A stretch of 64,000 nt of DNA, from contig NZ_JADEYS010000001.1 of assembly GCF_015209595.1 (NCBI RefSeq), positions 372,001 through 436,000 on the forward strand. The letters are read 5' to 3'. The position numbers were made by a program, and so were the translations under genes. The DNA comes from Pontibacterium sinense (lineage in GTDB: Bacteria > Pseudomonadota > Gammaproteobacteria > Pseudomonadales > Balneatricaceae). Positions 1 through 64,000 of this stretch are shown here, one piece after another (positions within the stretch are counted from its first letter, which is position 1; the number at the start of each line of letters is the position of its first letter). Below the pieces are notes generated by a model. It saw nothing but the letters and a program-made list of their open reading frames with translations. It did not search any database and was not told where the DNA came from.

Positions 1-2
1 TA

Positions 3-779
3 AAGACATCTTCTGCATCGTTGTCAAAGTCCGCGTTGGCGGGGAGTCAGACCGCTTTGCGTAGTGTGCAGAGTCATTTTAGCGACAAAGGGTTTAACCG
101 TCGTTTTCGTGAGTACTGTGCGACACAGTCAGGCATCACCGATGAGCAGTTTGATCAGGCGCTGCGTGAAGAGTTTGAAGCGATGATCGCTTACGCGGGT
201 GTTGGACTGACAGAGGAGTTGTATCAGGGGCTTGTGGATATGTATCGCCCTGCGGCAAACATCACGTTCCGGATGCGTCCTGATACCCCGTTGGGGCAGA
301 TGCAGACCGTTCAAATTACCTCCCTCGATAGTTTCATGAGTGTGTTAAATCCCGCGCTGCTAATCAATGGTGAGCCTGTGAGTCTCGCCGGCATTCAATT
401 GTTGGAACCTGTGAAGAACTCTGTTCCTTCCTCTGCAGTGACGCAAGGTCTAGTGCAACCGCCACATTCCGCTTTACCGGAAGGTGCGTCAGAAGATTTG
501 TCCCCATCAACATCAGGTGCAGACTTGCATGGGAAGACTTCGGTGTCGCCAGCAAATGAGGTAGAGCGCCGTCCAGCATTTCGTTCAGTAGATGTCGCTG
601 ATATAGGCAAACATATCGGGCATCGGGCACGTATGGTGACTTATTTCGGGCGTCGAATTGAAGGTCGTATTCTGGAGATCGACCGCCATGAAATGCTTAT
701 AGAACAAAGAATGCAGCGTGGCGTGGCAACCTACAGTATTGCACTGGAGAAGGTTGCTGAGATTGAAGTCTACCGTTAG
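3..779 (+). CDS. Conserved hypothetical protein, 5' end outside window
   Basis: I do not recognise this family. The frame is open from base 3 with no stop, so the TTG at 21 is probably internal and the true start lies upstream; what is visible is at least 252 residues. The middle (about residues 120-180 counted from the TTG) is rich in Ser, Pro and Thr and looks like a flexible linker. The last 55 residues, with a GRRIEGRILEID core and alternating hydrophobic residues, look like a small five-stranded barrel of the Sm/SH3 type; that is inference. It has no signal peptide in the visible part. It ends 27 bases before the chosen xerD start and may be cotranscribed with it. Confidence 0.6.
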   Translation, partial: KTSSASLSKSALAGSQTALRSVQSHFSDKGFNRRFREYCATQSGITDEQFDQALREEFEAMIAYAGVGLTEELYQGLVDMYRPAANITFRMRPDTPLGQMQTVQITSLDSFMSVLNPALLINGEPVSLAGIQLLEPVKNSVPSSAVTQGLVQPPHSALPEGASEDLSPSTSGADLHGKTSVSPANEVERRPAFRSVDVADIGKHIGHRARMVTYFGRRIEGRILEIDRHEMLIEQRMQRGVATYSIALEKVAEIEVYR

Positions 780-806
780 GTCTCATATGTATTGGAATCT
801 GAACTG

Positions 807-1724
807 ATGTCTTCTTCTATTGCCGCGCTGTCTGCTGCAGACTCCAGGTTGATTGATCAGTTTCTCGATGCTATCTGGATGGAGCGTGGTCTGAGTGAGA
901 ATACGCTGAGCTCGTACCGTCGAGATCTGGTGCAGTACGGTATGTGGTTGCAGGCAAGAGCTTCCGGCTTGCTATCCGCAGGTCGAGAGGAGTTGCAGCA
1001 ACACTTGGCATGGCGGTATACAGAACGGCTAAAGGCAAGCTCGACCGCTCGCTTGTTGTCGACATTGCGTGGTTTTTATCGTTATCTGGTGCGTGAAAAG
1101 CTGATCGATACCGACCCTACGCTGCTCATTGATAGCCCAAAGCGAGGGCGTGCCCTGCCGAAAACGTTGACTGAAAGCGATGTGGAACGTCTGTTACAAG
1201 CACCGGATTTGAGTGATGCCGTCGAGTGTCGGGATCGCGCAATGCTTGAGGTGTTGTATGCCACAGGGCTGCGAGTGTCTGAATTAGTGTCTCTGCATAG
1301 CTCTCAGGTGAATCTGCGTCAGGGCGTCATTCGTGTGATGGGCAAGGGTAGTAAGGAGCGCTTGGTTCCTTTGGGGGATGAGGCGATTCATTGCGTGCTG
1401 CAATACATGCGCGATGCCAGGCCGCTTTTGCTTAAGGATGCCTCCAGTGAGGTGTTGTTTCCAAGTCGGCGGGGGCAGCAGATGACCCGGCAGACGTTTT
1501 GGCACCGGGTGAAGCACTATGCCTTGGTATCAGGGCTCGACAAGCCGCTTTCGCCGCATGTGTTGCGGCATGCGTTTGCAACACATCTCCTGAATCATGG
1601 TGCGGATCTGCGTGTTGTGCAGATGCTGTTGGGGCATAGCGATCTATCGACAACGCAAATCTATACACATGTCGCCCAGCATCGTTTACAGTCGCTGCAT
1701 AGTAAACACCACCCACGCGGCTGA
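807..1724 (+). CDS. xerD: Site-specific tyrosine recombinase XerD
   Basis: Resolves chromosome dimers at dif with XerC, under FtsK control. An N-terminal SAM-like core-binding domain (about residues 15-105) is followed by the catalytic domain. All catalytic residues are visible: Arg in ATGLRVSEL, Lys in GKGSKER, the HxxR pair in HVLRHAFATH, His in LGHSDLSTTQ and the nucleophile Tyr in IYTH. ATG 807 is preferred over the TTG at 792 because GGAA lies 9 bases before it; this gives 305 residues against about 298 in E. coli. Placement just before dsbC, hom and thrC is the Pseudomonas-type order, which favours XerD over XerC. Confidence 0.95.
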   Translation: MSSSIAALSAADSRLIDQFLDAIWMERGLSENTLSSYRRDLVQYGMWLQARASGLLSAGREELQQHLAWRYTERLKASSTARLLSTLRGFYRYLVREKLIDTDPTLLIDSPKRGRALPKTLTESDVERLLQAPDLSDAVECRDRAMLEVLYATGLRVSELVSLHSSQVNLRQGVIRVMGKGSKERLVPLGDEAIHCVLQYMRDARPLLLKDASSEVLFPSRRGQQMTRQTFWHRVKHYALVSGLDKPLSPHVLRHAFATHLLNHGADLRVVQMLLGHSDLSTTQIYTHVAQHRLQSLHSKHHPRG

Positions 1725-1784
1725 ACTTTATGGTCTGTTCTGTATCTTAGCCAGTAGTGGATTGTGAATAATATGGGGAAAGTC

Positions 1785-2519
1785 ATGCGGAAGTTATGGG
1801 CAGTGGGCCTGATTTTGTTGGGTGTAAGCAGTTTGTCTCAGGCGGCACCCGCTGTAGATGAGATCATCAAAGGCAGTTTAAAGAAGATTGATGCGCGCTT
1901 AAGTGCGGTATCTATCAAGCCTGCTGAGATGGAAGGAATGTATGCGGTTGAGCTGAATACCGGAGAGTTGCTTTATTCGGATGCTAAAGGTGAATATTTC
2001 ATGGTTGGACAGTTGTTCCGACTTTCACCACAAGAAGGGTTTGTTAACCTGACGGAAGGCAAGCGCAAGCAACAGCGTCTTGATCAGTTGGCTAAGGTCG
2101 AATCTAAAGACATTATTGTTTACCCCGCAGAAGGCGAACGTAAAGCCACAGTCACGGTATTTACCGATGTGGATTGTGGTTACTGCCGTAAATTACATAA
2201 GGAAATTCCCCAGCTTAATGCGATGGGTGTTCAGGTGAATTATCTGGCGTTCCCGCGTGCGGGCATTGGCTCCAATGCATTTAATGTGATGGAGTCGATC
2301 TGGTGTGCAGCACCCGATATGCGTAACGAGCTGATGACACGCGCGAAAAACGGACAAAAAGTTGACCGGAGCAGTTGTGACTCACCTATCGCTTCCCAGC
2401 TGATGTTGGGACAGGCTGTGGGTGTGACGGGGACTCCGGCACTGGTATTTGAGGACGGTACGTTGATGCCGGGGTATTTGCCTGCTAAACAGTTGGCGCG
2501 CGCGTTGAAATTGCAATAA
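1785..2519 (+). CDS. dsbC: Thiol:disulfide interchange protein DsbC
   Basis: Periplasmic disulfide isomerase that corrects wrong disulfides and is kept reduced by DsbD. A signal peptide ends at SQA, just before APAVDE. The N-terminal dimerisation domain is followed by a thioredoxin fold with the active site CGYC and the cis-proline loop TGTPAL. A second cysteine pair (in SIWCAAP and RSSCDSP) is also typical. The start is uncertain: GTG 1764, ATG 1773 and ATG 1785 are in frame. I chose 1785 because GGGGA lies 5 bases upstream and the signal peptide then begins MRKLWAVG. A strong terminator follows, so it ends the xerD-dsbC unit. Confidence 0.93.
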   Translation: MRKLWAVGLILLGVSSLSQAAPAVDEIIKGSLKKIDARLSAVSIKPAEMEGMYAVELNTGELLYSDAKGEYFMVGQLFRLSPQEGFVNLTEGKRKQQRLDQLAKVESKDIIVYPAEGERKATVTVFTDVDCGYCRKLHKEIPQLNAMGVQVNYLAFPRAGIGSNAFNVMESIWCAAPDMRNELMTRAKNGQKVDRSSCDSPIASQLMLGQAVGVTGTPALVFEDGTLMPGYLPAKQLARALKLQ

Positions 2520-2543
2520 TTGTCGCGATCCTAAAGATACAAG

Positions 2544-2568
2544 AAGGGGCTGATTATGCCCCTTTTTT
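2544..2568 (+). terminator. Rho-independent terminator after dsbC
   Basis: Stem AAGGGGC / GCCCCTT (2544-2550 and 2558-2564) with a 7-base loop, followed directly by a run of T. It separates xerD-dsbC from hom-thrC. Confidence 0.85.
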
Positions 2569-2619
2569 GTGGGCGCGTGTTACGGGTAATAGGCAATAGT
2601 GCTGACGGGCTGTTTTCGC

Positions 2620-2625
2620 TATAAT
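2620..2625 (+). promoter_or_regulatory. Candidate -10 box for hom-thrC
   Basis: A perfect TATAAT lies 55 bases before the chosen hom start and just after the dsbC terminator, where a promoter is needed. No good -35 hexamer sits 16-18 bases upstream, so the promoter may be activator dependent. No leader peptide rich in Thr or Ile codons was seen, so attenuation of the enterobacterial type is not supported. Confidence 0.45.
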
Positions 2626-2679
2626 ACCCGGCTCAATTTTTGTGCAGTGCTGAAGATATTCACAGCGAGAGGTTATAGT

Positions 2680-3981
2680 TTGAAACCGGTAAAAGTAGGT
2701 ATCTGTGGTCTTGGAACCGTCGGTGGCGGCACCTTTAACGTACTGAAGCGTAATGCGGATGAGATTTCTCGCCGTGCGGGTCGTCGAATTATCGTGGAAG
2801 AGGTTGGCGCTCGCCGTCCAAACCCTGATTGCGACACTAAAGGTGTTCAGGTAACGCAGGATATTTTCGACGTTGCGACGAATCCCGAAATCGATGTTGT
2901 TGTAGAACTGATCGGTGGCTATGAAGTCGCACGTGATCTGGTTATGACGGCTATCGAAAACGGTAAGCACGTTGTAACCGCGAACAAAGCGCTGATCGCT
3001 GTGCACGGTAATGAGATTTTTGAAGCTGCACAACGTAAAAACGTTATGGTTGCATTCGAAGCATCCGTCGCGGGCGGTATTCCGATTATCAAAGCGATCC
3101 GGGAAGGTTTGTCTGCGAACCAGATTAACTGGCTGACAGGTATCATCAACGGCACCGGTAACTTCATCCTGACTGAGATGCGTGACAAGGGTCGTGACTT
3201 CGCCGATGTGTTGGCCGAAGCTCAGGCTCTGGGTTATGCAGAAGCAGATCCTACCTTTGATGTTGAAGGCATCGATGCTGCGCACAAGCTGACAATTCTG
3301 GCATCACTGGCCTTTGGTATCCCGCTGCAGTTTGAAAAAGCGTACACCGAAGGCATCAGTAAGATCACGCGTGATGATGTGCAGTATGCTGAAGAGCTGG
3401 GCTACCGCATCAAGCATCTGGGTGTGAGTCGTCGTACAGAAGCGGGTGTTGAACTGCGTGTTCATCCGACTATGGTGCCTGAGTCTGCCTTGCTGGCGAA
3501 CGTTAACGGTGTCATGAACGCTGTGCTGGTTGATGGCGATGCTGTCGGTCAGACCATGTATTACGGTGCCGGTGCTGGTGCAGAGCCAACAGCATCTGCT
3601 GTTGTTGCAGACATCGTTGATGTTGTACGTACGCTGACAGCTGATCGTGATAACCGCGTTCCTCATCTGGCATTCCAGCCGGGTGAACTGTCCGATTTGC
3701 CAGTGCTGCCTGTTGAGCAGATCGAAACCGGTTACTACCTGCGTATGCAGGCGCTGGAGCAGCCAGGTGTACTGGCTCAGGTGACCAGCATTCTGGGCGA
3801 TAAAGGCATCAATATCGAAGCTATCATCCAGAAAGAAACCCGCGAAGAGCAGGTGCCTGTTATCATCCTGACGCAGCGTGTTCAGGAGCAGAAGATGAAC
3901 GAAGCGATTGCAGCGATCGAAGCACTGGGTGCAATCTGTGGTTCTGTTACCCGTATCCGCGTTGAGCATCTGGCGGACTAA
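2680..3981 (+). CDS. hom: Homoserine dehydrogenase
   Basis: Reduces aspartate semialdehyde to homoserine with NAD(P)H, the branch point to threonine and methionine. The NAD-binding GICGLGTVGGG motif starts at residue 8; the catalytic domain includes GIINGTGNFILTEM; a C-terminal ACT domain (about residues 350-433, ALEQPGVLAQVTSILGDKGI) suggests feedback control by threonine. I chose TTG 2680, which has GAGAGG 7 bases upstream and begins KPVKVGICG as in the family. The longer frame from 2599 adds 27 residues of non-conserved sequence overlapping the promoter. The 433 residues match monofunctional Pseudomonas Hom (about 434), not the fused ThrA. thrC follows at 12 bases. Confidence 0.96.
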   Translation: MKPVKVGICGLGTVGGGTFNVLKRNADEISRRAGRRIIVEEVGARRPNPDCDTKGVQVTQDIFDVATNPEIDVVVELIGGYEVARDLVMTAIENGKHVVTANKALIAVHGNEIFEAAQRKNVMVAFEASVAGGIPIIKAIREGLSANQINWLTGIINGTGNFILTEMRDKGRDFADVLAEAQALGYAEADPTFDVEGIDAAHKLTILASLAFGIPLQFEKAYTEGISKITRDDVQYAEELGYRIKHLGVSRRTEAGVELRVHPTMVPESALLANVNGVMNAVLVDGDAVGQTMYYGAGAGAEPTASAVVADIVDVVRTLTADRDNRVPHLAFQPGELSDLPVLPVEQIETGYYLRMQALEQPGVLAQVTSILGDKGINIEAIIQKETREEQVPVIILTQRVQEQKMNEAIAAIEALGAICGSVTRIRVEHLAD

Positions 3982-3993
3982 GGAGTCTTGAGC

Positions 3994-5388
3994 GTGAAAT
4001 ATATCTCTACCCGGGGACAGGCTCCGGTACTGAATTTTGAAGAAGTGTTGCTGGCCGGTCTGGCGAGCGACGGCGGTTTGTATGTTCCTGAAGAACTGCC
4101 TAAGTTCTCCCAGGAAGAGATCGCTTCATGGGCGGGTCTGTCTTACGCTGATCTGGCGTACAAGATCATCAAGCCATTTGTTGATGACTGTGTTGCAGAC
4201 GATGATCTGAAACAGATGATCGATGAAACCTATGCCGGTTTTAACCACACGGCGGTTGCTCCGCTGAAAGAGCTGGGTACTAACGAATGGGTTCTGGAAC
4301 TGTTTCATGGTCCAACCCTGGCGTTTAAAGACTTTGCATTGCAGTTGCTGGGTCGCCTGATGGATTACGCGCTGACCAAGCGTAATGAGCGTCTGGTGAT
4401 CATGGGGGCAACTTCTGGTGATACCGGTTCTGCTGCTATCGAAGGCTGCCGTCACAGCGATCATTTGGATATCTTTATCCTGCATCCGCATAACCGCGTG
4501 TCTGAAGTACAGCGTCGCCAGATGACTACTATTCTGGAAGACAATGTTTTCAACGTGGCGTTGGAAGGCAACTTCGATGACTGTCAGCAGATGGTTAAAG
4601 ACAGCTTTGCTAATCAGGACTTCCTGAAAGGTATGAAGCTGGGTGCGGTAAACTCGATCAACTGGGCGCGTATTATGTCCCAGATCGTTTACTACTTCTC
4701 CGCATCACTGGCGCTGGGTGGTCCTCATCGTCCGGTTTCCTTCTCTGTGCCAACGGGTAACTTCGGCGATATCTTTGCGGGTTATCTGGCGAAGCAGATG
4801 GGTCTACCGATTCAGCAGCTAGTTGTGGCAACAAACCGTAACGACATTCTGCACCGTGTTATCTCCGGCAATGATATGTCTAAAGGTGAGCTGGTTCATA
4901 CGCTGTCCCCGTCTATGGACATCATGGTGTCCTCTAACTTTGAACGTATGCTGTTTGATGTATACGGTCGCGACGGTCAGGCCATTGCTGATCTTATGGA
5001 TCGCTTCAAGTCTGAGTCTGTGCAGTTGGAAGATGGCAACTGGGATAAGGTACGTGAACTGTTCGACAGCTGTGCAGTTGACGACGAAACCACGTGTGAC
5101 GTGATCAAAGACGTGTTTGCTGAAACCAGTTACCTGCTGGATCCGCACACGGCGATTGGTGTCAAAGCGGGTCGTGAATGCAACCGTGATCAGAGCGTAC
5201 CGATGATCACGCTGGCAACAGCGCATCCGGTTAAATTCCCTGAGCCTGTCGTGAAGGCTGGCTTGGAATCACCTCAGCTACCGCCACATATGACTGATCT
5301 GTTTGAGCGTGAAGAACGCGTTGAAGTACTGGATAATGACCTGCAAACTGTTCAGCAGTTTATTGCGGGACATGTTCATACGAACTGA
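3994..5388 (+). CDS. thrC: Threonine synthase
   Basis: PLP enzyme that turns O-phosphohomoserine into threonine and phosphate, the last step of the pathway begun by Hom. The N-terminus KYISTRG is the family signature, the PLP lysine is in TLAFKDFALQ, and the phosphate-binding loop is in GATSGDTGSAA. GTG 3994 is preferred to TTG 3988: AGGAG at 3981-3985 is 8 bases from the GTG but only 2 from the TTG. The resulting 464 residues fit the long (fungal/Pseudomonas) ThrC class. Coupled to hom and closed by a terminator. Confidence 0.96.
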   Translation: MKYISTRGQAPVLNFEEVLLAGLASDGGLYVPEELPKFSQEEIASWAGLSYADLAYKIIKPFVDDCVADDDLKQMIDETYAGFNHTAVAPLKELGTNEWVLELFHGPTLAFKDFALQLLGRLMDYALTKRNERLVIMGATSGDTGSAAIEGCRHSDHLDIFILHPHNRVSEVQRRQMTTILEDNVFNVALEGNFDDCQQMVKDSFANQDFLKGMKLGAVNSINWARIMSQIVYYFSASLALGGPHRPVSFSVPTGNFGDIFAGYLAKQMGLPIQQLVVATNRNDILHRVISGNDMSKGELVHTLSPSMDIMVSSNFERMLFDVYGRDGQAIADLMDRFKSESVQLEDGNWDKVRELFDSCAVDDETTCDVIKDVFAETSYLLDPHTAIGVKAGRECNRDQSVPMITLATAHPVKFPEPVVKAGLESPQLPPHMTDLFEREERVEVLDNDLQTVQQFIAGHVHTN

Positions 5389-5407
5389 TAGATCGATCTG
5401 ATCTGGA

Positions 5408-5435
5408 AAGGCCCGCATTTGTCGGGCCTTTTTTG
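5408..5435 (+). terminator. Rho-independent terminator after thrC
   Basis: Stem AAGGCCCG / CGGGCCTT (5408-5415 and 5423-5430), 7-base loop, then TTTT. The next gene begins only 3-8 bases after it, so that gene must be read by read-through or from a promoter inside thrC. Confidence 0.88.
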
Positions 5436-5438
5436 TCT

Positions 5439-6230
5439 ATGCAGGATCTGTTTTTTTACCTTTCCAAGATATTCTGGGCTTTAGCCAGTCCGGATCACTT
5501 TCTTTTGCTGTTGGTACTGTTGGGCTTGTTGCTGGCCTGGGCAGGGCGTCGCTGTGGGCTGTGGTTAAGTACGTTCTCTATGGGATTTCTGCTATTCGCC
5601 GCGATCTATCCTGTGGGTAACTTCTTACTATCACCTCTGGAAAATTATTTTGCGCACGTAGAACCACCGGATCAGGTGGCGGGGGTGATCGTGCTCGGTG
5701 GCGCAGAAGAGGCCACGCTATCTGCTGTTCATCGGCAGCCCCATATGAACTCAGCGGCTGAGCGGGTGATGGTGATTCCCGAACTGATGCAGCGATACCC
5801 GGATGTTCCTGTTGTTATCACCGGTGGTAGCAGTTCAATTATCGATCAGACTTACCGGGGGGCCGATGTTGTTGAGCAATGGCTGGAGTCACTTGGCTTA
5901 GGATCGCGCCTGATCGTGGAGCGCGAGTCGCGTAATACCTTTGAGAATGCAATTTATAGCGCCGATAAGGTCGATCCAAGTGCGGGCCAGTGGTTGTTAG
6001 TGACCTCTGCTTTTCATATGCCACGTTCCGTTGCTGTTTTCCGTAAGCAGGGTTGGGATGTGGTGCCTTATGCTGTGGATTATCGTATCAGCGGAGATCG
6101 TCTCTCCGTGCAGTTCTGGCGCAATATGCGTGATTTGACGACGGCTGTACGTGAGTGGATCGGAATCATTGCGTACTACCTGACCGACAAAACCGACCAA
6201 CTGTTGCCTGATAGGAAGCCTGAACGATGA
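5439..6230 (+). CDS. DUF218 (YdcF/ElyC-like) membrane protein
   Basis: Member of the DUF218 family, which includes ElyC of E. coli (envelope biogenesis) and SanA. Two hydrophobic helices (about residues 18-36 and 42-64) precede a DUF218 domain with AGVIVLGGAEE, VITGGSSS, RNTFENAIYSA and TSAFHMPRSVAVFRKQGW, all typical. The C-terminal domain probably faces the periplasm. ATG 5439 was chosen over TTG 5433, which lies inside the terminator tail. Its stop overlaps recJ by ATGA, implying translational coupling. The biochemical function of the family is not settled. Confidence 0.85.
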   Translation: MQDLFFYLSKIFWALASPDHFLLLLVLLGLLLAWAGRRCGLWLSTFSMGFLLFAAIYPVGNFLLSPLENYFAHVEPPDQVAGVIVLGGAEEATLSAVHRQPHMNSAAERVMVIPELMQRYPDVPVVITGGSSSIIDQTYRGADVVEQWLESLGLGSRLIVERESRNTFENAIYSADKVDPSAGQWLLVTSAFHMPRSVAVFRKQGWDVVPYAVDYRISGDRLSVQFWRNMRDLTTAVREWIGIIAYYLTDKTDQLLPDRKPER

Positions 6231-7960
6231 AAGAGCTTAATATTTGCCGTCGTCCGGAACCGCCCCAAGATCTGCCAGTGTTTAATCAGGTCAATGCGGT
6301 GTTGGCGCGAATTTACGCGACGCGTGGCGTGCATGACCTGGATGATCTGGGGCGTAACCTGAAAGCGCTTTTACCCGATGGGGGCTTAAAAGGTATTGAG
6401 GATGCGGTCGCGCGTCTGGTGAAGGCGATTCAACTGCAGGAAAAAGTACTGATCGTCGGTGATTTTGACTGTGATGGGGCGACCAGCACTGCGGTCGCGT
6501 TGTTGGCCTTGCGGCGCATGGGTTTCGACTCGGTTGATTACTTGGTACCGAATCGCTTTGATTACGGTTACGGACTCAGTGCAGAGATCGTAGATGTTGC
6601 ACGCGAGCGTCAGCCGCAGCTCCTGATCACCGTGGATAACGGCATTTCAAGTTTATCCGGTGTTAAGCGTGCGGCTGAATATGGCATTGATGTGCTGGTG
6701 ACCGATCATCATCTTCCGGGCTCGGAGTTACCCGAGGCCTGTGCCATCGTGAACCCTAATCAGCCTGCCTGTGGTTTTCCTGCTAAATCTACCTGCGGCG
6801 TCGGTGTTATTTTTTACGTGATGATCGCGCTACGCCGAGCGTTGCAGCAGATTAATTGGTTCGCTGAGCAGCAGATTCAGGCGCCTAACCTGGCCGATCT
6901 GTTGGATCTTGTAGCGTTAGGCACCGTAGCGGATGTTGTGCCATTGGAGCAGAACAATCGCATTCTGGTGCATCAGGGATTGCAGCGAATTCGTGCAGGG
7001 TATGCGCGTCCAGGGATATTGGCTCTGCTGGATGTGGCAGGCCGGCAGCGTCATAAACTCGTGGCGTCTGGTCTGGGGTTTGCGATTGCACCCCGGTTGA
7101 ATGCTGCTGGGCGTCTTGAAGATATCTCAATTGGCATTGAATGTCTGATCACCGATGATGCTGAGCAAGCGCGCAAACTTGCAGCTACACTAGATCAACT
7201 CAACAGAGATCGACGTGGCATTGAAGATGAAATGCAGCAGCACGCGGTTACGTTATTGGATGATCTCAAGATTGAGTCTGAGGCGTTTCCTTACGGAGTC
7301 TGTCTGTATGATGATAGCTGGCATCAGGGTGTTATTGGTATTCTTGCATCACGTATTAAAGAGCGCATGCATCGGCCGGTTATCGCGTTTGCGCCCGGCG
7401 ATGAAGGTGAAATAAAAGGCTCTGCCCGGTCTATTAGTGGCTTCCATGTCCGCGATGGATTAGATGCTATTGCAGCTGAAAATCCCGGCTTGTTAAGTAA
7501 GTTTGGCGGCCATGCGATGGCCGCCGGTATGACATTAAAAGCCACCGATTATCAACAGTTTTCCGAGGCATTTGATCGGGAAGTTCGGCGTCAGTTGTCC
7601 GAGGCTGATCTGCAAGAAACCGTGTTGACCGATGGTAGTTTGCTTGCCGCGGAGATCTCAATCGAGATGGCAGAGATGCTGCGGGAAGCCGGGCCTTGGG
7701 GGCACCAATTTCCTGAGCCGCTGTTTGATGGTGAGTTTGCATTGTTGCAACAGCGCTTGGTCGGGCAAAAGCATCTGAAAATGGTCTTAATGGATCCCGC
7801 ATCCGGTCTGGCGGTTGACGCGATCAAGTTCAATGCTGATCTGGAGCTTTGGCCAAATGACAGCGTGGCGAGGGTGCGTGTTGTATATCGCCTGGATATT
7901 AATGAATTTCGAGGGCAGCGCAGTGTACAACTGATTGTTGACCAACTGCTGCCCGTTTAA
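6227..7960 (+). CDS. recJ: Single-stranded-DNA-specific exonuclease RecJ
   Basis: 5'-3' single-strand exonuclease of the RecF recombination, mismatch and base-excision pathways. The DHH-family motifs are present in order: VGDFDCDGATST (about residue 78), the DHH triad in VTDHHLPG, the LVALGTVADVVPL motif, and the DHHA1 motif SGFHVRDGLDAI...GGHAMAAGM. A C-terminal OB-type domain follows. The 577 residues equal the E. coli length. It overlaps the preceding DUF218 gene by 4 bases. Confidence 0.97.
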   Translation: MKELNICRRPEPPQDLPVFNQVNAVLARIYATRGVHDLDDLGRNLKALLPDGGLKGIEDAVARLVKAIQLQEKVLIVGDFDCDGATSTAVALLALRRMGFDSVDYLVPNRFDYGYGLSAEIVDVARERQPQLLITVDNGISSLSGVKRAAEYGIDVLVTDHHLPGSELPEACAIVNPNQPACGFPAKSTCGVGVIFYVMIALRRALQQINWFAEQQIQAPNLADLLDLVALGTVADVVPLEQNNRILVHQGLQRIRAGYARPGILALLDVAGRQRHKLVASGLGFAIAPRLNAAGRLEDISIGIECLITDDAEQARKLAATLDQLNRDRRGIEDEMQQHAVTLLDDLKIESEAFPYGVCLYDDSWHQGVIGILASRIKERMHRPVIAFAPGDEGEIKGSARSISGFHVRDGLDAIAAENPGLLSKFGGHAMAAGMTLKATDYQQFSEAFDREVRRQLSEADLQETVLTDGSLLAAEISIEMAEMLREAGPWGHQFPEPLFDGEFALLQQRLVGQKHLKMVLMDPASGLAVDAIKFNADLELWPNDSVARVRVVYRLDINEFRGQRSVQLIVDQLLPV

Positions 7961-7984
7961 ACCACCTAGGAAGAAAAACTGTAA

Positions 7985-8167
7985 ATGAAAGATCTGGCCC
8001 TGAATGAACTGGAAATCCTGTTGGCAGTATTTGCGCGTGCGGGTGTTGAAGACACAGCGGGAGATGAGGGTGAACTGTTAGCTCAAGTTAAAAAAGCACA
8101 TGCTGAACGTCAGGAACTGGAAAGCATGGATTTTGATGACTGTCTGGGCGGTGCTTGCAAGCTGTAA
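7985..8167 (+). CDS. Small acidic hypothetical protein (60 aa)
   Basis: Unrecognised family. The ATG has AGGAAG 11 bases upstream. The product is acidic and helical at the start ([16 protein letters not shown]) and ends with a cysteine-containing tail, [10 protein letters not shown]. It has no signal peptide or membrane segment. It sits 24 bases after recJ and ends 2 bases before the nfo ATG, so it is probably cotranscribed with two DNA-repair genes. The tight spacing and good ribosome site make it a likely real gene; function unknown. Confidence 0.65.
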
Positions 8168-8169
8168 CT

Positions 8170-9030
8170 ATGAGCAAACCATACTACATCGGTGCGCACG
8201 TAAGTGCCGCCGGTGGCGTTGAAAATGCGCCACTGAATGCAGCCAAACTTGGCGCAAGTGCTTTTGCGCTTTTTACTAAGAACCAGCGCCGATGGGAAGC
8301 AAAACCGCTGACCACCAAGAACATCACGTCTTTCAAGGAAAACTGCGATCGCTTAGGTTTTACGCCAGAGCAAATTTTGCCGCACGATTCCTACCTGATC
8401 AATCTCGGTCATCCGGAGAAAGAAGCGTTGGATAAATCCCGTCATGCCTTTCTTGATGAGTTGAAGCGCTGTGAGCAGTTAGGTCTCAAATATTTGAACT
8501 TTCATCCGGGTAGCCATCTAAGGAAGACCTCAGAAACCGAATGTCTGGCGACAATCGCACAGTCTCTGAATTGGGCGTTGGATCAAACGCAGGGTGTCAC
8601 TGCTGTCATTGAAAATACGGCAGGTCAGGGCAGTAACCTTGGACATACTTTCGAGCAGTTGGCTGAGATCATTGATCAGGTCGAGGACCAAAGCCGAGTA
8701 GGCGTGTGTCTTGATACCTGTCATACATTTGCTGCCGGATATGACCTGCGGACATTTCAGAGTAGTGAGCAGGTGTTCACTGCGTTTGATGAAACTGTTG
8801 GCTTCGAGCATTTGTGTGGCATGCATTTAAATGACTCTAAAGGGGCATTGGCATCAAGGTTGGATCGTCACCATAGTTTAGGTCAGGGAGAAATCGGCTG
8901 GGATGTGTTTCGTTTTATCATGCAGGATGACCGCTTTCGCGGTATCCCGTTAACTCTGGAAACCATCGATGAGACGATCTGGATGGAAGAAATACAGACT
9001 TTAAGGCAGTTCACTCGGGCTGACCAATGA
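8170..9030 (+). CDS. nfo: Endonuclease IV
   Basis: AP endonuclease that cleaves 5' to abasic sites using three zinc ions. The family signatures are present: [15 protein letters not shown] at the start, [32 protein letters not shown] and [17 protein letters not shown]. The zinc ligands His, Glu and Asp sit in these motifs. ATG 8170 is the true start; the frame extends up to 8155 but only by overlap with the upstream gene. The 286 residues match E. coli Nfo (285). It ends the recJ unit. Confidence 0.97.
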
Positions 9031-9125
9031 AGTAGCCATGTTAGATGCAGTGAGGTGAATAGCGGGTTATTTGATTGGTTAGGTTTATCTTTATATCGCA
9101 GGTTTAATCTATCTAGGAGATGTAG
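9031..9125. other. Left boundary of the accessory island
   Basis: Ninety-five bases between nfo and the protease gene, AT-richer toward the right. TTGATT (9071-9076) and TATATC (9092-9097) could be a weak promoter with a short 15-base spacer. TAGGAGA at 9114-9120 is a good ribosome site for the GTG at 9126. No repeat or attachment site was seen. Confidence 0.3.
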
Positions 9126-10220
9126 GTGGATCAGTCTATTTTAAACGCCGTTGTTGCGATTGAGTATGTTAGTGGCTCATCTATTATTAGGGGGTCTGGG
9201 GTTTTACTTCCGGGCGGTACGCATATACTAACGGCGGCCCATCTTTTTAATCAAAACCCAGCTGCACAATCCCTATCTATCTCATCAGGAAATGTATCCC
9301 TGCCATCCGCCAAGAAGATCAATATCCATCATGGTTGGGACAAAAATAGCTCGGACTTCAATCATGATATTGCGGTTATTGAGCTGGCATCCCCCGTTGT
9401 TTCTGTGGATGGGGTTCAGTTGTGGACACAAAGCAACGTGATTGGAGAAGAGATTACGTTTGCGGGTTTTGGCGGAGACAGTGGTTTTCATACTGGCACC
9501 AATACCATCGATGCCGACGGCTCTCAATTGAACGCGACCTTCAATCGTAATGTCGTTTCCGGTACGCAGCTTGTTTACGACCATGATAATGGAACTGAAA
9601 GTCAGAATACGCTGGGTGGCTTGATCAACATGGGTAGCGCCAGGGTAACGACAAGTGAAGGGCAGGCAAGGGCGGGCGACTCTGGAGGGCCTTTGTTACT
9701 GGATGGAAAGGTTGTGGGTATCTCCAGCTACGCCTACCGTGATGATCGATATGATGTGAACAGTTCGGTCGACTTTAGCGCCGGTGAAGTTGGGTTTGCC
9801 ACTGCGGTGCATCCCTATATCCCGTGGATTGAGTCGATTACACAGGGTAATCCGGTTTACTCGGAGCCAACGAACTCAGGCGAAGTTCTAACGTCGATCA
9901 ATGAGCCGTTCACAGGTGAAGTAACAAACTACTTTCTTCTTGAGCTTGCTGCGGCATCGAGTGCTGATATTAGCTTCCATTACCGGACCCAGAACGGCAC
10001 GGCGATAGCGGGAGAAGACTATCAGTTTGCCGAAGGGGATAAAGTCCTAAAAGCAGGCGAAACATCTCTTACTATCCCCATACAAATACTGGGGGATGTT
10101 ATTAAAGAAGAAAATGAAACATTTAGCGTGGTTGTAAATAACTTTGTATCTGAAGGTAATGATATGAATATAGAACTTATTGCCACGCATACTATTTTGG
10201 ATAATGATATTCTGTCTTGA
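9126..10220 (+). CDS. Trypsin-like serine protease with C-terminal Calx-beta domain
   Basis: Residues 1 to about 240 are a chymotrypsin-fold (S1) protease. The triad is intact: His in ILTAAHLF, Asp in NHDIAVIEL, Ser in GDSGGPLLL. Residues about 255-364 form a Calx-beta-like domain (NGTAIAGEDY, ENETFSVVV, ILDND). The protein begins directly with the protease fold (MDQSILNAVVAIEY): there is no Sec signal peptide or propeptide. GTG 9126 has AGGAGA 5 bases upstream. The C-terminal module matches that of the metalloprotease at 15564-17114, which suggests a shared export or targeting route, perhaps type I secretion. That route is inferred; no transporter genes lie in the window. Substrate unknown. 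Confidence 0.88.
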   Translation: MDQSILNAVVAIEYVSGSSIIRGSGVLLPGGTHILTAAHLFNQNPAAQSLSISSGNVSLPSAKKINIHHGWDKNSSDFNHDIAVIELASPVVSVDGVQLWTQSNVIGEEITFAGFGGDSGFHTGTNTIDADGSQLNATFNRNVVSGTQLVYDHDNGTESQNTLGGLINMGSARVTTSEGQARAGDSGGPLLLDGKVVGISSYAYRDDRYDVNSSVDFSAGEVGFATAVHPYIPWIESITQGNPVYSEPTNSGEVLTSINEPFTGEVTNYFLLELAAASSADISFHYRTQNGTAIAGEDYQFAEGDKVLKAGETSLTIPIQILGDVIKEENETFSVVVNNFVSEGNDMNIELIATHTILDNDILS

Positions 10221-10236
10221 TTATTAGTGGCTGAGA

Positions 10237-10283
10237 ACACATATTCTGCACTGGCAGAAAGCCGGTGCAGAATATGTGTGTTT
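10237..10283. terminator. Long bidirectional hairpin between convergent genes
   Basis: Nineteen-base-pair stem (10237-10255 with 10261-10279; one T-G pair) with the loop AGAAA. It lies between the convergent protease gene and the giant gene and can stop transcription from both sides. The T-tracts are weak on both strands (GTTTC rightward, TTCTC leftward), so it may rely on stem strength or act as an RNA-stabilising end. Confidence 0.7.
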
Positions 10284-10293
10284 CTAAAATGAC

Positions 10294-13200
10294 TTATACG
10301 CCAAAGGTGATGATACCGTTTTCGGTAGTTTCGTTGCTACCGATGAGTTGAACCATATCCAAGCCACTATTAGTTACGTTGATAGTGATTGCTTGATCAA
10401 CACCACTCTGGTGTGCGTGGAATGAGACCCGATCAATGTTGGTTAAGCTGTCAGTGCCTTCATTATAGCTGTTGGTTAACAGGTCAGTGACTGTGCCGTT
10501 ACCGCCCGCATCCAAGAAAACTCGATACAGATCAGCTCCTCCATCGTCGTAGATCGTGATTGAGTGGTCATCATCTCTATAAGCCAGTGAGCTTACCTCA
10601 TTGTACTGAGCATGATAGATCGCTGTTGAGATACCTGCGCCGCCTACGAGAGAGTCATTCCCTTGTTTGCCCTCTAATTCTACCAGTGTGGAGTTACTGA
10701 GAGTAAAGCCTTCAACGCCAATTGCACTTAGTATATCGTCGTTGACCGAGCCACGAATATCGCCTCCAGTGTTGCCATCGGGCAGATATTCGACGAAATT
10801 TGTACCGCTTAAATGATAAGTGCCAGTATCGTCTAGTTTGATATCCACGTTTTGCTGATTGGAGATACCAACCGTAATATGAACCGATTCTATCTTTTCC
10901 AATGAATCGGTGCCATCGTCTTGAAGATCAGTTCGATTGTCTATTACACTACCCGACCCGTCTGCACTGAGGGTTACCGTATACAATGTACCGCTGTTAT
11001 CTGTTACGACAACGCTATTGTCTTGTACCGAGGCTGATAGTGGGCCGCTGACTTCATCATGAAACAGAAAATAACCCGCAGTATCTAAGCCCGAGCCGCC
11101 AATAATCTGATCGTCTCCACCGCGTCCTCTTAGGATCACACTGGATGTGGAGTCCGTTGCATCAAATCCTGCGATAACCGCATCAGTATGACTGACGGAG
11201 ATTTCTTCTGCAGCAGATGTTCCGCCGATAAAGCCGTTGTCAGAATCATATGTCACAACTCCTGAGCCATAGAAAATGAAGTTGCCACTATTGCTGAGTT
11301 GAATGGAGAGGTATTCCGACGTTAGTGGGGTTTGGTCATTAAACTGTATACGCTCAATGTTAGTTAGGGTATCGCTCCCGTCATCTGATAGCTCAGTGCG
11401 GACATCAGTGACCTGGCCGCTACCATCAGAGGTGAGGGTTACCTGGTAAAGTTCGCCTGCGCCATCTACGACACTAATGCTGCCGTCTTCGTTGATATGG
11501 GCTGTCAGGTGGCCATCCAGTTCACCGCGTGCAATGTAATAAGCGGCTGTATCGTCGCCTGAGCCACCAATAAGGTGATCATCACCTCCTTCCCCAAAGA
11601 AGTAGGTAGATTTACTTGTATCATTAGGATCAAATCCTACAGCAATCGCTTCTTGGCTGCTGATATTTAGACTTTCAGCAGCAGAAGTGCCTACGATATT
11701 GTTGTGTTCAGGGTTATAGCTAATGATATGAGAGCCGCTGAATGTATAGGCACCACTATCGCTGCGAGCAATAGCTAGCCATTGGCCATCTAGTGTACCG
11801 ATAGAGACCCTTTCAATGTTTGAAAGCGAATCAGTACCTTCATCAAATGCACTTGTATTTAGATCTGTGACCGTACCGCTGCCATTTGAACCTAACGTGA
11901 CATGATAAAGTGGGCCAGTGTCATTGCTCACAATAACCCGCTCAGAATTTTCTGAGTCAATGGATGCGGAAAGTAAACCACTCTGCTCCCCAAGCTGCAC
12001 GCTATAGACAGCAGTATCCTGGCTATTATTGCCCACGATTTGATCATCTCCTTCTTGGCCTTCCAAACGAATCCAAGTGTTGCTGTCCGAAGGAGTAAAG
12101 CCGTAGGCGTCAGGTGCTGAGAGTGGAGTATCGTTCCCTGTGGTGCCTCGTATATGTCCACCACCGTAGTTATCGGAGCGGTAGCTCACCATATGGGTAC
12201 CTTCTAAACGTAGGTGTCCGTTCTCACCGCGCTCAACTTGAAGGTATTGACCGTCGCTACCTGAGTTTATCGATACTCGCTCGATGTTTTGCAGGGTATC
12301 TGTTCCTTCGTCAAATATATCGGTACGGCGATCTGTGACACGTCCGGTGCCATCAGGGTTGAGTGTTACGGAATAAAGTTCACCATTGTCATCTTTGACG
12401 CTGATGCTGCCGTTATCCAATATTTCAGCCACTAACTTACCGTTGATCTCGTCCGCTTTCAGATCGTATCCCGCAGAATCGGTGCCTGCTGCACCAATGA
12501 TCTGATCGTTCCCTTCTCGCCCCGCAATACGGACGTAGGTGGATGTATCCGTTGGATCAAAGCCTGCGTCAATGGCCAGCTGGCTATTAATATTAAGCTC
12601 ATCGTCGGAGTAAGTACCGCCAATATAGTTGACATCCGGTCTATAGCTGACGATGTGTGAACCTTGGACTTGATAGTTTCCACTGTCTGTCAAATTGACG
12701 AGTAGCCAGTTCCTACTGTTTCCATCTTCAATATTGATATGAACAGAGTTGATATGGCTAAGGTTATCGGTGCCTTCATCACGCAGCGTGGTAAGCTCGT
12801 CTGTTACCGTGCCACTGACTTCCTCAGTGTTAGGATCGCGAGATAACGTAATGGTGTAAAGCAGGGTGTCTGCGCTGTCGATAATTGCGATGCTATCACC
12901 GTTTTGGCGATAATTGAGATGACCAGTAACTTCCTCGGCCTTAAGATTATAGGCAGCGCGGTCCGGACTTTCTGGGTTACCAATCAAGATATCGTTGCCC
13001 TCATTACCGGACATGAGTATTTCTGAATCGACAGCATAAGGTACAATGCTTTTGTCGGTATCACCTTGCACGGAAAGGATATCGTCTTTGAATGTACCCT
13101 CGATAATGCCGCCGTTGTTCCAGCGTTCATAGGTGATAAAGTCGCTTCCGAAGACTTCGAATTCGCCTGCTTCGCTGATAGTGACTTCAATCCAGCGTTT

Positions 13201-15315
13201 ATTATCCGGTGAAATGATTTCGATTGAGTCAATGTCTTGAAGCTGATCGGTACCTAGGTTAACGGTATCTGTTTTCAGGTCGGTGATACTTGCAAGATAA
13301 AAACCGATGTCGTCCTGTGCTACGTTAATTCGATAGAGTTCGTCTTTTCCGTCGGTGATCAAGAGAGAGTCATCATCCTGTTCAACCGCGGCAAGCTCGC
13401 CATTTGGCGCAACCTCTTCCTGATAATATGCTCGATTAAAAAGGTCACTGTTGCCGATTAAGGTATCGTTGCCACCTCTACCGACAAAATTAACACCGTA
13501 ATCACCCGATTGGGCAAAGCCCTTGTCTGCAGTCGCTTCTAAAATATCATCGGAACTTGTGCCTTTGACCCTGCCCCAGCCATCAATGTTTGTACGATAG
13601 GTAATTGTCTCTGGCGTTGGGGTAGGGCCACCGCCAGAATCGGTTGGCGTTGGCGTTGGCGTTGGCGTTGGCGTTGGCGTTGGCGTTGGATCTGATTTGG
13701 GTACTGGGGGAGGATTGTTACCGGCAAAGGCCTCGTCACTTATTTCAACTTTGTCAGCTGCTTGGGTTAGGTTTTGTCCGGTAAAGTTGTCCTGTGCTGC
13801 TTTTAGATCGCCTTTTTTGGCACCATCACGGATTGCGGTGGTTGCATCCCCTTGTGCAACGGTTTGAACCTTGGCGGAGTCTTTTAGGGCGTTGGTAATT
13901 TGAGTTGTATCACGGGTATCGGCTTTTTCCAGGGCGTCCTGAATCTGGAGATTGGCAGAAGAAAGTACTTTGGCTGCTTCATCTGCGAGGCCCTTAACGG
14001 TGTTTTTAATATTGCTTTTTTTCGCTTCGTCCGTCATCAATTTAAGGGCGTTATCGGACGCCTTGTTGACGGTTTCTTCTACCAGTGCTGAGTCGGTCAG
14101 ATCAACTTTTTCTGCGTTATCGGCAGAGATACTGATCTTTTCGGCAAGTGCTTGGATAGTCGCTTTCATCGCATCCTTCGTACTGACTTCACCTTGAGTG
14201 GCGCCAGTGACTACCGCTGCTGACTGTACGAGCATATTGGCGACTTGTATGTTTGCTTTTTGCAACAGAAGTGCTTTGCCAACCGTACTGCTATCGGCCG
14301 CTGTTTTGGTAGCCTCATCAATGGGATCAAAGGTTTGCAGGTTTATATCCTGAGGTAGGTCTAAGGCTTGTACAACTTCTTTGGTAGCTTCTTCTACTGA
14401 CTTACCTGTTTCTACAATCTCTGCAATAACTGTTGTAATCGGAGTTATCACGCTAGAGCCAGCGGGTGCCTTTAACGCGCCTTCAAATGCCAGACCGGTA
14501 GAAATATCGGTACCGCCAAATGCGACCAAATTTCCGGTGCCAGTCAGAGTGAAATCTCCATCAGCGTCTGTGGTTGTAGAGGCCTCGCCCTCGTCGAGAA
14601 TGCCGTTGCCATTGGTATCTGCAAATACTGTGGCACCTTTGATATAGCCATCAATCAACTTGCCTGATACCGGGCTGGTGCCCGGTAATGTGGCTCCATT
14701 GTAATCATTGCTTCCGTAAAGTGACGTAATTAAGGATAGTTTGTTGCTATCTGCAGAGGAGAGTTCAACGGTGGTGGGACTTCGATTGAGAATTCCATGA
14801 AAAATAGCGCTAGTTTGAACATCGCTCCCTTTCAAAGACTCAAATTCGGCAGACGCAGCAAAGCTGTTGATTACATCGGCTTGACTGAAACCTTCAGACA
14901 TTTTGCCTAACCAATAAGCTTTGCCTTCATCATCTGATCCACGTCCAAGCGCATGCTGGTACAATGTATCCAGAAATGCTGTTTCTGTTGGCGCATTGGC
15001 GTACGTACGACTGAACTCATCAGACTGGACGAAAGAGTGGGCAATATCCTGCAGGCTTTCTCCGCGGTGCATCGCTTCGACCCAATAAGTTAAACCTTCA
15101 TAATCCGGGATGCGGTCGAACACTAAGAAGTACAATTTAGTTAAGGCAGCAGCAGTGCCTTGATATTCTGTACTATTGATAAATGCAAGTGTTGCTTGTG
15201 CGGCGGTAATTTTATGTGTATCAAGCTCGTTTACCCAATATGCCTTGCCTTCTGTATCGGGATTGCGAAAGAGAAACTTTGTATAGAGCTGATCTAGAAA
15301 AATAGAGGCTGTCAT
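10294..15315 (-). CDS. Giant DUF4214 / calcium-binding-like repeat protein (1673 aa)
   Basis: Probable exported or surface protein; function unknown. Residues 1 to about 205 hold three to four DUF4214 repeats (FLDQLYTKFLFRNPDTEGKA type). A short module near residue 230 carries an EF-hand-like loop, DTNGNGILDEGE. An Ala/Lys/Asp-rich, mostly helical region spans 300-540. A Pro-Thr linker (about 542-565) leads to seven tandem repeats of about 155 residues (573-1660). Each repeat holds a GGDDQIIGGSG-like Asp/Gly turn, a strand-rich part with DEGTDTL and NIERV motifs, and a closing HIVSY motif. No signal peptide is present; the start ATG has AGGA upstream. DUF4214 proteins without signals are often type I secretion substrates. 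Divergent from the metalloprotease gene. Confidence 0.85.
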   Translation of the reverse strand: MTASIFLDQLYTKFLFRNPDTEGKAYWVNELDTHKITAAQATLAFINSTEYQGTAAALTKLYFLVFDRIPDYEGLTYWVEAMHRGESLQDIAHSFVQSDEFSRTYANAPTETAFLDTLYQHALGRGSDDEGKAYWLGKMSEGFSQADVINSFAASAEFESLKGSDVQTSAIFHGILNRSPTTVELSSADSNKLSLITSLYGSNDYNGATLPGTSPVSGKLIDGYIKGATVFADTNGNGILDEGEASTTTDADGDFTLTGTGNLVAFGGTDISTGLAFEGALKAPAGSSVITPITTVIAEIVETGKSVEEATKEVVQALDLPQDINLQTFDPIDEATKTAADSSTVGKALLLQKANIQVANMLVQSAAVVTGATQGEVSTKDAMKATIQALAEKISISADNAEKVDLTDSALVEETVNKASDNALKLMTDEAKKSNIKNTVKGLADEAAKVLSSANLQIQDALEKADTRDTTQITNALKDSAKVQTVAQGDATTAIRDGAKKGDLKAAQDNFTGQNLTQAADKVEISDEAFAGNNPPPVPKSDPTPTPTPTPTPTPTPTDSGGGPTPTPETITYRTNIDGWGRVKGTSSDDILEATADKGFAQSGDYGVNFVGRGGNDTLIGNSDLFNRAYYQEEVAPNGELAAVEQDDDSLLITDGKDELYRINVAQDDIGFYLASITDLKTDTVNLGTDQLQDIDSIEIISPDNKRWIEVTISEAGEFEVFGSDFITYERWNNGGIIEGTFKDDILSVQGDTDKSIVPYAVDSEILMSGNEGNDILIGNPESPDRAAYNLKAEEVTGHLNYRQNGDSIAIIDSADTLLYTITLSRDPNTEEVSGTVTDELTTLRDEGTDNLSHINSVHINIEDGNSRNWLLVNLTDSGNYQVQGSHIVSYRPDVNYIGGTYSDDELNINSQLAIDAGFDPTDTSTYVRIAGREGNDQIIGAAGTDSAGYDLKADEINGKLVAEILDNGSISVKDDNGELYSVTLNPDGTGRVTDRRTDIFDEGTDTLQNIERVSINSGSDGQYLQVERGENGHLRLEGTHMVSYRSDNYGGGHIRGTTGNDTPLSAPDAYGFTPSDSNTWIRLEGQEGDDQIVGNNSQDTAVYSVQLGEQSGLLSASIDSENSERVIVSNDTGPLYHVTLGSNGSGTVTDLNTSAFDEGTDSLSNIERVSIGTLDGQWLAIARSDSGAYTFSGSHIISYNPEHNNIVGTSAAESLNISSQEAIAVGFDPNDTSKSTYFFGEGGDDHLIGGSGDDTAAYYIARGELDGHLTAHINEDGSISVVDGAGELYQVTLTSDGSGQVTDVRTELSDDGSDTLTNIERIQFNDQTPLTSEYLSIQLSNSGNFIFYGSGVVTYDSDNGFIGGTSAAEEISVSHTDAVIAGFDATDSTSSVILRGRGGDDQIIGGSGLDTAGYFLFHDEVSGPLSASVQDNSVVVTDNSGTLYTVTLSADGSGSVIDNRTDLQDDGTDSLEKIESVHITVGISNQQNVDIKLDDTGTYHLSGTNFVEYLPDGNTGGDIRGSVNDDILSAIGVEGFTLSNSTLVELEGKQGNDSLVGGAGISTAIYHAQYNEVSSLAYRDDDHSITIYDDGGADLYRVFLDAGGNGTVTDLLTNSYNEGTDSLTNIDRVSFHAHQSGVDQAITINVTNSGLDMVQLIGSNETTENGIITFGV
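13644..13689. repeat. Hexanucleotide tandem repeat (TTGGCG)n
   Basis: Seven full copies plus four bases of TTGGCG on the + strand. Read on the coding (minus) strand it encodes alternating Pro-Thr, the linker between the helical part and the repeat domains of the giant protein. The unit is six bases, so slippage changes linker length without breaking the frame. Confidence 0.95.
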
Positions 15316-15563
15316 GTTACGTCCTAGTAGTCAAAATTTACAGCAGCTCTTCACGTGTGTGAGACATCAGTGCGGGTAGACGGATTTAGTGCGAGAATGA
15401 AGTTTGGCAGTGAGGTTTTTTCTTAAATAGGCCTTTGTAGAGTTTTTTGTCTGCGTGCTTTAGGGTTGGTAGTTTTGAATTTTATATGTTTTTTTTATTT
15501 AGGTAATCTATAGAAAATTACAAATATTTAATGATCGTTAATTTTTAAATTCGGAAGATTTTT
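15316..15563. promoter_or_regulatory. AT-rich divergent intergenic region
   Basis: 248 bases between the divergently read giant-protein and metalloprotease genes. The right half (15470-15560) is very AT rich with T and A runs, as in H-NS/MvaT-bound regions; that role is inference. TATAGA at 15509-15514 is a possible -10 for the rightward gene, but no clear -35 is visible. Ribosome sites AGGA (leftward) and GGAAGA at 15553-15558 (rightward) flank it. Confidence 0.45.
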
Positions 15564-17114
15564 ATGGGTAATAGGTTTATAGAGAAATCTGGTGATAGCC
15601 GATCCGATAGCCTTTTGAGTGGCGCTAAATGGGGGGAGGGGGCTGTTGGGGAGCCCGTTTATATTACTTACAGTTTCCCCGAAGGTGATGCATATTGGTC
15701 ATATACTGAAGAACCAGGTTCTGGTTTTTTGGGGCTCAATAAAACACAACAGAAAAACTTTAAATTTGCACTCAATGCCTGGCAGGAAGTGTCTAAACTC
15801 ACGTTTATTGAAATACCCGATTCAATGACATATGGCGATATTCGAGTTGCCTATACAGCGAAAATAACCGGTAATGTTCAGGCATATGCATATTTTCCAG
15901 GTTCTGGAACATATATAGGTGACATTATTAGGCCCAGTGATCAGGCTGGGGATATTTGGATTAATCCTGAGTTAACCGATCTAAGTGTTTCATCGACAGG
16001 CTATGCAACTCTAATTCATGAAGTTGGTCATGCGCTTGGTTTAAAACACAGTTTTGAAAGTGAAGGTGGCTTTCCTGCAATTAACCCAACATTAGATAAT
16101 ACAAAATACACGGTCATGTCTTATACCGAGTATACCGGTGCGGGATATATTTTTACTGAAGAGAATGCTTTCTACTACACCTATCGGGAAGTCATGCCAA
16201 CAACGCCTATGCTATATGACATCCTTGCTGCGCAATATATGTATGGCGTGGATACCACCACCCGTGCTGGGGATGACGTATATACCTTCACAACACAGGC
16301 GGAATTAAAGACGATCTGGGATGCTGGTGGTGCTGACGAAATTAATCTATCTAATCAGAATATTGCTGCGAATCTTAATTTAAATGCGGGCGAGTTTAGC
16401 GATATAGGTCAGAGACAAATGACTTATAAGGGACCTCTGCTTCAGGCAAATGAGAATATTGCGATAGCTTTTGGCGTTATTATCGAAAATGCGACAGGTA
16501 CGCGTTTTGATGACGTCATAACAGGAAACAGTGCTGACAATATCATTGACGGAGGTTTAGGAGATGACCGTATTGATGGTGGCTCTGGCATAGACACAGC
16601 AAAATATCAGGGCGCGCGTGATAGTTATGTACTCACCCAGGTTGCTGCTGGAAATGTGACAGTAGAGGGACAGGATGGCCTGGACACTTTGGAAAACATA
16701 GAGAAACTGTCCTTTAGTGATGGAGACTTTTTGTTGTCAGAGCTTTTGGCCTCTACGGCTACATCGGTTCCTACGACTAAATCTGAGGTAAGTTTAACCC
16801 CAGCAGAAAGTGAAACTGCGTACTATCTACTTGAGATTGGCCAGGTGCAAAGTCAGGATGCAAGTGTGAGTTACGCCACGCGTGATGGAACGGCTTTGGC
16901 AGGCGAGGATTATGTTGCCACAAGTGGTATAGCAACGATAGCAGCAGGCAGCAGCTCTCTGGCTATTGCCGTACAGCTTATAGACGACGCGGTCACTGAA
17001 GACAATGAGACGTTCAGTCTGGTCGTGTCTAATCCTGTCGGCGGAATCTTTTCAAATGACATGATTGAGCTTGTTGCACAACGCACAATTATTGATAACG
17101 ACATTGTTGTGTAA
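15564..17114 (+). CDS. Serralysin-like (M10B) metalloprotease with C-terminal Calx-beta domain
   Basis: Secreted zinc protease. The catalytic domain (about residues 25-225) has the zinc motif HEVGHALGLKH (HExxHxxGxxH) and the Met-turn VMSY. A serralysin C-terminal region (about 235-385) follows with RTX-like Asp/Gly nonapeptides (FDDVITGNSADN, GGLGDDRIDGGSGIDTA). The last 110 residues are a Calx-beta-like domain (DGTALAGEDY, DNETFSLVV, IIDND) like that in the serine protease at 9126-10220. No Sec signal is present, as usual for serralysins exported by type I systems. Typical serralysins are about 470-490 residues and end soon after the RTX part, so the extra Calx-beta tail is unusual. The gene is AT richer than its housekeeping neighbours. 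GGAAGA lies 5 bases before the ATG. Confidence 0.9.
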   Translation: MGNRFIEKSGDSRSDSLLSGAKWGEGAVGEPVYITYSFPEGDAYWSYTEEPGSGFLGLNKTQQKNFKFALNAWQEVSKLTFIEIPDSMTYGDIRVAYTAKITGNVQAYAYFPGSGTYIGDIIRPSDQAGDIWINPELTDLSVSSTGYATLIHEVGHALGLKHSFESEGGFPAINPTLDNTKYTVMSYTEYTGAGYIFTEENAFYYTYREVMPTTPMLYDILAAQYMYGVDTTTRAGDDVYTFTTQAELKTIWDAGGADEINLSNQNIAANLNLNAGEFSDIGQRQMTYKGPLLQANENIAIAFGVIIENATGTRFDDVITGNSADNIIDGGLGDDRIDGGSGIDTAKYQGARDSYVLTQVAAGNVTVEGQDGLDTLENIEKLSFSDGDFLLSELLASTATSVPTTKSEVSLTPAESETAYYLLEIGQVQSQDASVSYATRDGTALAGEDYVATSGIATIAAGSSSLAIAVQLIDDAVTEDNETFSLVVSNPVGGIFSNDMIELVAQRTIIDNDIVV

Positions 17115-17182
17115 AGGTGAGACCATTCAGCGTAATTTGGATTTTAAGACACATTAAATCTGATTGGTAAGTAGCGTTATGC

Positions 17183-18934
17183 TCAGGCAGATCTGTTATT
17201 GACCGGATATCTTTCGTTTTCAGATAGTTCTCTCATCGCCTCGTCGGTAGTGAAAAACACTTTACCTTCTCCCAGATGATCAACAAAGGTGGTATTCAGT
17301 AGCTGATCCATGACCGGTCCTTTGACTTCCGCCAGGTGCAACGTAATCCCCTCATCCCTTAACTTGAGTACTAGGTTTTCGAGAGTTTCCAGTGCACTGG
17401 CATCTATAAAGTTGACTGCATTACAGATTAATACGATGTGCTGCAGGTTAGAATGCCCGGCGCATTGCTTAAGTATATACTCTTCTACATAGCGGGTGTT
17501 GGCAAAGTACAGGCTTTCATCAATACGCAGTGCCAAGGTGTTGTTATAGGTTGTGACATCGTGGCGTTCTATATTGCGAAAGTGTTCGCTACTGCCTACA
17601 CGACCGACAACAGCGATATGTGGCTGGCTGGAGCGGTAAAGTAGCAGCGCGATAGAGATGCCGATCCCACAGAGGATGCCCAGCTCGACGCCAAAAATAA
17701 GCACCAAGATAAAGGTTGCCAGTAACGTCAGCGCATCCGCTTTATTAAATTTCCAGCATTGGCGGAAAGAGGAAAAGTCGATCAGTGGTATGACGGCCAT
17801 AACAATGACAGCCCCCAGCGTCGCTTTGGGTAAGTAGTAGAAAAGTGGTGTCAGAAATAGCAGACTCAGTAACACCAGAAATGCAGATATCATCGATGCG
17901 ACGGTGGTCTGCGCTCCTGCGCTATGATTCACCATGGACCGGCCAAAACCTCCTGCTACGGGGTAAGTACCGGACATAGCCGAACCAAGATTGGCAATAC
18001 CTAGTGCAATAAGCTCCTTGCTTGGATCGATCCGTTCACGACGTTTACTCGCCAGTACCGTACCAACAGAGACACTTTCTAAGAAACCGATCAATGCAAT
18101 CAGCAGTGCAGGCATAAACAGCTGCTGCCAAAGCATCAGATCCAGTTGAATCGTAAACAGCTCAGGCAGTCCGGTTGGAATCATTCCCACCGTGGTGACA
18201 TTATGGGTTATATCCAATTCACCGCCCCATACAATGATGCTGCCGACCAGCACAGCAAACATCGGACCTGCTTTACAGACAGGCTGCGCGATCCATGTAG
18301 GAACCCGCATCGCTTCAAGCCCGCAGCACAGTTTGGTTTTGGTGAACCAAAGGACAAATACCGAGGTCAGGCCGACAAGTAACGTCGCAGGGTTGATAGC
18401 CGTAAGGTGATCAAACAGGTAACCAAAGGATTCCCAGATTGGTGCGCTGCGGGGGATATCTAAGCCACTAAAGTTTTTGATCTGACTGATGGCAATCAGT
18501 AAAGCCGCGGCACTGGTAAAGCCGGAAATGACCGAATGACTCATGTAGTTAACAATTGAGCCTAGATTGAGCGCACGAAGGATGAGCAGGATCACGCCGA
18601 CCAGCAGCGAGAGATTTACAGCCGCGTTGATGTAGGCATCGGTACCTTGTTCAGCAAACTGGGCAATCGTTGACCCCACCATCAGTGAGGCGATGGCGAC
18701 AGGCCCTACCGCGAGTGAGCGGCTGCTGCCAAGCAAGGCATAAAGCATCAGGGGGAGAATGCTTGCGTAAAGGCCGTATTGAGGAGGCAGTCCTGCCAAA
18801 AACGCATAAGCCATTCCCTGAGGTACCAGCATGATGGCGACAATAATCCCGGCCATCAGGTCGCTGATAAATATGCTGCGTTGATAGTTCTGCAGCCAGT
18901 GGGCAATTGGAAATATGTCGACCATCGGTCGCAT
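17183..18934 (-). CDS. SulP-family anion transporter with STAS domain
   Basis: Inner-membrane transporter of the SulP/SLC26 family, whose members carry sulfate, bicarbonate or other anions; the substrate cannot be read from sequence. About ten to twelve hydrophobic segments span residues 20-420, starting with the conserved DLMAGIIVAIMLVPQGMAYA, PPQYGLYASI and AVGPVAIASLM. A C-terminal STAS domain (about 435-560) includes NAVNFIDASALETLENL. The long frame begins at 19138 but the first 68 residues are not family-like. I chose ATG 18934, with AGAGG about 10 bases upstream, giving 583 residues. It stands alone and diverges from nudF. Confidence 0.88.
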   Translation of the reverse strand: MRPMVDIFPIAHWLQNYQRSIFISDLMAGIIVAIMLVPQGMAYAFLAGLPPQYGLYASILPLMLYALLGSSRSLAVGPVAIASLMVGSTIAQFAEQGTDAYINAAVNLSLLVGVILLILRALNLGSIVNYMSHSVISGFTSAAALLIAISQIKNFSGLDIPRSAPIWESFGYLFDHLTAINPATLLVGLTSVFVLWFTKTKLCCGLEAMRVPTWIAQPVCKAGPMFAVLVGSIIVWGGELDITHNVTTVGMIPTGLPELFTIQLDLMLWQQLFMPALLIALIGFLESVSVGTVLASKRRERIDPSKELIALGIANLGSAMSGTYPVAGGFGRSMVNHSAGAQTTVASMISAFLVLLSLLFLTPLFYYLPKATLGAVIVMAVIPLIDFSSFRQCWKFNKADALTLLATFILVLIFGVELGILCGIGISIALLLYRSSQPHIAVVGRVGSSEHFRNIERHDVTTYNNTLALRIDESLYFANTRYVEEYILKQCAGHSNLQHIVLICNAVNFIDASALETLENLVLKLRDEGITLHLAEVKGPVMDQLLNTTFVDHLGEGKVFFTTDEAMRELSENERYPVNNRSA

Positions 18935-19104
18935 CCGGCGGGGCCTCTGCGTATTCAAAGTGGTTAAGTGAAGTATATGATAATTAATTATATGCCTATG
19001 TTTAATGATTATAATCAAACTGAAGTCGGACATACCACAATTGTTATATTTTCTACGTGTATCAGTAAGTTGCAGTGCCAATTCAGAGGTGGGGATGGTG
19101 CCAG
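18935..19104. promoter_or_regulatory. Divergent sulP / nudF intergenic region
   Basis: 170 bases, AT rich in the middle, with two perfect short palindromes: TAATTAATTA (18981-18990) and GATTATAATC (19007-19016). They resemble operator half-site pairs or simple AT-rich promoter DNA. TATAAT-like hexamers occur on both strands, but none has a convincing -35. Confidence 0.35.
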
Positions 19105-19713
19105 ATGTTTGATCATTCTGATGTAGAAGTGCATACAAAAGAGCGCGTCTATGATGGTTTCTTCAAGATGGAGAAGCTGGTTGTAAGTCATGCACGTTTT
19201 GCGGGTGGCACGGTCAAGGTGACTCGAGAGTTGTTTCAACGTGACGATGCTGTATGTGTGCTGCTTTATGATGCGCCAAGAGACAGAGTTGTTTTGGTTG
19301 AGCAGTTTCGTATTGGTGCACTGGAGCATCCACGCAGTCCTTGGTTGCTTGAGCTAGTAGCAGGCATTGTAGAGCAGGGCGAAACTGAGGAAGCGGTTGC
19401 CAGGCGTGAGGCGCAGGAAGAAGCGGGGGCCGAACTGGGAGAGATTGTACCTATCACGCGCTACCTGGTTAGTCCTGGAGGTGCTAACGAATATATCTCG
19501 TTGCTATGCGCGCAAGTGGATAGTGAGGGCATGGGCGGTGTATTCGGTTTGGAGTCAGAGGGTGAGGATATCAAGGTGCATGTCTTAGCGTGTGAGCAGG
19601 TTTTTGCCATGGTGAAGGATGGGCAGATCGATAATGCTGCGTCCATTATCGCTTTACAGTGGTTGCAGTTGAATCGTTCTGACCTGAAGCAACGTTGGCA
19701 GAATTCGATCTAG
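19105..19713 (+). CDS. nudF: ADP-ribose pyrophosphatase (Nudix)
   Basis: Hydrolyses ADP-ribose to AMP and ribose-5-phosphate. The Nudix box is complete, from GIVEQGE to REAQEEAGAEL (G-x5-E-x7-REUxEExGU), with PGGANEYISLL after it, as in the ADPRase subfamily. The start is taken at ATG 19105 (MFDHSDVEV); the frame opens at 19075 but the extra residues are not family-like. The 202 residues are close to E. coli NudF (209). It heads the nudF-yqiB-cpdA-yqiA-parE order known from gammaproteobacteria, here with a CheX-like gene inserted after it. Confidence 0.92.
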   Translation: MFDHSDVEVHTKERVYDGFFKMEKLVVSHARFAGGTVKVTRELFQRDDAVCVLLYDAPRDRVVLVEQFRIGALEHPRSPWLLELVAGIVEQGETEEAVARREAQEEAGAELGEIVPITRYLVSPGGANEYISLLCAQVDSEGMGGVFGLESEGEDIKVHVLACEQVFAMVKDGQIDNAASIIALQWLQLNRSDLKQRWQNSI

Positions 19714-19826
19714 TATCCGGTGGATAAAATTTTAAAGTATCTCCTATACTGGTGCATGTTCTTCCAGCCGGTCATCCGGAGACTCATACGGAAGCGAGTG
19801 TTAAATCCTAATCGGTGGATGGATCT

Positions 19827-20300
19827 ATGATTAAAGCTGAATTTGTTAACCCTTTTCTCACATCGATGACGAATGTGTTGACCACGATGGCTCAGATCGA
19901 CTCTCAGCCAGGTAAGCCAACCGTTAAGAAAACGTCGACAGCATCAGGTGTAGTGACGGGCATCATCGGTATGGCGGGAGAGCAGCTCAAAGGCTCATTT
20001 GCGGTTTCATTTTCTGAGCCAGTGATCTTCGCTATTACCAAACGGATGCTGGGTGAAGAGGTATCCAGTGTGGATGAAACCGTGATTGATATGGTGGGCG
20101 AGTTAACAAATATGGCGACCGGCGGTGCAAAGGCCCTGCTGGCGGAACAAGGGTTTGAGTTCGACATGGCCGTACCGGTTATGATCAGCGGGAAAGATCA
20201 TCGTATCGAACATTCCTCCAGTGGCCCCACCATCGTCTTACCTTTTAATACCGAATATGGTGACTTTTTTATCGAAGTCAGTTTTATTCCTGCCGCTTGA
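19827..20300 (+). CDS. CheX-like chemotaxis phosphatase domain protein
   Basis: Belongs to the CheC/CheX/FliY fold. It carries the phosphatase signature DxxxExxN (DMVGELTN, about residue 90) followed after 21 residues by Pro in AVPVMI, close to the ExxN-x22-P consensus of active CheX. It could dephosphorylate a CheY-like receiver. The start is ATG 19827 (MIKAEFVNPF); an upstream GTG at 19815 adds four residues. TATACT at 19745-19750 may be its own -10 box. No chemotaxis or receiver gene is nearby, and it interrupts the conserved nudF-yqiB order. The partner is unknown. Confidence 0.82.
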   Translation: MIKAEFVNPFLTSMTNVLTTMAQIDSQPGKPTVKKTSTASGVVTGIIGMAGEQLKGSFAVSFSEPVIFAITKRMLGEEVSSVDETVIDMVGELTNMATGGAKALLAEQGFEFDMAVPVMISGKDHRIEHSSSGPTIVLPFNTEYGDFFIEVSFIPAA

Positions 20301-20324
20301 TCAGACTGTTCATCCTTTCGATAT

Positions 20325-20360
20325 GCCACACTGATTATATCTCCTGATGAAAAGTGTGGC
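20325..20360. repeat. Inverted repeat between cheX-like gene and yqiB
   Basis: GCCACACT (20325-20332) and AGTGTGGC (20353-20360), 20-base spacer. No T-tract follows on either strand, so it is either an operator or a weak, factor-assisted terminator. Confidence 0.4.
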
Positions 20361-20437
20361 TGGTATGCCCCCGTTCTCAGTTGCGTTAAGATAACGTTGA
20401 TTCGAACAGTCGTACTTGAAGGTACGTAGAGAACTCC

Positions 20438-20878
20438 ATGAAGCGTAAATATATACCAGACCTGCGTAAACAGACGGCTCAGTGTGAAGCCAACTATATG
20501 CGCCTGATGAAGTTAATGCCTGATATGGATGAGGTTGACGAGCGTTGTTTTTACGTGAGCTGGCCTGAACATCAGGCACGTCTGCGTCTGGAAGTAGAAG
20601 AACGCTTTACCTACACCACGACGCTGCGTGTATCTCAGCAGCATGATCATGATTCACCTTGGTTGGATGCTCCGGTATTGGTGGTGCGGCTATACCATGA
20701 CGCCACAACGGCAGAAGTCGTGTGTCTGCGCCGTAGCCAGCTTTCGGGTGTATACCGTTATCCAAATCAACAGATGTATCAGCCCGATGAGAAGGTTCAA
20801 CTCAACCAATATCTGGGCGAGTGGCTCACCCATTGCCTGAGTCATGGGCATGTTATGGAACCCGTCTTTATCGGTTAG
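20438..20878 (+). CDS. yqiB: DUF1249 protein YqiB
   Basis: DUF1249 family, function not established. The product is 146 residues (E. coli YqiB about 140), soluble, beginning MKRKYIPDLRKQTAQCEANY, with the conserved VVRLYHDATTAEVV core and EKVQLNQYLGEWLTHCL near the end. It has no signal or membrane segment. It sits 20 bases before cpdA, the standard gammaproteobacterial arrangement, which supports the identification. Confidence 0.88.
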   Translation: MKRKYIPDLRKQTAQCEANYMRLMKLMPDMDEVDERCFYVSWPEHQARLRLEVEERFTYTTTLRVSQQHDHDSPWLDAPVLVVRLYHDATTAEVVCLRRSQLSGVYRYPNQQMYQPDEKVQLNQYLGEWLTHCLSHGHVMEPVFIG

Positions 20879-20898
20879 CTCAGTAAGGCGCTTCATTC

Positions 20899-21672
20899 GT
20901 GCAAAAAATACTTCAGGTTACCGATATTCACCTGCTGGCAGATCCCGCAGAAAAACTTCAAGGTGCTGTGATTGAACAGCGCTGGCAGCGCGTTTTGGCA
21001 CACATTCAGGCTCATCATCTTGATGCAGATTTGCTCATGCTGACGGGAGATCTGGTGCATCACTCAGGGCCTGCAGCCTATCAGCGATTAACGCGGGATC
21101 TGGACGCATTGGGATTGCCTGCCGTTTGGATTCCAGGAAACCATGACTGTGCCGAAGAGATGAGCCGATACGGTTCTGTCGCGCTCAATCGAGATATCGT
21201 TGAGCTGGGCGGTTGGCGGGTGGTGCTTCTGAATTCTACGGCGGAGCCCGATGGCCGGGGGAGCGGCAGCTTAAGCTCGAGTGAACTAAAGCGCCTGTGT
21301 AACGAACTTGATGTGCAGGAAGATACGCATCTTTTGTTGGTGTTGCATCACAACCCTCTTGCCTTGGGGAGCGTCTGGCAGGATGCGATTGCCTTGAAGA
21401 ATGCGGATCAATTCTGGCCCCTCTTGGAAAATAGAACACATGTTCGCGGTATTATTTTTGGACATGTCCATCAACAATGGACGCTGAACCATAAGGGCGT
21501 AGCGCTCTTTTCTTCTCCCGCCGTTGCGCCGCAATACAAAGCGGGGTGTTCTGATGTGACGTTAGAAGATGACCCGGCTCTAATAGGCCCGGCATATCGG
21601 GTTTATCATCTGCAACCCGACGGTAATATCACGGCGGAAACTGTTCGCCCGATTGACTCAGTTGCACCCTGA
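20899..21672 (+). CDS. cpdA: 3',5'-cyclic-AMP phosphodiesterase CpdA
   Basis: Hydrolyses cAMP and so tunes CRP-dependent expression. It is a class III calcineurin-like phosphoesterase with all metal motifs: TDIHLLAD, LTGDLVHHSG, GNHD and GHVHQ. It begins at GTG 20899 (QKILQVTDIHL). Its 257 residues compare with 275 in E. coli. Neighbours yqiB and yqiA follow the conserved order. A 7-bp inverted repeat overlaps its stop codon. Confidence 0.94.
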   Translation: MQKILQVTDIHLLADPAEKLQGAVIEQRWQRVLAHIQAHHLDADLLMLTGDLVHHSGPAAYQRLTRDLDALGLPAVWIPGNHDCAEEMSRYGSVALNRDIVELGGWRVVLLNSTAEPDGRGSGSLSSSELKRLCNELDVQEDTHLLLVLHHNPLALGSVWQDAIALKNADQFWPLLENRTHVRGIIFGHVHQQWTLNHKGVALFSSPAVAPQYKAGCSDVTLEDDPALIGPAYRVYHLQPDGNITAETVRPIDSVAP

Positions 21673-21697
21673 GAGTGTGTCGGGTAACGTCTCTCAG
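21669..21697. repeat. Inverted repeat at the cpdA 3' end
   Basis: CTGAGAG (21669-21675) and CTCTCAG (21691-21697) around a 15-base loop, overlapping the cpdA stop. No T-tract follows. It may act as a processing or partial termination site before yqiA. Confidence 0.35.
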
Positions 21698-21763
21698 TTC
21701 TTGGCACTGTAAAAAATACACTTCTGGCCGATAAGACAAGTATTCTAGGGTTGAGGACAATTG

Positions 21764-22378
21764 ATGCAGAGACCTCTGTTTATCTATGTACATGGTTTTA
21801 ACAGTTCACCCGCGTCGATAAAAGCGCAGCTGTTTGGCCGATACCTGAGCGAATATCAGGTAGACGCCGACTATGAAGTGCCGGAACTCTCACACTGGCC
21901 TGCGCAGGCGATCTCACAGCTTGAATCAATTATTGCAGCGAATACACACCGCACCGTGCTGCTCATCGGTAGTTCATTGGGTGGTTTTTATAGCACTCAT
22001 CTGACCGAGCGATACGATAACCTGCGCACGGTATTGGTGAATCCGGCGGTGCGCCCGTATGCGCTGCTGGAGTCATGGTTAGGTGACAATGAAAACCTCT
22101 ATACCCATGAGAAGTACCTGTTGACGCGTGATCACCTTCAGCAGCTATTGGATATCAACTGTGAAACGATAAAAGACCCTTCCCGCTACCTGTTGCTGAC
22201 ACAAACAGCAGATGAAACACTGGATTACCGTGAGGCTGTGGATAAATATCCTCACTCGCCGCAATTTGTTCAGCCCGGTGGTAGTCATGGATTTGACCAG
22301 TTTGAGAACCTGATCCCCGCAATTTTAGCGTTCAGCGAAGGGCGTGTTGTGTTACCGCCCGCTGATCCACTCTGTTAG
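21764..22378 (+). CDS. yqiA: YqiA-family esterase
   Basis: Small alpha/beta-hydrolase of the YqiA group; E. coli YqiA hydrolyses palmitoyl-CoA and p-nitrophenyl esters. Visible features are the YVHGFNSSPAS oxyanion region, the nucleophile elbow IGSSLGGFY, and a late His in GGSHGFDQFE. ATG 21764 has GAGGAC about 7 bases upstream; TTG 21761 is less likely. It has 204 residues and lies between cpdA and parE as in E. coli. Confidence 0.9.
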   Translation: MQRPLFIYVHGFNSSPASIKAQLFGRYLSEYQVDADYEVPELSHWPAQAISQLESIIAANTHRTVLLIGSSLGGFYSTHLTERYDNLRTVLVNPAVRPYALLESWLGDNENLYTHEKYLLTRDHLQQLLDINCETIKDPSRYLLLTQTADETLDYREAVDKYPHSPQFVQPGGSHGFDQFENLIPAILAFSEGRVVLPPADPLC

Positions 22379-22405
22379 TCGTCACGGTTGTTAAGGATTT
22401 ATTAG

Positions 22406-24298
<1,893 letters not shown>

Positions 24299-24302
24299 CA
24301 GG

Positions 24303-24788
24303 ATGAAATCAGCACAGGGATTTACGATTGTTGAGCTGGTCGTAGTGATAGCGCTATTGGGCATTCTAGCGGCGGTGGCGCTGCCTCGTTTTGTCGATAT
24401 TGGTGATAACGCGCGGGAATCTGTGTTGGAACATCTTGAAGGCAAACTGCACTCGATTGCGAATCTGGTGCATGCCGAGGCGGTACTGCGCAGTGTGCAA
24501 AATCAGGCCCGTAATGATGAGGATGTTGTCATCGACGGTTTGGTTGTGGAGCTTAAATATGGGTACCCCGAAGCCCGTGTCAGTACGGCGGGGCACGCCG
24601 ATATCGTGGATCTGCTCGGGTTGTCTCCTTCAGCAGGCTTAACCGTTGATACCAGCGTAAACAATCGGGTGCGCATCGGTTATGACAATAGTGACAATGG
24701 ATGCTACGTGCAGTATCAGGAAGCTGATCCTGATGCTGGCAGCCCTAATCCCTATATAGTGAGCCGCGCCAACGCCGGTTGTAACTGA
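24303..24788 (+). CDS. Type IV pilin-like (MSHA/pseudopilin type) prepilin
   Basis: A prepilin with a short basic leader cut by prepilin peptidase between Gly and Phe in SAQG-FTIVELVVV. Glu5 of the mature form is present, and the hydrophobic helix (about residues 7-28) continues into a typical N-terminal spine, ALPRFVDIGDNARES. Two cysteines near the end (in NGCYVQY and the final AGCN) could form the D-region disulfide loop. ATG 24303 was chosen; the long frame begins at 24249 inside parE and lacks a leader. It sits between parE and parC, an unusual place, with no other pilus genes in the window. It could be a minor pilin or an orphan pseudopilin. Confidence 0.85.
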   Translation: MKSAQGFTIVELVVVIALLGILAAVALPRFVDIGDNARESVLEHLEGKLHSIANLVHAEAVLRSVQNQARNDEDVVIDGLVVELKYGYPEARVSTAGHADIVDLLGLSPSAGLTVDTSVNNRVRIGYDNSDNGCYVQYQEADPDAGSPNPYIVSRANAGCN

Positions 24789-24809
24789 TACCAAAAAGAA
24801 CAAGCAGGT

Positions 24810-24825
24810 GGCAGTGTTTACTGCC
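24810..24825 (+). repeat. Short hairpin before parC
   Basis: GGCAGT-GTTT-ACTGCC, a perfect 6-bp stem with a 4-base loop, 27 bases before the parC ATG. No T-tract. It may separate pilin and parC messages. Confidence 0.35.
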
Positions 24826-24852
24826 GGATGTCATAAGAATTAAGGAATCCTG

Positions 24853-27108
24853 ATGAGCGTAGAAACCACGTTTACCGAAGGTGGTGAGCGCATTGCGCTG
24901 AGAGACTTTACCGAAAAGGCGTATCTGGATTACTCCATGTACGTCATCCTCGACCGCGCTCTGCCGCATATTGGTGACGGTATGAAGCCGGTGCAGCGTC
25001 GAATTGTGTATGCGATGTCGGAGCTGGGATTGAATGCCGCCTCTAAGCACAAAAAGTCGGCCCGTACCGTGGGTGATGTACTGGGTAAGTTTCATCCTCA
25101 TGGTGATTCGGCCTGTTACGAAGCGATGGTGCTGATGGCGCAGCCGTTCAGTTATCGTTACCCGTTGGTCGACGGTCAGGGAAACTGGGGTTCTCAGGAT
25201 GACCCTAAATCTTTCGCTGCCATGCGTTATACCGAATCGCGTCTGGCAGCCTACTCGCAAGTCTTATTGAAAGAAGTTGCTCAGGGCACGGTTGACTGGA
25301 TTCCAAATTTTGATGGCACGCTGAATGAGCCGGAAGTACTGCCCGCGCGTTTACCGAATGTATTACTGAACGGCGGTACGGGTATCGCGGTAGGTATGGC
25401 CACGGATATACCGCCGCACAACCTGCGGGAAGTGGGGGGCGCTTGTATTCACCTGTTGGAGAACCCAACAGCGACACTGGATGACCTCTGCCAGATGGTC
25501 CCTGGCCCTGATATGCCAACATCCGCTGAGATTATTACGCCGCGCCATGAGTTGCGAAAGCTCTATGAAAGCGGACGCGGATCGGTTCGGATGCGAGCGG
25601 TATACGAAAAAGAGCAAGGTGAGATTGTTGTCACCGCGCTACCGTACCAGACATCCGGCGCGAAAGTGCTGGAGCAGATCGCCCAGCAGATGCAGCAGAA
25701 AAAGTTGCCGATGGTCAGTGACCTGAGAGATGAGTCTGATCACGAAAGTCCAACGCGCCTGGTGATCGTACCACGCTCGAATCGGGTGGATATTGAGCAG
25801 CTGATGGCACATCTGTTCGCATCGACGGATCTGGAGCGCTCTTACCGTGTGAACCTCAACATGATTGGGGTTGATGGCAAGCCACAGGTGAAAAACCTGC
25901 ATCAGATCTTGGGTGAATGGCTTGGCTGGCGAACCAGCGTGGTCACTCGCCGTTTACAGCACCGGTTAGAAAAGGTGCTGGATCGTTTGCATATCCTCGA
26001 AGGTTTGATGGTGGCGTTCCTCAATATTGATGAGGTGATTGCGATCATCCGTCATGAGGACGATCCGAAGCAGGAGTTGATGGATCGGTTTAAGCTGAGC
26101 GATATCCAGGCTAACGCTATTCTTGATCTGAAACTGCGTCACCTCGCTAAGCTGGAAGAGTTTAAGATCAAAGGCGAGCAGGAAGAACTGGATGAAGAGC
26201 GCAAGTATCTGGAGGCGACGCTAGGCTCAGACAGTTTGATGCGTAAACTGATCAAAGAAGAGATCAGCGAAGCGATTGAACAGTTTGGTGATGAGCGCCG
26301 TTCTCCTATCGTTGAGCGCGGTGAAGCTCAAGCGTTCAGTGAAAAAGATCTGCTTACGGCAGATCCTGTTACCGTAGTGATCTCTAAGCAGGGCTGGGTA
26401 CGGGCAGCGAAGGGACACGATGTTGATGCACACGGACTGAATTATAAGTCAGGTGATGCGTTCAAGCTCGCCTGCCGTGGCAGGACGAATCAACCGACAC
26501 TCCTGATCGATTCTACCGGTCGAAGTTATACGGTTGATACACATACGCTCCCGTCAGCCCGTGGACAGGGAGAGCCCGTGACGGGGCGTATTACCCTGCC
26601 CAAAGGTGCTACGATCGATGCCGCTGTTGCAGGAAAAGATACAGATCGGGTATTGCTGGCCAGTGACGCGGGGTATGGCTTTGTTGCCAAATTAGCGGAT
26701 ATGACCAGCAAAACCAAAAACGGCAAGGCTGTTCTGACGTTGCCTAAAAATGCCAAGGTGTTAACGCCACAGCATCTGGAAACCACAGAGAACAAGCTGC
26801 TGGCTGCGGTGACCAATGAAGGGCGAATGTTGGTGTTCCCAGTTGCTGATCTGCCAGAGTTGGCACGGGGTAAAGGGAATAAGATTATCAACATCCCATC
26901 TGCCCGTTCAGCCGCCGGAGAGGAAGTACTGGTGGCACTCACCGTACTGGGCACGAACGATATGCTGGTTGTGCATTCTGGTCGTCAGCACCACAAACTG
27001 AAGGCTGCAGATCTGGAGCACTACCGAGGTGAACGCGGTCGTCGGGGTAATAAATTGCCTCGTGGTTATCAGCGAGTGGATCGACTTGAAGTGATCGGCA
27101 CCGAGTAA
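24853..27108 (+). CDS. parC: DNA topoisomerase IV subunit A
   Basis: DNA breakage-reunion subunit of topoisomerase IV. The active-site Tyr is Y126 in [10 protein letters not shown]. The quinolone region [12 protein letters not shown] holds Ser86 and Glu90, equivalent to E. coli S80 and E84, so it looks wild type. The C-terminal part (about 500-751) forms beta-pinwheel blades that bind DNA. 751 residues against 752 in E. coli. It follows parE with the pilin-like gene between. A terminator follows. Confidence 0.97.
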
Positions 27109-27123
27109 AAAATTAAACCTATT

Positions 27124-27151
27124 ACGGGCAGGTTGAATCCTGTCCGTTTTC
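27124..27151 (+). terminator. Rho-independent terminator after parC
   Basis: Stem ACGGGCAGG / CCTGTCCGT (27124-27132 and 27139-27147, one G-U pair), 6-base loop TTGAAT, then TTTT. Confidence 0.8.
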
Positions 27152-27250
27152 AACTAGGCTGGATTACTCTGACGCATCAAACGATATCGTCATCAGGTAA
27201 AGGTACTTTCGTGTATCTGGCCGAAAAACAGGGACTTCAGGACAGCTCCA

Positions 27251-28480
27251 ATGGATGGGCGTTTACTCAATCTGCGTTATAAGCGACGCACAGCAGCACT
27301 GGCAACATTTCTGGCTATCTCCGTCCTGATGTTTGGTGGTGCGCTACTCTACAATCTTGTGCAACTGCGGCAGGCATGGGGTGAATACAGTTATGAAACC
27401 TCACAGCGTGCTGATGCGTTGACGCGTATACATCGTGCCGCAGGGTACGGTGGTTTTATCCACAACTTTAAGAACTATGTCCTGCGACAAGATCCTGCAT
27501 ATCTGAAACGACTCACAATCGATACGTCTGAATTCCATAGCGCTTTAAATACATACCGTTTGCTAACGGTGAATACTGAAGAGCAAGCGGCGCTGAATGC
27601 AATCCATAAGACCTTTGACGCCTATCTGAATGCGGTACAACTTGCTGAGGCGGGTGTGCTTGAGCAGCTGACGCCCAACGTGCTGGATAAGCGAGTGTTA
27701 GTCAGTGATACGGAGGCCATTGAAGCGCTGGCGGTGTTGGAAAGTGCCCATGAACGATATAACCACGAGATCAATCAGCAGATGCAAGCTGAGTTCGATT
27801 TTCTAATCAATATGTTGCTGATTGGTCTATTGGCGGTGCCGTTGATTGGATTTTGGGCGCATAGACACATGGGGTTATTGGAGCGCCTGGCTGAAACGAT
27901 GCTTGCCCGAAATGAGATGCAGAAGATGCTGGCGAGATCGGAGGAGGAGGCCGATGAAGCGTTGAGGCGCAGTGAGACCTATAAACATCTCGCTTATCGT
28001 TGTGCGCTGACTCAGATTCCAAATCGACAGGCGTTTAATGAGGCGGCAGAAAAGGCACTGGTTTCCGCGCGTGATCAGCGTGAAAAGCTGGCTGTACTTT
28101 ATGTGGATGTTGACGATTTTAAAGGGATCAATGATCGTTTTGGCCATAAAACAGGTGATCAGGTGTTAACCGAAATCGCGGGTCGTCTTGATCGAGTATT
28201 GCGGGGAGATGATCTGGTGGCGCGCATTGGTGGCGACGAGTTTGCGATTCTCATCTTTGGTCGGGATGCGTTAAAAGCCAAAGATCAATTAGCTACCCGT
28301 ATTATGGATGCCTTGCGTAAACCGTTTGATAATATTGAACTGGGTTTAAAGGTAAGTTGTTCTGTGGGTGGAGCTATTGCACCAGATCAGGGTGAAGATG
28401 TGGATGCCTTACTGAAAGCGGCAGATACCCGTATGTACGTTGTGAAAAAAAGTGGCAAAGATGGTGCGATGATTGGTTGA
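27251..28480 (+). CDS. Membrane-bound diguanylate cyclase (GGDEF)
   Basis: Makes cyclic di-GMP from two GTP. Two membrane helices (about residues 17-37 and 180-200) enclose a periplasmic, mostly helical sensor domain that I cannot name. A coiled linker (about 210-245) leads to the GGDEF domain (245-405), with the intact active site RIGGDEF and the inhibitory I-site RxxD (RGDD) five residues before it. So it is probably an active, feedback-inhibited enzyme. No EAL domain is present. It stands alone and ends 12 bases from a convergent membrane-protein gene. The ligand is unknown. Confidence 0.92.
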   Translation: MDGRLLNLRYKRRTAALATFLAISVLMFGGALLYNLVQLRQAWGEYSYETSQRADALTRIHRAAGYGGFIHNFKNYVLRQDPAYLKRLTIDTSEFHSALNTYRLLTVNTEEQAALNAIHKTFDAYLNAVQLAEAGVLEQLTPNVLDKRVLVSDTEAIEALAVLESAHERYNHEINQQMQAEFDFLINMLLIGLLAVPLIGFWAHRHMGLLERLAETMLARNEMQKMLARSEEEADEALRRSETYKHLAYRCALTQIPNRQAFNEAAEKALVSARDQREKLAVLYVDVDDFKGINDRFGHKTGDQVLTEIAGRLDRVLRGDDLVARIGGDEFAILIFGRDALKAKDQLATRIMDALRKPFDNIELGLKVSCSVGGAIAPDQGEDVDALLKAADTRMYVVKKSGKDGAMIG

Positions 28481-28492
28481 AACTGGCGCCTG

Positions 28493-29947
28493 CTAATGTG
28501 CGTTATCCAACGTGTTGTTGTGTTGTGCGAGTTTGATTAGCAGATGATTTGATTGTTTCTCAAACAGTGTCTGGTATCGCTTTTCAACCTTGTGAATGAG
28601 CACTTTGTCTTCATCTTCCCGGCGGATATCGGCATCCTTCAGCAGCGCCCGTTTAATATCAGGGGCTTCTGTCAGGGCCGTATGGCTGATCAATTCGTTA
28701 CTTTGGGTTGTGCGAGTCAGAAACCGGGATTCCTCTTGTAGAATCTGTGGCTTACTGCGGTGACCACGTACCAATGCAATGTGCAGATTCAACACTGGTT
28801 TGAACTGACCAATACGTTGTTGATTAAACCCTTTGTACAGCAGCACAAACAGCAGCCCTGAACACAGAGCGTTCACACCATGGGCATCGTTGTCCATTGG
28901 CTCGCCGAACAGCACTTGCATATCGCCACCGGGATGGATTTCAAGTTCACCGCTGTATATATGTGCCACCTGGTTAGCCAATTGGTGATAAACCTTTAAA
29001 AGTTCGTCACGCTCGGCGGTATCCGCATATTCTGTATGTGCTGATGTTGTATCGATATACAGCATATAAGCGGCATTTTCGGCGGTCAGCATGAGCTCCA
29101 TTTCATGTTCGAAGCTATATAGATCCAGCTGCTCTTCGTCTCTTCCGCGTTTTAACAGCGGATTCTCTTTCTCAGGTGTTGCGGTGAGAGTTTGCTCTTC
29201 CAGTTCGATCGTTGTGTCTATCTGCTCAGTATCTGGGGTGATTAAATCGACAGTCAGTTCTTCTGCGTGGCTATCACTGTTGATCGATACGTTTGGCTCT
29301 GAAGTCTCTTCAGCGACAGATTCTGGGCTCAGTGGATCAATTGAGGGCGGGTTGCTATGTGCTGCGGATGTTGTTTCTTCAGATTCTGGAATTGCCCGCG
29401 CCAGCGTTTGTGAGAAATCCTCTGTTGGTACTATGCCTGGTGTTGAATCGGCGGCTCTGCATCGGTACCAGAGTACAATTGCTGTCAGGCTTCCGCTCAG
29501 CAGGACAAACAGCAACGTCAGCAGGAGTTGTTTATGCAGCGCTTGCTGCAGAGAGTTGGGATTCAACCACAATGTGAGCGTGCCAATCTGACGTTCCTGC
29601 TGCATCATTTGTCGTTGTACGTGAATGCCTTCATTGTTTCCTGAGCGCGCGACGATCTGTTCACGGGCATCCGAGAGTTGCATGCCCGAGACATAATCCA
29701 GCTCAACTAATTCTTTCAGTAGATAGTTTGCGCTGATTCGGTCGTCGGCCAGAATCAGGGGGCGGATCAAAAATGTTGTTTGTTTGGCCAGCGAATGGCC
29801 GAGACGACGGGTTTCCGCGTCAGCTTGTTGGCTGGACGCAAACCACAGGTATCCCCCCGCCAGCAGTACGCTCCCCAGGAAAACCAAGGCAGCCATCAAA
29901 GACAGGGATTTATTTGATAATAGGGCGGGGCGGTTATCCGTGCTCAC
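28493..29947 (-). CDS. Two-helix membrane protein with cyclase-like cytoplasmic domain
   Basis: Helix one is at about residues 14-36. A periplasmic part (37-145) resembles sensor regions with RPLILADDRISANYLL, and helix two is at about 148-166. A long acidic Glu/Thr/Ser-rich stretch (170-285) leads to a C-terminal domain (about 290-460). That domain resembles a class III nucleotide cyclase fold (MLYIDTTSAH, HPGGDMQVLFG, LNLHIALVRG), but the usual metal-binding Asp pair is not convincingly present, so catalysis is doubtful. It may be a degenerate sensor. Similar proteins occur in Pseudomonas; I do not assign a name. Read toward the diguanylate cyclase gene. Confidence 0.65.
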   Translation of the reverse strand: MSTDNRPALLSNKSLSLMAALVFLGSVLLAGGYLWFASSQQADAETRRLGHSLAKQTTFLIRPLILADDRISANYLLKELVELDYVSGMQLSDAREQIVARSGNNEGIHVQRQMMQQERQIGTLTLWLNPNSLQQALHKQLLLTLLFVLLSGSLTAIVLWYRCRAADSTPGIVPTEDFSQTLARAIPESEETTSAAHSNPPSIDPLSPESVAEETSEPNVSINSDSHAEELTVDLITPDTEQIDTTIELEEQTLTATPEKENPLLKRGRDEEQLDLYSFEHEMELMLTAENAAYMLYIDTTSAHTEYADTAERDELLKVYHQLANQVAHIYSGELEIHPGGDMQVLFGEPMDNDAHGVNALCSGLLFVLLYKGFNQQRIGQFKPVLNLHIALVRGHRSKPQILQEESRFLTRTTQSNELISHTALTEAPDIKRALLKDADIRREDEDKVLIHKVEKRYQTLFEKQSNHLLIKLAQHNNTLDNAH

Positions 29948-30074
29948 GTTTATATAGCTTAAATCAGATACTTAAAGTCTAAATATAGAAGAGGTTAGGC
30001 CACCGCGGGTGACAAACGTTCAATGATAGCAGGAGATTTCAGGAATGGTTAATCGAATTCAGCGAAGTGTGACC

Positions 30075-30103
30075 ATGACCCGGGACAACGACGGCGCTAT
30101 AAT
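30075..30103 (+). promoter_or_regulatory. Sigma-70 promoter for the proA operon
   Basis: -35 ATGACC (30075-30080), 17-base spacer, -10 TATAAT (30098-30103), 30 bases before the proA ATG. Position and spacing are ideal. Confidence 0.65.
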
Positions 30104-30133
30104 GGGTCGATTACTGATCGGGAAGACGACTTC

Positions 30134-31390
30134 ATGAACGTAGAAGAGTACATGATTGAGCTGGGCCAGCAGGCACGAGATGCTGCCCGGTTGATAGCTA
30201 AAGCTGCCACAGGCACTAAAAACGAAGCATTGCTGGCGATGGCTGATGCCATTGATAATAGCCGTGATGCGCTGCAATCTGCTAACCAGAAAGATCTGGA
30301 TAACGGTCGCGCTAATGGTTTAGACGATGCGATGCTGGATCGTTTGGAACTGACGCCTGCGCGTATCGACACAATGATCGAAGGTTTGCGCCAGGTTGCC
30401 GGTTTGCCTGACCCCGTAGGTGCCATTACTGATTTGAAGTACCGACCGACTGGTATTCAGGTTGGTAAGATGCGTGTACCGCTGGGGGTGATTGGCATCA
30501 TCTACGAATCTCGTCCGAACGTTACGGTTGAGGCGGCGAGCCTGTGTCTGAAATCCGGTAATGCGACGATTCTACGCGGTGGTTCTGAAGCGATTAATTC
30601 GAATCAGGCCGTTGCTGAGTGCATTAAATCCGGTTTAACCGCGGTGGGTTTACCAGAGACTGCCGTACAGGTTGTAGAAACGACCGACCGTGCTGCGGTG
30701 GGTCAAATGATTACCATGCCGGAATATGTGGATGTGATTGTACCACGCGGAGGCAAGGGCCTGATCGAACGTATCAGTGCTGATGCCAAAGTGACAGTGA
30801 TTAAGCATCTGGATGGTATCTGCCACGTGTATATCGACAGTGATGCGGATAAAGCCAAAGCGGTGAATGTGGCGATCAACGCCAAAACCCACCGCTACGG
30901 TACCTGTAATACAATGGAAACGTTGCTGGTGAACCGATCGGTTGCGGCAGACGTTCTGCCTGAACTGGCCGAGCGCTATCAGGCCATTGGTGTCGAGTTG
31001 CGAGGTTGTGACGCTACCCGCGAACTGCTGCCGTATATCAACGAAGCGACTGAAGAAGATTGGTCCACCGAATACCTGGCGCCAATCTTGTCGATCAAGC
31101 TGGTGGACGATATGGCGGAAGCGATTCGCCATATCAACAAGTACGGCTCACACCATACTGACTCGATCATTACGGAAAACTACACTAAATCCCGCGCATT
31201 TTTGCTTGAAGTGGATTCAAGTTCTGTCATGGTGAATGCGTCAACGCGCTTTGCAGATGGTTTTGAATACGGCCTGGGTGCTGAGATTGGCATCTCCACC
31301 GATAAGATCCATGCACGTGGACCGGTTGGGCTGGATGGCCTGACATCTGAGAAGTACGTCGTGTTGGGTGACGGTCATATCCGTAATTAA
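30134..31390 (+). CDS. proA: Gamma-glutamyl phosphate reductase
   Basis: Second step of proline synthesis: NADPH-dependent reduction of glutamyl-5-phosphate to the semialdehyde. Aldehyde-dehydrogenase fold with [28 protein letters not shown] and the catalytic Cys in [10 protein letters not shown]. The C-terminus has [17 protein letters not shown] and [14 protein letters not shown], both diagnostic. 418 residues (E. coli 417). The ATG follows GGGAAG. It leads a long co-directional run; nadD follows at 12 bases. proB is not adjacent. Confidence 0.97.
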
Positions 31391-31402
31391 GTGGAGCTAT
31401 CG

Positions 31403-32053
31403 GTGAACGAGGCTTTTGTCTTTATGGGTGGGACTTTTGATCCCATACATAATGGCCATTTGCGGACCGCACTAGAGATTCAGCAGTGGCTGGGCGTTGC
31501 TCAGGTCAGCCTGGTTCCGTCAAAGCAACCCGTGCATCGTGATGCGCCGGGTTGTACATCGGAACAGCGCCTGGCCATGGTAGATGCAGCCGTTTTGCCT
31601 GAACCTGCTTTACGGGCTGATGCCCGTGAAGTCGCGTCGGATAAACCTTCCTATACGTTACTGACCTTACAAGGATTGCGTGAGGAGTTAGGCGAGCATC
31701 ATCCCATTTGTATGGTGATGGGTATGGATGCTTACCTGACGCTGCCAAAGTGGCACCAGTGGCAGGATTTTCTGGGCTATGCGCATATTATCGTCGTGGC
31801 GCGTCCTGGATATCATTTTGAACCCGACGAAATCATGCAACGTTTTACCAGTGCCAACCGTGTAACGGATAAGGCTGAGTTGCTGAGTAAACCGGCAGGT
31901 CATGTCCTGATCCATGAAATGACCCCGCTGGGTATTTCAGCCACTCAGGTTCGTCAGTTGGTGACGCGCGGCAATTCGCCCCGCTACCTGCTCCCTGATC
32001 CGGTCTGGGCATATATAAAAGATCATAACCTTTACGGTTATCTAACTAATTGA
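31403..32053 (+). CDS. nadD: Nicotinate-nucleotide adenylyltransferase
   Basis: Adenylates nicotinate mononucleotide in NAD synthesis. Signatures are GGTFDPIHNGHL near the N-terminus and the late ISATQVRQL, equivalent to the ISSTxxR motif of the nucleotidyltransferase superfamily. Two GTG starts are possible; 31403 is preferred because GGAG sits 6 bases before it and it begins MNEAFVFMGG. 216 residues (E. coli 213). The proA-nadD-rsfS-rlmH order is that of Pseudomonas, unlike E. coli where nadD follows holA. Confidence 0.94.
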   Translation: MNEAFVFMGGTFDPIHNGHLRTALEIQQWLGVAQVSLVPSKQPVHRDAPGCTSEQRLAMVDAAVLPEPALRADAREVASDKPSYTLLTLQGLREELGEHHPICMVMGMDAYLTLPKWHQWQDFLGYAHIIVVARPGYHFEPDEIMQRFTSANRVTDKAELLSKPAGHVLIHEMTPLGISATQVRQLVTRGNSPRYLLPDPVWAYIKDHNLYGYLTN

Positions 32054-32063
32054 ATTGAGACAA

Positions 32064-32408
32064 ATGCAGACAGAAAAACTGATCGAACTGGTTACCGGCT
32101 TTTTGGAAGACATGAAAGCCAAAGATATCACTCTGCTGGATGTGCGTGGTAAGTCGACAATTACCGATTACATGTTGATCGCGAGCGGAACTTCTTCCCG
32201 TCATGTGGTTTCAACTGCTCAGGACGTGGCAGAGAAGGTTAAAAAGTTGGGTTTACAGCCGATGGGTGTCGAAGGTCAGCAAACCGGTGACTGGATCTTA
32301 GTCGATCTGGGTGATCTGGTGGTGCATGTTATGATGCCTGACGCACGTAGCTTCTACGATCTCGAACGCCTGTGGAGCATCGACGAGACCGAGAGCGAGG
32401 CTAAGTAA
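32064..32408 (+). CDS. rsfS: Ribosomal silencing factor RsfS
   Basis: Binds ribosomal protein uL14 and blocks subunit joining under starvation. The conserved features are [44 protein letters not shown] and YDLERLW. ATG 32064 is chosen over TTG 32055 because the shorter N-terminus [10 protein letters not shown] fits the family. 114 residues (E. coli 105). Its usual partner gene rlmH follows at 5 bases. Confidence 0.95.
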
Positions 32409-32413
32409 CCCCG

Positions 32414-32881
32414 ATGAAAGTGCGCCTGATCGCCATTGGCGGCAAGATGCCACGCTGGGTAACCGATGGTTATAGTGAATATGCCAAACGGTTACCACAG
32501 GAGATGCAGCTGGAACTCGTTGAGTTACCTCTGGGCCATCGCGGCAAAAACAGCGATCTGGCCCGGGCTAAAAAGCTTGAGGGTGATCAGATGCTGGCAG
32601 CGATCCCAAAAGGAGATCGGGTTATCGCACTGGAAGTGGGCGGTAAAAACTGGTCCACCGAACATTTGGCCGATCAGCTCGAAACCTGGCGCATGGATGG
32701 GCGTAATGTTTCTCTGTTGGTTGGTGGCCCCGATGGCTTAGATAGCCGCTGTGTTGCCCTAGCTGACCAGAAGTGGTCCCTGTCTGCCCTGACTCTGCCC
32801 CATCCGCTGGTGCGGGTATTGTTGGCTGAGCAGCTTTATCGCGCCTGGACAGTGATCCAGGGCCACCCCTATCACAAATAG
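32414..32881 (+). CDS. rlmH: 23S rRNA (pseudouridine1915-N3)-methyltransferase RlmH
   Basis: SPOUT methyltransferase acting on pseudouridine 1915 of helix 69 in 70S ribosomes. The length of 155 residues is exactly that of E. coli RlmH. Visible motifs are [10 protein letters not shown] and the knot-forming [20 protein letters not shown], ending in GHPYHK as in the family. Close spacing to rsfS and mrdA suggests one operon. Confidence 0.97.
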
Positions 32882-32889
32882 GGGCTTGG

Positions 32890-34803
32890 ATGAGTCCTTC
32901 ACGTTTTAAAGATCACCACCGGGAAAGCCGGACGTTTCAGATCCGAGCAGTTATCGCCTTTATCTTGGTGATCATTGCGCTGTTCGGGTTGGTGTCTCGC
33001 TTTTACTTTCTGCAGGTGACGGAACATGACCGTTTTACTGCGCTGTCAGATAAAAACCGTATTCAGCTGCAGCCGGTCGCGCCGACACGCGGCTTGATCT
33101 ATGACCGTAATGGCGTGTTGTTAGCGGACAATCAGCCCAGCTACAGCGTGACATTGCTGAAAGAAGAGCTTCAGGATCTAGACGGAACTCTGATTCGTCT
33201 GCAAGAACTCATACCAATTACGGATCGTCAGATAGAGCGTTTTCGAAAACGACTCAAACAGCGTCGTCGTCCCTTTGAATCGGTGCCGTTGCGTTTTCGC
33301 CTGACGGAACAAGAGATCGCTCGGATCTCTGTTAACTATCACCGTTTACCGGGTGTGAGGGTTGAGGCTGACCTGATTCGTTACTACCCCTATGGATCAT
33401 CCCTGGTGCATGCGCTGGGATATGTGGGGCGAATTAACGAACGTGAACTGCAGAAAGTGGATGAAACCAACTATTCTGCGACGCACTACATCGGTAAATT
33501 AGGCGTCGAAAAATACTATGAAGCAGAGCTTCATGGGGATGTCGGTTTCCAGAAAGTAGAGACGAATGCACGTGGCAGGATTATGCGTGTTGTTGAGCGC
33601 AGTGACCCCGTGCCGGGCAAGGACCTGGTGATGAGTCTTGACCTTAAACTGCAGCAGGTGACTGAGAAATTATTGGACGGACGCCGGGCAGCAGTGGTTG
33701 CGATTGATCCAAACGATGGCGGCATTCTGGCGCTGGTCTCAACGCCTGGATACGACCCTAACCTCTTTGTAACAGGGATCTCCAATAAGGATTACGGTGC
33801 GCTGCGTGAATCGGATGATCTACCGCTGTTTAACCGGGCATTGCGCGGACGTTATCCGCCGGGGTCGACAGTTAAACCGATCATCGCGCTTGCTGCTATT
33901 GATTCTGAGTCGGTATCCCCCGCGTTTAAGGTCAGTGATCCCGGTTGGTTCACGCTGACCAACGGTGGGCGTAAATACCGGGACTGGAAACGCGGTGGTC
34001 ATGGAACCGTGGGGCTTAATCTGGCGCTGGCTCAGTCCTGTGATGTTTGGTTTTATTCTGCCGGTCACAAGATGGGCATAGATCCGATGTCGGAATATCT
34101 GGGATATTTTGGGTTTGGTTCTATCGAAAGTCTCGACTTGCCCGAAGCCACACGCGGTATTTTGCCTTCCCGGGAGTGGAAACGTAACAGTCGACGCCTA
34201 CCCTGGTATCCCGGTGACTCACTTAATTTGAGCATAGGGCAGGGTTTTCTATTGTCGACACCGATGCAGCTCGCGACCGCCACAGCGGTTATTGCAAACC
34301 GGGGGCGCTGGGTGCAGCCTCGTATGCTGAAAGGGGTGTATCAGGCTGATGAAGAAGGCTTTACTACGACTGACCTGAATCACGACTACGGTCGGAGCAA
34401 ACCGGATGATGTGAAACTCAAACATCCTGAATACTGGGATACCATTATCCAGGGCATGGTAGATGTTGTGCATGGCCCAAGAGGGACCGCCCGTCTTTCC
34501 GCGCAAGGTGCTCAATACCGTTTCGCAGGTAAAACCGGCACGGCTCAGGTCGTGGGTATCAAGCAGGATGAAGAATACGATGCGGAAAAGTTGGCCGAAC
34601 GGTTACGTGATCACGCGCTATTTGTAGCCTTTGCACCGGTTGAAAATCCTCAGATTGCGGTGGCGGTGATTGTTGAAAACGGAGGGGGCGGTTCTACGAC
34701 TGCTGCACCGATTGCCCGTAAGGTGATGGATGCCTATTTGGTGGGTGAAGAGGCTGTTAAAGAAACTGAAATTGAGAGCTTGATGGGTTATGAGCACGAC
34801 TGA
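32890..34803 (+). CDS. mrdA: Penicillin-binding protein 2
   Basis: Transpeptidase of the rod elongasome, working with RodA. A single N-terminal anchor (about residues 19-41) is followed by the pedestal domain and the transpeptidase domain. Active-site motifs are the Ser in PPGSTVKPI (SxxK), SCD in AQSCDVW (SxN equivalent) and KTG in FAGKTGTAQV. 637 residues (E. coli 633). It overlaps rodA by 14 bases, so the two are translationally coupled. Confidence 0.97.
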   Translation: MSPSRFKDHHRESRTFQIRAVIAFILVIIALFGLVSRFYFLQVTEHDRFTALSDKNRIQLQPVAPTRGLIYDRNGVLLADNQPSYSVTLLKEELQDLDGTLIRLQELIPITDRQIERFRKRLKQRRRPFESVPLRFRLTEQEIARISVNYHRLPGVRVEADLIRYYPYGSSLVHALGYVGRINERELQKVDETNYSATHYIGKLGVEKYYEAELHGDVGFQKVETNARGRIMRVVERSDPVPGKDLVMSLDLKLQQVTEKLLDGRRAAVVAIDPNDGGILALVSTPGYDPNLFVTGISNKDYGALRESDDLPLFNRALRGRYPPGSTVKPIIALAAIDSESVSPAFKVSDPGWFTLTNGGRKYRDWKRGGHGTVGLNLALAQSCDVWFYSAGHKMGIDPMSEYLGYFGFGSIESLDLPEATRGILPSREWKRNSRRLPWYPGDSLNLSIGQGFLLSTPMQLATATAVIANRGRWVQPRMLKGVYQADEEGFTTTDLNHDYGRSKPDDVKLKHPEYWDTIIQGMVDVVHGPRGTARLSAQGAQYRFAGKTGTAQVVGIKQDEEYDAEKLAERLRDHALFVAFAPVENPQIAVAVIVENGGGGSTTAAPIARKVMDAYLVGEEAVKETEIESLMGYEHD

Positions 34804-35932
34804 GTTCCGCCGTCATATGCCAGAAGCGAGTGACTCGCTGCGTCGGCGTCGTTCGCTCTGGAGTTATACCAAGCTCGACCCGATTATGTTGGTGTTACTG
34901 ATTACACTCTGCGCCTTTGGCCTGTTTGTGTTGTACAGCGCATCCGGTCAGGACAGTGCGTATGTTCAGCGCCAGGCGATTCGAATGGGGGCAGGGTTTG
35001 GCGCAATGATCATTCTGGCGCAGCTTGATCCTCGGTTATTCGGTCGTTGGGCTCCCTGGTTGTACGCTATGGGCGTATTGCTACTGATCGGTGTTATTTT
35101 GTTCGGGGTGGGGGCCAAGGGAGCCCAACGTTGGATTCAGTTGCCAGGCTTCCGTTTTCAGCCATCTGAGATTATGAAACTCGTGTTGCCCTTAATGGTG
35201 GCTCAGTATTTAGCGGTCAGGGCTTTACCGCCCGGGTTAAAGCACACCTTTTTTGCACTGGTGTTGATTGGCGTACCCACTGTATTGATCATGAAACAGC
35301 CGGATTTGGGTACCTCATTGCTGATTGCTGCATCCGGTGTTTTTGTTCTGTTATTCAGCGGTATAAAGTGGCGATATGTATTTGGTGCACTGACGGTGGC
35401 GGGGGCTGCGCTGCCGGGTTTGTGGATGGTTATGAAAGAATACCAGAAGCAGCGTGTACTGACGTTCTTAGATCCGGAGAGTGACCCCTTAGGGTCCGGC
35501 TGGAATATCATTCAGTCAAAAACTGCGATTGGTTCTGGTGGTGTAACCGGCAAAGGTTGGCTTTCCGGCACGCAGTCACAGTTGGATTTTCTTCCAGAAT
35601 CACATACAGACTTCATTATTGCTGTCATTGCAGAAGAGATGGGGATGATTGGTGTCCTGCTGCTGCTCGTACTTTATGCAGCAATCATCGGACGCGGGTT
35701 ATGGATGGCAGCAAATGTTCAGCACAGTTTTGGGCGTTTGGTGGCTGGGAGTGTTACCCTCACATTTTTCGTCTATGTTTTTGTCAACATGGGCATGGTC
35801 AGTGGTATTTTGCCAGTGGTAGGCGTACCTCTACCGCTGGTAAGCTACGGCGGAACATCCATCGTTACACTGATGGCGGGGTTTGGTTTGTTGATGTCTG
35901 TGCATAGCCATAAAACTATGATGTTGCGGTAA
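34790..35932 (+). CDS. rodA: Peptidoglycan glycosyltransferase RodA
   Basis: SEDS-family integral membrane glycan polymerase of the elongasome. About ten hydrophobic helices are visible; signatures are KGAQRWIQLPGFRFQPSE, KQPDLGTSLL, LPESHTDFIIAVIAEE (with the catalytic Asp region) and VPLPLVSYGGTS near the end. 380 residues (E. coli 370). It lies within the mrdA-rodA-mltB-rlpA-dacA cell-shape cluster. Confidence 0.96.
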   Translation: MSTTEFRRHMPEASDSLRRRRSLWSYTKLDPIMLVLLITLCAFGLFVLYSASGQDSAYVQRQAIRMGAGFGAMIILAQLDPRLFGRWAPWLYAMGVLLLIGVILFGVGAKGAQRWIQLPGFRFQPSEIMKLVLPLMVAQYLAVRALPPGLKHTFFALVLIGVPTVLIMKQPDLGTSLLIAASGVFVLLFSGIKWRYVFGALTVAGAALPGLWMVMKEYQKQRVLTFLDPESDPLGSGWNIIQSKTAIGSGGVTGKGWLSGTQSQLDFLPESHTDFIIAVIAEEMGMIGVLLLLVLYAAIIGRGLWMAANVQHSFGRLVAGSVTLTFFVYVFVNMGMVSGILPVVGVPLPLVSYGGTSIVTLMAGFGLLMSVHSHKTMMLR

Positions 35933-35950
35933 TTCAGGGGACAAAACGGA

Positions 35951-36967
35951 ATGAAACGGGTTAAAAAACATCTCGTATCTGCAATCTTAGGCAGTGCAGT
36001 GCTACTGCAGGCCGGTTGTGCTGTTTCTGCGGCGAAACCCGCTAACTATGCACAGCATCCAGAGGCTGAGCCATTTATACGGGAAATGGCAAAGGAAGGG
36101 TTTGCCGAGGATGAATTACGTGCAGTGCTCGAGCAAGCAACACGGCAGGAGTCGATCCTTAAAGCGATCTCACGTCCGGCGGAAAAGCGCCTGACATGGG
36201 GGGAATACCGCAATATCTTTATCCAGCAAAAGCGGATTGATCGGGGCGTTACATTTTGGCACGAAAACGCTGAAGCGTTGCAGCGGGCAGAGCAACAGTA
36301 CGGTGTGCCCGCAGAATATATCGTTGCGATCATCGGTGTTGAAACTCACTACGGTCGCATTATGGGTAAGTATCGTGTCGTGGATGCGTTGACCACGCTG
36401 GGTTTTGATTATCCTAAACGCTCTAAGTTTTTCCGCGGCCAGCTGAAAGAATATTTTCATATGGCCAAAGAGGAAAACATTGATCCGCTCAGTCTGAAAG
36501 GCTCTTATGCCGGAGCGATGGGGTTCGGGCAATTTATTCCTTCCAGTTTCCGTAACTATGCTGTTGATTTTGATGGCGACGGTCAGCGGAATATCTGGAC
36601 GAACAAGACTGATGCCATTGGCAGTGTTGCCAACTATTTTGCCCGCCATGGCTGGCAAAAAGATGGTGCTGTGGTGAGTGGTGTTCAGCTTGGCGGGAGC
36701 GCTGACGAGAGCTGGTTCAATGACGGCCTTAAACCGAAGTTAACGCTGGCCGACTGGTCTAAGCGTGGGGTCAGCGCTGCGCGCACGTTAGAGGCTGATC
36801 AGCCTGCAACACTGATGCGTTTGGAGACCGATGGCCAGTTCCAGGACCTGCTGGGCTTGCATAATTTTTACGTCATTACGCGTTATAACCACAGCCGTTT
36901 ATATGCGATGGCTGTGCATGAACTGAGTCAGGCGGTGAAGGCCGAGTACGGGAAACCTCAGTCATGA
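35951..36967 (+). CDS. mltB: Membrane-bound lytic murein transglycosylase B
   Basis: Outer-membrane lipoprotein that cleaves peptidoglycan to 1,6-anhydro products. The lipobox LQAGC is at about residues 19-23. The catalytic Glu lies in IIGVETHYGR; SYAGAMGFGQFIPSSFRNYAVDFDGDG is typical of the slt-B family, the last part being an EF-hand-like calcium site. 338 residues (E. coli 361). It overlaps rlpA by 4 bases. Confidence 0.94.
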   Translation: MKRVKKHLVSAILGSAVLLQAGCAVSAAKPANYAQHPEAEPFIREMAKEGFAEDELRAVLEQATRQESILKAISRPAEKRLTWGEYRNIFIQQKRIDRGVTFWHENAEALQRAEQQYGVPAEYIVAIIGVETHYGRIMGKYRVVDALTTLGFDYPKRSKFFRGQLKEYFHMAKEENIDPLSLKGSYAGAMGFGQFIPSSFRNYAVDFDGDGQRNIWTNKTDAIGSVANYFARHGWQKDGAVVSGVQLGGSADESWFNDGLKPKLTLADWSKRGVSAARTLEADQPATLMRLETDGQFQDLLGLHNFYVITRYNHSRLYAMAVHELSQAVKAEYGKPQS

Positions 36968-37842
36968 AGCGGATTTTAATCCTGCTGCCACTGATTCTGC
37001 TGGTGGGGTGTTCCTCCGGCGGTGGCGGTCGCTACTCTATTAAGCAGGATCATGGTCCTTCGCAGGCGGTTGATGTGTCGCATGTGAAGGATGCCGTACC
37101 GCGGGTCGAACCCAAAAGCCGTGGCGGGAACAAAAGTCCCTACGTTGTATTTGGCAAACGCTACTACATTATGGACAGTGCTCAAGGCTATAAACAGCGT
37201 GGTGGGGCGTCTTGGTACGGTAAGAAATTTCATGGGCACGCCACCTCAAATGGTGAAAAGTACGATATGTACGCGATGACTGCGGCCCATAAAAGCTTAC
37301 CGATTCCCACTTATGTTCGAGTGACAAACTTAAAGAACGGACGGCAGGTTATTGTTAGGGTGAACGACCGTGGTCCGTTTCATCAAGGGCGTATTATTGA
37401 TCTGTCCTATGCTGCGGCATCCAAGCTTGATATGTTGCGAAGCGGGACAGCGCAAGTTGAAGTCGAAGCCATTGATCCTCGCAGTTGGCAGCGGTCTTCC
37501 TCGGTTATAGCGGCGGCAACGCCTGCTTTACCCGTACGTTCGGCCCCGAATGTTCGCGTCCCAGTCCGGGCGACAGCGACTGAAGTATCGAAATCAGTTC
37601 TGGTGAAGGGAAGTTACCTTCAGGTAGGCGCGTATAGCAATCGTATTGCCGCTGAGAGAGTAACGGCAGCAGTGCGGGCACTAACCGGAGAAAAGGTTGT
37701 CATACGCAACCTTGATCGTGGTGATCGGGTGTTATATCGGGTGCAGGTAGGTCCGGTCAGCTCAGACACTCAGGTCCGCGATCTTATCGGTCAGTTGGAG
37801 AGATCCGGATATCCGGAGACCCATCTGGTGGACTTAGATTGA
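36964..37842 (+). CDS. rlpA: RlpA-family septal-ring lytic transglycosylase
   Basis: Lipoprotein with lipobox LLVGC (about residues 12-16). A double-psi beta-barrel domain (about 75-165) holds SWYGKKFHGHATSNGEKYD, the catalytic-site Asp in VNDRGPF and GRIIDLS. A C-terminal SPOR domain (about 215-292; YLQVGAYSNR, VQVGPV) binds denuded septal glycan. In Pseudomonas the protein cleaves naked glycan strands; E. coli RlpA appears inactive. Coupled to mltB. Confidence 0.94.
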   Translation: MKRILILLPLILLVGCSSGGGGRYSIKQDHGPSQAVDVSHVKDAVPRVEPKSRGGNKSPYVVFGKRYYIMDSAQGYKQRGGASWYGKKFHGHATSNGEKYDMYAMTAAHKSLPIPTYVRVTNLKNGRQVIVRVNDRGPFHQGRIIDLSYAAASKLDMLRSGTAQVEVEAIDPRSWQRSSSVIAAATPALPVRSAPNVRVPVRATATEVSKSVLVKGSYLQVGAYSNRIAAERVTAAVRALTGEKVVIRNLDRGDRVLYRVQVGPVSSDTQVRDLIGQLERSGYPETHLVDLD

Positions 37843-37922
37843 GGGGTTCAGTACAGTTGGGCACGATTGTGCACCGCCTGTAATGTTCATTTCCCAATTC
37901 AGCTTTTTATATTTGGATACAC

Positions 37923-39077
37923 ATGTTTAAAGCCAAATTTCGACTTATCTTCTTAATGTTCCTGAGCTTATGTGCGGTTAGCGTACAAGCCACCTCCCTG
38001 ATCCCGGCAGCACCGCAGATTGCGGCTAGAGCCTATGTCGTGATGGATGCGGATACGGGTAAAGTGATCGCCGCAAAAAACGCCGATACTGCGTTTCCTC
38101 CGGCGAGCCTGACGAAGCTGATGACCAGTTATGTCCTTGCGTATGAATTGGGTAAAGGCAACATTAGTAAACAGGATTTGGTACTGGTTAGCGAAAAAGC
38201 ATGGCGTACGCCCGGCTCTCGTATGTTTATTCGCGAGGGTACGCAGGTCCGACTGGAAGATTTGATGAAAGGTATCGTTATCCAATCGGGTAACGATGCT
38301 TCGGTCGCAGTGGCGGAGCATATCGCGGGTAGTGAGCGTGCGTTTGCGGATCTGATGAATCAGCACGCGGATCTGCTGGGCATGACCTCCTCGAACTTCC
38401 TTAATGCTACCGGCTTGCCGAATGACGCTCATGTATCCTCCGCTATGGATATGGCGCAGCTGGCGCGGGCAATTATTCAGCGTTACCCAGAGCATTACGG
38501 TGTCTATTCCGAGAAGTACTTTACCTATAACAAGATTCGTCAACCCAATCGCAATAAGCTGTTGTGGCGTGATAAAACCGTGGATGGTCTGAAAACCGGC
38601 CATACAGATGCGGCGGGCTACTGTTTGGTGGCATCTGCTAAACGTGAAGGTATGCGCCTGATCTCGGTGGTGATGGGTACTCGCAGTGAAGAGGCTCGTG
38701 CGCAGGAAAGCCAGAAGCTGCTGTCATACGGATTCCGTTACTATCGGACACATCAGCTCTATAATGCCAATGAAGCCCTGAACAGCGCTACAGTCTGGTC
38801 GGGCATGCAGGATCAACTGAAAGTGGGTTTATCCGATCCGCTGGCCGTGACTATCCCTCGTGGGCAGGTTGATCAGTTGGAAGCCGTCATGGATATCGAT
38901 AAGGTCATCAAAGCGCCCGTCGTGAAAGGAGAGGTTTACGGCAACGTAAATATTCTGCTCAATGGTGAGCAGGTACGCGAGGTACCACTGATTGCATTGG
39001 AAGATATTCCGGAAGCCGGTCTGCTGAAACGTATTTGGCATTCCATTATGTTGTTCTTTGTTGGCTTGATTGGCTAA
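37923..39077 (+). CDS. dacA: D-alanyl-D-alanine carboxypeptidase (PBP5/6 type)
   Basis: Trims the terminal D-Ala from peptidoglycan pentapeptides. A signal peptide ends at SVQA. Motifs are SLTK (in PPASLTKLM), SGN in IQSGNDASV and KTG in GLKTGHTDAAG. The C-terminal beta domain ends in an amphipathic membrane anchor (LLKRIWHSIMLFFVGLIG). 384 residues (E. coli PBP5 403). A hairpin terminator follows, so it may end one transcript of the cell-shape cluster. Confidence 0.95.
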   Translation: MFKAKFRLIFLMFLSLCAVSVQATSLIPAAPQIAARAYVVMDADTGKVIAAKNADTAFPPASLTKLMTSYVLAYELGKGNISKQDLVLVSEKAWRTPGSRMFIREGTQVRLEDLMKGIVIQSGNDASVAVAEHIAGSERAFADLMNQHADLLGMTSSNFLNATGLPNDAHVSSAMDMAQLARAIIQRYPEHYGVYSEKYFTYNKIRQPNRNKLLWRDKTVDGLKTGHTDAAGYCLVASAKREGMRLISVVMGTRSEEARAQESQKLLSYGFRYYRTHQLYNANEALNSATVWSGMQDQLKVGLSDPLAVTIPRGQVDQLEAVMDIDKVIKAPVVKGEVYGNVNILLNGEQVREVPLIALEDIPEAGLLKRIWHSIMLFFVGLIG

Positions 39078-39098
39078 ACACATTTGGGGTAAGCAGGG

Positions 39099-39129
39099 AT
39101 GCCCGCATCTGAGAAGATGTGGGCATTTG
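39099..39129 (+). terminator. Hairpin terminator after dacA
   Basis: Twelve-base-pair stem (39099-39110 with 39115-39126, one G-U pair) capped by a GAGA loop, a GNRA tetraloop. Only a short TTT follows, so termination may be partial and leave the aminotransferase gene in the operon. Confidence 0.6.
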
Positions 39130-39141
39130 CGTTTATAGACT

Positions 39142-39996
39142 ATGAATATCGTGTACCTGAACGGCGAGTACCTGCCTGCTGATAAAGCTAAGATTTCGGT
39201 ATTTGATCGTGGATTCCTCTTTGGTGATAGCGTATACGAGGTGATCCCGTTTTATCAGGGTGTAGGGTTTCGCCTGACTGAGCATCTGGCAAGGCTGGAA
39301 TACAGTTTGCGTGCCTTGCAGATTCAAACCTGTCAGGACTGGGAAGCAATACTGAACCTGTTGGTCAGCCAAAATGGTGGCGGTAATCTTTCTGTTTATC
39401 TGCAGATAACCCGCGGAGCGGGAGATAGTCGCAGTCATCGATACGGTGATGATCTGTCTCCGACGGTATTTGCCTGCTGTACCCCGATCAAGGACATATA
39501 TACAGCAGGTCCAGATGACATTGTGCCGATGAAAGTTATCGTCACCGCTGATCTGCGTTGGCACCGTTGTGATGTGAAGTCGACCTGCCTGTTACCTAAT
39601 ATAATGGTGGTGCATCAAGCGCAGGCGCAGGATGCGGATGAAGCATTAATGATGCGAGACGGTAAGTTGACGGAAGGTTCTTCCTGCAATGTCTTTATCG
39701 TACTGCAAGGTGTTATTTATACCCCAAAACGTGGTTCTGAGATTTTGGGTGGCACCACCCGTGAGTTAATTATGCAGTTGGCCGATGAACACGCGATTCC
39801 CTCGCAGGAAGTCGACATCGACTACGAGATGTTGAAAACGGCTGACGAAGTATGGATATCCAGCTCTACCCGCGGGGTAGTGCCGGTGATCGAAATTGAT
39901 GGTGATCAGGTCGGGGACGGTGAGAAAGGCCCGCTCTGGTCGACTATGTTTGAACTGTTTATCCGTTATCAGCAAAAACTGATGACCGGCGAGTAG
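39142..39996 (+). CDS. dat: D-amino acid aminotransferase (class IV PLP)
   Basis: Fold-type IV PLP enzyme; best fit is D-alanine aminotransferase, which makes D-glutamate and D-alanine interconvertible. The start YLNGEYLPADKAKISVFDRGFLFGD is typical; the PLP lysine is in DVKSTCLL; EGSSCNVF and GGTTRELI are the cofactor-phosphate regions. The alternatives, branched-chain aminotransferase and aminodeoxychorismate lyase, fit less well. Its place between dacA and ybeD links it to peptidoglycan metabolism. ybeD follows at 13 bases. Confidence 0.85.
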   Translation: MNIVYLNGEYLPADKAKISVFDRGFLFGDSVYEVIPFYQGVGFRLTEHLARLEYSLRALQIQTCQDWEAILNLLVSQNGGGNLSVYLQITRGAGDSRSHRYGDDLSPTVFACCTPIKDIYTAGPDDIVPMKVIVTADLRWHRCDVKSTCLLPNIMVVHQAQAQDADEALMMRDGKLTEGSSCNVFIVLQGVIYTPKRGSEILGGTTRELIMQLADEHAIPSQEVDIDYEMLKTADEVWISSSTRGVVPVIEIDGDQVGDGEKGPLWSTMFELFIRYQQKLMTGE

Positions 39997-40009
39997 AAGT
40001 GAAAGAAAG

Positions 40010-40282
40010 ATGAGTGATACAGAAGCGCCAAAAATTGAATTTCCGTGTGAAAACTACCCGATTAAAGTGCTCGGCCGTGGTGGCGACAACTTTCAGAGTC
40101 TGGTGATCGAAGTTGTGCAACAGCACGCCCCGGATCTGGATGTCTCAACGGTTACTGTGCAAGACAGTAAAAAAGGTACCTTTCAGTCGGTACGATTCAG
40201 TATTACCGCGACAGGCGAAGCGCAGTTAAGTGCGTTGCACAAAGCCTTGATGGACACCGGCCGTGTCACGATGGTGATGTGA
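40010..40282 (+). CDS. ybeD: DUF493 protein YbeD
   Basis: Small ACT-like alpha-beta protein of the DUF493 family, found next to lipB in many gammaproteobacteria; a regulatory role in lipoate metabolism has been suggested but is not settled. 90 residues with IEFPCENYPIKVLGRGG at the start and KKGTFQSVRFSI in the core. It ends directly before the lipB ATG, implying coupled translation. Confidence 0.92.
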   Translation: MSDTEAPKIEFPCENYPIKVLGRGGDNFQSLVIEVVQQHAPDLDVSTVTVQDSKKGTFQSVRFSITATGEAQLSALHKALMDTGRVTMVM

Positions 40283-40933
40283 ATGAGTGTGAGCGATCAG
40301 GTTCTGGTTCGGCAGCTGGCAATTGAGCCTTATACCCCGACATGGGAGAAGATGCAGGACTTTACTGACACCCGGGATGAAAATACCCGTGATGAAATCT
40401 GGTTGCTACAGCACGAACCGGTATTTACTCAAGGGCAGGCGGGAAAAGCAGAGCACTTGCTGGCTACGGGTGATATTCCTGTCGTACAGGTGGATCGTGG
40501 CGGTCAGGTGACCTATCACGGCCCTGGACAGCTGATTGTATATCTGATGATTAACTTGCGTCGTCGTAAGCTAGGTGTGCGTGAAATGGTTGATATCATG
40601 GAGCGCACGTTGGTTGATCTGTTAGCCGATTATGGCATTGATGCTTATGCTAAACCGGATGCACCTGGTGTGTATGTGGGGAATGCCAAAATCGCTTCTT
40701 TGGGATTACGTGTGCGGCGTGGCTGTTCTTTTCATGGGCTGGCACTGAACCTGAATATGGACATGGAGCCTTTCCTTCGGATTAACCCCTGTGGTTATGC
40801 GGGCATGCCGATGACGCAGCTTTCCGAGTTGACTGAAATGCCTGAATTGAAGGACCTTATGCAAAAGCTGGTCGATCATTTGGTAGGCAAAATCGGGTAT
40901 ACTCACGTCTCTCATTCTGACGTTCTGGAATAA
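40283..40933 (+). CDS. lipB: Octanoyl-[acyl-carrier-protein]:protein octanoyltransferase
   Basis: Transfers octanoyl from ACP to lipoyl domains, before sulfur insertion by LipA. Signatures are [27 protein letters not shown] with the catalytic Lys, and the catalytic Cys in INPCGYAG. 216 residues (E. coli 213). It starts immediately at the ybeD stop and is followed by lipA after 7 bases. Confidence 0.96.
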
Positions 40934-40940
40934 ATACTAC

Positions 40941-41930
40941 ATGGCTCGTGATACTGACAATATGACAACTTCCAATCCGAAACGCGCTGAACAGGGTGTT
41001 AAGTTGCGCGGTGCCGACAAGGTTGCCCGCATTCCGGTAAAAGTGATTCCAACAGCAAAAGATGAAATGCCGCGTAAACCCGACTGGTTGCGTGTACGTA
41101 TGGGATCCAATGCTGAAGTAAAGCGGATCAAAGAGAAGCTGCGTAATCACAAGTTGTCCTCGGTATGTGAAGAAGCGAGCTGTCCAAACCTGGGTGAGTG
41201 TTTCAGCCACGGTACCGCAACGTTCATGATCATGGGTGATATCTGCACCCGTCGTTGTCCGTTCTGCGATGTAGCGCACGGTCGTCCTAACCCGCTGGCT
41301 GAAGATGAACCTCGTGAGTTGGCAGAAGCCATCGCGGATATGGAGTTGCGTTACGTTGTTGTCACTTCTGTAGACCGGGATGATCTGCGCGATGGTGGCG
41401 CTCAGCACTTTGCGAACTGTGTTAGCGAAACGCGTTCACGCGTCCCGAACATTCAGATTGAAACCTTAGTACCGGATTTCCGTGGCCGTATGGATATCGC
41501 GATTGAAATCCTTACACAGACACCACCCGATGTGTTTAACCACAACATGGAAACGGTGCCGAGTCTGTACAAAAAAGTACGTCCGGGTTCAGATTATGAA
41601 TGGTCCTTGCGTCTACTGAAGAAGTTTAAAGCGCAGAACCCAGATGTCCGGACTAAATCCGGGTTGATGGTTGGTATCGGTGAAACCAACGAAGAGATTA
41701 TTCAGGTTATGCGTGATCTGCGCGCGCATGATGTGGATATGCTGACTATTGGTCAGTATCTTCAGCCAAGCCGGGATCACCTGAAGGTGGAGCGCTTCGT
41801 AACACCTGCAGAGTTTGATGAGTTTTCCCGTCTGGCGAAAGAGATGGGCTTCAAGCATGCGGCCTGTGGTCCATTGGTCCGTTCTTCTTACCATGCCGAT
41901 CTGCAGGCGAAAGGAGAAGAGGTTAAATAA
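40941..41930 (+). CDS. lipA: Lipoyl synthase
   Basis: Radical SAM enzyme that inserts two sulfurs into octanoyl groups. The auxiliary 4Fe-4S cluster motif is in [13 protein letters not shown] and the radical SAM motif CxxxCxxC is in [28 protein letters not shown] and [11 protein letters not shown] are typical. 329 residues (E. coli 321). It ends the proA-to-lipA run and is closed by a strong terminator. Confidence 0.97.
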
Positions 41931-41954
41931 GACCTCTCTTAGCAAGAATTCTTT

Positions 41955-41980
41955 AAAGGAGCCTATCGGCTCCTTTTTTA
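41955..41980 (+). terminator. Rho-independent terminator after lipA
   Basis: Stem AAAGGAGCC / GGCTCCTTT (41955-41963 and 41968-41976), loop TATC, with a T-run after it. Confidence 0.9.
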
Positions 41981-42062
41981 TTGTCCGTTATTCTGATTCG
42001 ATATGTTGCAGGATCAAAAACTTCTAACTATATTAGCCGTATCTTAATTAGAGGTGACGAAC

Positions 42063-42500
42063 ATGGCTGGACTGAAGACGATCTCCATCACTGCGAACAT
42101 GGGTGATAGCAGCGCTATCTATGCAGACATCCGCGATCATAAAATGGTGATCGATCAGCCGACGGCTGCGGGTGGCAAGAACGAAGGTCCAACCCCATTG
42201 GAGTACTTCCTGTTCTCGCTGGCTGGATGTATTGCCAGCATTGCGCGTATCGCGGCGATGCAGAAGAAAATTGATCTGCGAGGCATGGAGCTGAAAGTAG
42301 ATGCTACTTTGAACCCGGCAGGTCTGATGGGTAAAGAAACAGAAGATCGTGTTGGCTTTCAAACTATCTCTGTTGATGCCAGCATTGACGCTGATATGAG
42401 CGAAAGTGAGAAAAAAGCCTTTCTGGATGCTGTATGTGATCGCTGCCCATTGCATGACAATATCAAGCTGGAAACACGTGTTGATCACCAGTTGGTTTAA
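42063..42500 (+). CDS. OsmC-family protein
   Basis: OsmC/Ohr-superfamily protein; members reduce organic peroxides with two cysteines. The two expected Cys are present, one in SLAGCIASIA and one in CDRCPLHDN (a third lies next to it). PTPLEYFLFSLAGC is the family core. ATG 42063 was chosen because GAGGTGA precedes it; GTG 42054 overlaps that ribosome site. 145 residues. It is a single gene between two terminators. It may be the YhfA-like subgroup rather than a true peroxidase. Confidence 0.88.
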   Translation: MAGLKTISITANMGDSSAIYADIRDHKMVIDQPTAAGGKNEGPTPLEYFLFSLAGCIASIARIAAMQKKIDLRGMELKVDATLNPAGLMGKETEDRVGFQTISVDASIDADMSESEKKAFLDAVCDRCPLHDNIKLETRVDHQLV

Positions 42501-42519
42501 TAGACAGTGAATTCTCAAG

Positions 42520-42543
42520 AGCCGGTTTTATACCGGCTTTTTT
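42520..42543 (+). terminator. Rho-independent terminator after osmC-like gene
   Basis: Stem AGCCGG / CCGGCT (42520-42525 and 42533-42538), 7-base loop, then TTTTT. Confidence 0.85.
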
Positions 42544-42892
42544 GTGTCTGAGGATTGACAGGCAGGTTACGCACAGAATCTGTTGATAAGTCTGGGAATA
42601 AACCGGGTATAGGCTCGGGGTACTTGTCTGTATCTGCCATGTATGGGGGCTTTCAGGAGATCGTGCTTTTTATGATCGGTGTGATTAACTTTTTTGTAGA
42701 AGGCGTTTGTCAATAATAACTTTAGAAAAAATATAGATAGAGATTTGGCTTATCAACAAAATTTATGCCTAAGTTATACCGGAATTCTGGGGGTTAAATT
42801 GTGGATAAGCTAAGGGTAAGTTGCTCGGTGTGGCATGTTCTGGGCAATACCCTAAAGTGGTCAAATACTACCCGTTGGAAAAGGCTCTGTGG
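42544..42892. other. Non-coding stretch with three DnaA-box-like sites
   Basis: About 350 bases without a plausible gene. It contains TGTTGATAA (42581-42589), TTATCAACA (42750-42758) and TGTGGATAA (42800-42808); the last is the perfect DnaA box TTATCCACA on the minus strand and the other two differ by one base (C to A). The stretch 42660-42790 is AT rich, with AGAAAAAATATAGATAGAG at its centre. GATC sites are few (two seen), and no dnaA, gidA or parAB is nearby, so this is not a standard oriC. A DnaA-titrating or regulatory site is possible. Confidence 0.45.
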
Positions 42893-43219
42893 CTATTTAG
42901 CTTGCTGCTCACGGCGCTTCTCAACCATATAGGATGCAACTGCTTCGGCTTGTTCAGCACTGAGGTTATCGAACGTTGGCATTGAGTGTTCGCTGTTGTA
43001 ACCATATTTTATGACCAGCATGATTTCATAGTCTTTTAGGCTCTTATCGGTAATCGGTAAGTTTTCCAGATAAGGCCCGAGCCCTTGATTCTGATGGCAG
43101 CTAATACAGTAGTAGTCGTAGAGGGGTTTGCCATCTTTCAGGCGAGTGGGATCGAATTTTTTTTCACAGCCTACTGTGACCAGACTCAGGCAGGCCACGA
43201 TCAATGCAGTCAATCGCAT
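42893..43219 (-). CDS. Small c-type cytochrome (periplasmic)
   Basis: A signal sequence (MRLTALIVACLSLVTVG) ends before Cys18, a weak lipobox, so the protein may be a lipoprotein. One haem-c motif, CISCH, lies at about residues 38-42, and the axial Met is probably the one in HSMPTFDNLS. 108 residues, class I monohaem type. It ends in a charged helix. It sits downstream of holA on the same strand, 60 bases away. The electron partner is unknown. Confidence 0.85.
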   Translation of the reverse strand: MRLTALIVACLSLVTVGCEKKFDPTRLKDGKPLYDYYCISCHQNQGLGPYLENLPITDKSLKDYEIMLVIKYGYNSEHSMPTFDNLSAEQAEAVASYMVEKRREQQAK

Positions 43220-43279
43220 GGGAAGCCCTTCCTTTGCTATCCAGAGCGCACAATATTGCGCATTTGAAGTACATGATAG

Positions 43280-44299
43280 TTAAGAAATAGGTAGAGTGAT
43301 ACCGGCAAGTGTAAAACAGATACTGGCCAGGCTCACCCAAGGGTCACCCCGTTCAGCGCCTTTGATGATGCGATCAACCTGTCCGCAGTCGGATAGAAGT
43401 TTTTCCAGGGTGGATTGACGAAGTCTCTGAGCGGCGCGTCCTAATTGTGGCTTACGCTTTCCCCAGATCTTCTCGCGCTGACACAATGCATCAAAGCTCA
43501 TACCCGATGATTGGCCTAGCTGGATGTTGTAGAGTGCGCGGATCTCTCTGACCAAAGCCCAGAGAACAATCGCAGCTTCCGTACCGTCCTGATGTAAGAC
43601 TTGCAGAATCTTATGGCTGCGGTCTGCCTGGCCCAACAAAACAGCTTCTGTCAGACCATAGATATCGTAGCGGGAACTGTCTGTAACCGCGTCAATGACA
43701 TCGTCTGCGGTGACCGGTTTATCCGGGTAGAGCAGTAGGAGCTTTTGCAGTTCCTGTTTGGCGGCGAGCAGATTCCCTTCGATACGATCAACCAGTAGGC
43801 TGACTGCATCGTCTTCCAATTGCAGGCCGATTTGGGCAGCACGTTGCCGGACCCAGGTGGGCAGTTGATTCGGTTCAATTGGCCAAAGCTCTACAATCAC
43901 GCCTTTTTGGTCAATGGCTTTAAACCAGGCGGATTTCTTGCTCGCTCCGTCGAGTTTGTTGGCGACAAGCAGTAATACGTTGTCCGGGGAGGGGGAATTC
44001 AGATACTGACGAAGAATCTCGCTGGATTGTTTATTCAGCTTGCTGCTGCCAAGGCGCAGTTCGATAATCTTCCGTTCAGCGAACAGAGACAGAGCGTTAG
44101 CGCATTCCAGTAGATACTCCCATTTAAAGCCGGATTCTACATGGAGTATTTCACGCTCGGTAAACCCCTGTTGTTTGAAGTGGCTACGCAACAGGTCGCA
44201 GCTTTCTTCGGAGAGAAGCGGCTCGTCACCCGTGATCAGATAAGCCGGTTGGACCTCACCTTTCAGTCGGCTGGCGAGCTGCTCCTGTTTTACTTTCAT
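43280..44299 (-). CDS. holA: DNA polymerase III subunit delta
   Basis: Clamp-loader subunit that opens the beta clamp. 339 residues (E. coli 343). The N-terminus KVKQEQLASRLKGEVQPAYLITGDEPLL and the central IIELRLGSSKLNKQSSEIL are typical, as is the C-terminal helical collar. Its start overlaps the lptE stop by 4 bases; leuS-lptE-holA is the conserved gammaproteobacterial order. Confidence 0.96.
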   Translation of the reverse strand: MKVKQEQLASRLKGEVQPAYLITGDEPLLSEESCDLLRSHFKQQGFTEREILHVESGFKWEYLLECANALSLFAERKIIELRLGSSKLNKQSSEILRQYLNSPSPDNVLLLVANKLDGASKKSAWFKAIDQKGVIVELWPIEPNQLPTWVRQRAAQIGLQLEDDAVSLLVDRIEGNLLAAKQELQKLLLLYPDKPVTADDVIDAVTDSSRYDIYGLTEAVLLGQADRSHKILQVLHQDGTEAAIVLWALVREIRALYNIQLGQSSGMSFDALCQREKIWGKRKPQLGRAAQRLRQSTLEKLLSDCGQVDRIIKGAERGDPWVSLASICFTLAGITLPIS

Positions 44300-44802
44300 T
44301 TCTTGCTGTCAAACGCCAGATAGCTGCGGATAATGCGGGTTGCCATCGCATCGTACATTTCGTCGCGAAGCAGAGATTCCTGTTCATCCTTGGCCGCGGC
44401 GGCATCTGCATCGTACGTGTAAACACGCTCAGTGATCGCAGACTCGTTTTTAACCAAGTCGTTTTTCAGCGAGTGCAGTTCATACTCAACCTTCAGTGTT
44501 AGTGAGTACTCATCAACACGAGCGCTACTGTCGAGAGAGACAGAGTCACGTTTGAATACAGACTTATGAATCTTCAGGTTGTACGGGGCATTTGCCACCA
44601 GTTGAATACCGTTATCCTGCAGACCGCGCGTCAAAGCGCGACTCAGACGCTCATTGGTGCGGTCTGTTTGCAGGCTCAGTTGAGCCTTATCGGCGGATAC
44701 ATCCACTGCACCGCGCAAGTGAAAACCACAAGCAGACAGCAGCGATAGGGTAAACGCCAGCATAACTGCCAGCAGCAGCTTAGTGTTCAGTTGCTCGGCC
44801 AT
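44296..44802 (-). CDS. lptE: LPS-assembly lipoprotein LptE
   Basis: Outer-membrane lipoprotein that plugs the LptD barrel. The signal peptide ends with lipobox LLSAC followed by GFHLRG, the family signature. 168 residues (E. coli 193). Placed between leuS (24 bases upstream) and holA (overlap). Confidence 0.95.
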   Translation of the reverse strand: MAEQLNTKLLLAVMLAFTLSLLSACGFHLRGAVDVSADKAQLSLQTDRTNERLSRALTRGLQDNGIQLVANAPYNLKIHKSVFKRDSVSLDSSARVDEYSLTLKVEYELHSLKNDLVKNESAITERVYTYDADAAAAKDEQESLLRDEMYDAMATRIIRSYLAFDSKK

Positions 44803-44826
44803 ATGAGGATGCTCCTTTATCCGGTC

Positions 44827-47481
<2,655 letters not shown>

Positions 47482-47514
47482 TCATATGGAAAGTTTGCGG
47501 TATGGGGCATAGCA

Positions 47515-47520
47515 TACAAT
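47515..47520 (+). promoter_or_regulatory. Candidate -10 for ybeL
   Basis: TACAAT, 45 bases before the ybeL ATG. The best -35 is TTTGCG (47494-47499) with a short 15-base spacer, so support is modest. Confidence 0.35.
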
Positions 47521-47565
47521 ATATGGACTAGAGCCAACAGAGTTTCACCCTCAGGAGTGCATGTT

Positions 47566-48117
47566 ATGACCGATAAAGATAACGATCGCCAAAATGATTC
47601 GGCTCAAGGAATCAGTGCCTACGATCGGGTGGTAGCCCGATTGCATAAAAATTTGTCCAATGCCGAGGCCAGTTCCTGGGAATATCTGCAGGAAAAAATT
47701 GAAGAGGCCGTTGAGATGGAGCTGACGGCGGAAGAGATGACCCGTGATGAAATGGATCTTCTGACAGCGTATATCAAACGTGATCTGAAAAAGCTGGGTT
47801 TCTATGCCCATGGCACAGGTGAAGGGATCGCGGCGTGGTTGCACTTCGATTTAAATGTGTTGGAAGACCGCATGAAACGGATGCTGGTCAGCCTGGCGGA
47901 CAAAACTCGTATTCAACAGGAAGAGTTGCGTGAACGCCTGGATCACGGCGAAGAGGAATATATTGCCGGTGAGCTAGCTGGAGCGGGCACATTGCAGTGT
48001 CTTAAATGCGAATCGACACAAGTGTTAACTAAAACTGCGCAAATAGGCCCATGTGAGGAATGTCAGGGGCGGTATTTCCGCCGGATATCTCAACCGTGGC
48101 AACAAGATAACGCTTGA
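47566..48117 (+). CDS. ybeL: DUF1451 zinc-ribbon protein YbeL
   Basis: Cytoplasmic helical protein with a C-terminal zinc ribbon (LQCLKCES...GPCEECQGRYF, two CxxC pairs). The function is unknown. ATG 47566 has AGGAG 8 bases upstream; the frame extends to 47464 but that part covers the promoter. 183 residues (E. coli YbeL 160). Its position divergent from leuS matches E. coli. A small membrane-anchored gene follows directly. Confidence 0.92.
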   Translation: MTDKDNDRQNDSAQGISAYDRVVARLHKNLSNAEASSWEYLQEKIEEAVEMELTAEEMTRDEMDLLTAYIKRDLKKLGFYAHGTGEGIAAWLHFDLNVLEDRMKRMLVSLADKTRIQQEELRERLDHGEEEYIAGELAGAGTLQCLKCESTQVLTKTAQIGPCEECQGRYFRRISQPWQQDNA

Positions 48118-48118
48118 A

Positions 48119-48511
48119 ATGATGAGTATTCGCAATAGTCGGTGGTGTCTGCTGCTGGCACTGGTCTTAAGTACCAGTGCCGCGGCATTGGGTTTTTATG
48201 CAGGTGCCGAGCGTCCCGCGCAGATGTTATCTGTTCAGTTGGTTAACGATTCCAGTCGGCTGATAGAACGGGTTGAGATTAAGCACGGCAACTCCGACAC
48301 TCAGGAACTGATCTCGATATTAGGACTTAAGCCCGGTGATGATCGGATTATCGGGCTCAATCATCAGCCTGCGATGGGCTTCAGTTTGACAGTACATTAT
48401 GCCGACGGTGAGCACTATGAAATGTGTGTCGGAAAATACGTGCCAGGGTGGTTTTTGTCGGAAGTGATCAGTGACGAAGGTTTGGACGAAGTGAGCGGGC
48501 GTTATCGTTGA
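48119..48511 (+). CDS. Hypothetical membrane-anchored periplasmic protein
   Basis: Unrecognised. The N-terminal hydrophobic segment (CLLLALVLSTSAAALGFYAG) is an anchor or signal; the rest (about 100 residues) is strand-rich with LSVQLVNDSSRLIERVEIKHG. The frame runs back to 48053 but ATG 48119 or 48122 gives a proper N-terminus. It begins 2 bases after the ybeL stop, so it is probably coupled to it. Its last 44 bases overlap the convergent lnt gene. Confidence 0.65.
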   Translation: MMSIRNSRWCLLLALVLSTSAAALGFYAGAERPAQMLSVQLVNDSSRLIERVEIKHGNSDTQELISILGLKPGDDRIIGLNHQPAMGFSLTVHYADGEHYEMCVGKYVPGWFLSEVISDEGLDEVSGRYR

Positions 48512-49994
48512 AGGATAATTTCTGGCGTCCTAAACCTACAATGCAGAGTAAGAAACTGAACGCTACAACGGGCCAGCTCCCGACCTGTTGAAACGGTGTC
48601 AGCCCCTGCCGCGGCTGCACTGAGCCGGTCAGAATAGCCTGTGTATAACGCGGTGCTTGTTGAGTCACGTTGCCGTGCGGATCGATCAGACCCGATATTC
48701 CGTTGTTGGTGCTGCGGATAATCCAGCGCTGACTTTCCAGTGCGCGCATGCGGGCGATCTGCATATGCTGATCCGGTGCAATCGAATGACCAAACCAAGT
48801 GTCGTTGGACACGGTCAGAATAAATGCGGCTTGCTGGCTGCTTTCACGCACCAGTTCAGGGTAGGCAATCTCATAGCAGATGGCGGCTGACATGAGGTGA
48901 CCTTGTACGTTCAGAAGTGATTGCTTGTCGGATAAAGGTAGGCTAAAGCTCGACATCGGTAAATTGAAGAATTCCAGCGCGCCTCGCAGATAGTGTTCCA
49001 TTGGTATGTATTCACCAAAGGGTACTAGGCGCTCTTTGTGGTAAACACCACTGCCGTTGCTGAGCACTGCAATGCTGTTGTGGTAGAGCCGTCGCTGGGA
49101 GTCCGGGTCTCGGGATGAGGTTGGCAAGCCGCTGATCAACGTTGTGTTGTCGGCGTCAAATTGTTCCAGCATTGGTGACAGTTGTTCGGCAGCACGGCTA
49201 AAAAATGTTGGGATCGCTGTTTCAGGCCAGATGATCAGGTCATCGCCGCTGCGAGGCAGGGACAACGCTTCATAGCGCGCGAGGATACTGTCGCGTTGTT
49301 GTGGGTCCCACTTGTCTTCCTGATCAATGTCCGCCTGAATGAGGGTGACGTTCAGTGGAGTTCCCGATGCTGTCGTCCAGGTGGTGTTTACAAACGGCAG
49401 CAGTGCCCATGGTGCGATCAGAATCAGAAGATAGCTCGCGCGTGTGGGCCAGCTTTTTTCCCGTAGCACCTCAAACAATACAATACCGCTACCGGCAACG
49501 ATCAGCGAGTTCAGCCAAACCCCACCCATCGGAGCCCAGCTTGCCAGCGGGGTATCCAGCGTTGCGTAACCGAGATAAAGCCACGGAAAGCCGGTGAGTA
49601 ACCAGCTGCGCAGCCATTCACCCAGTATCCATAAGCCGATAAATGACAGTGCACCCCAGCGACCGCTGAACCAGCGTTTCCAACACCCGCCTTGCAGCAT
49701 AAACAGCAGCGCAAGCGCTGATACAAAAAGCGCGGTCAGTGCCACTGCCAAGGGCAAGGGGGTGGCGCTGTGTTCGTAGATACTGACAAATACCCAGGAG
49801 ACCCCGGTACCAAAAAAACCGAGGCCAAAAGACCAGCCCAGTAGCCATGAATTGCGCTGTGGGGCCGTACTTAGAATAAGGTAAAAGAGCAGGGGAGCGA
49901 CGGGCGCGAGCCAGACAATGTTAAACGGTGCAAGGGCGGCTGTTGCTGAAGCGCCAGCGAGCAGGGACAGCAACAGACGCAGGATCAACATCAA
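48468..49994 (-). CDS. lnt: Apolipoprotein N-acyltransferase
   Basis: Adds the third acyl chain to the N-terminal Cys of lipoproteins in the inner membrane. Six to eight hydrophobic helices (first 190 residues) precede a nitrilase domain with the triad Glu in IIWPETAIP, Lys in VYHKERLVPFGE and Cys in AAICYEIAY. 508 residues (E. coli 512). It is last in the leftward miaB-ybeZ-ybeY-ybeX-lnt operon, adjacent to ybeX with no gap. Confidence 0.97.
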   Translation of the reverse strand: MMLILRLLLSLLAGASATAALAPFNIVWLAPVAPLLFYLILSTAPQRNSWLLGWSFGLGFFGTGVSWVFVSIYEHSATPLPLAVALTALFVSALALLFMLQGGCWKRWFSGRWGALSFIGLWILGEWLRSWLLTGFPWLYLGYATLDTPLASWAPMGGVWLNSLIVAGSGIVLFEVLREKSWPTRASYLLILIAPWALLPFVNTTWTTASGTPLNVTLIQADIDQEDKWDPQQRDSILARYEALSLPRSGDDLIIWPETAIPTFFSRAAEQLSPMLEQFDADNTTLISGLPTSSRDPDSQRRLYHNSIAVLSNGSGVYHKERLVPFGEYIPMEHYLRGALEFFNLPMSSFSLPLSDKQSLLNVQGHLMSAAICYEIAYPELVRESSQQAAFILTVSNDTWFGHSIAPDQHMQIARMRALESQRWIIRSTNNGISGLIDPHGNVTQQAPRYTQAILTGSVQPRQGLTPFQQVGSWPVVAFSFLLCIVGLGRQKLSFNDNARSLRPNLRH

Positions 49995-50837
49995 TCAGGC
50001 GCTGGTTTTAGGTGTGACTTGTAACAGGCGGATACGACGGTTATCAGCCGATAAGACCTTAAAGCTGAAACCATCAAAGTCGACCTGTTCATCTTTTTGC
50101 GGCAGATGCCCAAAACGCTGGGTTACCAGACCACCCATGGTATCGAAGTCGTCTTCACACAAGCCGACGTCAAAGAACTCATTGAAGTCTTCCACCGGGG
50201 TGAGCGCTTTGACGATATAACCGTTGTCCGCAAACGGTTTGATATTGCCATCGTCCTCTTCAATATCATGTTCGTCCTCGATCTCACCGACAATCTGTTC
50301 AAGAACATCTTCAATGGTGATCAGTCCGGAGACGCCGCCGTATTCGTCAACCACCACTGCCATGTGATTACGGGTGGTGCGAAACTCCTGTAGCAGGATG
50401 TTCAGGCGTTTGGATTCGGGAATAACGGTGAGTTCACGCAGTTTGCTATGGATATCAAACTGGTCGAGGTTGCCTTCCAGAATGAGAGGCAACAAGTCCT
50501 TCGCCAACAGGATACCCAGTACTTCATCGGGCGTATCGCCAATCACCGGGAAGCGGGAATGGGCACTGGAAATGACAATCGGAAGAAACTCTTTAGGGGT
50601 CTGTTCAGCTTCTACTACCACCATTTGGGAGCGAGGTATCATCACATCGCGGACCTGCTTGTCAGAAACGTTCATGGCACCTTCTATGATGCCCAGTGCT
50701 TCCAGATCCAGCAGGTTTTCTTCCGCGGCGTCGCGCAGATCGGTCAACAAATCATCTCGTGTTTTGGGTTCATCGCTGAATGCCTGGGCAAGTTTGCCCA
50801 GCCAGCCACGAGATTGTCCCGTTCGGTCTTCGCTCAT
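49995..50837 (-). CDS. ybeX: CBS / CorC-HlyC domain protein YbeX
   Basis: Cytoplasmic protein of two CBS domains (about residues 62-190) and a CorC_HlyC domain (about 205-278). It has been linked to cobalt/magnesium efflux as CorC and, in E. coli, to ribosome metabolism. MIPRSQMVVVE, VVDEYGGVSGLITIEDVLEQIVGEI are typical. 280 residues (E. coli 292). It follows ybeY after 12 bases. Confidence 0.95.
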   Translation of the reverse strand: MSEDRTGQSRGWLGKLAQAFSDEPKTRDDLLTDLRDAAEENLLDLEALGIIEGAMNVSDKQVRDVMIPRSQMVVVEAEQTPKEFLPIVISSAHSRFPVIGDTPDEVLGILLAKDLLPLILEGNLDQFDIHSKLRELTVIPESKRLNILLQEFRTTRNHMAVVVDEYGGVSGLITIEDVLEQIVGEIEDEHDIEEDDGNIKPFADNGYIVKALTPVEDFNEFFDVGLCEDDFDTMGGLVTQRFGHLPQKDEQVDFDGFSFKVLSADNRRIRLLQVTPKTSA

Positions 50838-50849
50838 AATGTGTCTCTG

Positions 50850-51305
50850 TCAGAGTTCCTTGTAAGGATCAGGGATACCTAAGCTGGCGAGAATTTCGCG
50901 CTCAAGCTGTTCCATCACCTCGGCGTCTTCGTCATTTATATGATCGTAGCCCAGTAGATGCAAGGTGCCGTGTACAACCATGTGTGCCCAGTGGTCATGC
51001 AGTGGTTTTTTCTGCTGCAGGGCTTCCTCTCGGACGACCTCTGCGCAGATCACCAGATCACCCAGTAAGTTTAACGGGATATCTTCCGGTACTTCAAAGG
51101 GAAAGGATAGAACATTAGTCGATTTGTCCTTGCCACGATACTGATTATTCAGGGCCTGACTTTCATCGGCTTCGACCAGACGAATACAGAGTTCGGCTTC
51201 GTCTTTTCGAGAGGTCAAAGCGGCAACAACCCAATCGTTAAATTGTGTTTCGCTGGGCAGGTCGCTGGCTTCAACTTCCTGCTGCAATTCAACGTAATAG
51301 TTCAC
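50850..51305 (-). CDS. ybeY: Endoribonuclease YbeY
   Basis: Metal-dependent RNase in 16S rRNA maturation and ribosome quality control. The zinc motif [11 protein letters not shown] (HxxxHxxGxxH) is intact, and [18 protein letters not shown] is the conserved loop. 151 residues (E. coli 155). Its start overlaps the ybeZ stop by one base. Confidence 0.97.
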
Positions 51306-52327
51306 TAGCTGTTATCCCTGTGGTCTCGTGATTGGCGGCGTGCCTGATCCTGCGCTTGTTCGACCTTTTCGAAACGGTCGTAGGCCCGAACAATGTGCTG
51401 TACCAGCGGGTGACGAACAACATCTTTAGCAGAGAACTGGGTGAAGCCAATGTCTTTGACACCGTCCAGTACTTTCATGGCATGTACCAGACCAGACAGA
51501 GTGCCTTTGGGCAGGTCGACCTGAGTAATGTCGCCGGTGATGACGGCGGTAGAACCAAAACCGATACGTGTCAGAAACATTTTCATCTGTTCACGGGTCG
51601 TGTTCTGGCTCTCGTCGAGGATCACAAACGAGTTGTTCAGGGTCCGGCCGCGCATATACGCCAGCGGTGCGACTTCGATCACGTTTTTTTCGATCAGCTT
51701 GCTGACCTTCTCAAACCCGATCATCTCGTACAGAGCGTCGTAAAGCGGACGTAGATACGGATCAACCTTCTGGGTCAGATCGCCGGGTAAAAAGCCCAGC
51801 TTCTCACCGGCTTCTACCGCCGGGCGTACCAGTAGAATGCGTTCGACCTCTTCCCGTTCCATCGCTTCAACGGCGCAAGCAACGGCGAGGTAGGTTTTTC
51901 CTGTGCCAGCTGGGCCGATACCAAAGTTGATGTCATGCAGCTGGATAGAGCGAACATAGAGTTGCTGATTCGGACCACGAGGACGGATTAGCGCCTTCTT
52001 GGTACGGATACTGACCTCTTTATCTTCAGCCGCCAAGTCCTGCTGTTTTTGCTCGACGCCGGATTGTTGCAGATACAGGTGTACCTGATCCGGGGTCAGC
52101 AAAGTGCCTTGTTTGGCTTCGTCATAGAGGTCTTCGAGCATTTCGGAGACGATGCGGATCACGTCCATATCGCCTACCAGCTGAAAATTGTTGCCGCGAT
52201 TGCGGATTTCGATATCGAGACGTTGCTCGATCATCTTGAGGTGTTCATCAAGCTGACCGCACAGATTGGCCAGAAACTCTGGATTATCCGGTTCCAGTGC
52301 CAGCTTGATTGAAGGTGCTGTGTTCAA
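51305..52327 (-). CDS. ybeZ: PhoH-like ATPase YbeZ
   Basis: PhoH-family P-loop protein, probably a YbeY partner in RNA metabolism. Walker A is [11 protein letters not shown], Walker B-like is [12 protein letters not shown], and [17 protein letters not shown] is typical. An N-terminal KH-like region precedes it (about residues 20-85). 340 residues (E. coli 346). It follows miaB after 24 bases. Confidence 0.95.
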
Positions 52328-52351
52328 ATTATCTCCTGAATACAGTGACGG

Positions 52352-53701
52352 TTACTGTATTTGATCCAGTTCTGAGCCAACCAGTTCCCCTAACAGGGAA
52401 TTGGCGTAGGCCTGGTCGATCAGTACATCGGCGAAATGTCCGATCAGATCCGGGTTGTCGCAACGGAAGTTAACCACCCGGTTGTTCTCTGTACGACCGG
52501 ACAACATGCCCGGATCTTTCTTGGAATAACCGTTGACCAGAATGCGTTCGGTGTTGCCGACCATACGGCGGCTGATTGCCATCGCCTGTTGAGTGATGCG
52601 ATCCTGCAGTATCTTCAGGCGCTGCTTTTTGGTTTCTTCGTCGATATTATCCGGCAGGTCAGACGCGGGTGTTCCCGGGCGGCGACTGTAGATAAAGCTG
52701 TAAGAGTTGTCGAAACCGATGTCTGAGATCAGGTTCATCGTGGCTTCGAAATCTGCATCACTTTCGTTCGGGAAGCCGATGATGAAGTCCGATGAGATGC
52801 AGATATCCGGGCGGACCTTGCGCAGCTTACGGATCTTGGATTTGTACTCCAGCGCGGTATGGCCGCGTTTCATCGCCATCAAAATGCTGTCGGAGCCGCT
52901 TTGTACCGGCAGATGCAGGAAATTCACCAGTTCAGGGACATCGCCATAGGCTTCGATCAGACTATCTGTAAACTCGACCGGGTGAGACGTGGTGAAACGG
53001 ATACGGTCAATGCCATCAACAGCGGCAACGCAGCGGATCAGTTCAGCCAGATCAGCGATATCACCGTCATGGGTATCACCACGGTAAGCGTTGACGTTCT
53101 GACCTAGCAGGTTGATCTCACGGACCCCTTGCTCAGCTAGCTCTACACACTCGGTAATCACATCGTCCAGTGGACGGCTGACCTCTTCACCCCGGGTGTA
53201 AGGTACGACGCAAAACGTACAATATTTGGAGCAGCCTTCCATGACGGACACAAAGGCTTCTGCGCCTTCAACTTTAGGCGCAGGCAGGTGATCGAACTTT
53301 TCGATCTCCGGGAAAGACACGTCAACAATGCCAACGCCGCCTGCATCGGTGACATCGATCATCTCAGGCAGACGGTGCAGGGTCTGCGGCCCAAAGATCA
53401 TATCGACATAGGGCGCACGTTTGAGGATGGCATCCCCTTCCTGGCTGGCAACACAACCGCCGACGCCTATTTTCAGCTCGGGGTTGGCCGCTTTCATCTT
53501 GCGCCAGCGACCGAGCTGATGGAATACCTTTTCCTGCGCCTTTTCTCGAATCGAACAGGTGTTCAGAAGCAGGACATCGGCTTCGTCCTGATTGTCTGTC
53601 AGTTCAAGGGCATGGCTCTCACCAAGCAGATCCGCCATTCGGGCTGAATCGTACTCATTCATCTGGCAACCATGGGTTTTGATAAACAGCTTCTTCGCCA
53701 T
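52352..53701 (-). CDS. miaB: tRNA-2-methylthio-N6-dimethylallyladenosine synthase
   Basis: Radical SAM methylthiotransferase for A37 of tRNAs reading UNN codons. The N-terminal cluster domain has [19 protein letters not shown] and GVGGCVAS; the radical SAM motif is [15 protein letters not shown]; a TRAM domain ends the protein. 449 residues (E. coli 474). It leads the ybeZ-ybeY-ybeX-lnt operon. Confidence 0.97.
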
Positions 53702-53775
53702 TACTCACCTGTGTTTCGTTCGAGATTATTCATCGGCATGCCATTGAAGGACAGCCGGCGCATTGAGGACCGCGC

Positions 53776-53804
53776 ATTATACTGGATGGGCTTGAAACTG
53801 CCTA
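53776..53804 (-). promoter_or_regulatory. Candidate promoter for the miaB operon
   Basis: On the minus strand: -35 TAGGCA (53804-53799), 17-base spacer, -10 TATAAT (53781-53776), about 75 bases before the miaB start. Confidence 0.55.
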
Positions 53805-53927
53805 GCGCCTGCTTGATTAAAAAACAACCAGATTGAACGTGTGGATTAAACTTGTAAACGGGTCGTTATAACCCCATCTATAAAGTCTGATGAGTGATGA
53901 ATTTGGTTAACGCAAAAGAGAAGATCA

Positions 53928-54248
53928 ATGGCAAGTGATGACCGTATCTACCGGGTGATTTTTATTAATCAGGATCAGGTGTACGAGCTGTACGCAAAAC
54001 ATGTCTATCAGAGTGAGTTGTGGGGTTTTTTGCAGATAGAGGAATTTGTGTTTGGCAGTCGTTCTGAGTTGCTGGTGGATCCCGGAGAGGAGAAGCTCAA
54101 ACAGCAATTTGCGGATGTGAAATCGTCATACATTCCCATGCAGTCGGTGGTTCGAATCGATGAAGTGACCAGCGAAGGAGTGGCCAAAGTGTCAGATGCA
54201 AAAGGTACTGTGACGACCTTTCCGATGCCGGTGCCTCCAAAGTCGTAG
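53928..54248 (+). CDS. DUF1820 protein
   Basis: Small soluble protein of the DUF1820 family, unknown function, commonly next to miaB in Pseudomonas-like genomes. 106 residues, starting DDRIYRVIFINQDQVYELYAKHV, with GFLQIEEFVFG and SYIPMQSVVRIDEV. It looks like an SH3-like beta protein. It diverges from miaB. Confidence 0.88.
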   Translation: MASDDRIYRVIFINQDQVYELYAKHVYQSELWGFLQIEEFVFGSRSELLVDPGEEKLKQQFADVKSSYIPMQSVVRIDEVTSEGVAKVSDAKGTVTTFPMPVPPKS

Positions 54249-54268
54249 CGCAACGGAAGCATTGGTTG

Positions 54269-54315
54269 GCGCAGGCCCTTATAGCCTGCGCGGATAATCA
54301 GCTGTTAAAGCTGAT
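54269..54315. terminator. Two hairpins between convergent genes
   Basis: First GCGCAGGC / GCCTGCGC (54269-54276 and 54284-54291), second ATCAGCT / AGCTGAT (54297-54303 and 54309-54315), which touches the stop codon of the leftward gene. Neither has a good T-tract; placed to serve both genes. Confidence 0.5.
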
Positions 54316-55190
54316 CAGATGGCATCTGCGGTTTGTAACTGATAGCTGTCGAAGCGCAGCATCTTGTTACGCGTGATAATCGAGCGCAGGCGCTGTACGT
54401 ATTCGTCGCCGATCTCACTGTAGTAATTCAGATATTTGATCAGCTCCAGAGCATCCCGTGTTTGACTACGGGCTTTACGAAACTGTCGATAGGGTCCGCC
54501 GCGGGCGATGGTTACAAAGTAGTCATCGACGGCCTCGATCAGCGAGCTGTAACGTTTAACGTAGATCGGTTTCCCTTCGCGGGTCTGGCTGGCTCGCATA
54601 CGGGGCTCTTTAGCACTAAACGACCAAACCCCAAAAATGTTGTTCCCTTCGAGGAAGAAGCGGGACGTTCCCCAGCCGGTTTCCAGTGCGGCCTGAGCCA
54701 GAATAATGCTGGTTGGATGGTCTGCCAGTTTGCTTTTCAGCTGGGTTGTATCTTTGGCTTTATATAGCTTGAACTGTTTCTGGAGCCAGGCCTGTGCCTT
54801 TTCATCCGGTGTAGGCATGGCGTTGATTTCGGCCAGCTTGATACGTTTGGCCAGCAAGCGTTGTTTGCTGATCAAAACGGCGGGCAGAATCATATCGAAG
54901 AATTTCTGCTTTTTGGTGCTGACTTCCAGTGCTGCCAGTGTGCTGACACGGGTGTAAGCCACAGGTTTGATTAAAGGCGGTGTCAGGGCTTCTATATCAT
55001 CCGGGCTGTGAATCGGTTTGTAAGTAATCGTCAGAGCAGGTTGAGGGCTGATCTTTTGAATCATTGAAGACTGCTGCTTGGTTGTCTTCTCAGAAGCGGG
55101 ATCACCGGGTGGTGCTAAGCGGGTTAGCGATAGTGTGATCAGCAACAGTACGACTAGGGTGGCAATCGTTGCCTTAACGGGTAAATACAT
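54315..55190 (-). CDS. Bax-like glucosaminidase-domain protein
   Basis: An N-terminal hydrophobic helix (ATLVVLLLITLSLTRLA) anchors it or serves as a signal. The C-terminal part (about residues 120-270) is a FlgJ/Bax-type glucosaminidase domain. The likely catalytic Glu is in AQAALETGWGTSRF, followed by GNNIFGVWSF and KRYSSLIEAVDDYF. It probably cleaves or binds peptidoglycan. 291 residues (E. coli Bax 274). Single gene; specificity not known. Confidence 0.85.
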   Translation of the reverse strand: MYLPVKATIATLVVLLLITLSLTRLAPPGDPASEKTTKQQSSMIQKISPQPALTITYKPIHSPDDIEALTPPLIKPVAYTRVSTLAALEVSTKKQKFFDMILPAVLISKQRLLAKRIKLAEINAMPTPDEKAQAWLQKQFKLYKAKDTTQLKSKLADHPTSIILAQAALETGWGTSRFFLEGNNIFGVWSFSAKEPRMRASQTREGKPIYVKRYSSLIEAVDDYFVTIARGGPYRQFRKARSQTRDALELIKYLNYYSEIGDEYVQRLRSIITRNKMLRFDSYQLQTADAI

Positions 55191-55302
55191 CCTGATGGGC
55201 CCCTCGATGACTGAAAAAGTGGCCGCAGTCTACAGGGGAACTGCGTGTATATCCAATGAACGTCTTTCAACGTGACGGAAAAGAGCCTAATTGTGCAATA
55301 TC

Positions 55303-55899
55303 TTATAGGCGGTTTTGAACTTCTGGGCTGTTCTGCGATGTAAAATCAATCAGCTCGGGGAAGAACACCAGAAATCCACCCTCCAGCGTTTCATAATGTT
55401 GCTCAACTTCAATGACTGCCCCGCCAAAACGATTTTGAAAACGGATACGTTCTGCAATACGGTCAAGGGCAAACCCAACCTGTTCCAGGTTGGCATAACT
55501 ACGAATCCAGTCTCCCTCAATCATGCGTTTTACAACACGTTGCATGCGTGCGGGCATGAGGGGATAGCCTTGTTCCAGATCGCTGTAAGCGGACTCGAGA
55601 AACTGATCCAGAGATTGATCACTAAAGTTGTGCCAGTGCCGGATCAGAAAATGATCAAATACGACATCGAGTACAATTCCGGAATAGCGGCGGCGCTGAC
55701 GGGAAAAAAGTGTTTTCAGTTTGCGGACTTCAGCGTGGCTATCGGTGTAATGGTCAATCGCCCGGTGATTTCGTAAGCCTTGGATAATCTCATCGGGTAA
55801 CGCATTTGTATCGACCCCGCGCGCAAAGTCACCGAGCAGATTACCAACGCGGGACGGCATGTTTGCTTCTGAAAAATAGAGGTGGGCAAGATAGTTCAA
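55303..55899 (-). CDS. acpH: Acyl-carrier-protein phosphodiesterase
   Basis: Removes the phosphopantetheine arm from ACP. The family pattern is clear: NYLAHLYFSEA, VGNLLGDFARG, HRAIDHYTDSH, and DVVFDHFLIRHW with metal-binding His and Asp. 198 residues (E. coli AcpH 193). Single leftward gene. Confidence 0.93.
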   Translation of the reverse strand: MNYLAHLYFSEANMPSRVGNLLGDFARGVDTNALPDEIIQGLRNHRAIDHYTDSHAEVRKLKTLFSRQRRRYSGIVLDVVFDHFLIRHWHNFSDQSLDQFLESAYSDLEQGYPLMPARMQRVVKRMIEGDWIRSYANLEQVGFALDRIAERIRFQNRFGGAVIEVEQHYETLEGGFLVFFPELIDFTSQNSPEVQNRL

Positions 55900-56141
55900 T
55901 GGGCTGACTGCGGCTTGTTTTATTGGATTATGGTGGTGTTTCTCTCCAGATATCCCACTGTTTTACTTTAGCGGAATAAGCGCTGTGTCGGTAGTGTCGG
56001 CAGGACGCAGAAGGGCCGCGTAGAATCAAGAGCCTTTTTCTTTATCCATGGTAGAAAGTACGGTTAAATAAATGCTTCCGAAACGCTCCTTCAGAAATCG
56101 CTATCGATGGAGTGTAAGACAAGGGCTGTCAGGAATCACCG

Positions 56142-57077
56142 ATGAAATTATCCATTGTTGCGCCGTTTCACAATGAAGAAGAAAACGTTGATGAGTTCTT
56201 TAATCGGGTGTTACCGATAATAAGGGCTGAGAGTGATTCCATTGAGGTGGTGTGTGTCAATGACGGAAGTTCTGATACGACCCTTGCTCAGCTGCGCGGG
56301 TGGCGGGAAAAAGAACCTGTAATACGTGTTGTTAATTTATCGCGAAACTTTGGTAAAGAAAACGCGTTGACCGCCGGATTAGATCACGCAACCGGTGATG
56401 TGATTATACCGATGGACAGTGATTTACAGGATCCCCCTGAACTGATCCCGCAGATGATCGAAAAGTGGCGGGAAGGGTATGACGTGGTATATGCCCGGCG
56501 TACGGTCCGCAATACTGACACCCTGGCAAAACGCATGACGGCTGTGTGGTATTATAGGCTGTTTAACTTCATTGCCGATCGTCCAATCCCGGATAATACC
56601 GGTGATTTTCGCCTGATGGATAAAAAGGTTCTGGGTGAAGTTAAGAAGCTGGGTGAAAGCGCACGCTTTATGAAAGGCTTGTTTTCATGGGTCGGCTTTC
56701 GCTGCACCGCTGTAGAGTATGAGCGGCCCCCTCGTCATGACGGAAAGGAAAGCCTGAACTTTCGTAACCTCTGGCGTTTAGCGTTGGACGGTATAACCGC
56801 CTTTTCCACCGTGCCGCTGAAAATATGGAGTTATATCGGGATGGGCGTGGCGGGGATCGCATTCCTGTATGGCTTGGTGATTATCTTTAAAACGCTTATT
56901 TTAGGTATTGATGTTCCGGGTTATGCCTCGATTATGGTGATCGTGCTCTTTCTGGGTGGTGTGCAGTTGTTGTCGCTGGGTGTTATCGGCGAGTACGTGG
57001 GGCGTATCTATCTGGAAGTCAAAAAACGCCCCCACTATATCGTTGATCCGGAAGACGAACAGGGATCAAGACGCTAA
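56142..57077 (+). CDS. GT2 polyprenyl-phosphate glycosyltransferase (GtrB/DPM1-like)
   Basis: Transfers a sugar from a nucleotide donor to undecaprenyl phosphate at the inner face of the membrane. The GT-A fold has APFHNEEENVDEF, VNDGSSD, the DSD motif at residues 92-94 in MDSDLQDPPE, and GDFRLMDKKV. Two C-terminal helices (about 230-250 and 265-290) anchor it. 311 residues. It overlaps the GtrA gene by one base (TAATG), so the pair is coupled. The sugar cannot be told. Confidence 0.9.
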   Translation: MKLSIVAPFHNEEENVDEFFNRVLPIIRAESDSIEVVCVNDGSSDTTLAQLRGWREKEPVIRVVNLSRNFGKENALTAGLDHATGDVIIPMDSDLQDPPELIPQMIEKWREGYDVVYARRTVRNTDTLAKRMTAVWYYRLFNFIADRPIPDNTGDFRLMDKKVLGEVKKLGESARFMKGLFSWVGFRCTAVEYERPPRHDGKESLNFRNLWRLALDGITAFSTVPLKIWSYIGMGVAGIAFLYGLVIIFKTLILGIDVPGYASIMVIVLFLGGVQLLSLGVIGEYVGRIYLEVKKRPHYIVDPEDEQGSRR

Positions 57078-57448
57078 TGTTATTTCGTTTTGAGATCGCC
57101 CGATTCGGGCTGGTTGGTATCGCCGCAACCCTGGTTCATGCCGCTATTCTATCGCTGCTGGTTGAGTGGTTCGCGTTGCCGGTGCAGCTGGCTAATATCA
57201 GTGCGTTTGTTGTGGCATTTTTGGTGAGTTATCTGGGACACCATCGTTGGACGTTTGCATCCGATGCGGGCCATAAGGAAGCGGCTAGTAAGTTTCTGCT
57301 GACCGCCATTATCGGATTTATTGCGAATGTCCTGATCATGGAGCTGGTGGTTGTTCAGCTCGGATATCACTACATGATCGGTTTTTTATGCGTGGTGTTT
57401 TCCGTGCCGCCTGCAACGTACGTGATCAGCCGTCTCTGGATCTTCTGA
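57077..57448 (+). CDS. GtrA-family membrane protein
   Basis: Small four-helix membrane protein thought to help move polyprenyl-linked sugars across the inner membrane. Typical features: RFGLVGIAATLVHAAIL, VAFLVSYLGHHRWTF and the late Arg in YVISRLWIF. 123 residues. Coupled to the GT2 gene and 3 bases from the convergent GT39-like gene. Confidence 0.9.
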   Translation: MLFRFEIARFGLVGIAATLVHAAILSLLVEWFALPVQLANISAFVVAFLVSYLGHHRWTFASDAGHKEAASKFLLTAIIGFIANVLIMELVVVQLGYHYMIGFLCVVFSVPPATYVISRLWIF

Positions 57449-57451
57449 TCC

Positions 57452-58957
57452 TTATTCGCTATCAGCGATTATTGAGCGGGCAGGTGGAATAATCGCCCAG
57501 CCGATCTGTACAGGTTCCTTCGTGGTATTCATATGCCAGCTGTACTGAAATGGAGGCTGCACTTCTGCGTGTGGATAACGTTTGAGTAACGTTTCATATT
57601 GCGCCATCTCACCATCCATACTCTCATTCCATACAATCAATCCACCCTCGCGTGCTAAGGCCTCCTCGTCAATCCATGGGCTGCGGCTGATGTCGGCATC
57701 ATAAAGAATGGAGGGGTGTTGGTCGGAATAGTACGCCAGATTTCCGCCCAGCCAGATAGAGGCAACTGCATACTTCAGCGGTTGTGGATAACGCTGCTGC
57801 CACTCGGTGGTCAGTTTTGTTGCTATGGCTTCGCCCGGGAAGTGGGCGCGCTTTTTTAACTTGCCAAACTGCGGAGCAATTAACATCTCTGTGACAAAAA
57901 CACTGGCGAAAAACAGGCTGGTAACGACCCAGACCCGGATTAGTTTTTTCATCCTGACGTCGGTTAGCAGGACGCCGGAAAAGACCATCAGCCACAGTGG
58001 CAGGAAGGTGAACAGAGGCGTGCCCCACATGGAGCGCAGACGCATGCCTGTGGACAGTGATATCAGTAATGTGATGAACAGAGGGCCAAATGCGATCAGT
58101 GTCAGGAAGGTACGATTGGCACGGAGCGAGGGCTCTGCAGATGATGATTGTTTACTCTCTCCCCTGATCAGCAGGAAGAAGGTCGGGAGCAGTATGATCA
58201 ACACAGCCAGCTGAGAGAGTCCAAACCGCAACGGGTTGATCAGATGGTCAGCCAGTGCTTTTTCGTTGCCACTGCCACGTGCTGCGCCGTAACGAATCGT
58301 ACTGAAATCATGGTCTAGCAGCCAGATCAGGTTAGGTAGCCATACCAGTACGGCGGCGATCAACGCTATATAAATGCCTTTCTGGCGCCAGAAAGGGCGT
58401 CCGGCAGGGGTCAGGAAATAACAGGCAACGCTTAGCAGTAGCACGACCGAGTAATACTTGGTCAGCATAGCCAGGCCGCTGCAAACCCCGAGCAGCGCCC
58501 AATCCCAAAGTCGGTTGTGATTGATAGCGCGAAATCCGAACATTACGGTCAGCGCCCAGATCGCCAGTTGTAGAATGTTCGGGTTAAATTCAGGTGTGAG
58601 ATAGTTGTAATACGGGACCAGTGTTAGCAGGAGTACTGCAACGAGCGCCGGTTGTTTGCCGAGAAAGGTTCGGCCTACGGCGTATTGCGCGCAGAATGCG
58701 GTGACCACCGCGATCTGGCTGAGTAGAAATATCGGCCAGTTGCTGGCGGGTGATAGCAGCGTAATCGCGTAGGTCAGCCACGGTGCCAGCAGGGGGTGTT
58801 TATCGTAACCCAATTGCCATTCTTGTCCCCAGGTCAGCCCCTCGACGACGTCTAAGTTTGCATTTGGCTGTAACAGTGTGGGTAACAAAAACCATAAAAG
58901 GCAATGTACACCTAAGGCGAGAAGCAACGTTCGATTGTAGCTGTGGGTGGCTGTCAT
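57452..58957 (-). CDS. GT39-type (ArnT/PMT-like) membrane glycosyltransferase
   Basis: Polytopic enzyme using polyprenyl-linked sugars on the periplasmic side. About ten to eleven hydrophobic helices are followed by a soluble C-terminal part (about residues 375-501). The first loop has EGLTWGQEWQLGYDKHPLLA, with the acidic residue and YDKHPLL expected in this superfamily. 501 residues. It lies 63 bases after the GH9 gene on the same strand. It probably uses the sugar-lipid made by the GT2/GtrA pair, by inference. Acceptor unknown. Confidence 0.85.
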   Translation of the reverse strand: MTATHSYNRTLLLALGVHCLLWFLLPTLLQPNANLDVVEGLTWGQEWQLGYDKHPLLAPWLTYAITLLSPASNWPIFLLSQIAVVTAFCAQYAVGRTFLGKQPALVAVLLLTLVPYYNYLTPEFNPNILQLAIWALTVMFGFRAINHNRLWDWALLGVCSGLAMLTKYYSVVLLLSVACYFLTPAGRPFWRQKGIYIALIAAVLVWLPNLIWLLDHDFSTIRYGAARGSGNEKALADHLINPLRFGLSQLAVLIILLPTFFLLIRGESKQSSSAEPSLRANRTFLTLIAFGPLFITLLISLSTGMRLRSMWGTPLFTFLPLWLMVFSGVLLTDVRMKKLIRVWVVTSLFFASVFVTEMLIAPQFGKLKKRAHFPGEAIATKLTTEWQQRYPQPLKYAVASIWLGGNLAYYSDQHPSILYDADISRSPWIDEEALAREGGLIVWNESMDGEMAQYETLLKRYPHAEVQPPFQYSWHMNTTKEPVQIGWAIIPPARSIIADSE

Positions 58958-59020
58958 ATTAACGACTCAATAAATGTGACTGCCCGACGTGTAGTTAACG
59001 CGCCGGGTGCCGAACCTCTA

Positions 59021-61372
59021 TCATTTGCGTGCAGCCAGATAACCCCAAACGTAGGCGTTAGGGCCAATCGTGGATTGCACGGTGAACTCGTTCAAAGGCG
59101 CAAAATCATATATATCGAAATAGGCTTCTGCGGTTGGCCAAGATGCGTGATTTGGGTAGATCACTTTATCGAACTGCTTTGCGAGCCAATGTTCAAGCTG
59201 ACGTTTGGTCTCCAGTGGTCCGTTGACGGTAATCCCTTCTGGAGGTTGTTGCGCGGATACACGCTGATCCTGGACCAGTGGGTGCTTGGGAGAGTTCTGT
59301 CCGATGCCCGTGGTGAAGGCCATATTCAGCGGATTAGCACCTGCCCCGTATTGGGTCGCCAGCAACACCGCATCAAGGTATTTCTGCTTGCCGGTAAGAT
59401 AGTGTGCCCGAATCAGAGATGAGGCCTCCGGTGCTGTCAGGTTACCCCATCCCAGCCACGCCCAGGGATTACGTTTAGTCCATTTGAATGCGGTCTGATC
59501 GCCGGTACGAATGCTCTGATCAGCTTCCCGCAAGAGAGCCATTTCAGCGTTGCGCTTGATTAAAGAATCGGTTTTGTGGGTGTTTAGATACACGAACGCC
59601 GCATCAGTCTGATCGTGATGCTTCCATTTTTTTAGCGGCGATGCTTTGTTGAAAACCGAGGTTTGTACGAATAAACGGTGCCATGTTTCATTGCCGGTAA
59701 GGCGGTACAATTCTGCTGCTGCAAGGTTGCGAGCGTCTTTCGCCTGATGGGGGAGGTTACGATACGCTCTTCGCGAATAAGCGTCTTCCGCCCAGTTCAT
59801 CGCCTTAAGTGCTGAGGCTTTATAGGTTGCGGCCAATTCAGGCGCAAACGGCTTCAGAATGCGCGCGGCACGAGCCGCGACACCGGCATAGATATGGCTC
59901 GACCAAAAGCCAGGAGCATAGGCTAGCAATGTTTGTGATTCCTGCCAGCTTCCTTCACCGTGTCTGGGGTGATCCATGGATTCAATACCCCCGCGAATAC
60001 CGCCTTCCGGTGTTTGCAAACGGCGGAAAAACTCTAGCCCCCAGAGCGCTTCATCTAACAGATCCGGCAAGTTATTACTCGATTCGGGCAGATTCAGATT
60101 AAGTCCGGCAAAGTACTGCGGATTCATCTCGATCAGTTCCAGCAATAGGCGGGTACTGTCCAGGTGCTGGATACGGCGGTCCCAGTCGCCCGCGTCCGCG
60201 TAACCTCCCCAGGCATTCTCGACCACCAGGGTGGTTTTTCCATTGATCAGATCGGAAAAATTATCCCGTGCGGTACCGCGTGCGTTGATGCCGTTCATCG
60301 TATCCATCAATGGCGTACGTGAGTGGTAAACCACAACACCATCAGCAGGGTGCATATTCCGTGGCCGACGGTATTGAGTGTACGGTGGTCCCAGTTCGAT
60401 CCCGCTGCGCTGGTGGAATAAGCCGCGAACGGATGTGGTGAACGCATCACCCCAGGCATTTTGGTTGATCGGGAAGCTATACGAGCAACCGACGCTTTTG
60501 ACGCAAACCCGATACTCGCCTGCAGTTTTCAGCGCACTGAATTGCATCATATAAACATCGGCACTGGTGTAGTTCTGTTTATACGCATCTTCTGCTTCAA
60601 AGCGGGATTTGGAGAGTTCAGTTTTCCCGCGGTAAACAATCTGCTGCGTCTGATTGTTGATCACTGCAAACGGAAGACCATCGGTATACGGTTGGCCATC
60701 GCCGTTACCGCGCCACAATGATAGAAAGGCGACTTTACGGTTGTCGTCCGGACGGAAACCAATTTGAGACACATGCACGGCTTCGCTACGTACATTGCGT
60801 GTGTTGTGCAGGTACGTTTGGCGGCTAATCGCACTGTTATTAAATTCGATTTCATATTGCGCACCTTCTTTGAGCGGTGCGGGTAGCTTCAGATACAGGT
60901 AGTGGGTGACGGGCCAATCAAATGCCCAGAACCCCGTGCGGGCCATATCGCTGGGGCGGCTTTTACGATAAATTGCGATGGGTTTTTTACCCGCACTATA
61001 ATCCGAATCGTTGTCGGAGCGGATCAGATAGCTAGAGGCAGAATCTGCCCAGCGGGTGTTTAACGGTGCGCCCTGAAACTCATCAAACGGATAAAGCACG
61101 TCCTGTTTTGGTCCTACAACGCTGCCGATGACCTGTTTACCCTGACGTACCCAGCGGTGCCTATCACGACTGTCATCCACCCAATCGATAATCCCTTTGT
61201 CGTAATACCGCTGAAGTGCCGGAATGCGCTTGCCGGCCTGAATCTCGATGCTGAGCACATCGGGCGCGACCGCTGAAATATGGGAGATATAGGGGAGATG
61301 GCTATTTGCACTCACAAAAGCGATGTGGCTGAGCCAGACAAGCGTTGCTGCAATAATCCGTATCATCTTCAA
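59021..61372 (-). CDS. Secreted glycoside hydrolase family 9 protein
   Basis: A Sec signal peptide ends at FVSA. An N-terminal region (about residues 25-210) contains strand-rich, probably Ig-like parts, as in CelD-type GH9 enzymes. The (alpha/alpha)6 catalytic domain (about 310-783) has YADAGDWDRR with the paired Asp (about 390), and Glu762 in LNEFTVQST as likely acid. GGY-DAGDWD, GAGANPLN and NAYVWGYL fit GH9. The family mainly cuts beta-1,4-glucans; other beta-glucans are possible. 783 residues, no carbohydrate-binding module or dockerin. Probable operon with the GT39-like gene. Confidence 0.87.
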   Translation of the reverse strand: MKMIRIIAATLVWLSHIAFVSANSHLPYISHISAVAPDVLSIEIQAGKRIPALQRYYDKGIIDWVDDSRDRHRWVRQGKQVIGSVVGPKQDVLYPFDEFQGAPLNTRWADSASSYLIRSDNDSDYSAGKKPIAIYRKSRPSDMARTGFWAFDWPVTHYLYLKLPAPLKEGAQYEIEFNNSAISRQTYLHNTRNVRSEAVHVSQIGFRPDDNRKVAFLSLWRGNGDGQPYTDGLPFAVINNQTQQIVYRGKTELSKSRFEAEDAYKQNYTSADVYMMQFSALKTAGEYRVCVKSVGCSYSFPINQNAWGDAFTTSVRGLFHQRSGIELGPPYTQYRRPRNMHPADGVVVYHSRTPLMDTMNGINARGTARDNFSDLINGKTTLVVENAWGGYADAGDWDRRIQHLDSTRLLLELIEMNPQYFAGLNLNLPESSNNLPDLLDEALWGLEFFRRLQTPEGGIRGGIESMDHPRHGEGSWQESQTLLAYAPGFWSSHIYAGVAARAARILKPFAPELAATYKASALKAMNWAEDAYSRRAYRNLPHQAKDARNLAAAELYRLTGNETWHRLFVQTSVFNKASPLKKWKHHDQTDAAFVYLNTHKTDSLIKRNAEMALLREADQSIRTGDQTAFKWTKRNPWAWLGWGNLTAPEASSLIRAHYLTGKQKYLDAVLLATQYGAGANPLNMAFTTGIGQNSPKHPLVQDQRVSAQQPPEGITVNGPLETKRQLEHWLAKQFDKVIYPNHASWPTAEAYFDIYDFAPLNEFTVQSTIGPNAYVWGYLAARK

Positions 61373-61410
61373 GGTATATCCGTTGCTGAACCTGAGGTCT
61401 TATTCTTCCA

Positions 61411-62421
61411 TTAACTGGTGACAGTTGGTAGTACGGTTTTAGACGGACGATCAGGGATCTCCCGTGCTAGCTTCGGTACCAGATAACCGGGCAGCTGGGC
61501 CTGTAGCTGGGCGACCAGGTTTTGGGCCTCAGCATCAGGAATATCAAAGTGTGCTGCACCGTCTACCGGATCAAGTACAAAGAGGTAATAGGGCAGAACG
61601 CCCCAGTCAAACAGTGATTCGTTCAGATGCTTTAGTGCGTGGACTGAGTCGTTAATGCCTCGCAGCAGTACCGCCTGGTTGAGCAGGGTGATATGCGCAT
61701 CACGCAGCGCATTTAATGCCCGGCCAACAGTGTCGTCGATCTCGTTTCCGTGGTTGACGTGTAACACGAGCGTTGTCTGCAGGCGATTTTTACCCAGAAT
61801 GCCGAGCAATTCAGGGGTCACGCGCTCTGGGATGACAACGGGCAGGCGACTATGGATGCGTAGCCGCTTCAGATGGCTAATTGTACTTAGATCATTCACC
61901 AGCCGCTGTAAGCGATTATCGGAAACGGCAAGAGGATCACCCCCGGAGAGGATGACCTCTTCAATGCTGCTGTCAGCCCGAAGGTAGTTGAGCATAGTCT
62001 GCCATTGCTCGGGGCCTAAACGGTTCTCATCGTACGGGAAATGACGACGGAAACAGTATCGGCAGTTGATGGCACACGCGCCGGTCATAATCAGTAGCAC
62101 CCGGCCTTTATATTTGTGGACGATGCCCTGATGTGGATTGTACTGGGCTTCTGATAAAGGATCGGCGACAAATCCGGTGACCTTTTGCGTTTCTGCAACA
62201 AGCGGCAGGACCTGTTTCAACAATGGATCATCCGGATTGCCTTTCTCAATTCTACGCAGATAAGGCATTGGTACTCGTAAGGGAAAGCCTTTTGCTGCTT
62301 TCCGGGCCGGAGCTACCAGAGTCTCGGGCAGATCCAGCAATCGGATCAGCTCGGCAGGGTCATCAATGGTATGGCTGAGCAGCTGTTGCCAGCTGTCTAG
62401 GGAGGTCACCGGAAGATTCAT
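61411..62421 (-). CDS. epmB: EF-P beta-lysylation protein EpmB (lysine 2,3-aminomutase)
   Basis: Radical SAM and PLP enzyme that turns (S)-alpha-lysine into (R)-beta-lysine for EF-P modification. The radical SAM motif CxxxCxxC is in CAINCRYCFRRHF, ILSGGDPLAVSD is a SAM-binding glycine motif, and the PLP lysine region lies near the C-terminus (YLVPKLAREIP). 336 residues (E. coli 342). It diverges from efp. Confidence 0.95.
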   Translation of the reverse strand: MNLPVTSLDSWQQLLSHTIDDPAELIRLLDLPETLVAPARKAAKGFPLRVPMPYLRRIEKGNPDDPLLKQVLPLVAETQKVTGFVADPLSEAQYNPHQGIVHKYKGRVLLIMTGACAINCRYCFRRHFPYDENRLGPEQWQTMLNYLRADSSIEEVILSGGDPLAVSDNRLQRLVNDLSTISHLKRLRIHSRLPVVIPERVTPELLGILGKNRLQTTLVLHVNHGNEIDDTVGRALNALRDAHITLLNQAVLLRGINDSVHALKHLNESLFDWGVLPYYLFVLDPVDGAAHFDIPDAEAQNLVAQLQAQLPGYLVPKLAREIPDRPSKTVLPTVTS

Positions 62422-62477
62422 GATGGGGAAAACAGGCCGCAGGGTGCAGTGAAAGTTGCTCGCATTCTCCTTTCAAG

Positions 62478-62483
62478 TAGAAT
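62478..62483 (+). promoter_or_regulatory. Possible -10 for efp
   Basis: TAGAAT with TTGCTC (62456-62461) 16 bases upstream, about 100 bases before the efp ATG in the epmB-efp gap. Only a moderate match. Confidence 0.35.
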
Positions 62484-62586
62484 AACTGTCAATTCTGGTG
62501 CCGGAACCCACTGTCGCAACTTGCAATTGCAGCAGAATGTCCCGAAATAGCGCCGCTATCCAGCTTTAACAGATATTGAGACAGTC

Positions 62587-63150
62587 ATGGCAAATTACTC
62601 TACTAACCAGTTCAAAAACGGCCTGAAGGTAATGATCGACGGTGATCCATGTAACATGGTGGATGTCGAGTTCGTAAAACCGGGTAAAGGACAGGCGTTC
62701 ACCCGTGTTAAATTGAAAAACTTGCTGTCTGGTCGTATTTGGGAACGTACCTTCAAATCTGGCGAAAGCGTAGAAGGCGCTGACGTAATGGAAACAGATA
62801 TGGAGTATCTCTACAGCGATGGCGAAATGTGGCACTTCATGGATCCCGCTTCTTTTGAGCAGGTGGCTGCTGATTCAACGGCTGTAGGTGATTCTTACAA
62901 GTGGCTGAAGGAGCAGAACAGCGTCATGATCACGTTGTTCAACAACAACCCAATCTCTGTGACGCCGTCTAACTTCGTTGAGCTGGAAGTGACGGAAACA
63001 GATCCAGGTCTGAAAGGTGATACTGCGCAGGGTGGTTCTAAACCGGCAACGCTGAGCACGGGTGCTGTTGTACGTGTACCACTGTTTATCAACACCGGTG
63101 ATGTACTGAAGATTGATACGCGTACTGGTGATTACGTATCCCGCGCATAA
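62587..63150 (+). CDS. efp: Elongation factor P
   Basis: Relieves ribosome stalling at polyproline. Three beta-barrel domains; the modified lysine is K34 in VKPGKGQAF, as in E. coli. The C-terminus [18 protein letters not shown] is conserved. 187 residues (E. coli 188). Presence of epmA and epmB beside it says K34 is beta-lysylated, not rhamnosylated. A terminator follows. Confidence 0.98.
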
Positions 63151-63167
63151 CCGCTGGACACTGAAAG

Positions 63168-63193
63168 AAAACGGCAGCTTAGGCTGCCGTTTT
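63168..63193 (+). terminator. Hairpin terminator after efp
   Basis: Perfect 11-bp stem, AAAACGGCAGC / GCTGCCGTTTT (63168-63178 and 63183-63193), loop TTAG. The T-run forms part of the stem, so it could work on both strands. Confidence 0.8.
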
Positions 63194-63216
63194 GCGTTTC
63201 AGGCAGATAGAGAACG

Positions 63217-64000
63217 ATGATGACGATAAATCCCGATCACTGGCAGCCTGCGGCTAGCATAGATAATTTACGTCAGCGGGCGGCCATCGTGGCGAAAATC
63301 CGTACGTTTTTTGCGGACAGAGATGTGATGGAAGTGGATATGCCGCTGATGTCCCAGTGTGCGGTCAGCGATCCCTTTATCGATACGATCGAAACGCGGT
63401 ATGCCGACTATGTGGGCGCGGAAAGTTATCCACTGTATCTGCAAACCTCGCCGGAATATGCGATGAAACGGTTGCTTGCAGCGGGTAGCGGTGCGATCTA
63501 TCAGCTTGGTAAAGCCTTCCGTAATGGCGAGTCCGGTAGTCGACGTCACAATCCTGAATTCACCATGCTGGAGTGGTATCGACCGGATTTTAACGATCAG
63601 ATGCTGATGGATGAAGTAGAGGCTTTGGTCTGTCCAATATTGGGTTTTGAAGCGGTCGAACGTCAGAGTTATGCACAGATCTTTCAGCAATACCTGGGAT
63701 TTGATCCACACTCTGTATCGCTGAATCAGCTGGTGGCTGAAACCCGACAGCATATCGATATTGATCTTAACGATGATGACCGGGATACGTGGTTGAATCT
63801 ACTGATGTCCCACGTGATCGAGCCAAAAATGACTGAGCGGAATGCGGTGTTTGTCTATGATTATCCCGCGTCACAGGCTGCGCTGGCTCAAGTACGGGTT
63901 GATGCTGAAGGGCGTCCGGTTGCTGCGCGGTTTGAATTGTTTGTGAAAGGCATCGAGTTAGCCAATGGCTATCACGAGTTAACGGATGCAGAAGAGCAGA
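63217..64000 (+). CDS. epmA: EF-P lysyltransferase EpmA, 3' end outside window
   Basis: Class II lysyl-tRNA-synthetase-like enzyme without an anticodon domain; it attaches beta-lysine to EF-P K34. 261 codons are visible with no stop (E. coli about 325 residues in all). Class II motifs are visible: VMEVDMP (motif 1 region), QTSPEYAMKRLL and FRNGESGSRRHNPEFTMLEWY (motif 2), and FELFVKGIELANGYHEL. The start is at the tandem ATGATG (63217/63220). It runs on beyond the window edge. Confidence 0.95.
   Translation, partial: MMTINPDHWQPAASIDNLRQRAAIVAKIRTFFADRDVMEVDMPLMSQCAVSDPFIDTIETRYADYVGAESYPLYLQTSPEYAMKRLLAAGSGAIYQLGKAFRNGESGSRRHNPEFTMLEWYRPDFNDQMLMDEVEALVCPILGFEAVERQSYAQIFQQYLGFDPHSVSLNQLVAETRQHIDIDLNDDDRDTWLNLLMSHVIEPKMTERNAVFVYDYPASQAALAQVRVDAEGRPVAARFELFVKGIELANGYHELTDAEEQ

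Follow-up and report, generated by a model that had tools for sequence, protein, structure and literature searches.

A putative periplasmic sugar-transfer trio and a separately inherited glucanase gene at one chromosomal site in Pontibacterium sinense

Four adjacent glycan-related genes in the window (the whole 64-kb stretch of DNA analyzed here) belong to two modules that are inherited separately. These modules are a GT2-GtrA-PMT_2 trio and a GH9 gene, and it is neighbourhood alone that joins the hydrolase to the sugar-transfer pathway. The first-pass annotation had treated the four genes as a single locus, which fails upon comparison with related genomes. In the explanation that we consider probable, the trio would act as a three-component periplasmic glycosylation system that adds a hexose, likely glucose, to lipid A or the inner core, and GH9 would function independently. 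This explanation builds directly on the gene families, synteny, the independent occurrence of the modules, the absence of YdjC, and the clade to which the GT2 belongs; we infer the sugar, the acceptor, the flipping step, and the order of insertion. The locus is mostly ordinary, i.e., a sugar-transfer trio of a known kind plus a separately inherited glucanase gene. Every enzyme class involved is already known and the effect is modest, but a four-gene guess is converted into a testable three-gene proposal.

The positions of the open reading frames and their Pfam matches, all above the curated cut-offs, bear out the four families that were initially assigned (Table 1). The GT2 and GtrA frames overlap by 1 base, and the convergent ends of GtrA and PMT_2 are separated by a 3-base gap, which divides the GT2-GtrA pair from the PMT_2-GH9 pair. 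On the minus strand, epmB comes first in a run that continues through GH9 and PMT_2, with gaps of 38 and then 63 bases. Housekeeping genes flank the four frames. The earlier remark that polymerase and nucleotide-sugar genes are lacking holds for the neighbours examined in the window, among which we found none.

Table 1. Genes of the site and its borders, in window coordinates
Feature	Position	Strand	Length (aa)	Basis and remarks
GT2, GtrB-like polyprenyl-phosphate glycosyltransferase	56142..57077	+	311	Pfam PF00535, 125 bits
GtrA, proposed lipid-linked-sugar flippase	57077..57448	+	123	Pfam PF04138, 86 bits
PMT_2 membrane glycosyltransferase	57452..58957	-	501	Pfam PF13231, 111 bits
GH9	59021..61372	-	783	PF00759, 102 bits; PF02927 (CelD_N), 45 bits
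acpPD (ACP phosphodiesterase)	55303..55899	-		Left border of shared site; Pfam PF04336 and synteny
epmB (EF-P beta-lysylation)	61411..62421	-		Right border of site; TIGR03821 above cut-off and synteny

The separation of GH9 from the trio is evident within the genus. Across its five genomes, GH9 is present in four and the trio in three (at a fixed chromosomal site), with GH9 occurring without the trio in two genomes and the trio without GH9 in one. At the acpPD-epmB site, one relative carries the trio alone and another carries GH9 alone. Co-occurrence of all four families, which we ran as a check, was limited to two genus genomes that are near-identical sisters; elsewhere in the order, none of 11 further PMT_2-bearing genomes had a GH9, either nearby or at E<=1e-60. 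For GH9, this lack of co-occurrence is the outcome that the first-pass annotation had itself set as refuting. A scan of genome contigs with GH9 returned one locus, L005, on a 4,118-base contig, like C443 of G003. Based on the species tree, GH9 (an independent secreted glycan hydrolase) was probably at the site before the trio was inserted.

This separate occurrence largely refutes the idea that GH9 trims a self-made beta-glucan decorated by the trio, such that the four genes form one functional locus, and we regard that idea as very improbable. It can draw on the 63-base spacing of GH9 and PMT_2 on the same strand, which may share a transcript, and on two of the three members of the GH9 clade from outside the genus (Aminobacter and G827), which lie in exopolysaccharide-type loci. 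In addition, a more distant GH9 (G761) adjoins another lipid-linked-sugar module and a gene whose PMT_2 match is below the Pfam cut-off. However, cellulose synthase (TIGR03030) was found above the cut-off in none of the five genus genomes, for which reason we also dropped cellulose as the self-made polymer.

Since the GT2, GtrA, and PMT_2 genes recur within ~4.5 kb of one another, without GH9, in 10 of those 11 PMT_2-bearing genomes from elsewhere in the order (in the tenth, GtrA was identified by Pfam), we interpret them as a putative three-component glycosylation system. The initially suggested sequence of a GT2 making a lipid-linked sugar, GtrA flipping it, and PMT_2 attaching it in the periplasm is supported and matches the known arrangement of this type. 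Specifically, GT2 would load undecaprenyl phosphate with a hexose in the cytoplasm (glucose, drawn from UDP-glucose, being the most likely one); GtrA would help the lipid-linked hexose across the inner membrane; and PMT_2 would pass the hexose on to the envelope, where lipid A or the inner core is the most likely acceptor. The acceptor is suggested by the trio's location in the msbA-waaA region in relatives: all six relatives of the same family have waaA (PF04413) within the trio or adjacent to it, and in each of them an ABC exporter adjoins PMT_2. Four of these exporters (L067, L068, L069, and L074) are MsbA above the TIGR02203 cut-off (NCBIfam), and for L070 and L071 the msbA call is based on Pfam ABC domains and position.

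Because the window's own trio adjoins neither msbA nor waaA, and the order-level relatives aligned with its PMT_2 share only 28-35% identity with it, a change of acceptor is possible. The PMT_2 sequence contains many hydrophobic segments, and its GT-C class is assigned by family. D36 and E39, located past the first hydrophobic segment, are invariant in the 11 sequences of alignment A1. The "GT39" label used in the first-pass annotation stands as far as the PMT_2 Pfam family is concerned but finds no backing from a PDB match, since neither the single sequence nor the 11-row profile matched any PDB entry, including ArnT.

The trio resembles the Gtr system, for which passages of PMC11127046 describe three-component O-antigen glucosylation by GtrA, GtrB, and a serotype-specific Gtr. 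As in E. coli K-12 yfdGHI, a GtrB-like GT2, GtrA, and a multi-pass membrane glycosyltransferase are encoded together. In contrast to that system, the third enzyme of the window is a PMT_2 transcribed towards GtrA, and the genes are chromosomal, with no tRNA anywhere in the 64-kb window. Because GtrB-like GT2s serve phage O-antigen conversion, O-antigen is a serious candidate acceptor. The trio could accordingly glucosylate O-antigen or another surface polysaccharide instead of lipid A or core, like the Gtr serotype-conversion cassettes. YfdH, which carries the annotation bactoprenol glucosyl transferase, shares 49.3% identity with the window GT2. Phage records matching this GT2 number 129, and among those listed several are annotated as GtrB or bactoprenol glucosyltransferase. 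Moreover, at least one polysaccharide locus (L124), with a Poly_export protein and glycosyltransferases, is present in the genome. Nevertheless, we judge this alternative rather unlikely, given that the msbA-waaA location in the six same-family relatives fits lipid A or core, and that the missing tRNA and the fixed site in three of five genus genomes are unlike a phage cassette. A phage-borne Gtr cassette was dropped as a candidate on the same tRNA result, the housekeeping neighbours, and the site being common to relatives.

With lipid A or inner core as our preferred acceptor, the identity of the sugar can be compared with known lipid A modifications. Passages of PMC11279074 describe amino-sugar addition to lipid A by the NaxD pathway in Francisella and Acinetobacter, and passages of PMC8168481 describe the same for LgmB in Bordetella. 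In these systems, as predicted for the window, a membrane enzyme places a lipid-linked sugar on lipid A. The likeness to NaxD extends further in the window's relatives, in which YdjC (NaxD superfamily) is found beside the trio, together with msbA and waaA in the same-family ones. However, whereas YdjC occurs in 10 of the 11 PMT_2-bearing relatives of the order, a search for the YdjC family found this deacetylase in none of the five genus genomes. With YdjC absent and a GT2 of the GtrB type, the amino-sugar step appears to be missing from the genus, although a search for YdjC would not pick up a deacetylase from a different family. The overall logic is also that of ArnC-ArnT, which adds L-Ara4N to lipid A, although GtrA replaces ArnE/ArnF and the window GT2 is far nearer to GtrB sll0501 (PDB 5ekp; 371 bits, 53.5% identity) than to E. 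coli ArnC (30.0% identity).

The GT2 sequence itself points in the same direction. It has a DxD motif at residues 92-94, a "DLQDP" motif, and C-terminal hydrophobic segments, and its partner GtrA has four hydrophobic segments by hydropathy. The nine YdjC-linked GT2s group in one clade of the GT2 tree (support 100/99), and the GT2s of the window, G001, and G041 fall outside it, along with GtrB sll0501 and YfdH. The clade carries QHP in all nine members, versus QDP in these five other rows. By sequence, the window GT2 is closer to GtrB, whose Synechocystis representative is described as glucose-specific in passages of PMC4728340, than to the YdjC-linked clade of its relatives. Given a GtrB-type GT2 and the lack of the deacetylase found in relatives, we expect that an uncharged hexose is added, with glucose the probable one, and not glucosamine or galactosamine.

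G041 is the only trio-bearing relative without YdjC, and its trio still lies between msbA and waaA. Tentatively, the donor half of lipid A glycosylation might be a swappable cassette: in this family, an msbA-waaA-linked PMT_2 would normally be supplied with an amino sugar by a QHP-type GT2, GtrA, and YdjC, whereas in G041 and, at the acpPD-epmB site, in the window's genus a GtrB-type GT2 without deacetylase would replace that supply. If true, lipid A would bear glucose, which is neutral, in place of a cationic amino sugar, and the effect on surface charge would differ. A rule of QDP GT2 without YdjC versus QHP GT2 with YdjC may predict a neutral versus an amino sugar on lipid A or core.

The GH9 frame opens on a TTG codon, and an ATG in the same frame is found at 61366. 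Its N-terminus has a hydrophobic, signal-peptide-like segment by hydropathy, followed by a module without a Pfam name (approximately residues 25-195), a CelD_N Ig-like domain, and the GH9 domain (102 bits for PF00759 against a cut-off of 27.7). D393, D396, and E762, which we take to be the GH9 catalytic acids, are invariant in all six aligned sequences. The protein thus shares its CelD_N and GH9 domains and the D/D/E residues with beta-glucanases such as endoglucanase D and the BoGH9A xyloglucanase, but differs from them in the extra N-terminal module. An AlphaFold2 model, computed from a two-row alignment of the window and L005 sequences, was unusable (mean pLDDT 32).

For the GH9 tree, 19 rows were extracted and 18 used, as the frame extracted from G959 had no blastp match. 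The window GH9 falls in a clade (support 98/97) that includes the Aminobacter and G827 GH9s, both in flippase/Wzy-type loci. Of the distant GH9s, those in G838 (a short contig) and G745 had no glycan gene nearby that we recognized by eye, and those in G307 and G959 lie in GC-rich sequence with unclear frames; the context survey left out G1000, G061, G1008, G890, G949, G909, G1043, G911, and G989. Among the papers listed in open-access literature searches, we found none linking GH9 to exopolysaccharide biosynthesis loci.

Two independent roles for GH9 were weighed. It could act, apart from the trio, on a self-made exopolysaccharide from a distant locus (e.g., of the L124 type), which we consider plausible but short of an even chance. 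The clade membership described above is consistent with this role, as is the presence of an approximately 700-aa Poly_export locus in G000, G003, and G004, the three genomes with GH9 at the site, a frame of that size not being found in G001 or G002. However, this correlation sets three genomes against two, in a set of only five that share descent; the Poly_export locus is missing from G002 despite its GH9 (55% identity); and, among the GH9s of the tree set that come from outside the genus, the highest-scoring one belongs to a SusCD utilisation locus. Alternatively, GH9 may be a nutritional beta-glucanase, a credible option that we would rate somewhat under one in two. Apart from a bax-like peptidoglycan-type enzyme, no uptake or other glycosidase gene was recognized beside GH9 in the window or in G004, and the two same-clade kin in biosynthetic loci also count against a nutritional role. 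Conversely, the best PDB profile matches of GH9 are endoglucanases and a xyloglucanase, and a Persicobacter plasmid GH9 that matches the window protein over its full length (100% query coverage, 33.6% identity) shares its locus with two SusC/SusD-type pairs, another GH9, a GH28, and a GH3.

All four genes lie where the first-pass annotation had placed them, with each family above its Pfam cut-off (table below), so that the described anatomy is correct. GT2 and GtrA overlap by 1 base, and GtrA and PMT_2 converge across a 3-base gap. Since epmB, GH9 and PMT_2 form a minus-strand run in which 38 and 63 bases separate the genes, a transcript starting at epmB may cover both GH9 and PMT_2. Both flanks are ordinary chromosome (left: miaB, DUF1820, a bax-like gene and acpPD; right: epmB, efp and epmA; miaB, efp and epmA identified by eye), and no break in base composition was seen across the four-gene region.

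Features of the window and of the fetched loci
Sequence	Coordinates	Strand	Feature
Window	56142-57077	+	GT2 (GtrB-like), PF00535
Window	57077-57448	+	GtrA, PF04138
Window	57452-58957	-	PMT_2, PF13231
Window	59021-61372	-	GH9, PF00759 and CelD_N PF02927
Window	9126-17114		Trypsin and Calx-beta protein, 1673-aa DUF4214/RTX-type protein and M10 serralysin-like peptidase with Calx-beta, side by side; GC falls to 0.435-0.484
Window	24249-24788		Protein with prepilin-type N-terminus between parE-like and parC-like genes (by eye)
L074 (genome G041)	6587-12519		Trio between msbA and waaA
L116 (genome G761)	15-7398		GH9 adjoining UbiA-type phosphoribosyltransferase-like, DprE1-like and DprE2-like genes (the last two scoring under the respective NCBIfam cut-offs), plus a weak match to PMT_2
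L024 (genome G411)	7286-15165		Distant GH9 with epmA-like and efp genes at a distance of a few kb
L123 (genome G000, C1)	4424-12302		GT2 with 1167-aa TPR protein

At E<=1e-20, PMT_2 occurs in 12 of 244 genomes of the order, the window's own included. GT2 and GtrA lie within ~4.5 kb of it in 10 of the 11 others (nine loci by tblastn; in the tenth, L074, GtrA was recognized by Pfam), and the remaining locus, L075, has PMT_2 without GT2 and GtrA nearby. By contrast, GH9 was found in none of the 11 fetched PMT_2 stretches (12 to 19.5 kb each, E<=1e-4) and in none of the 11 genomes at E<=1e-60. Therefore, GT2, GtrA and PMT_2 form a trio that recurs as a module, to which GH9 does not belong. The proposed lipid-linked sugar system is borne out for the trio, and is of a kind already known, here in what is likely a neutral-sugar variant. 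The proposed membership of GH9 finds no support in the order or, given its separate occurrence, within the genus.

Among the five genus genomes (G000 to G004, the window's own among them), GH9 is present in four and PMT_2 in three, the same three that carry a close GT2 (E below 1e-190). G003, a fragmented assembly near-identical to the window's genome, has all four genes, split over two contigs. In G001, acpPD and epmB enclose the trio, which has the window's convergent layout, and a search of this genome returned no GH9. At the same site G004 carries GH9, and its genome returned neither PMT_2 nor a close GT2. In G002, where the trio was not found, a 55% identical GH9 sits on a different stretch and adjoins a sodium:sulfate symporter-type gene. 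A tree of MiaB, DUF1820, EpmB and EF-P (EF-P missing for G003) joins G000 and G003 (100/100), then G001 (93/87), then G004 (100/100). In the simplest reading, with one event each, GH9 would have occupied the acpPD-epmB site first, the common ancestor of G000, G003 and G001 would have gained the trio by insertion beside it, and GH9 would later have been lost in G001.

As for the donor sugar, a YdjC-family deacetylase occurs in 10 of the 11 PMT_2-bearing relatives and adjoins GtrA in nine of these (seven loci by ORF, two of them Pfam-confirmed; G189 and G210 by match coordinates). It was found in none of the five genus genomes, in a search whose control recovered that of E. coli. NaxD, of the YdjC superfamily, converts lipid-linked N-acetylgalactosamine to galactosamine for lipid A (PMC11279074), and in Bordetella glucosamine is added by LgmB (PMC8168481). 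In a GT2 tree of 15 rows with a long ArnC branch, all nine GT2s linked to YdjC belong to a single clade (100/99), outside which fall those of the window, G001 and G041, GtrB sll0501 and E. coli YfdH. All nine clade rows read QHP where these five read QDP and ArnC reads QNP, the link from motif to sugar being a correlation in sequence, not activity. The window's GT2 is nearer to sll0501 (53.5% identity; YfdH, 49.3%) than to ArnC (30.0%), and undecaprenyl-phosphate glucose is the product of Synechocystis GtrB (PMC4728340). Taken together, the missing YdjC, the GtrB-side GT2 with QDP and the GtrB product predict that the added sugar would be glucose or another uncharged hexose.

G041 is the sole trio relative lacking YdjC, which was not found in its genome; its GT2 is 67% identical to YfdH, and the donor part of its trio has apparently been swapped.

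The acceptor can be approached through the six same-family relatives (L067-L071 and L074). All six have WaaA (Kdo transferase, PF04413) within the trio or next to it, and in all six an ABC exporter adjoins PMT_2; the exporters of L067, L068, L069 and L074 are all MsbA above the NCBIfam TIGR02203 cut-off, and those of L070 and L071 were recognized as ABC exporters by Pfam. These neighbours point to lipid A or inner core as the acceptor. Five relatives belong to another family (L072, L073, L075, L076 and L077), and in the three of these with ORFs listed, L072, L073 and L075, the neighbourhood was not seen. Since the window's PMT_2 is located away from such a neighbourhood and is only 28-35% identical to its aligned order-level relatives, we infer its acceptor from these relatives.

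The GH9 protein begins with a signal-peptide-like segment and comprises an unnamed N-terminal module, CelD_N and the GH9 domain, and D393, D396 and E762, which we take to be its catalytic residues, are kept in all six aligned sequences. GH9 of this type is rare: among 293 genomes of the order the window's alone matched at E<=1e-60, among 369 of the class it was joined at 1e-30 by G411 and G448, and a profile search at 1e-20 matched 16 of 398 in the phylum, the window's again included. In a tree of 18 sequences the genus rows group with three outside rows (98/97), whose branching order carries no supported resolution. One comes from a Persicobacter plasmid, in a locus that also has two SusC/SusD-type pairs, GH28 and GH3; another from an Aminobacter plasmid, where the locus includes genes for a flippase, an O-antigen ligase family protein, export and glycosyltransferases; the third, in G827, lies beside flippase, Wzy_C and glycosyltransferase genes. 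The closest kin thus serve breakdown and, by position, biosynthesis. Within the genus, cellulose synthase was above cut-off in none of the five genomes. A polysaccharide locus with a ~700-aa Poly_export protein is present in G000, G003 and G004, and no frame of this size was found in G001 or G002. Such a distribution would be expected if GH9 acted on a polymer made by the cell itself, although five genomes related to one another are too few to establish it. As the substrate of GH9, food and a self-made exopolysaccharide are about equally probable.

Elsewhere, L116 is a further GH9 beside a lipid-linked-sugar module, and the proximity of GH9 to epmA-like and efp genes in L024 is probably chance. 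The GT2-TPR layout of L123 has a similar counterpart in G002 (L125, C2), adjoining genes that resemble pelF and pelG by eye.
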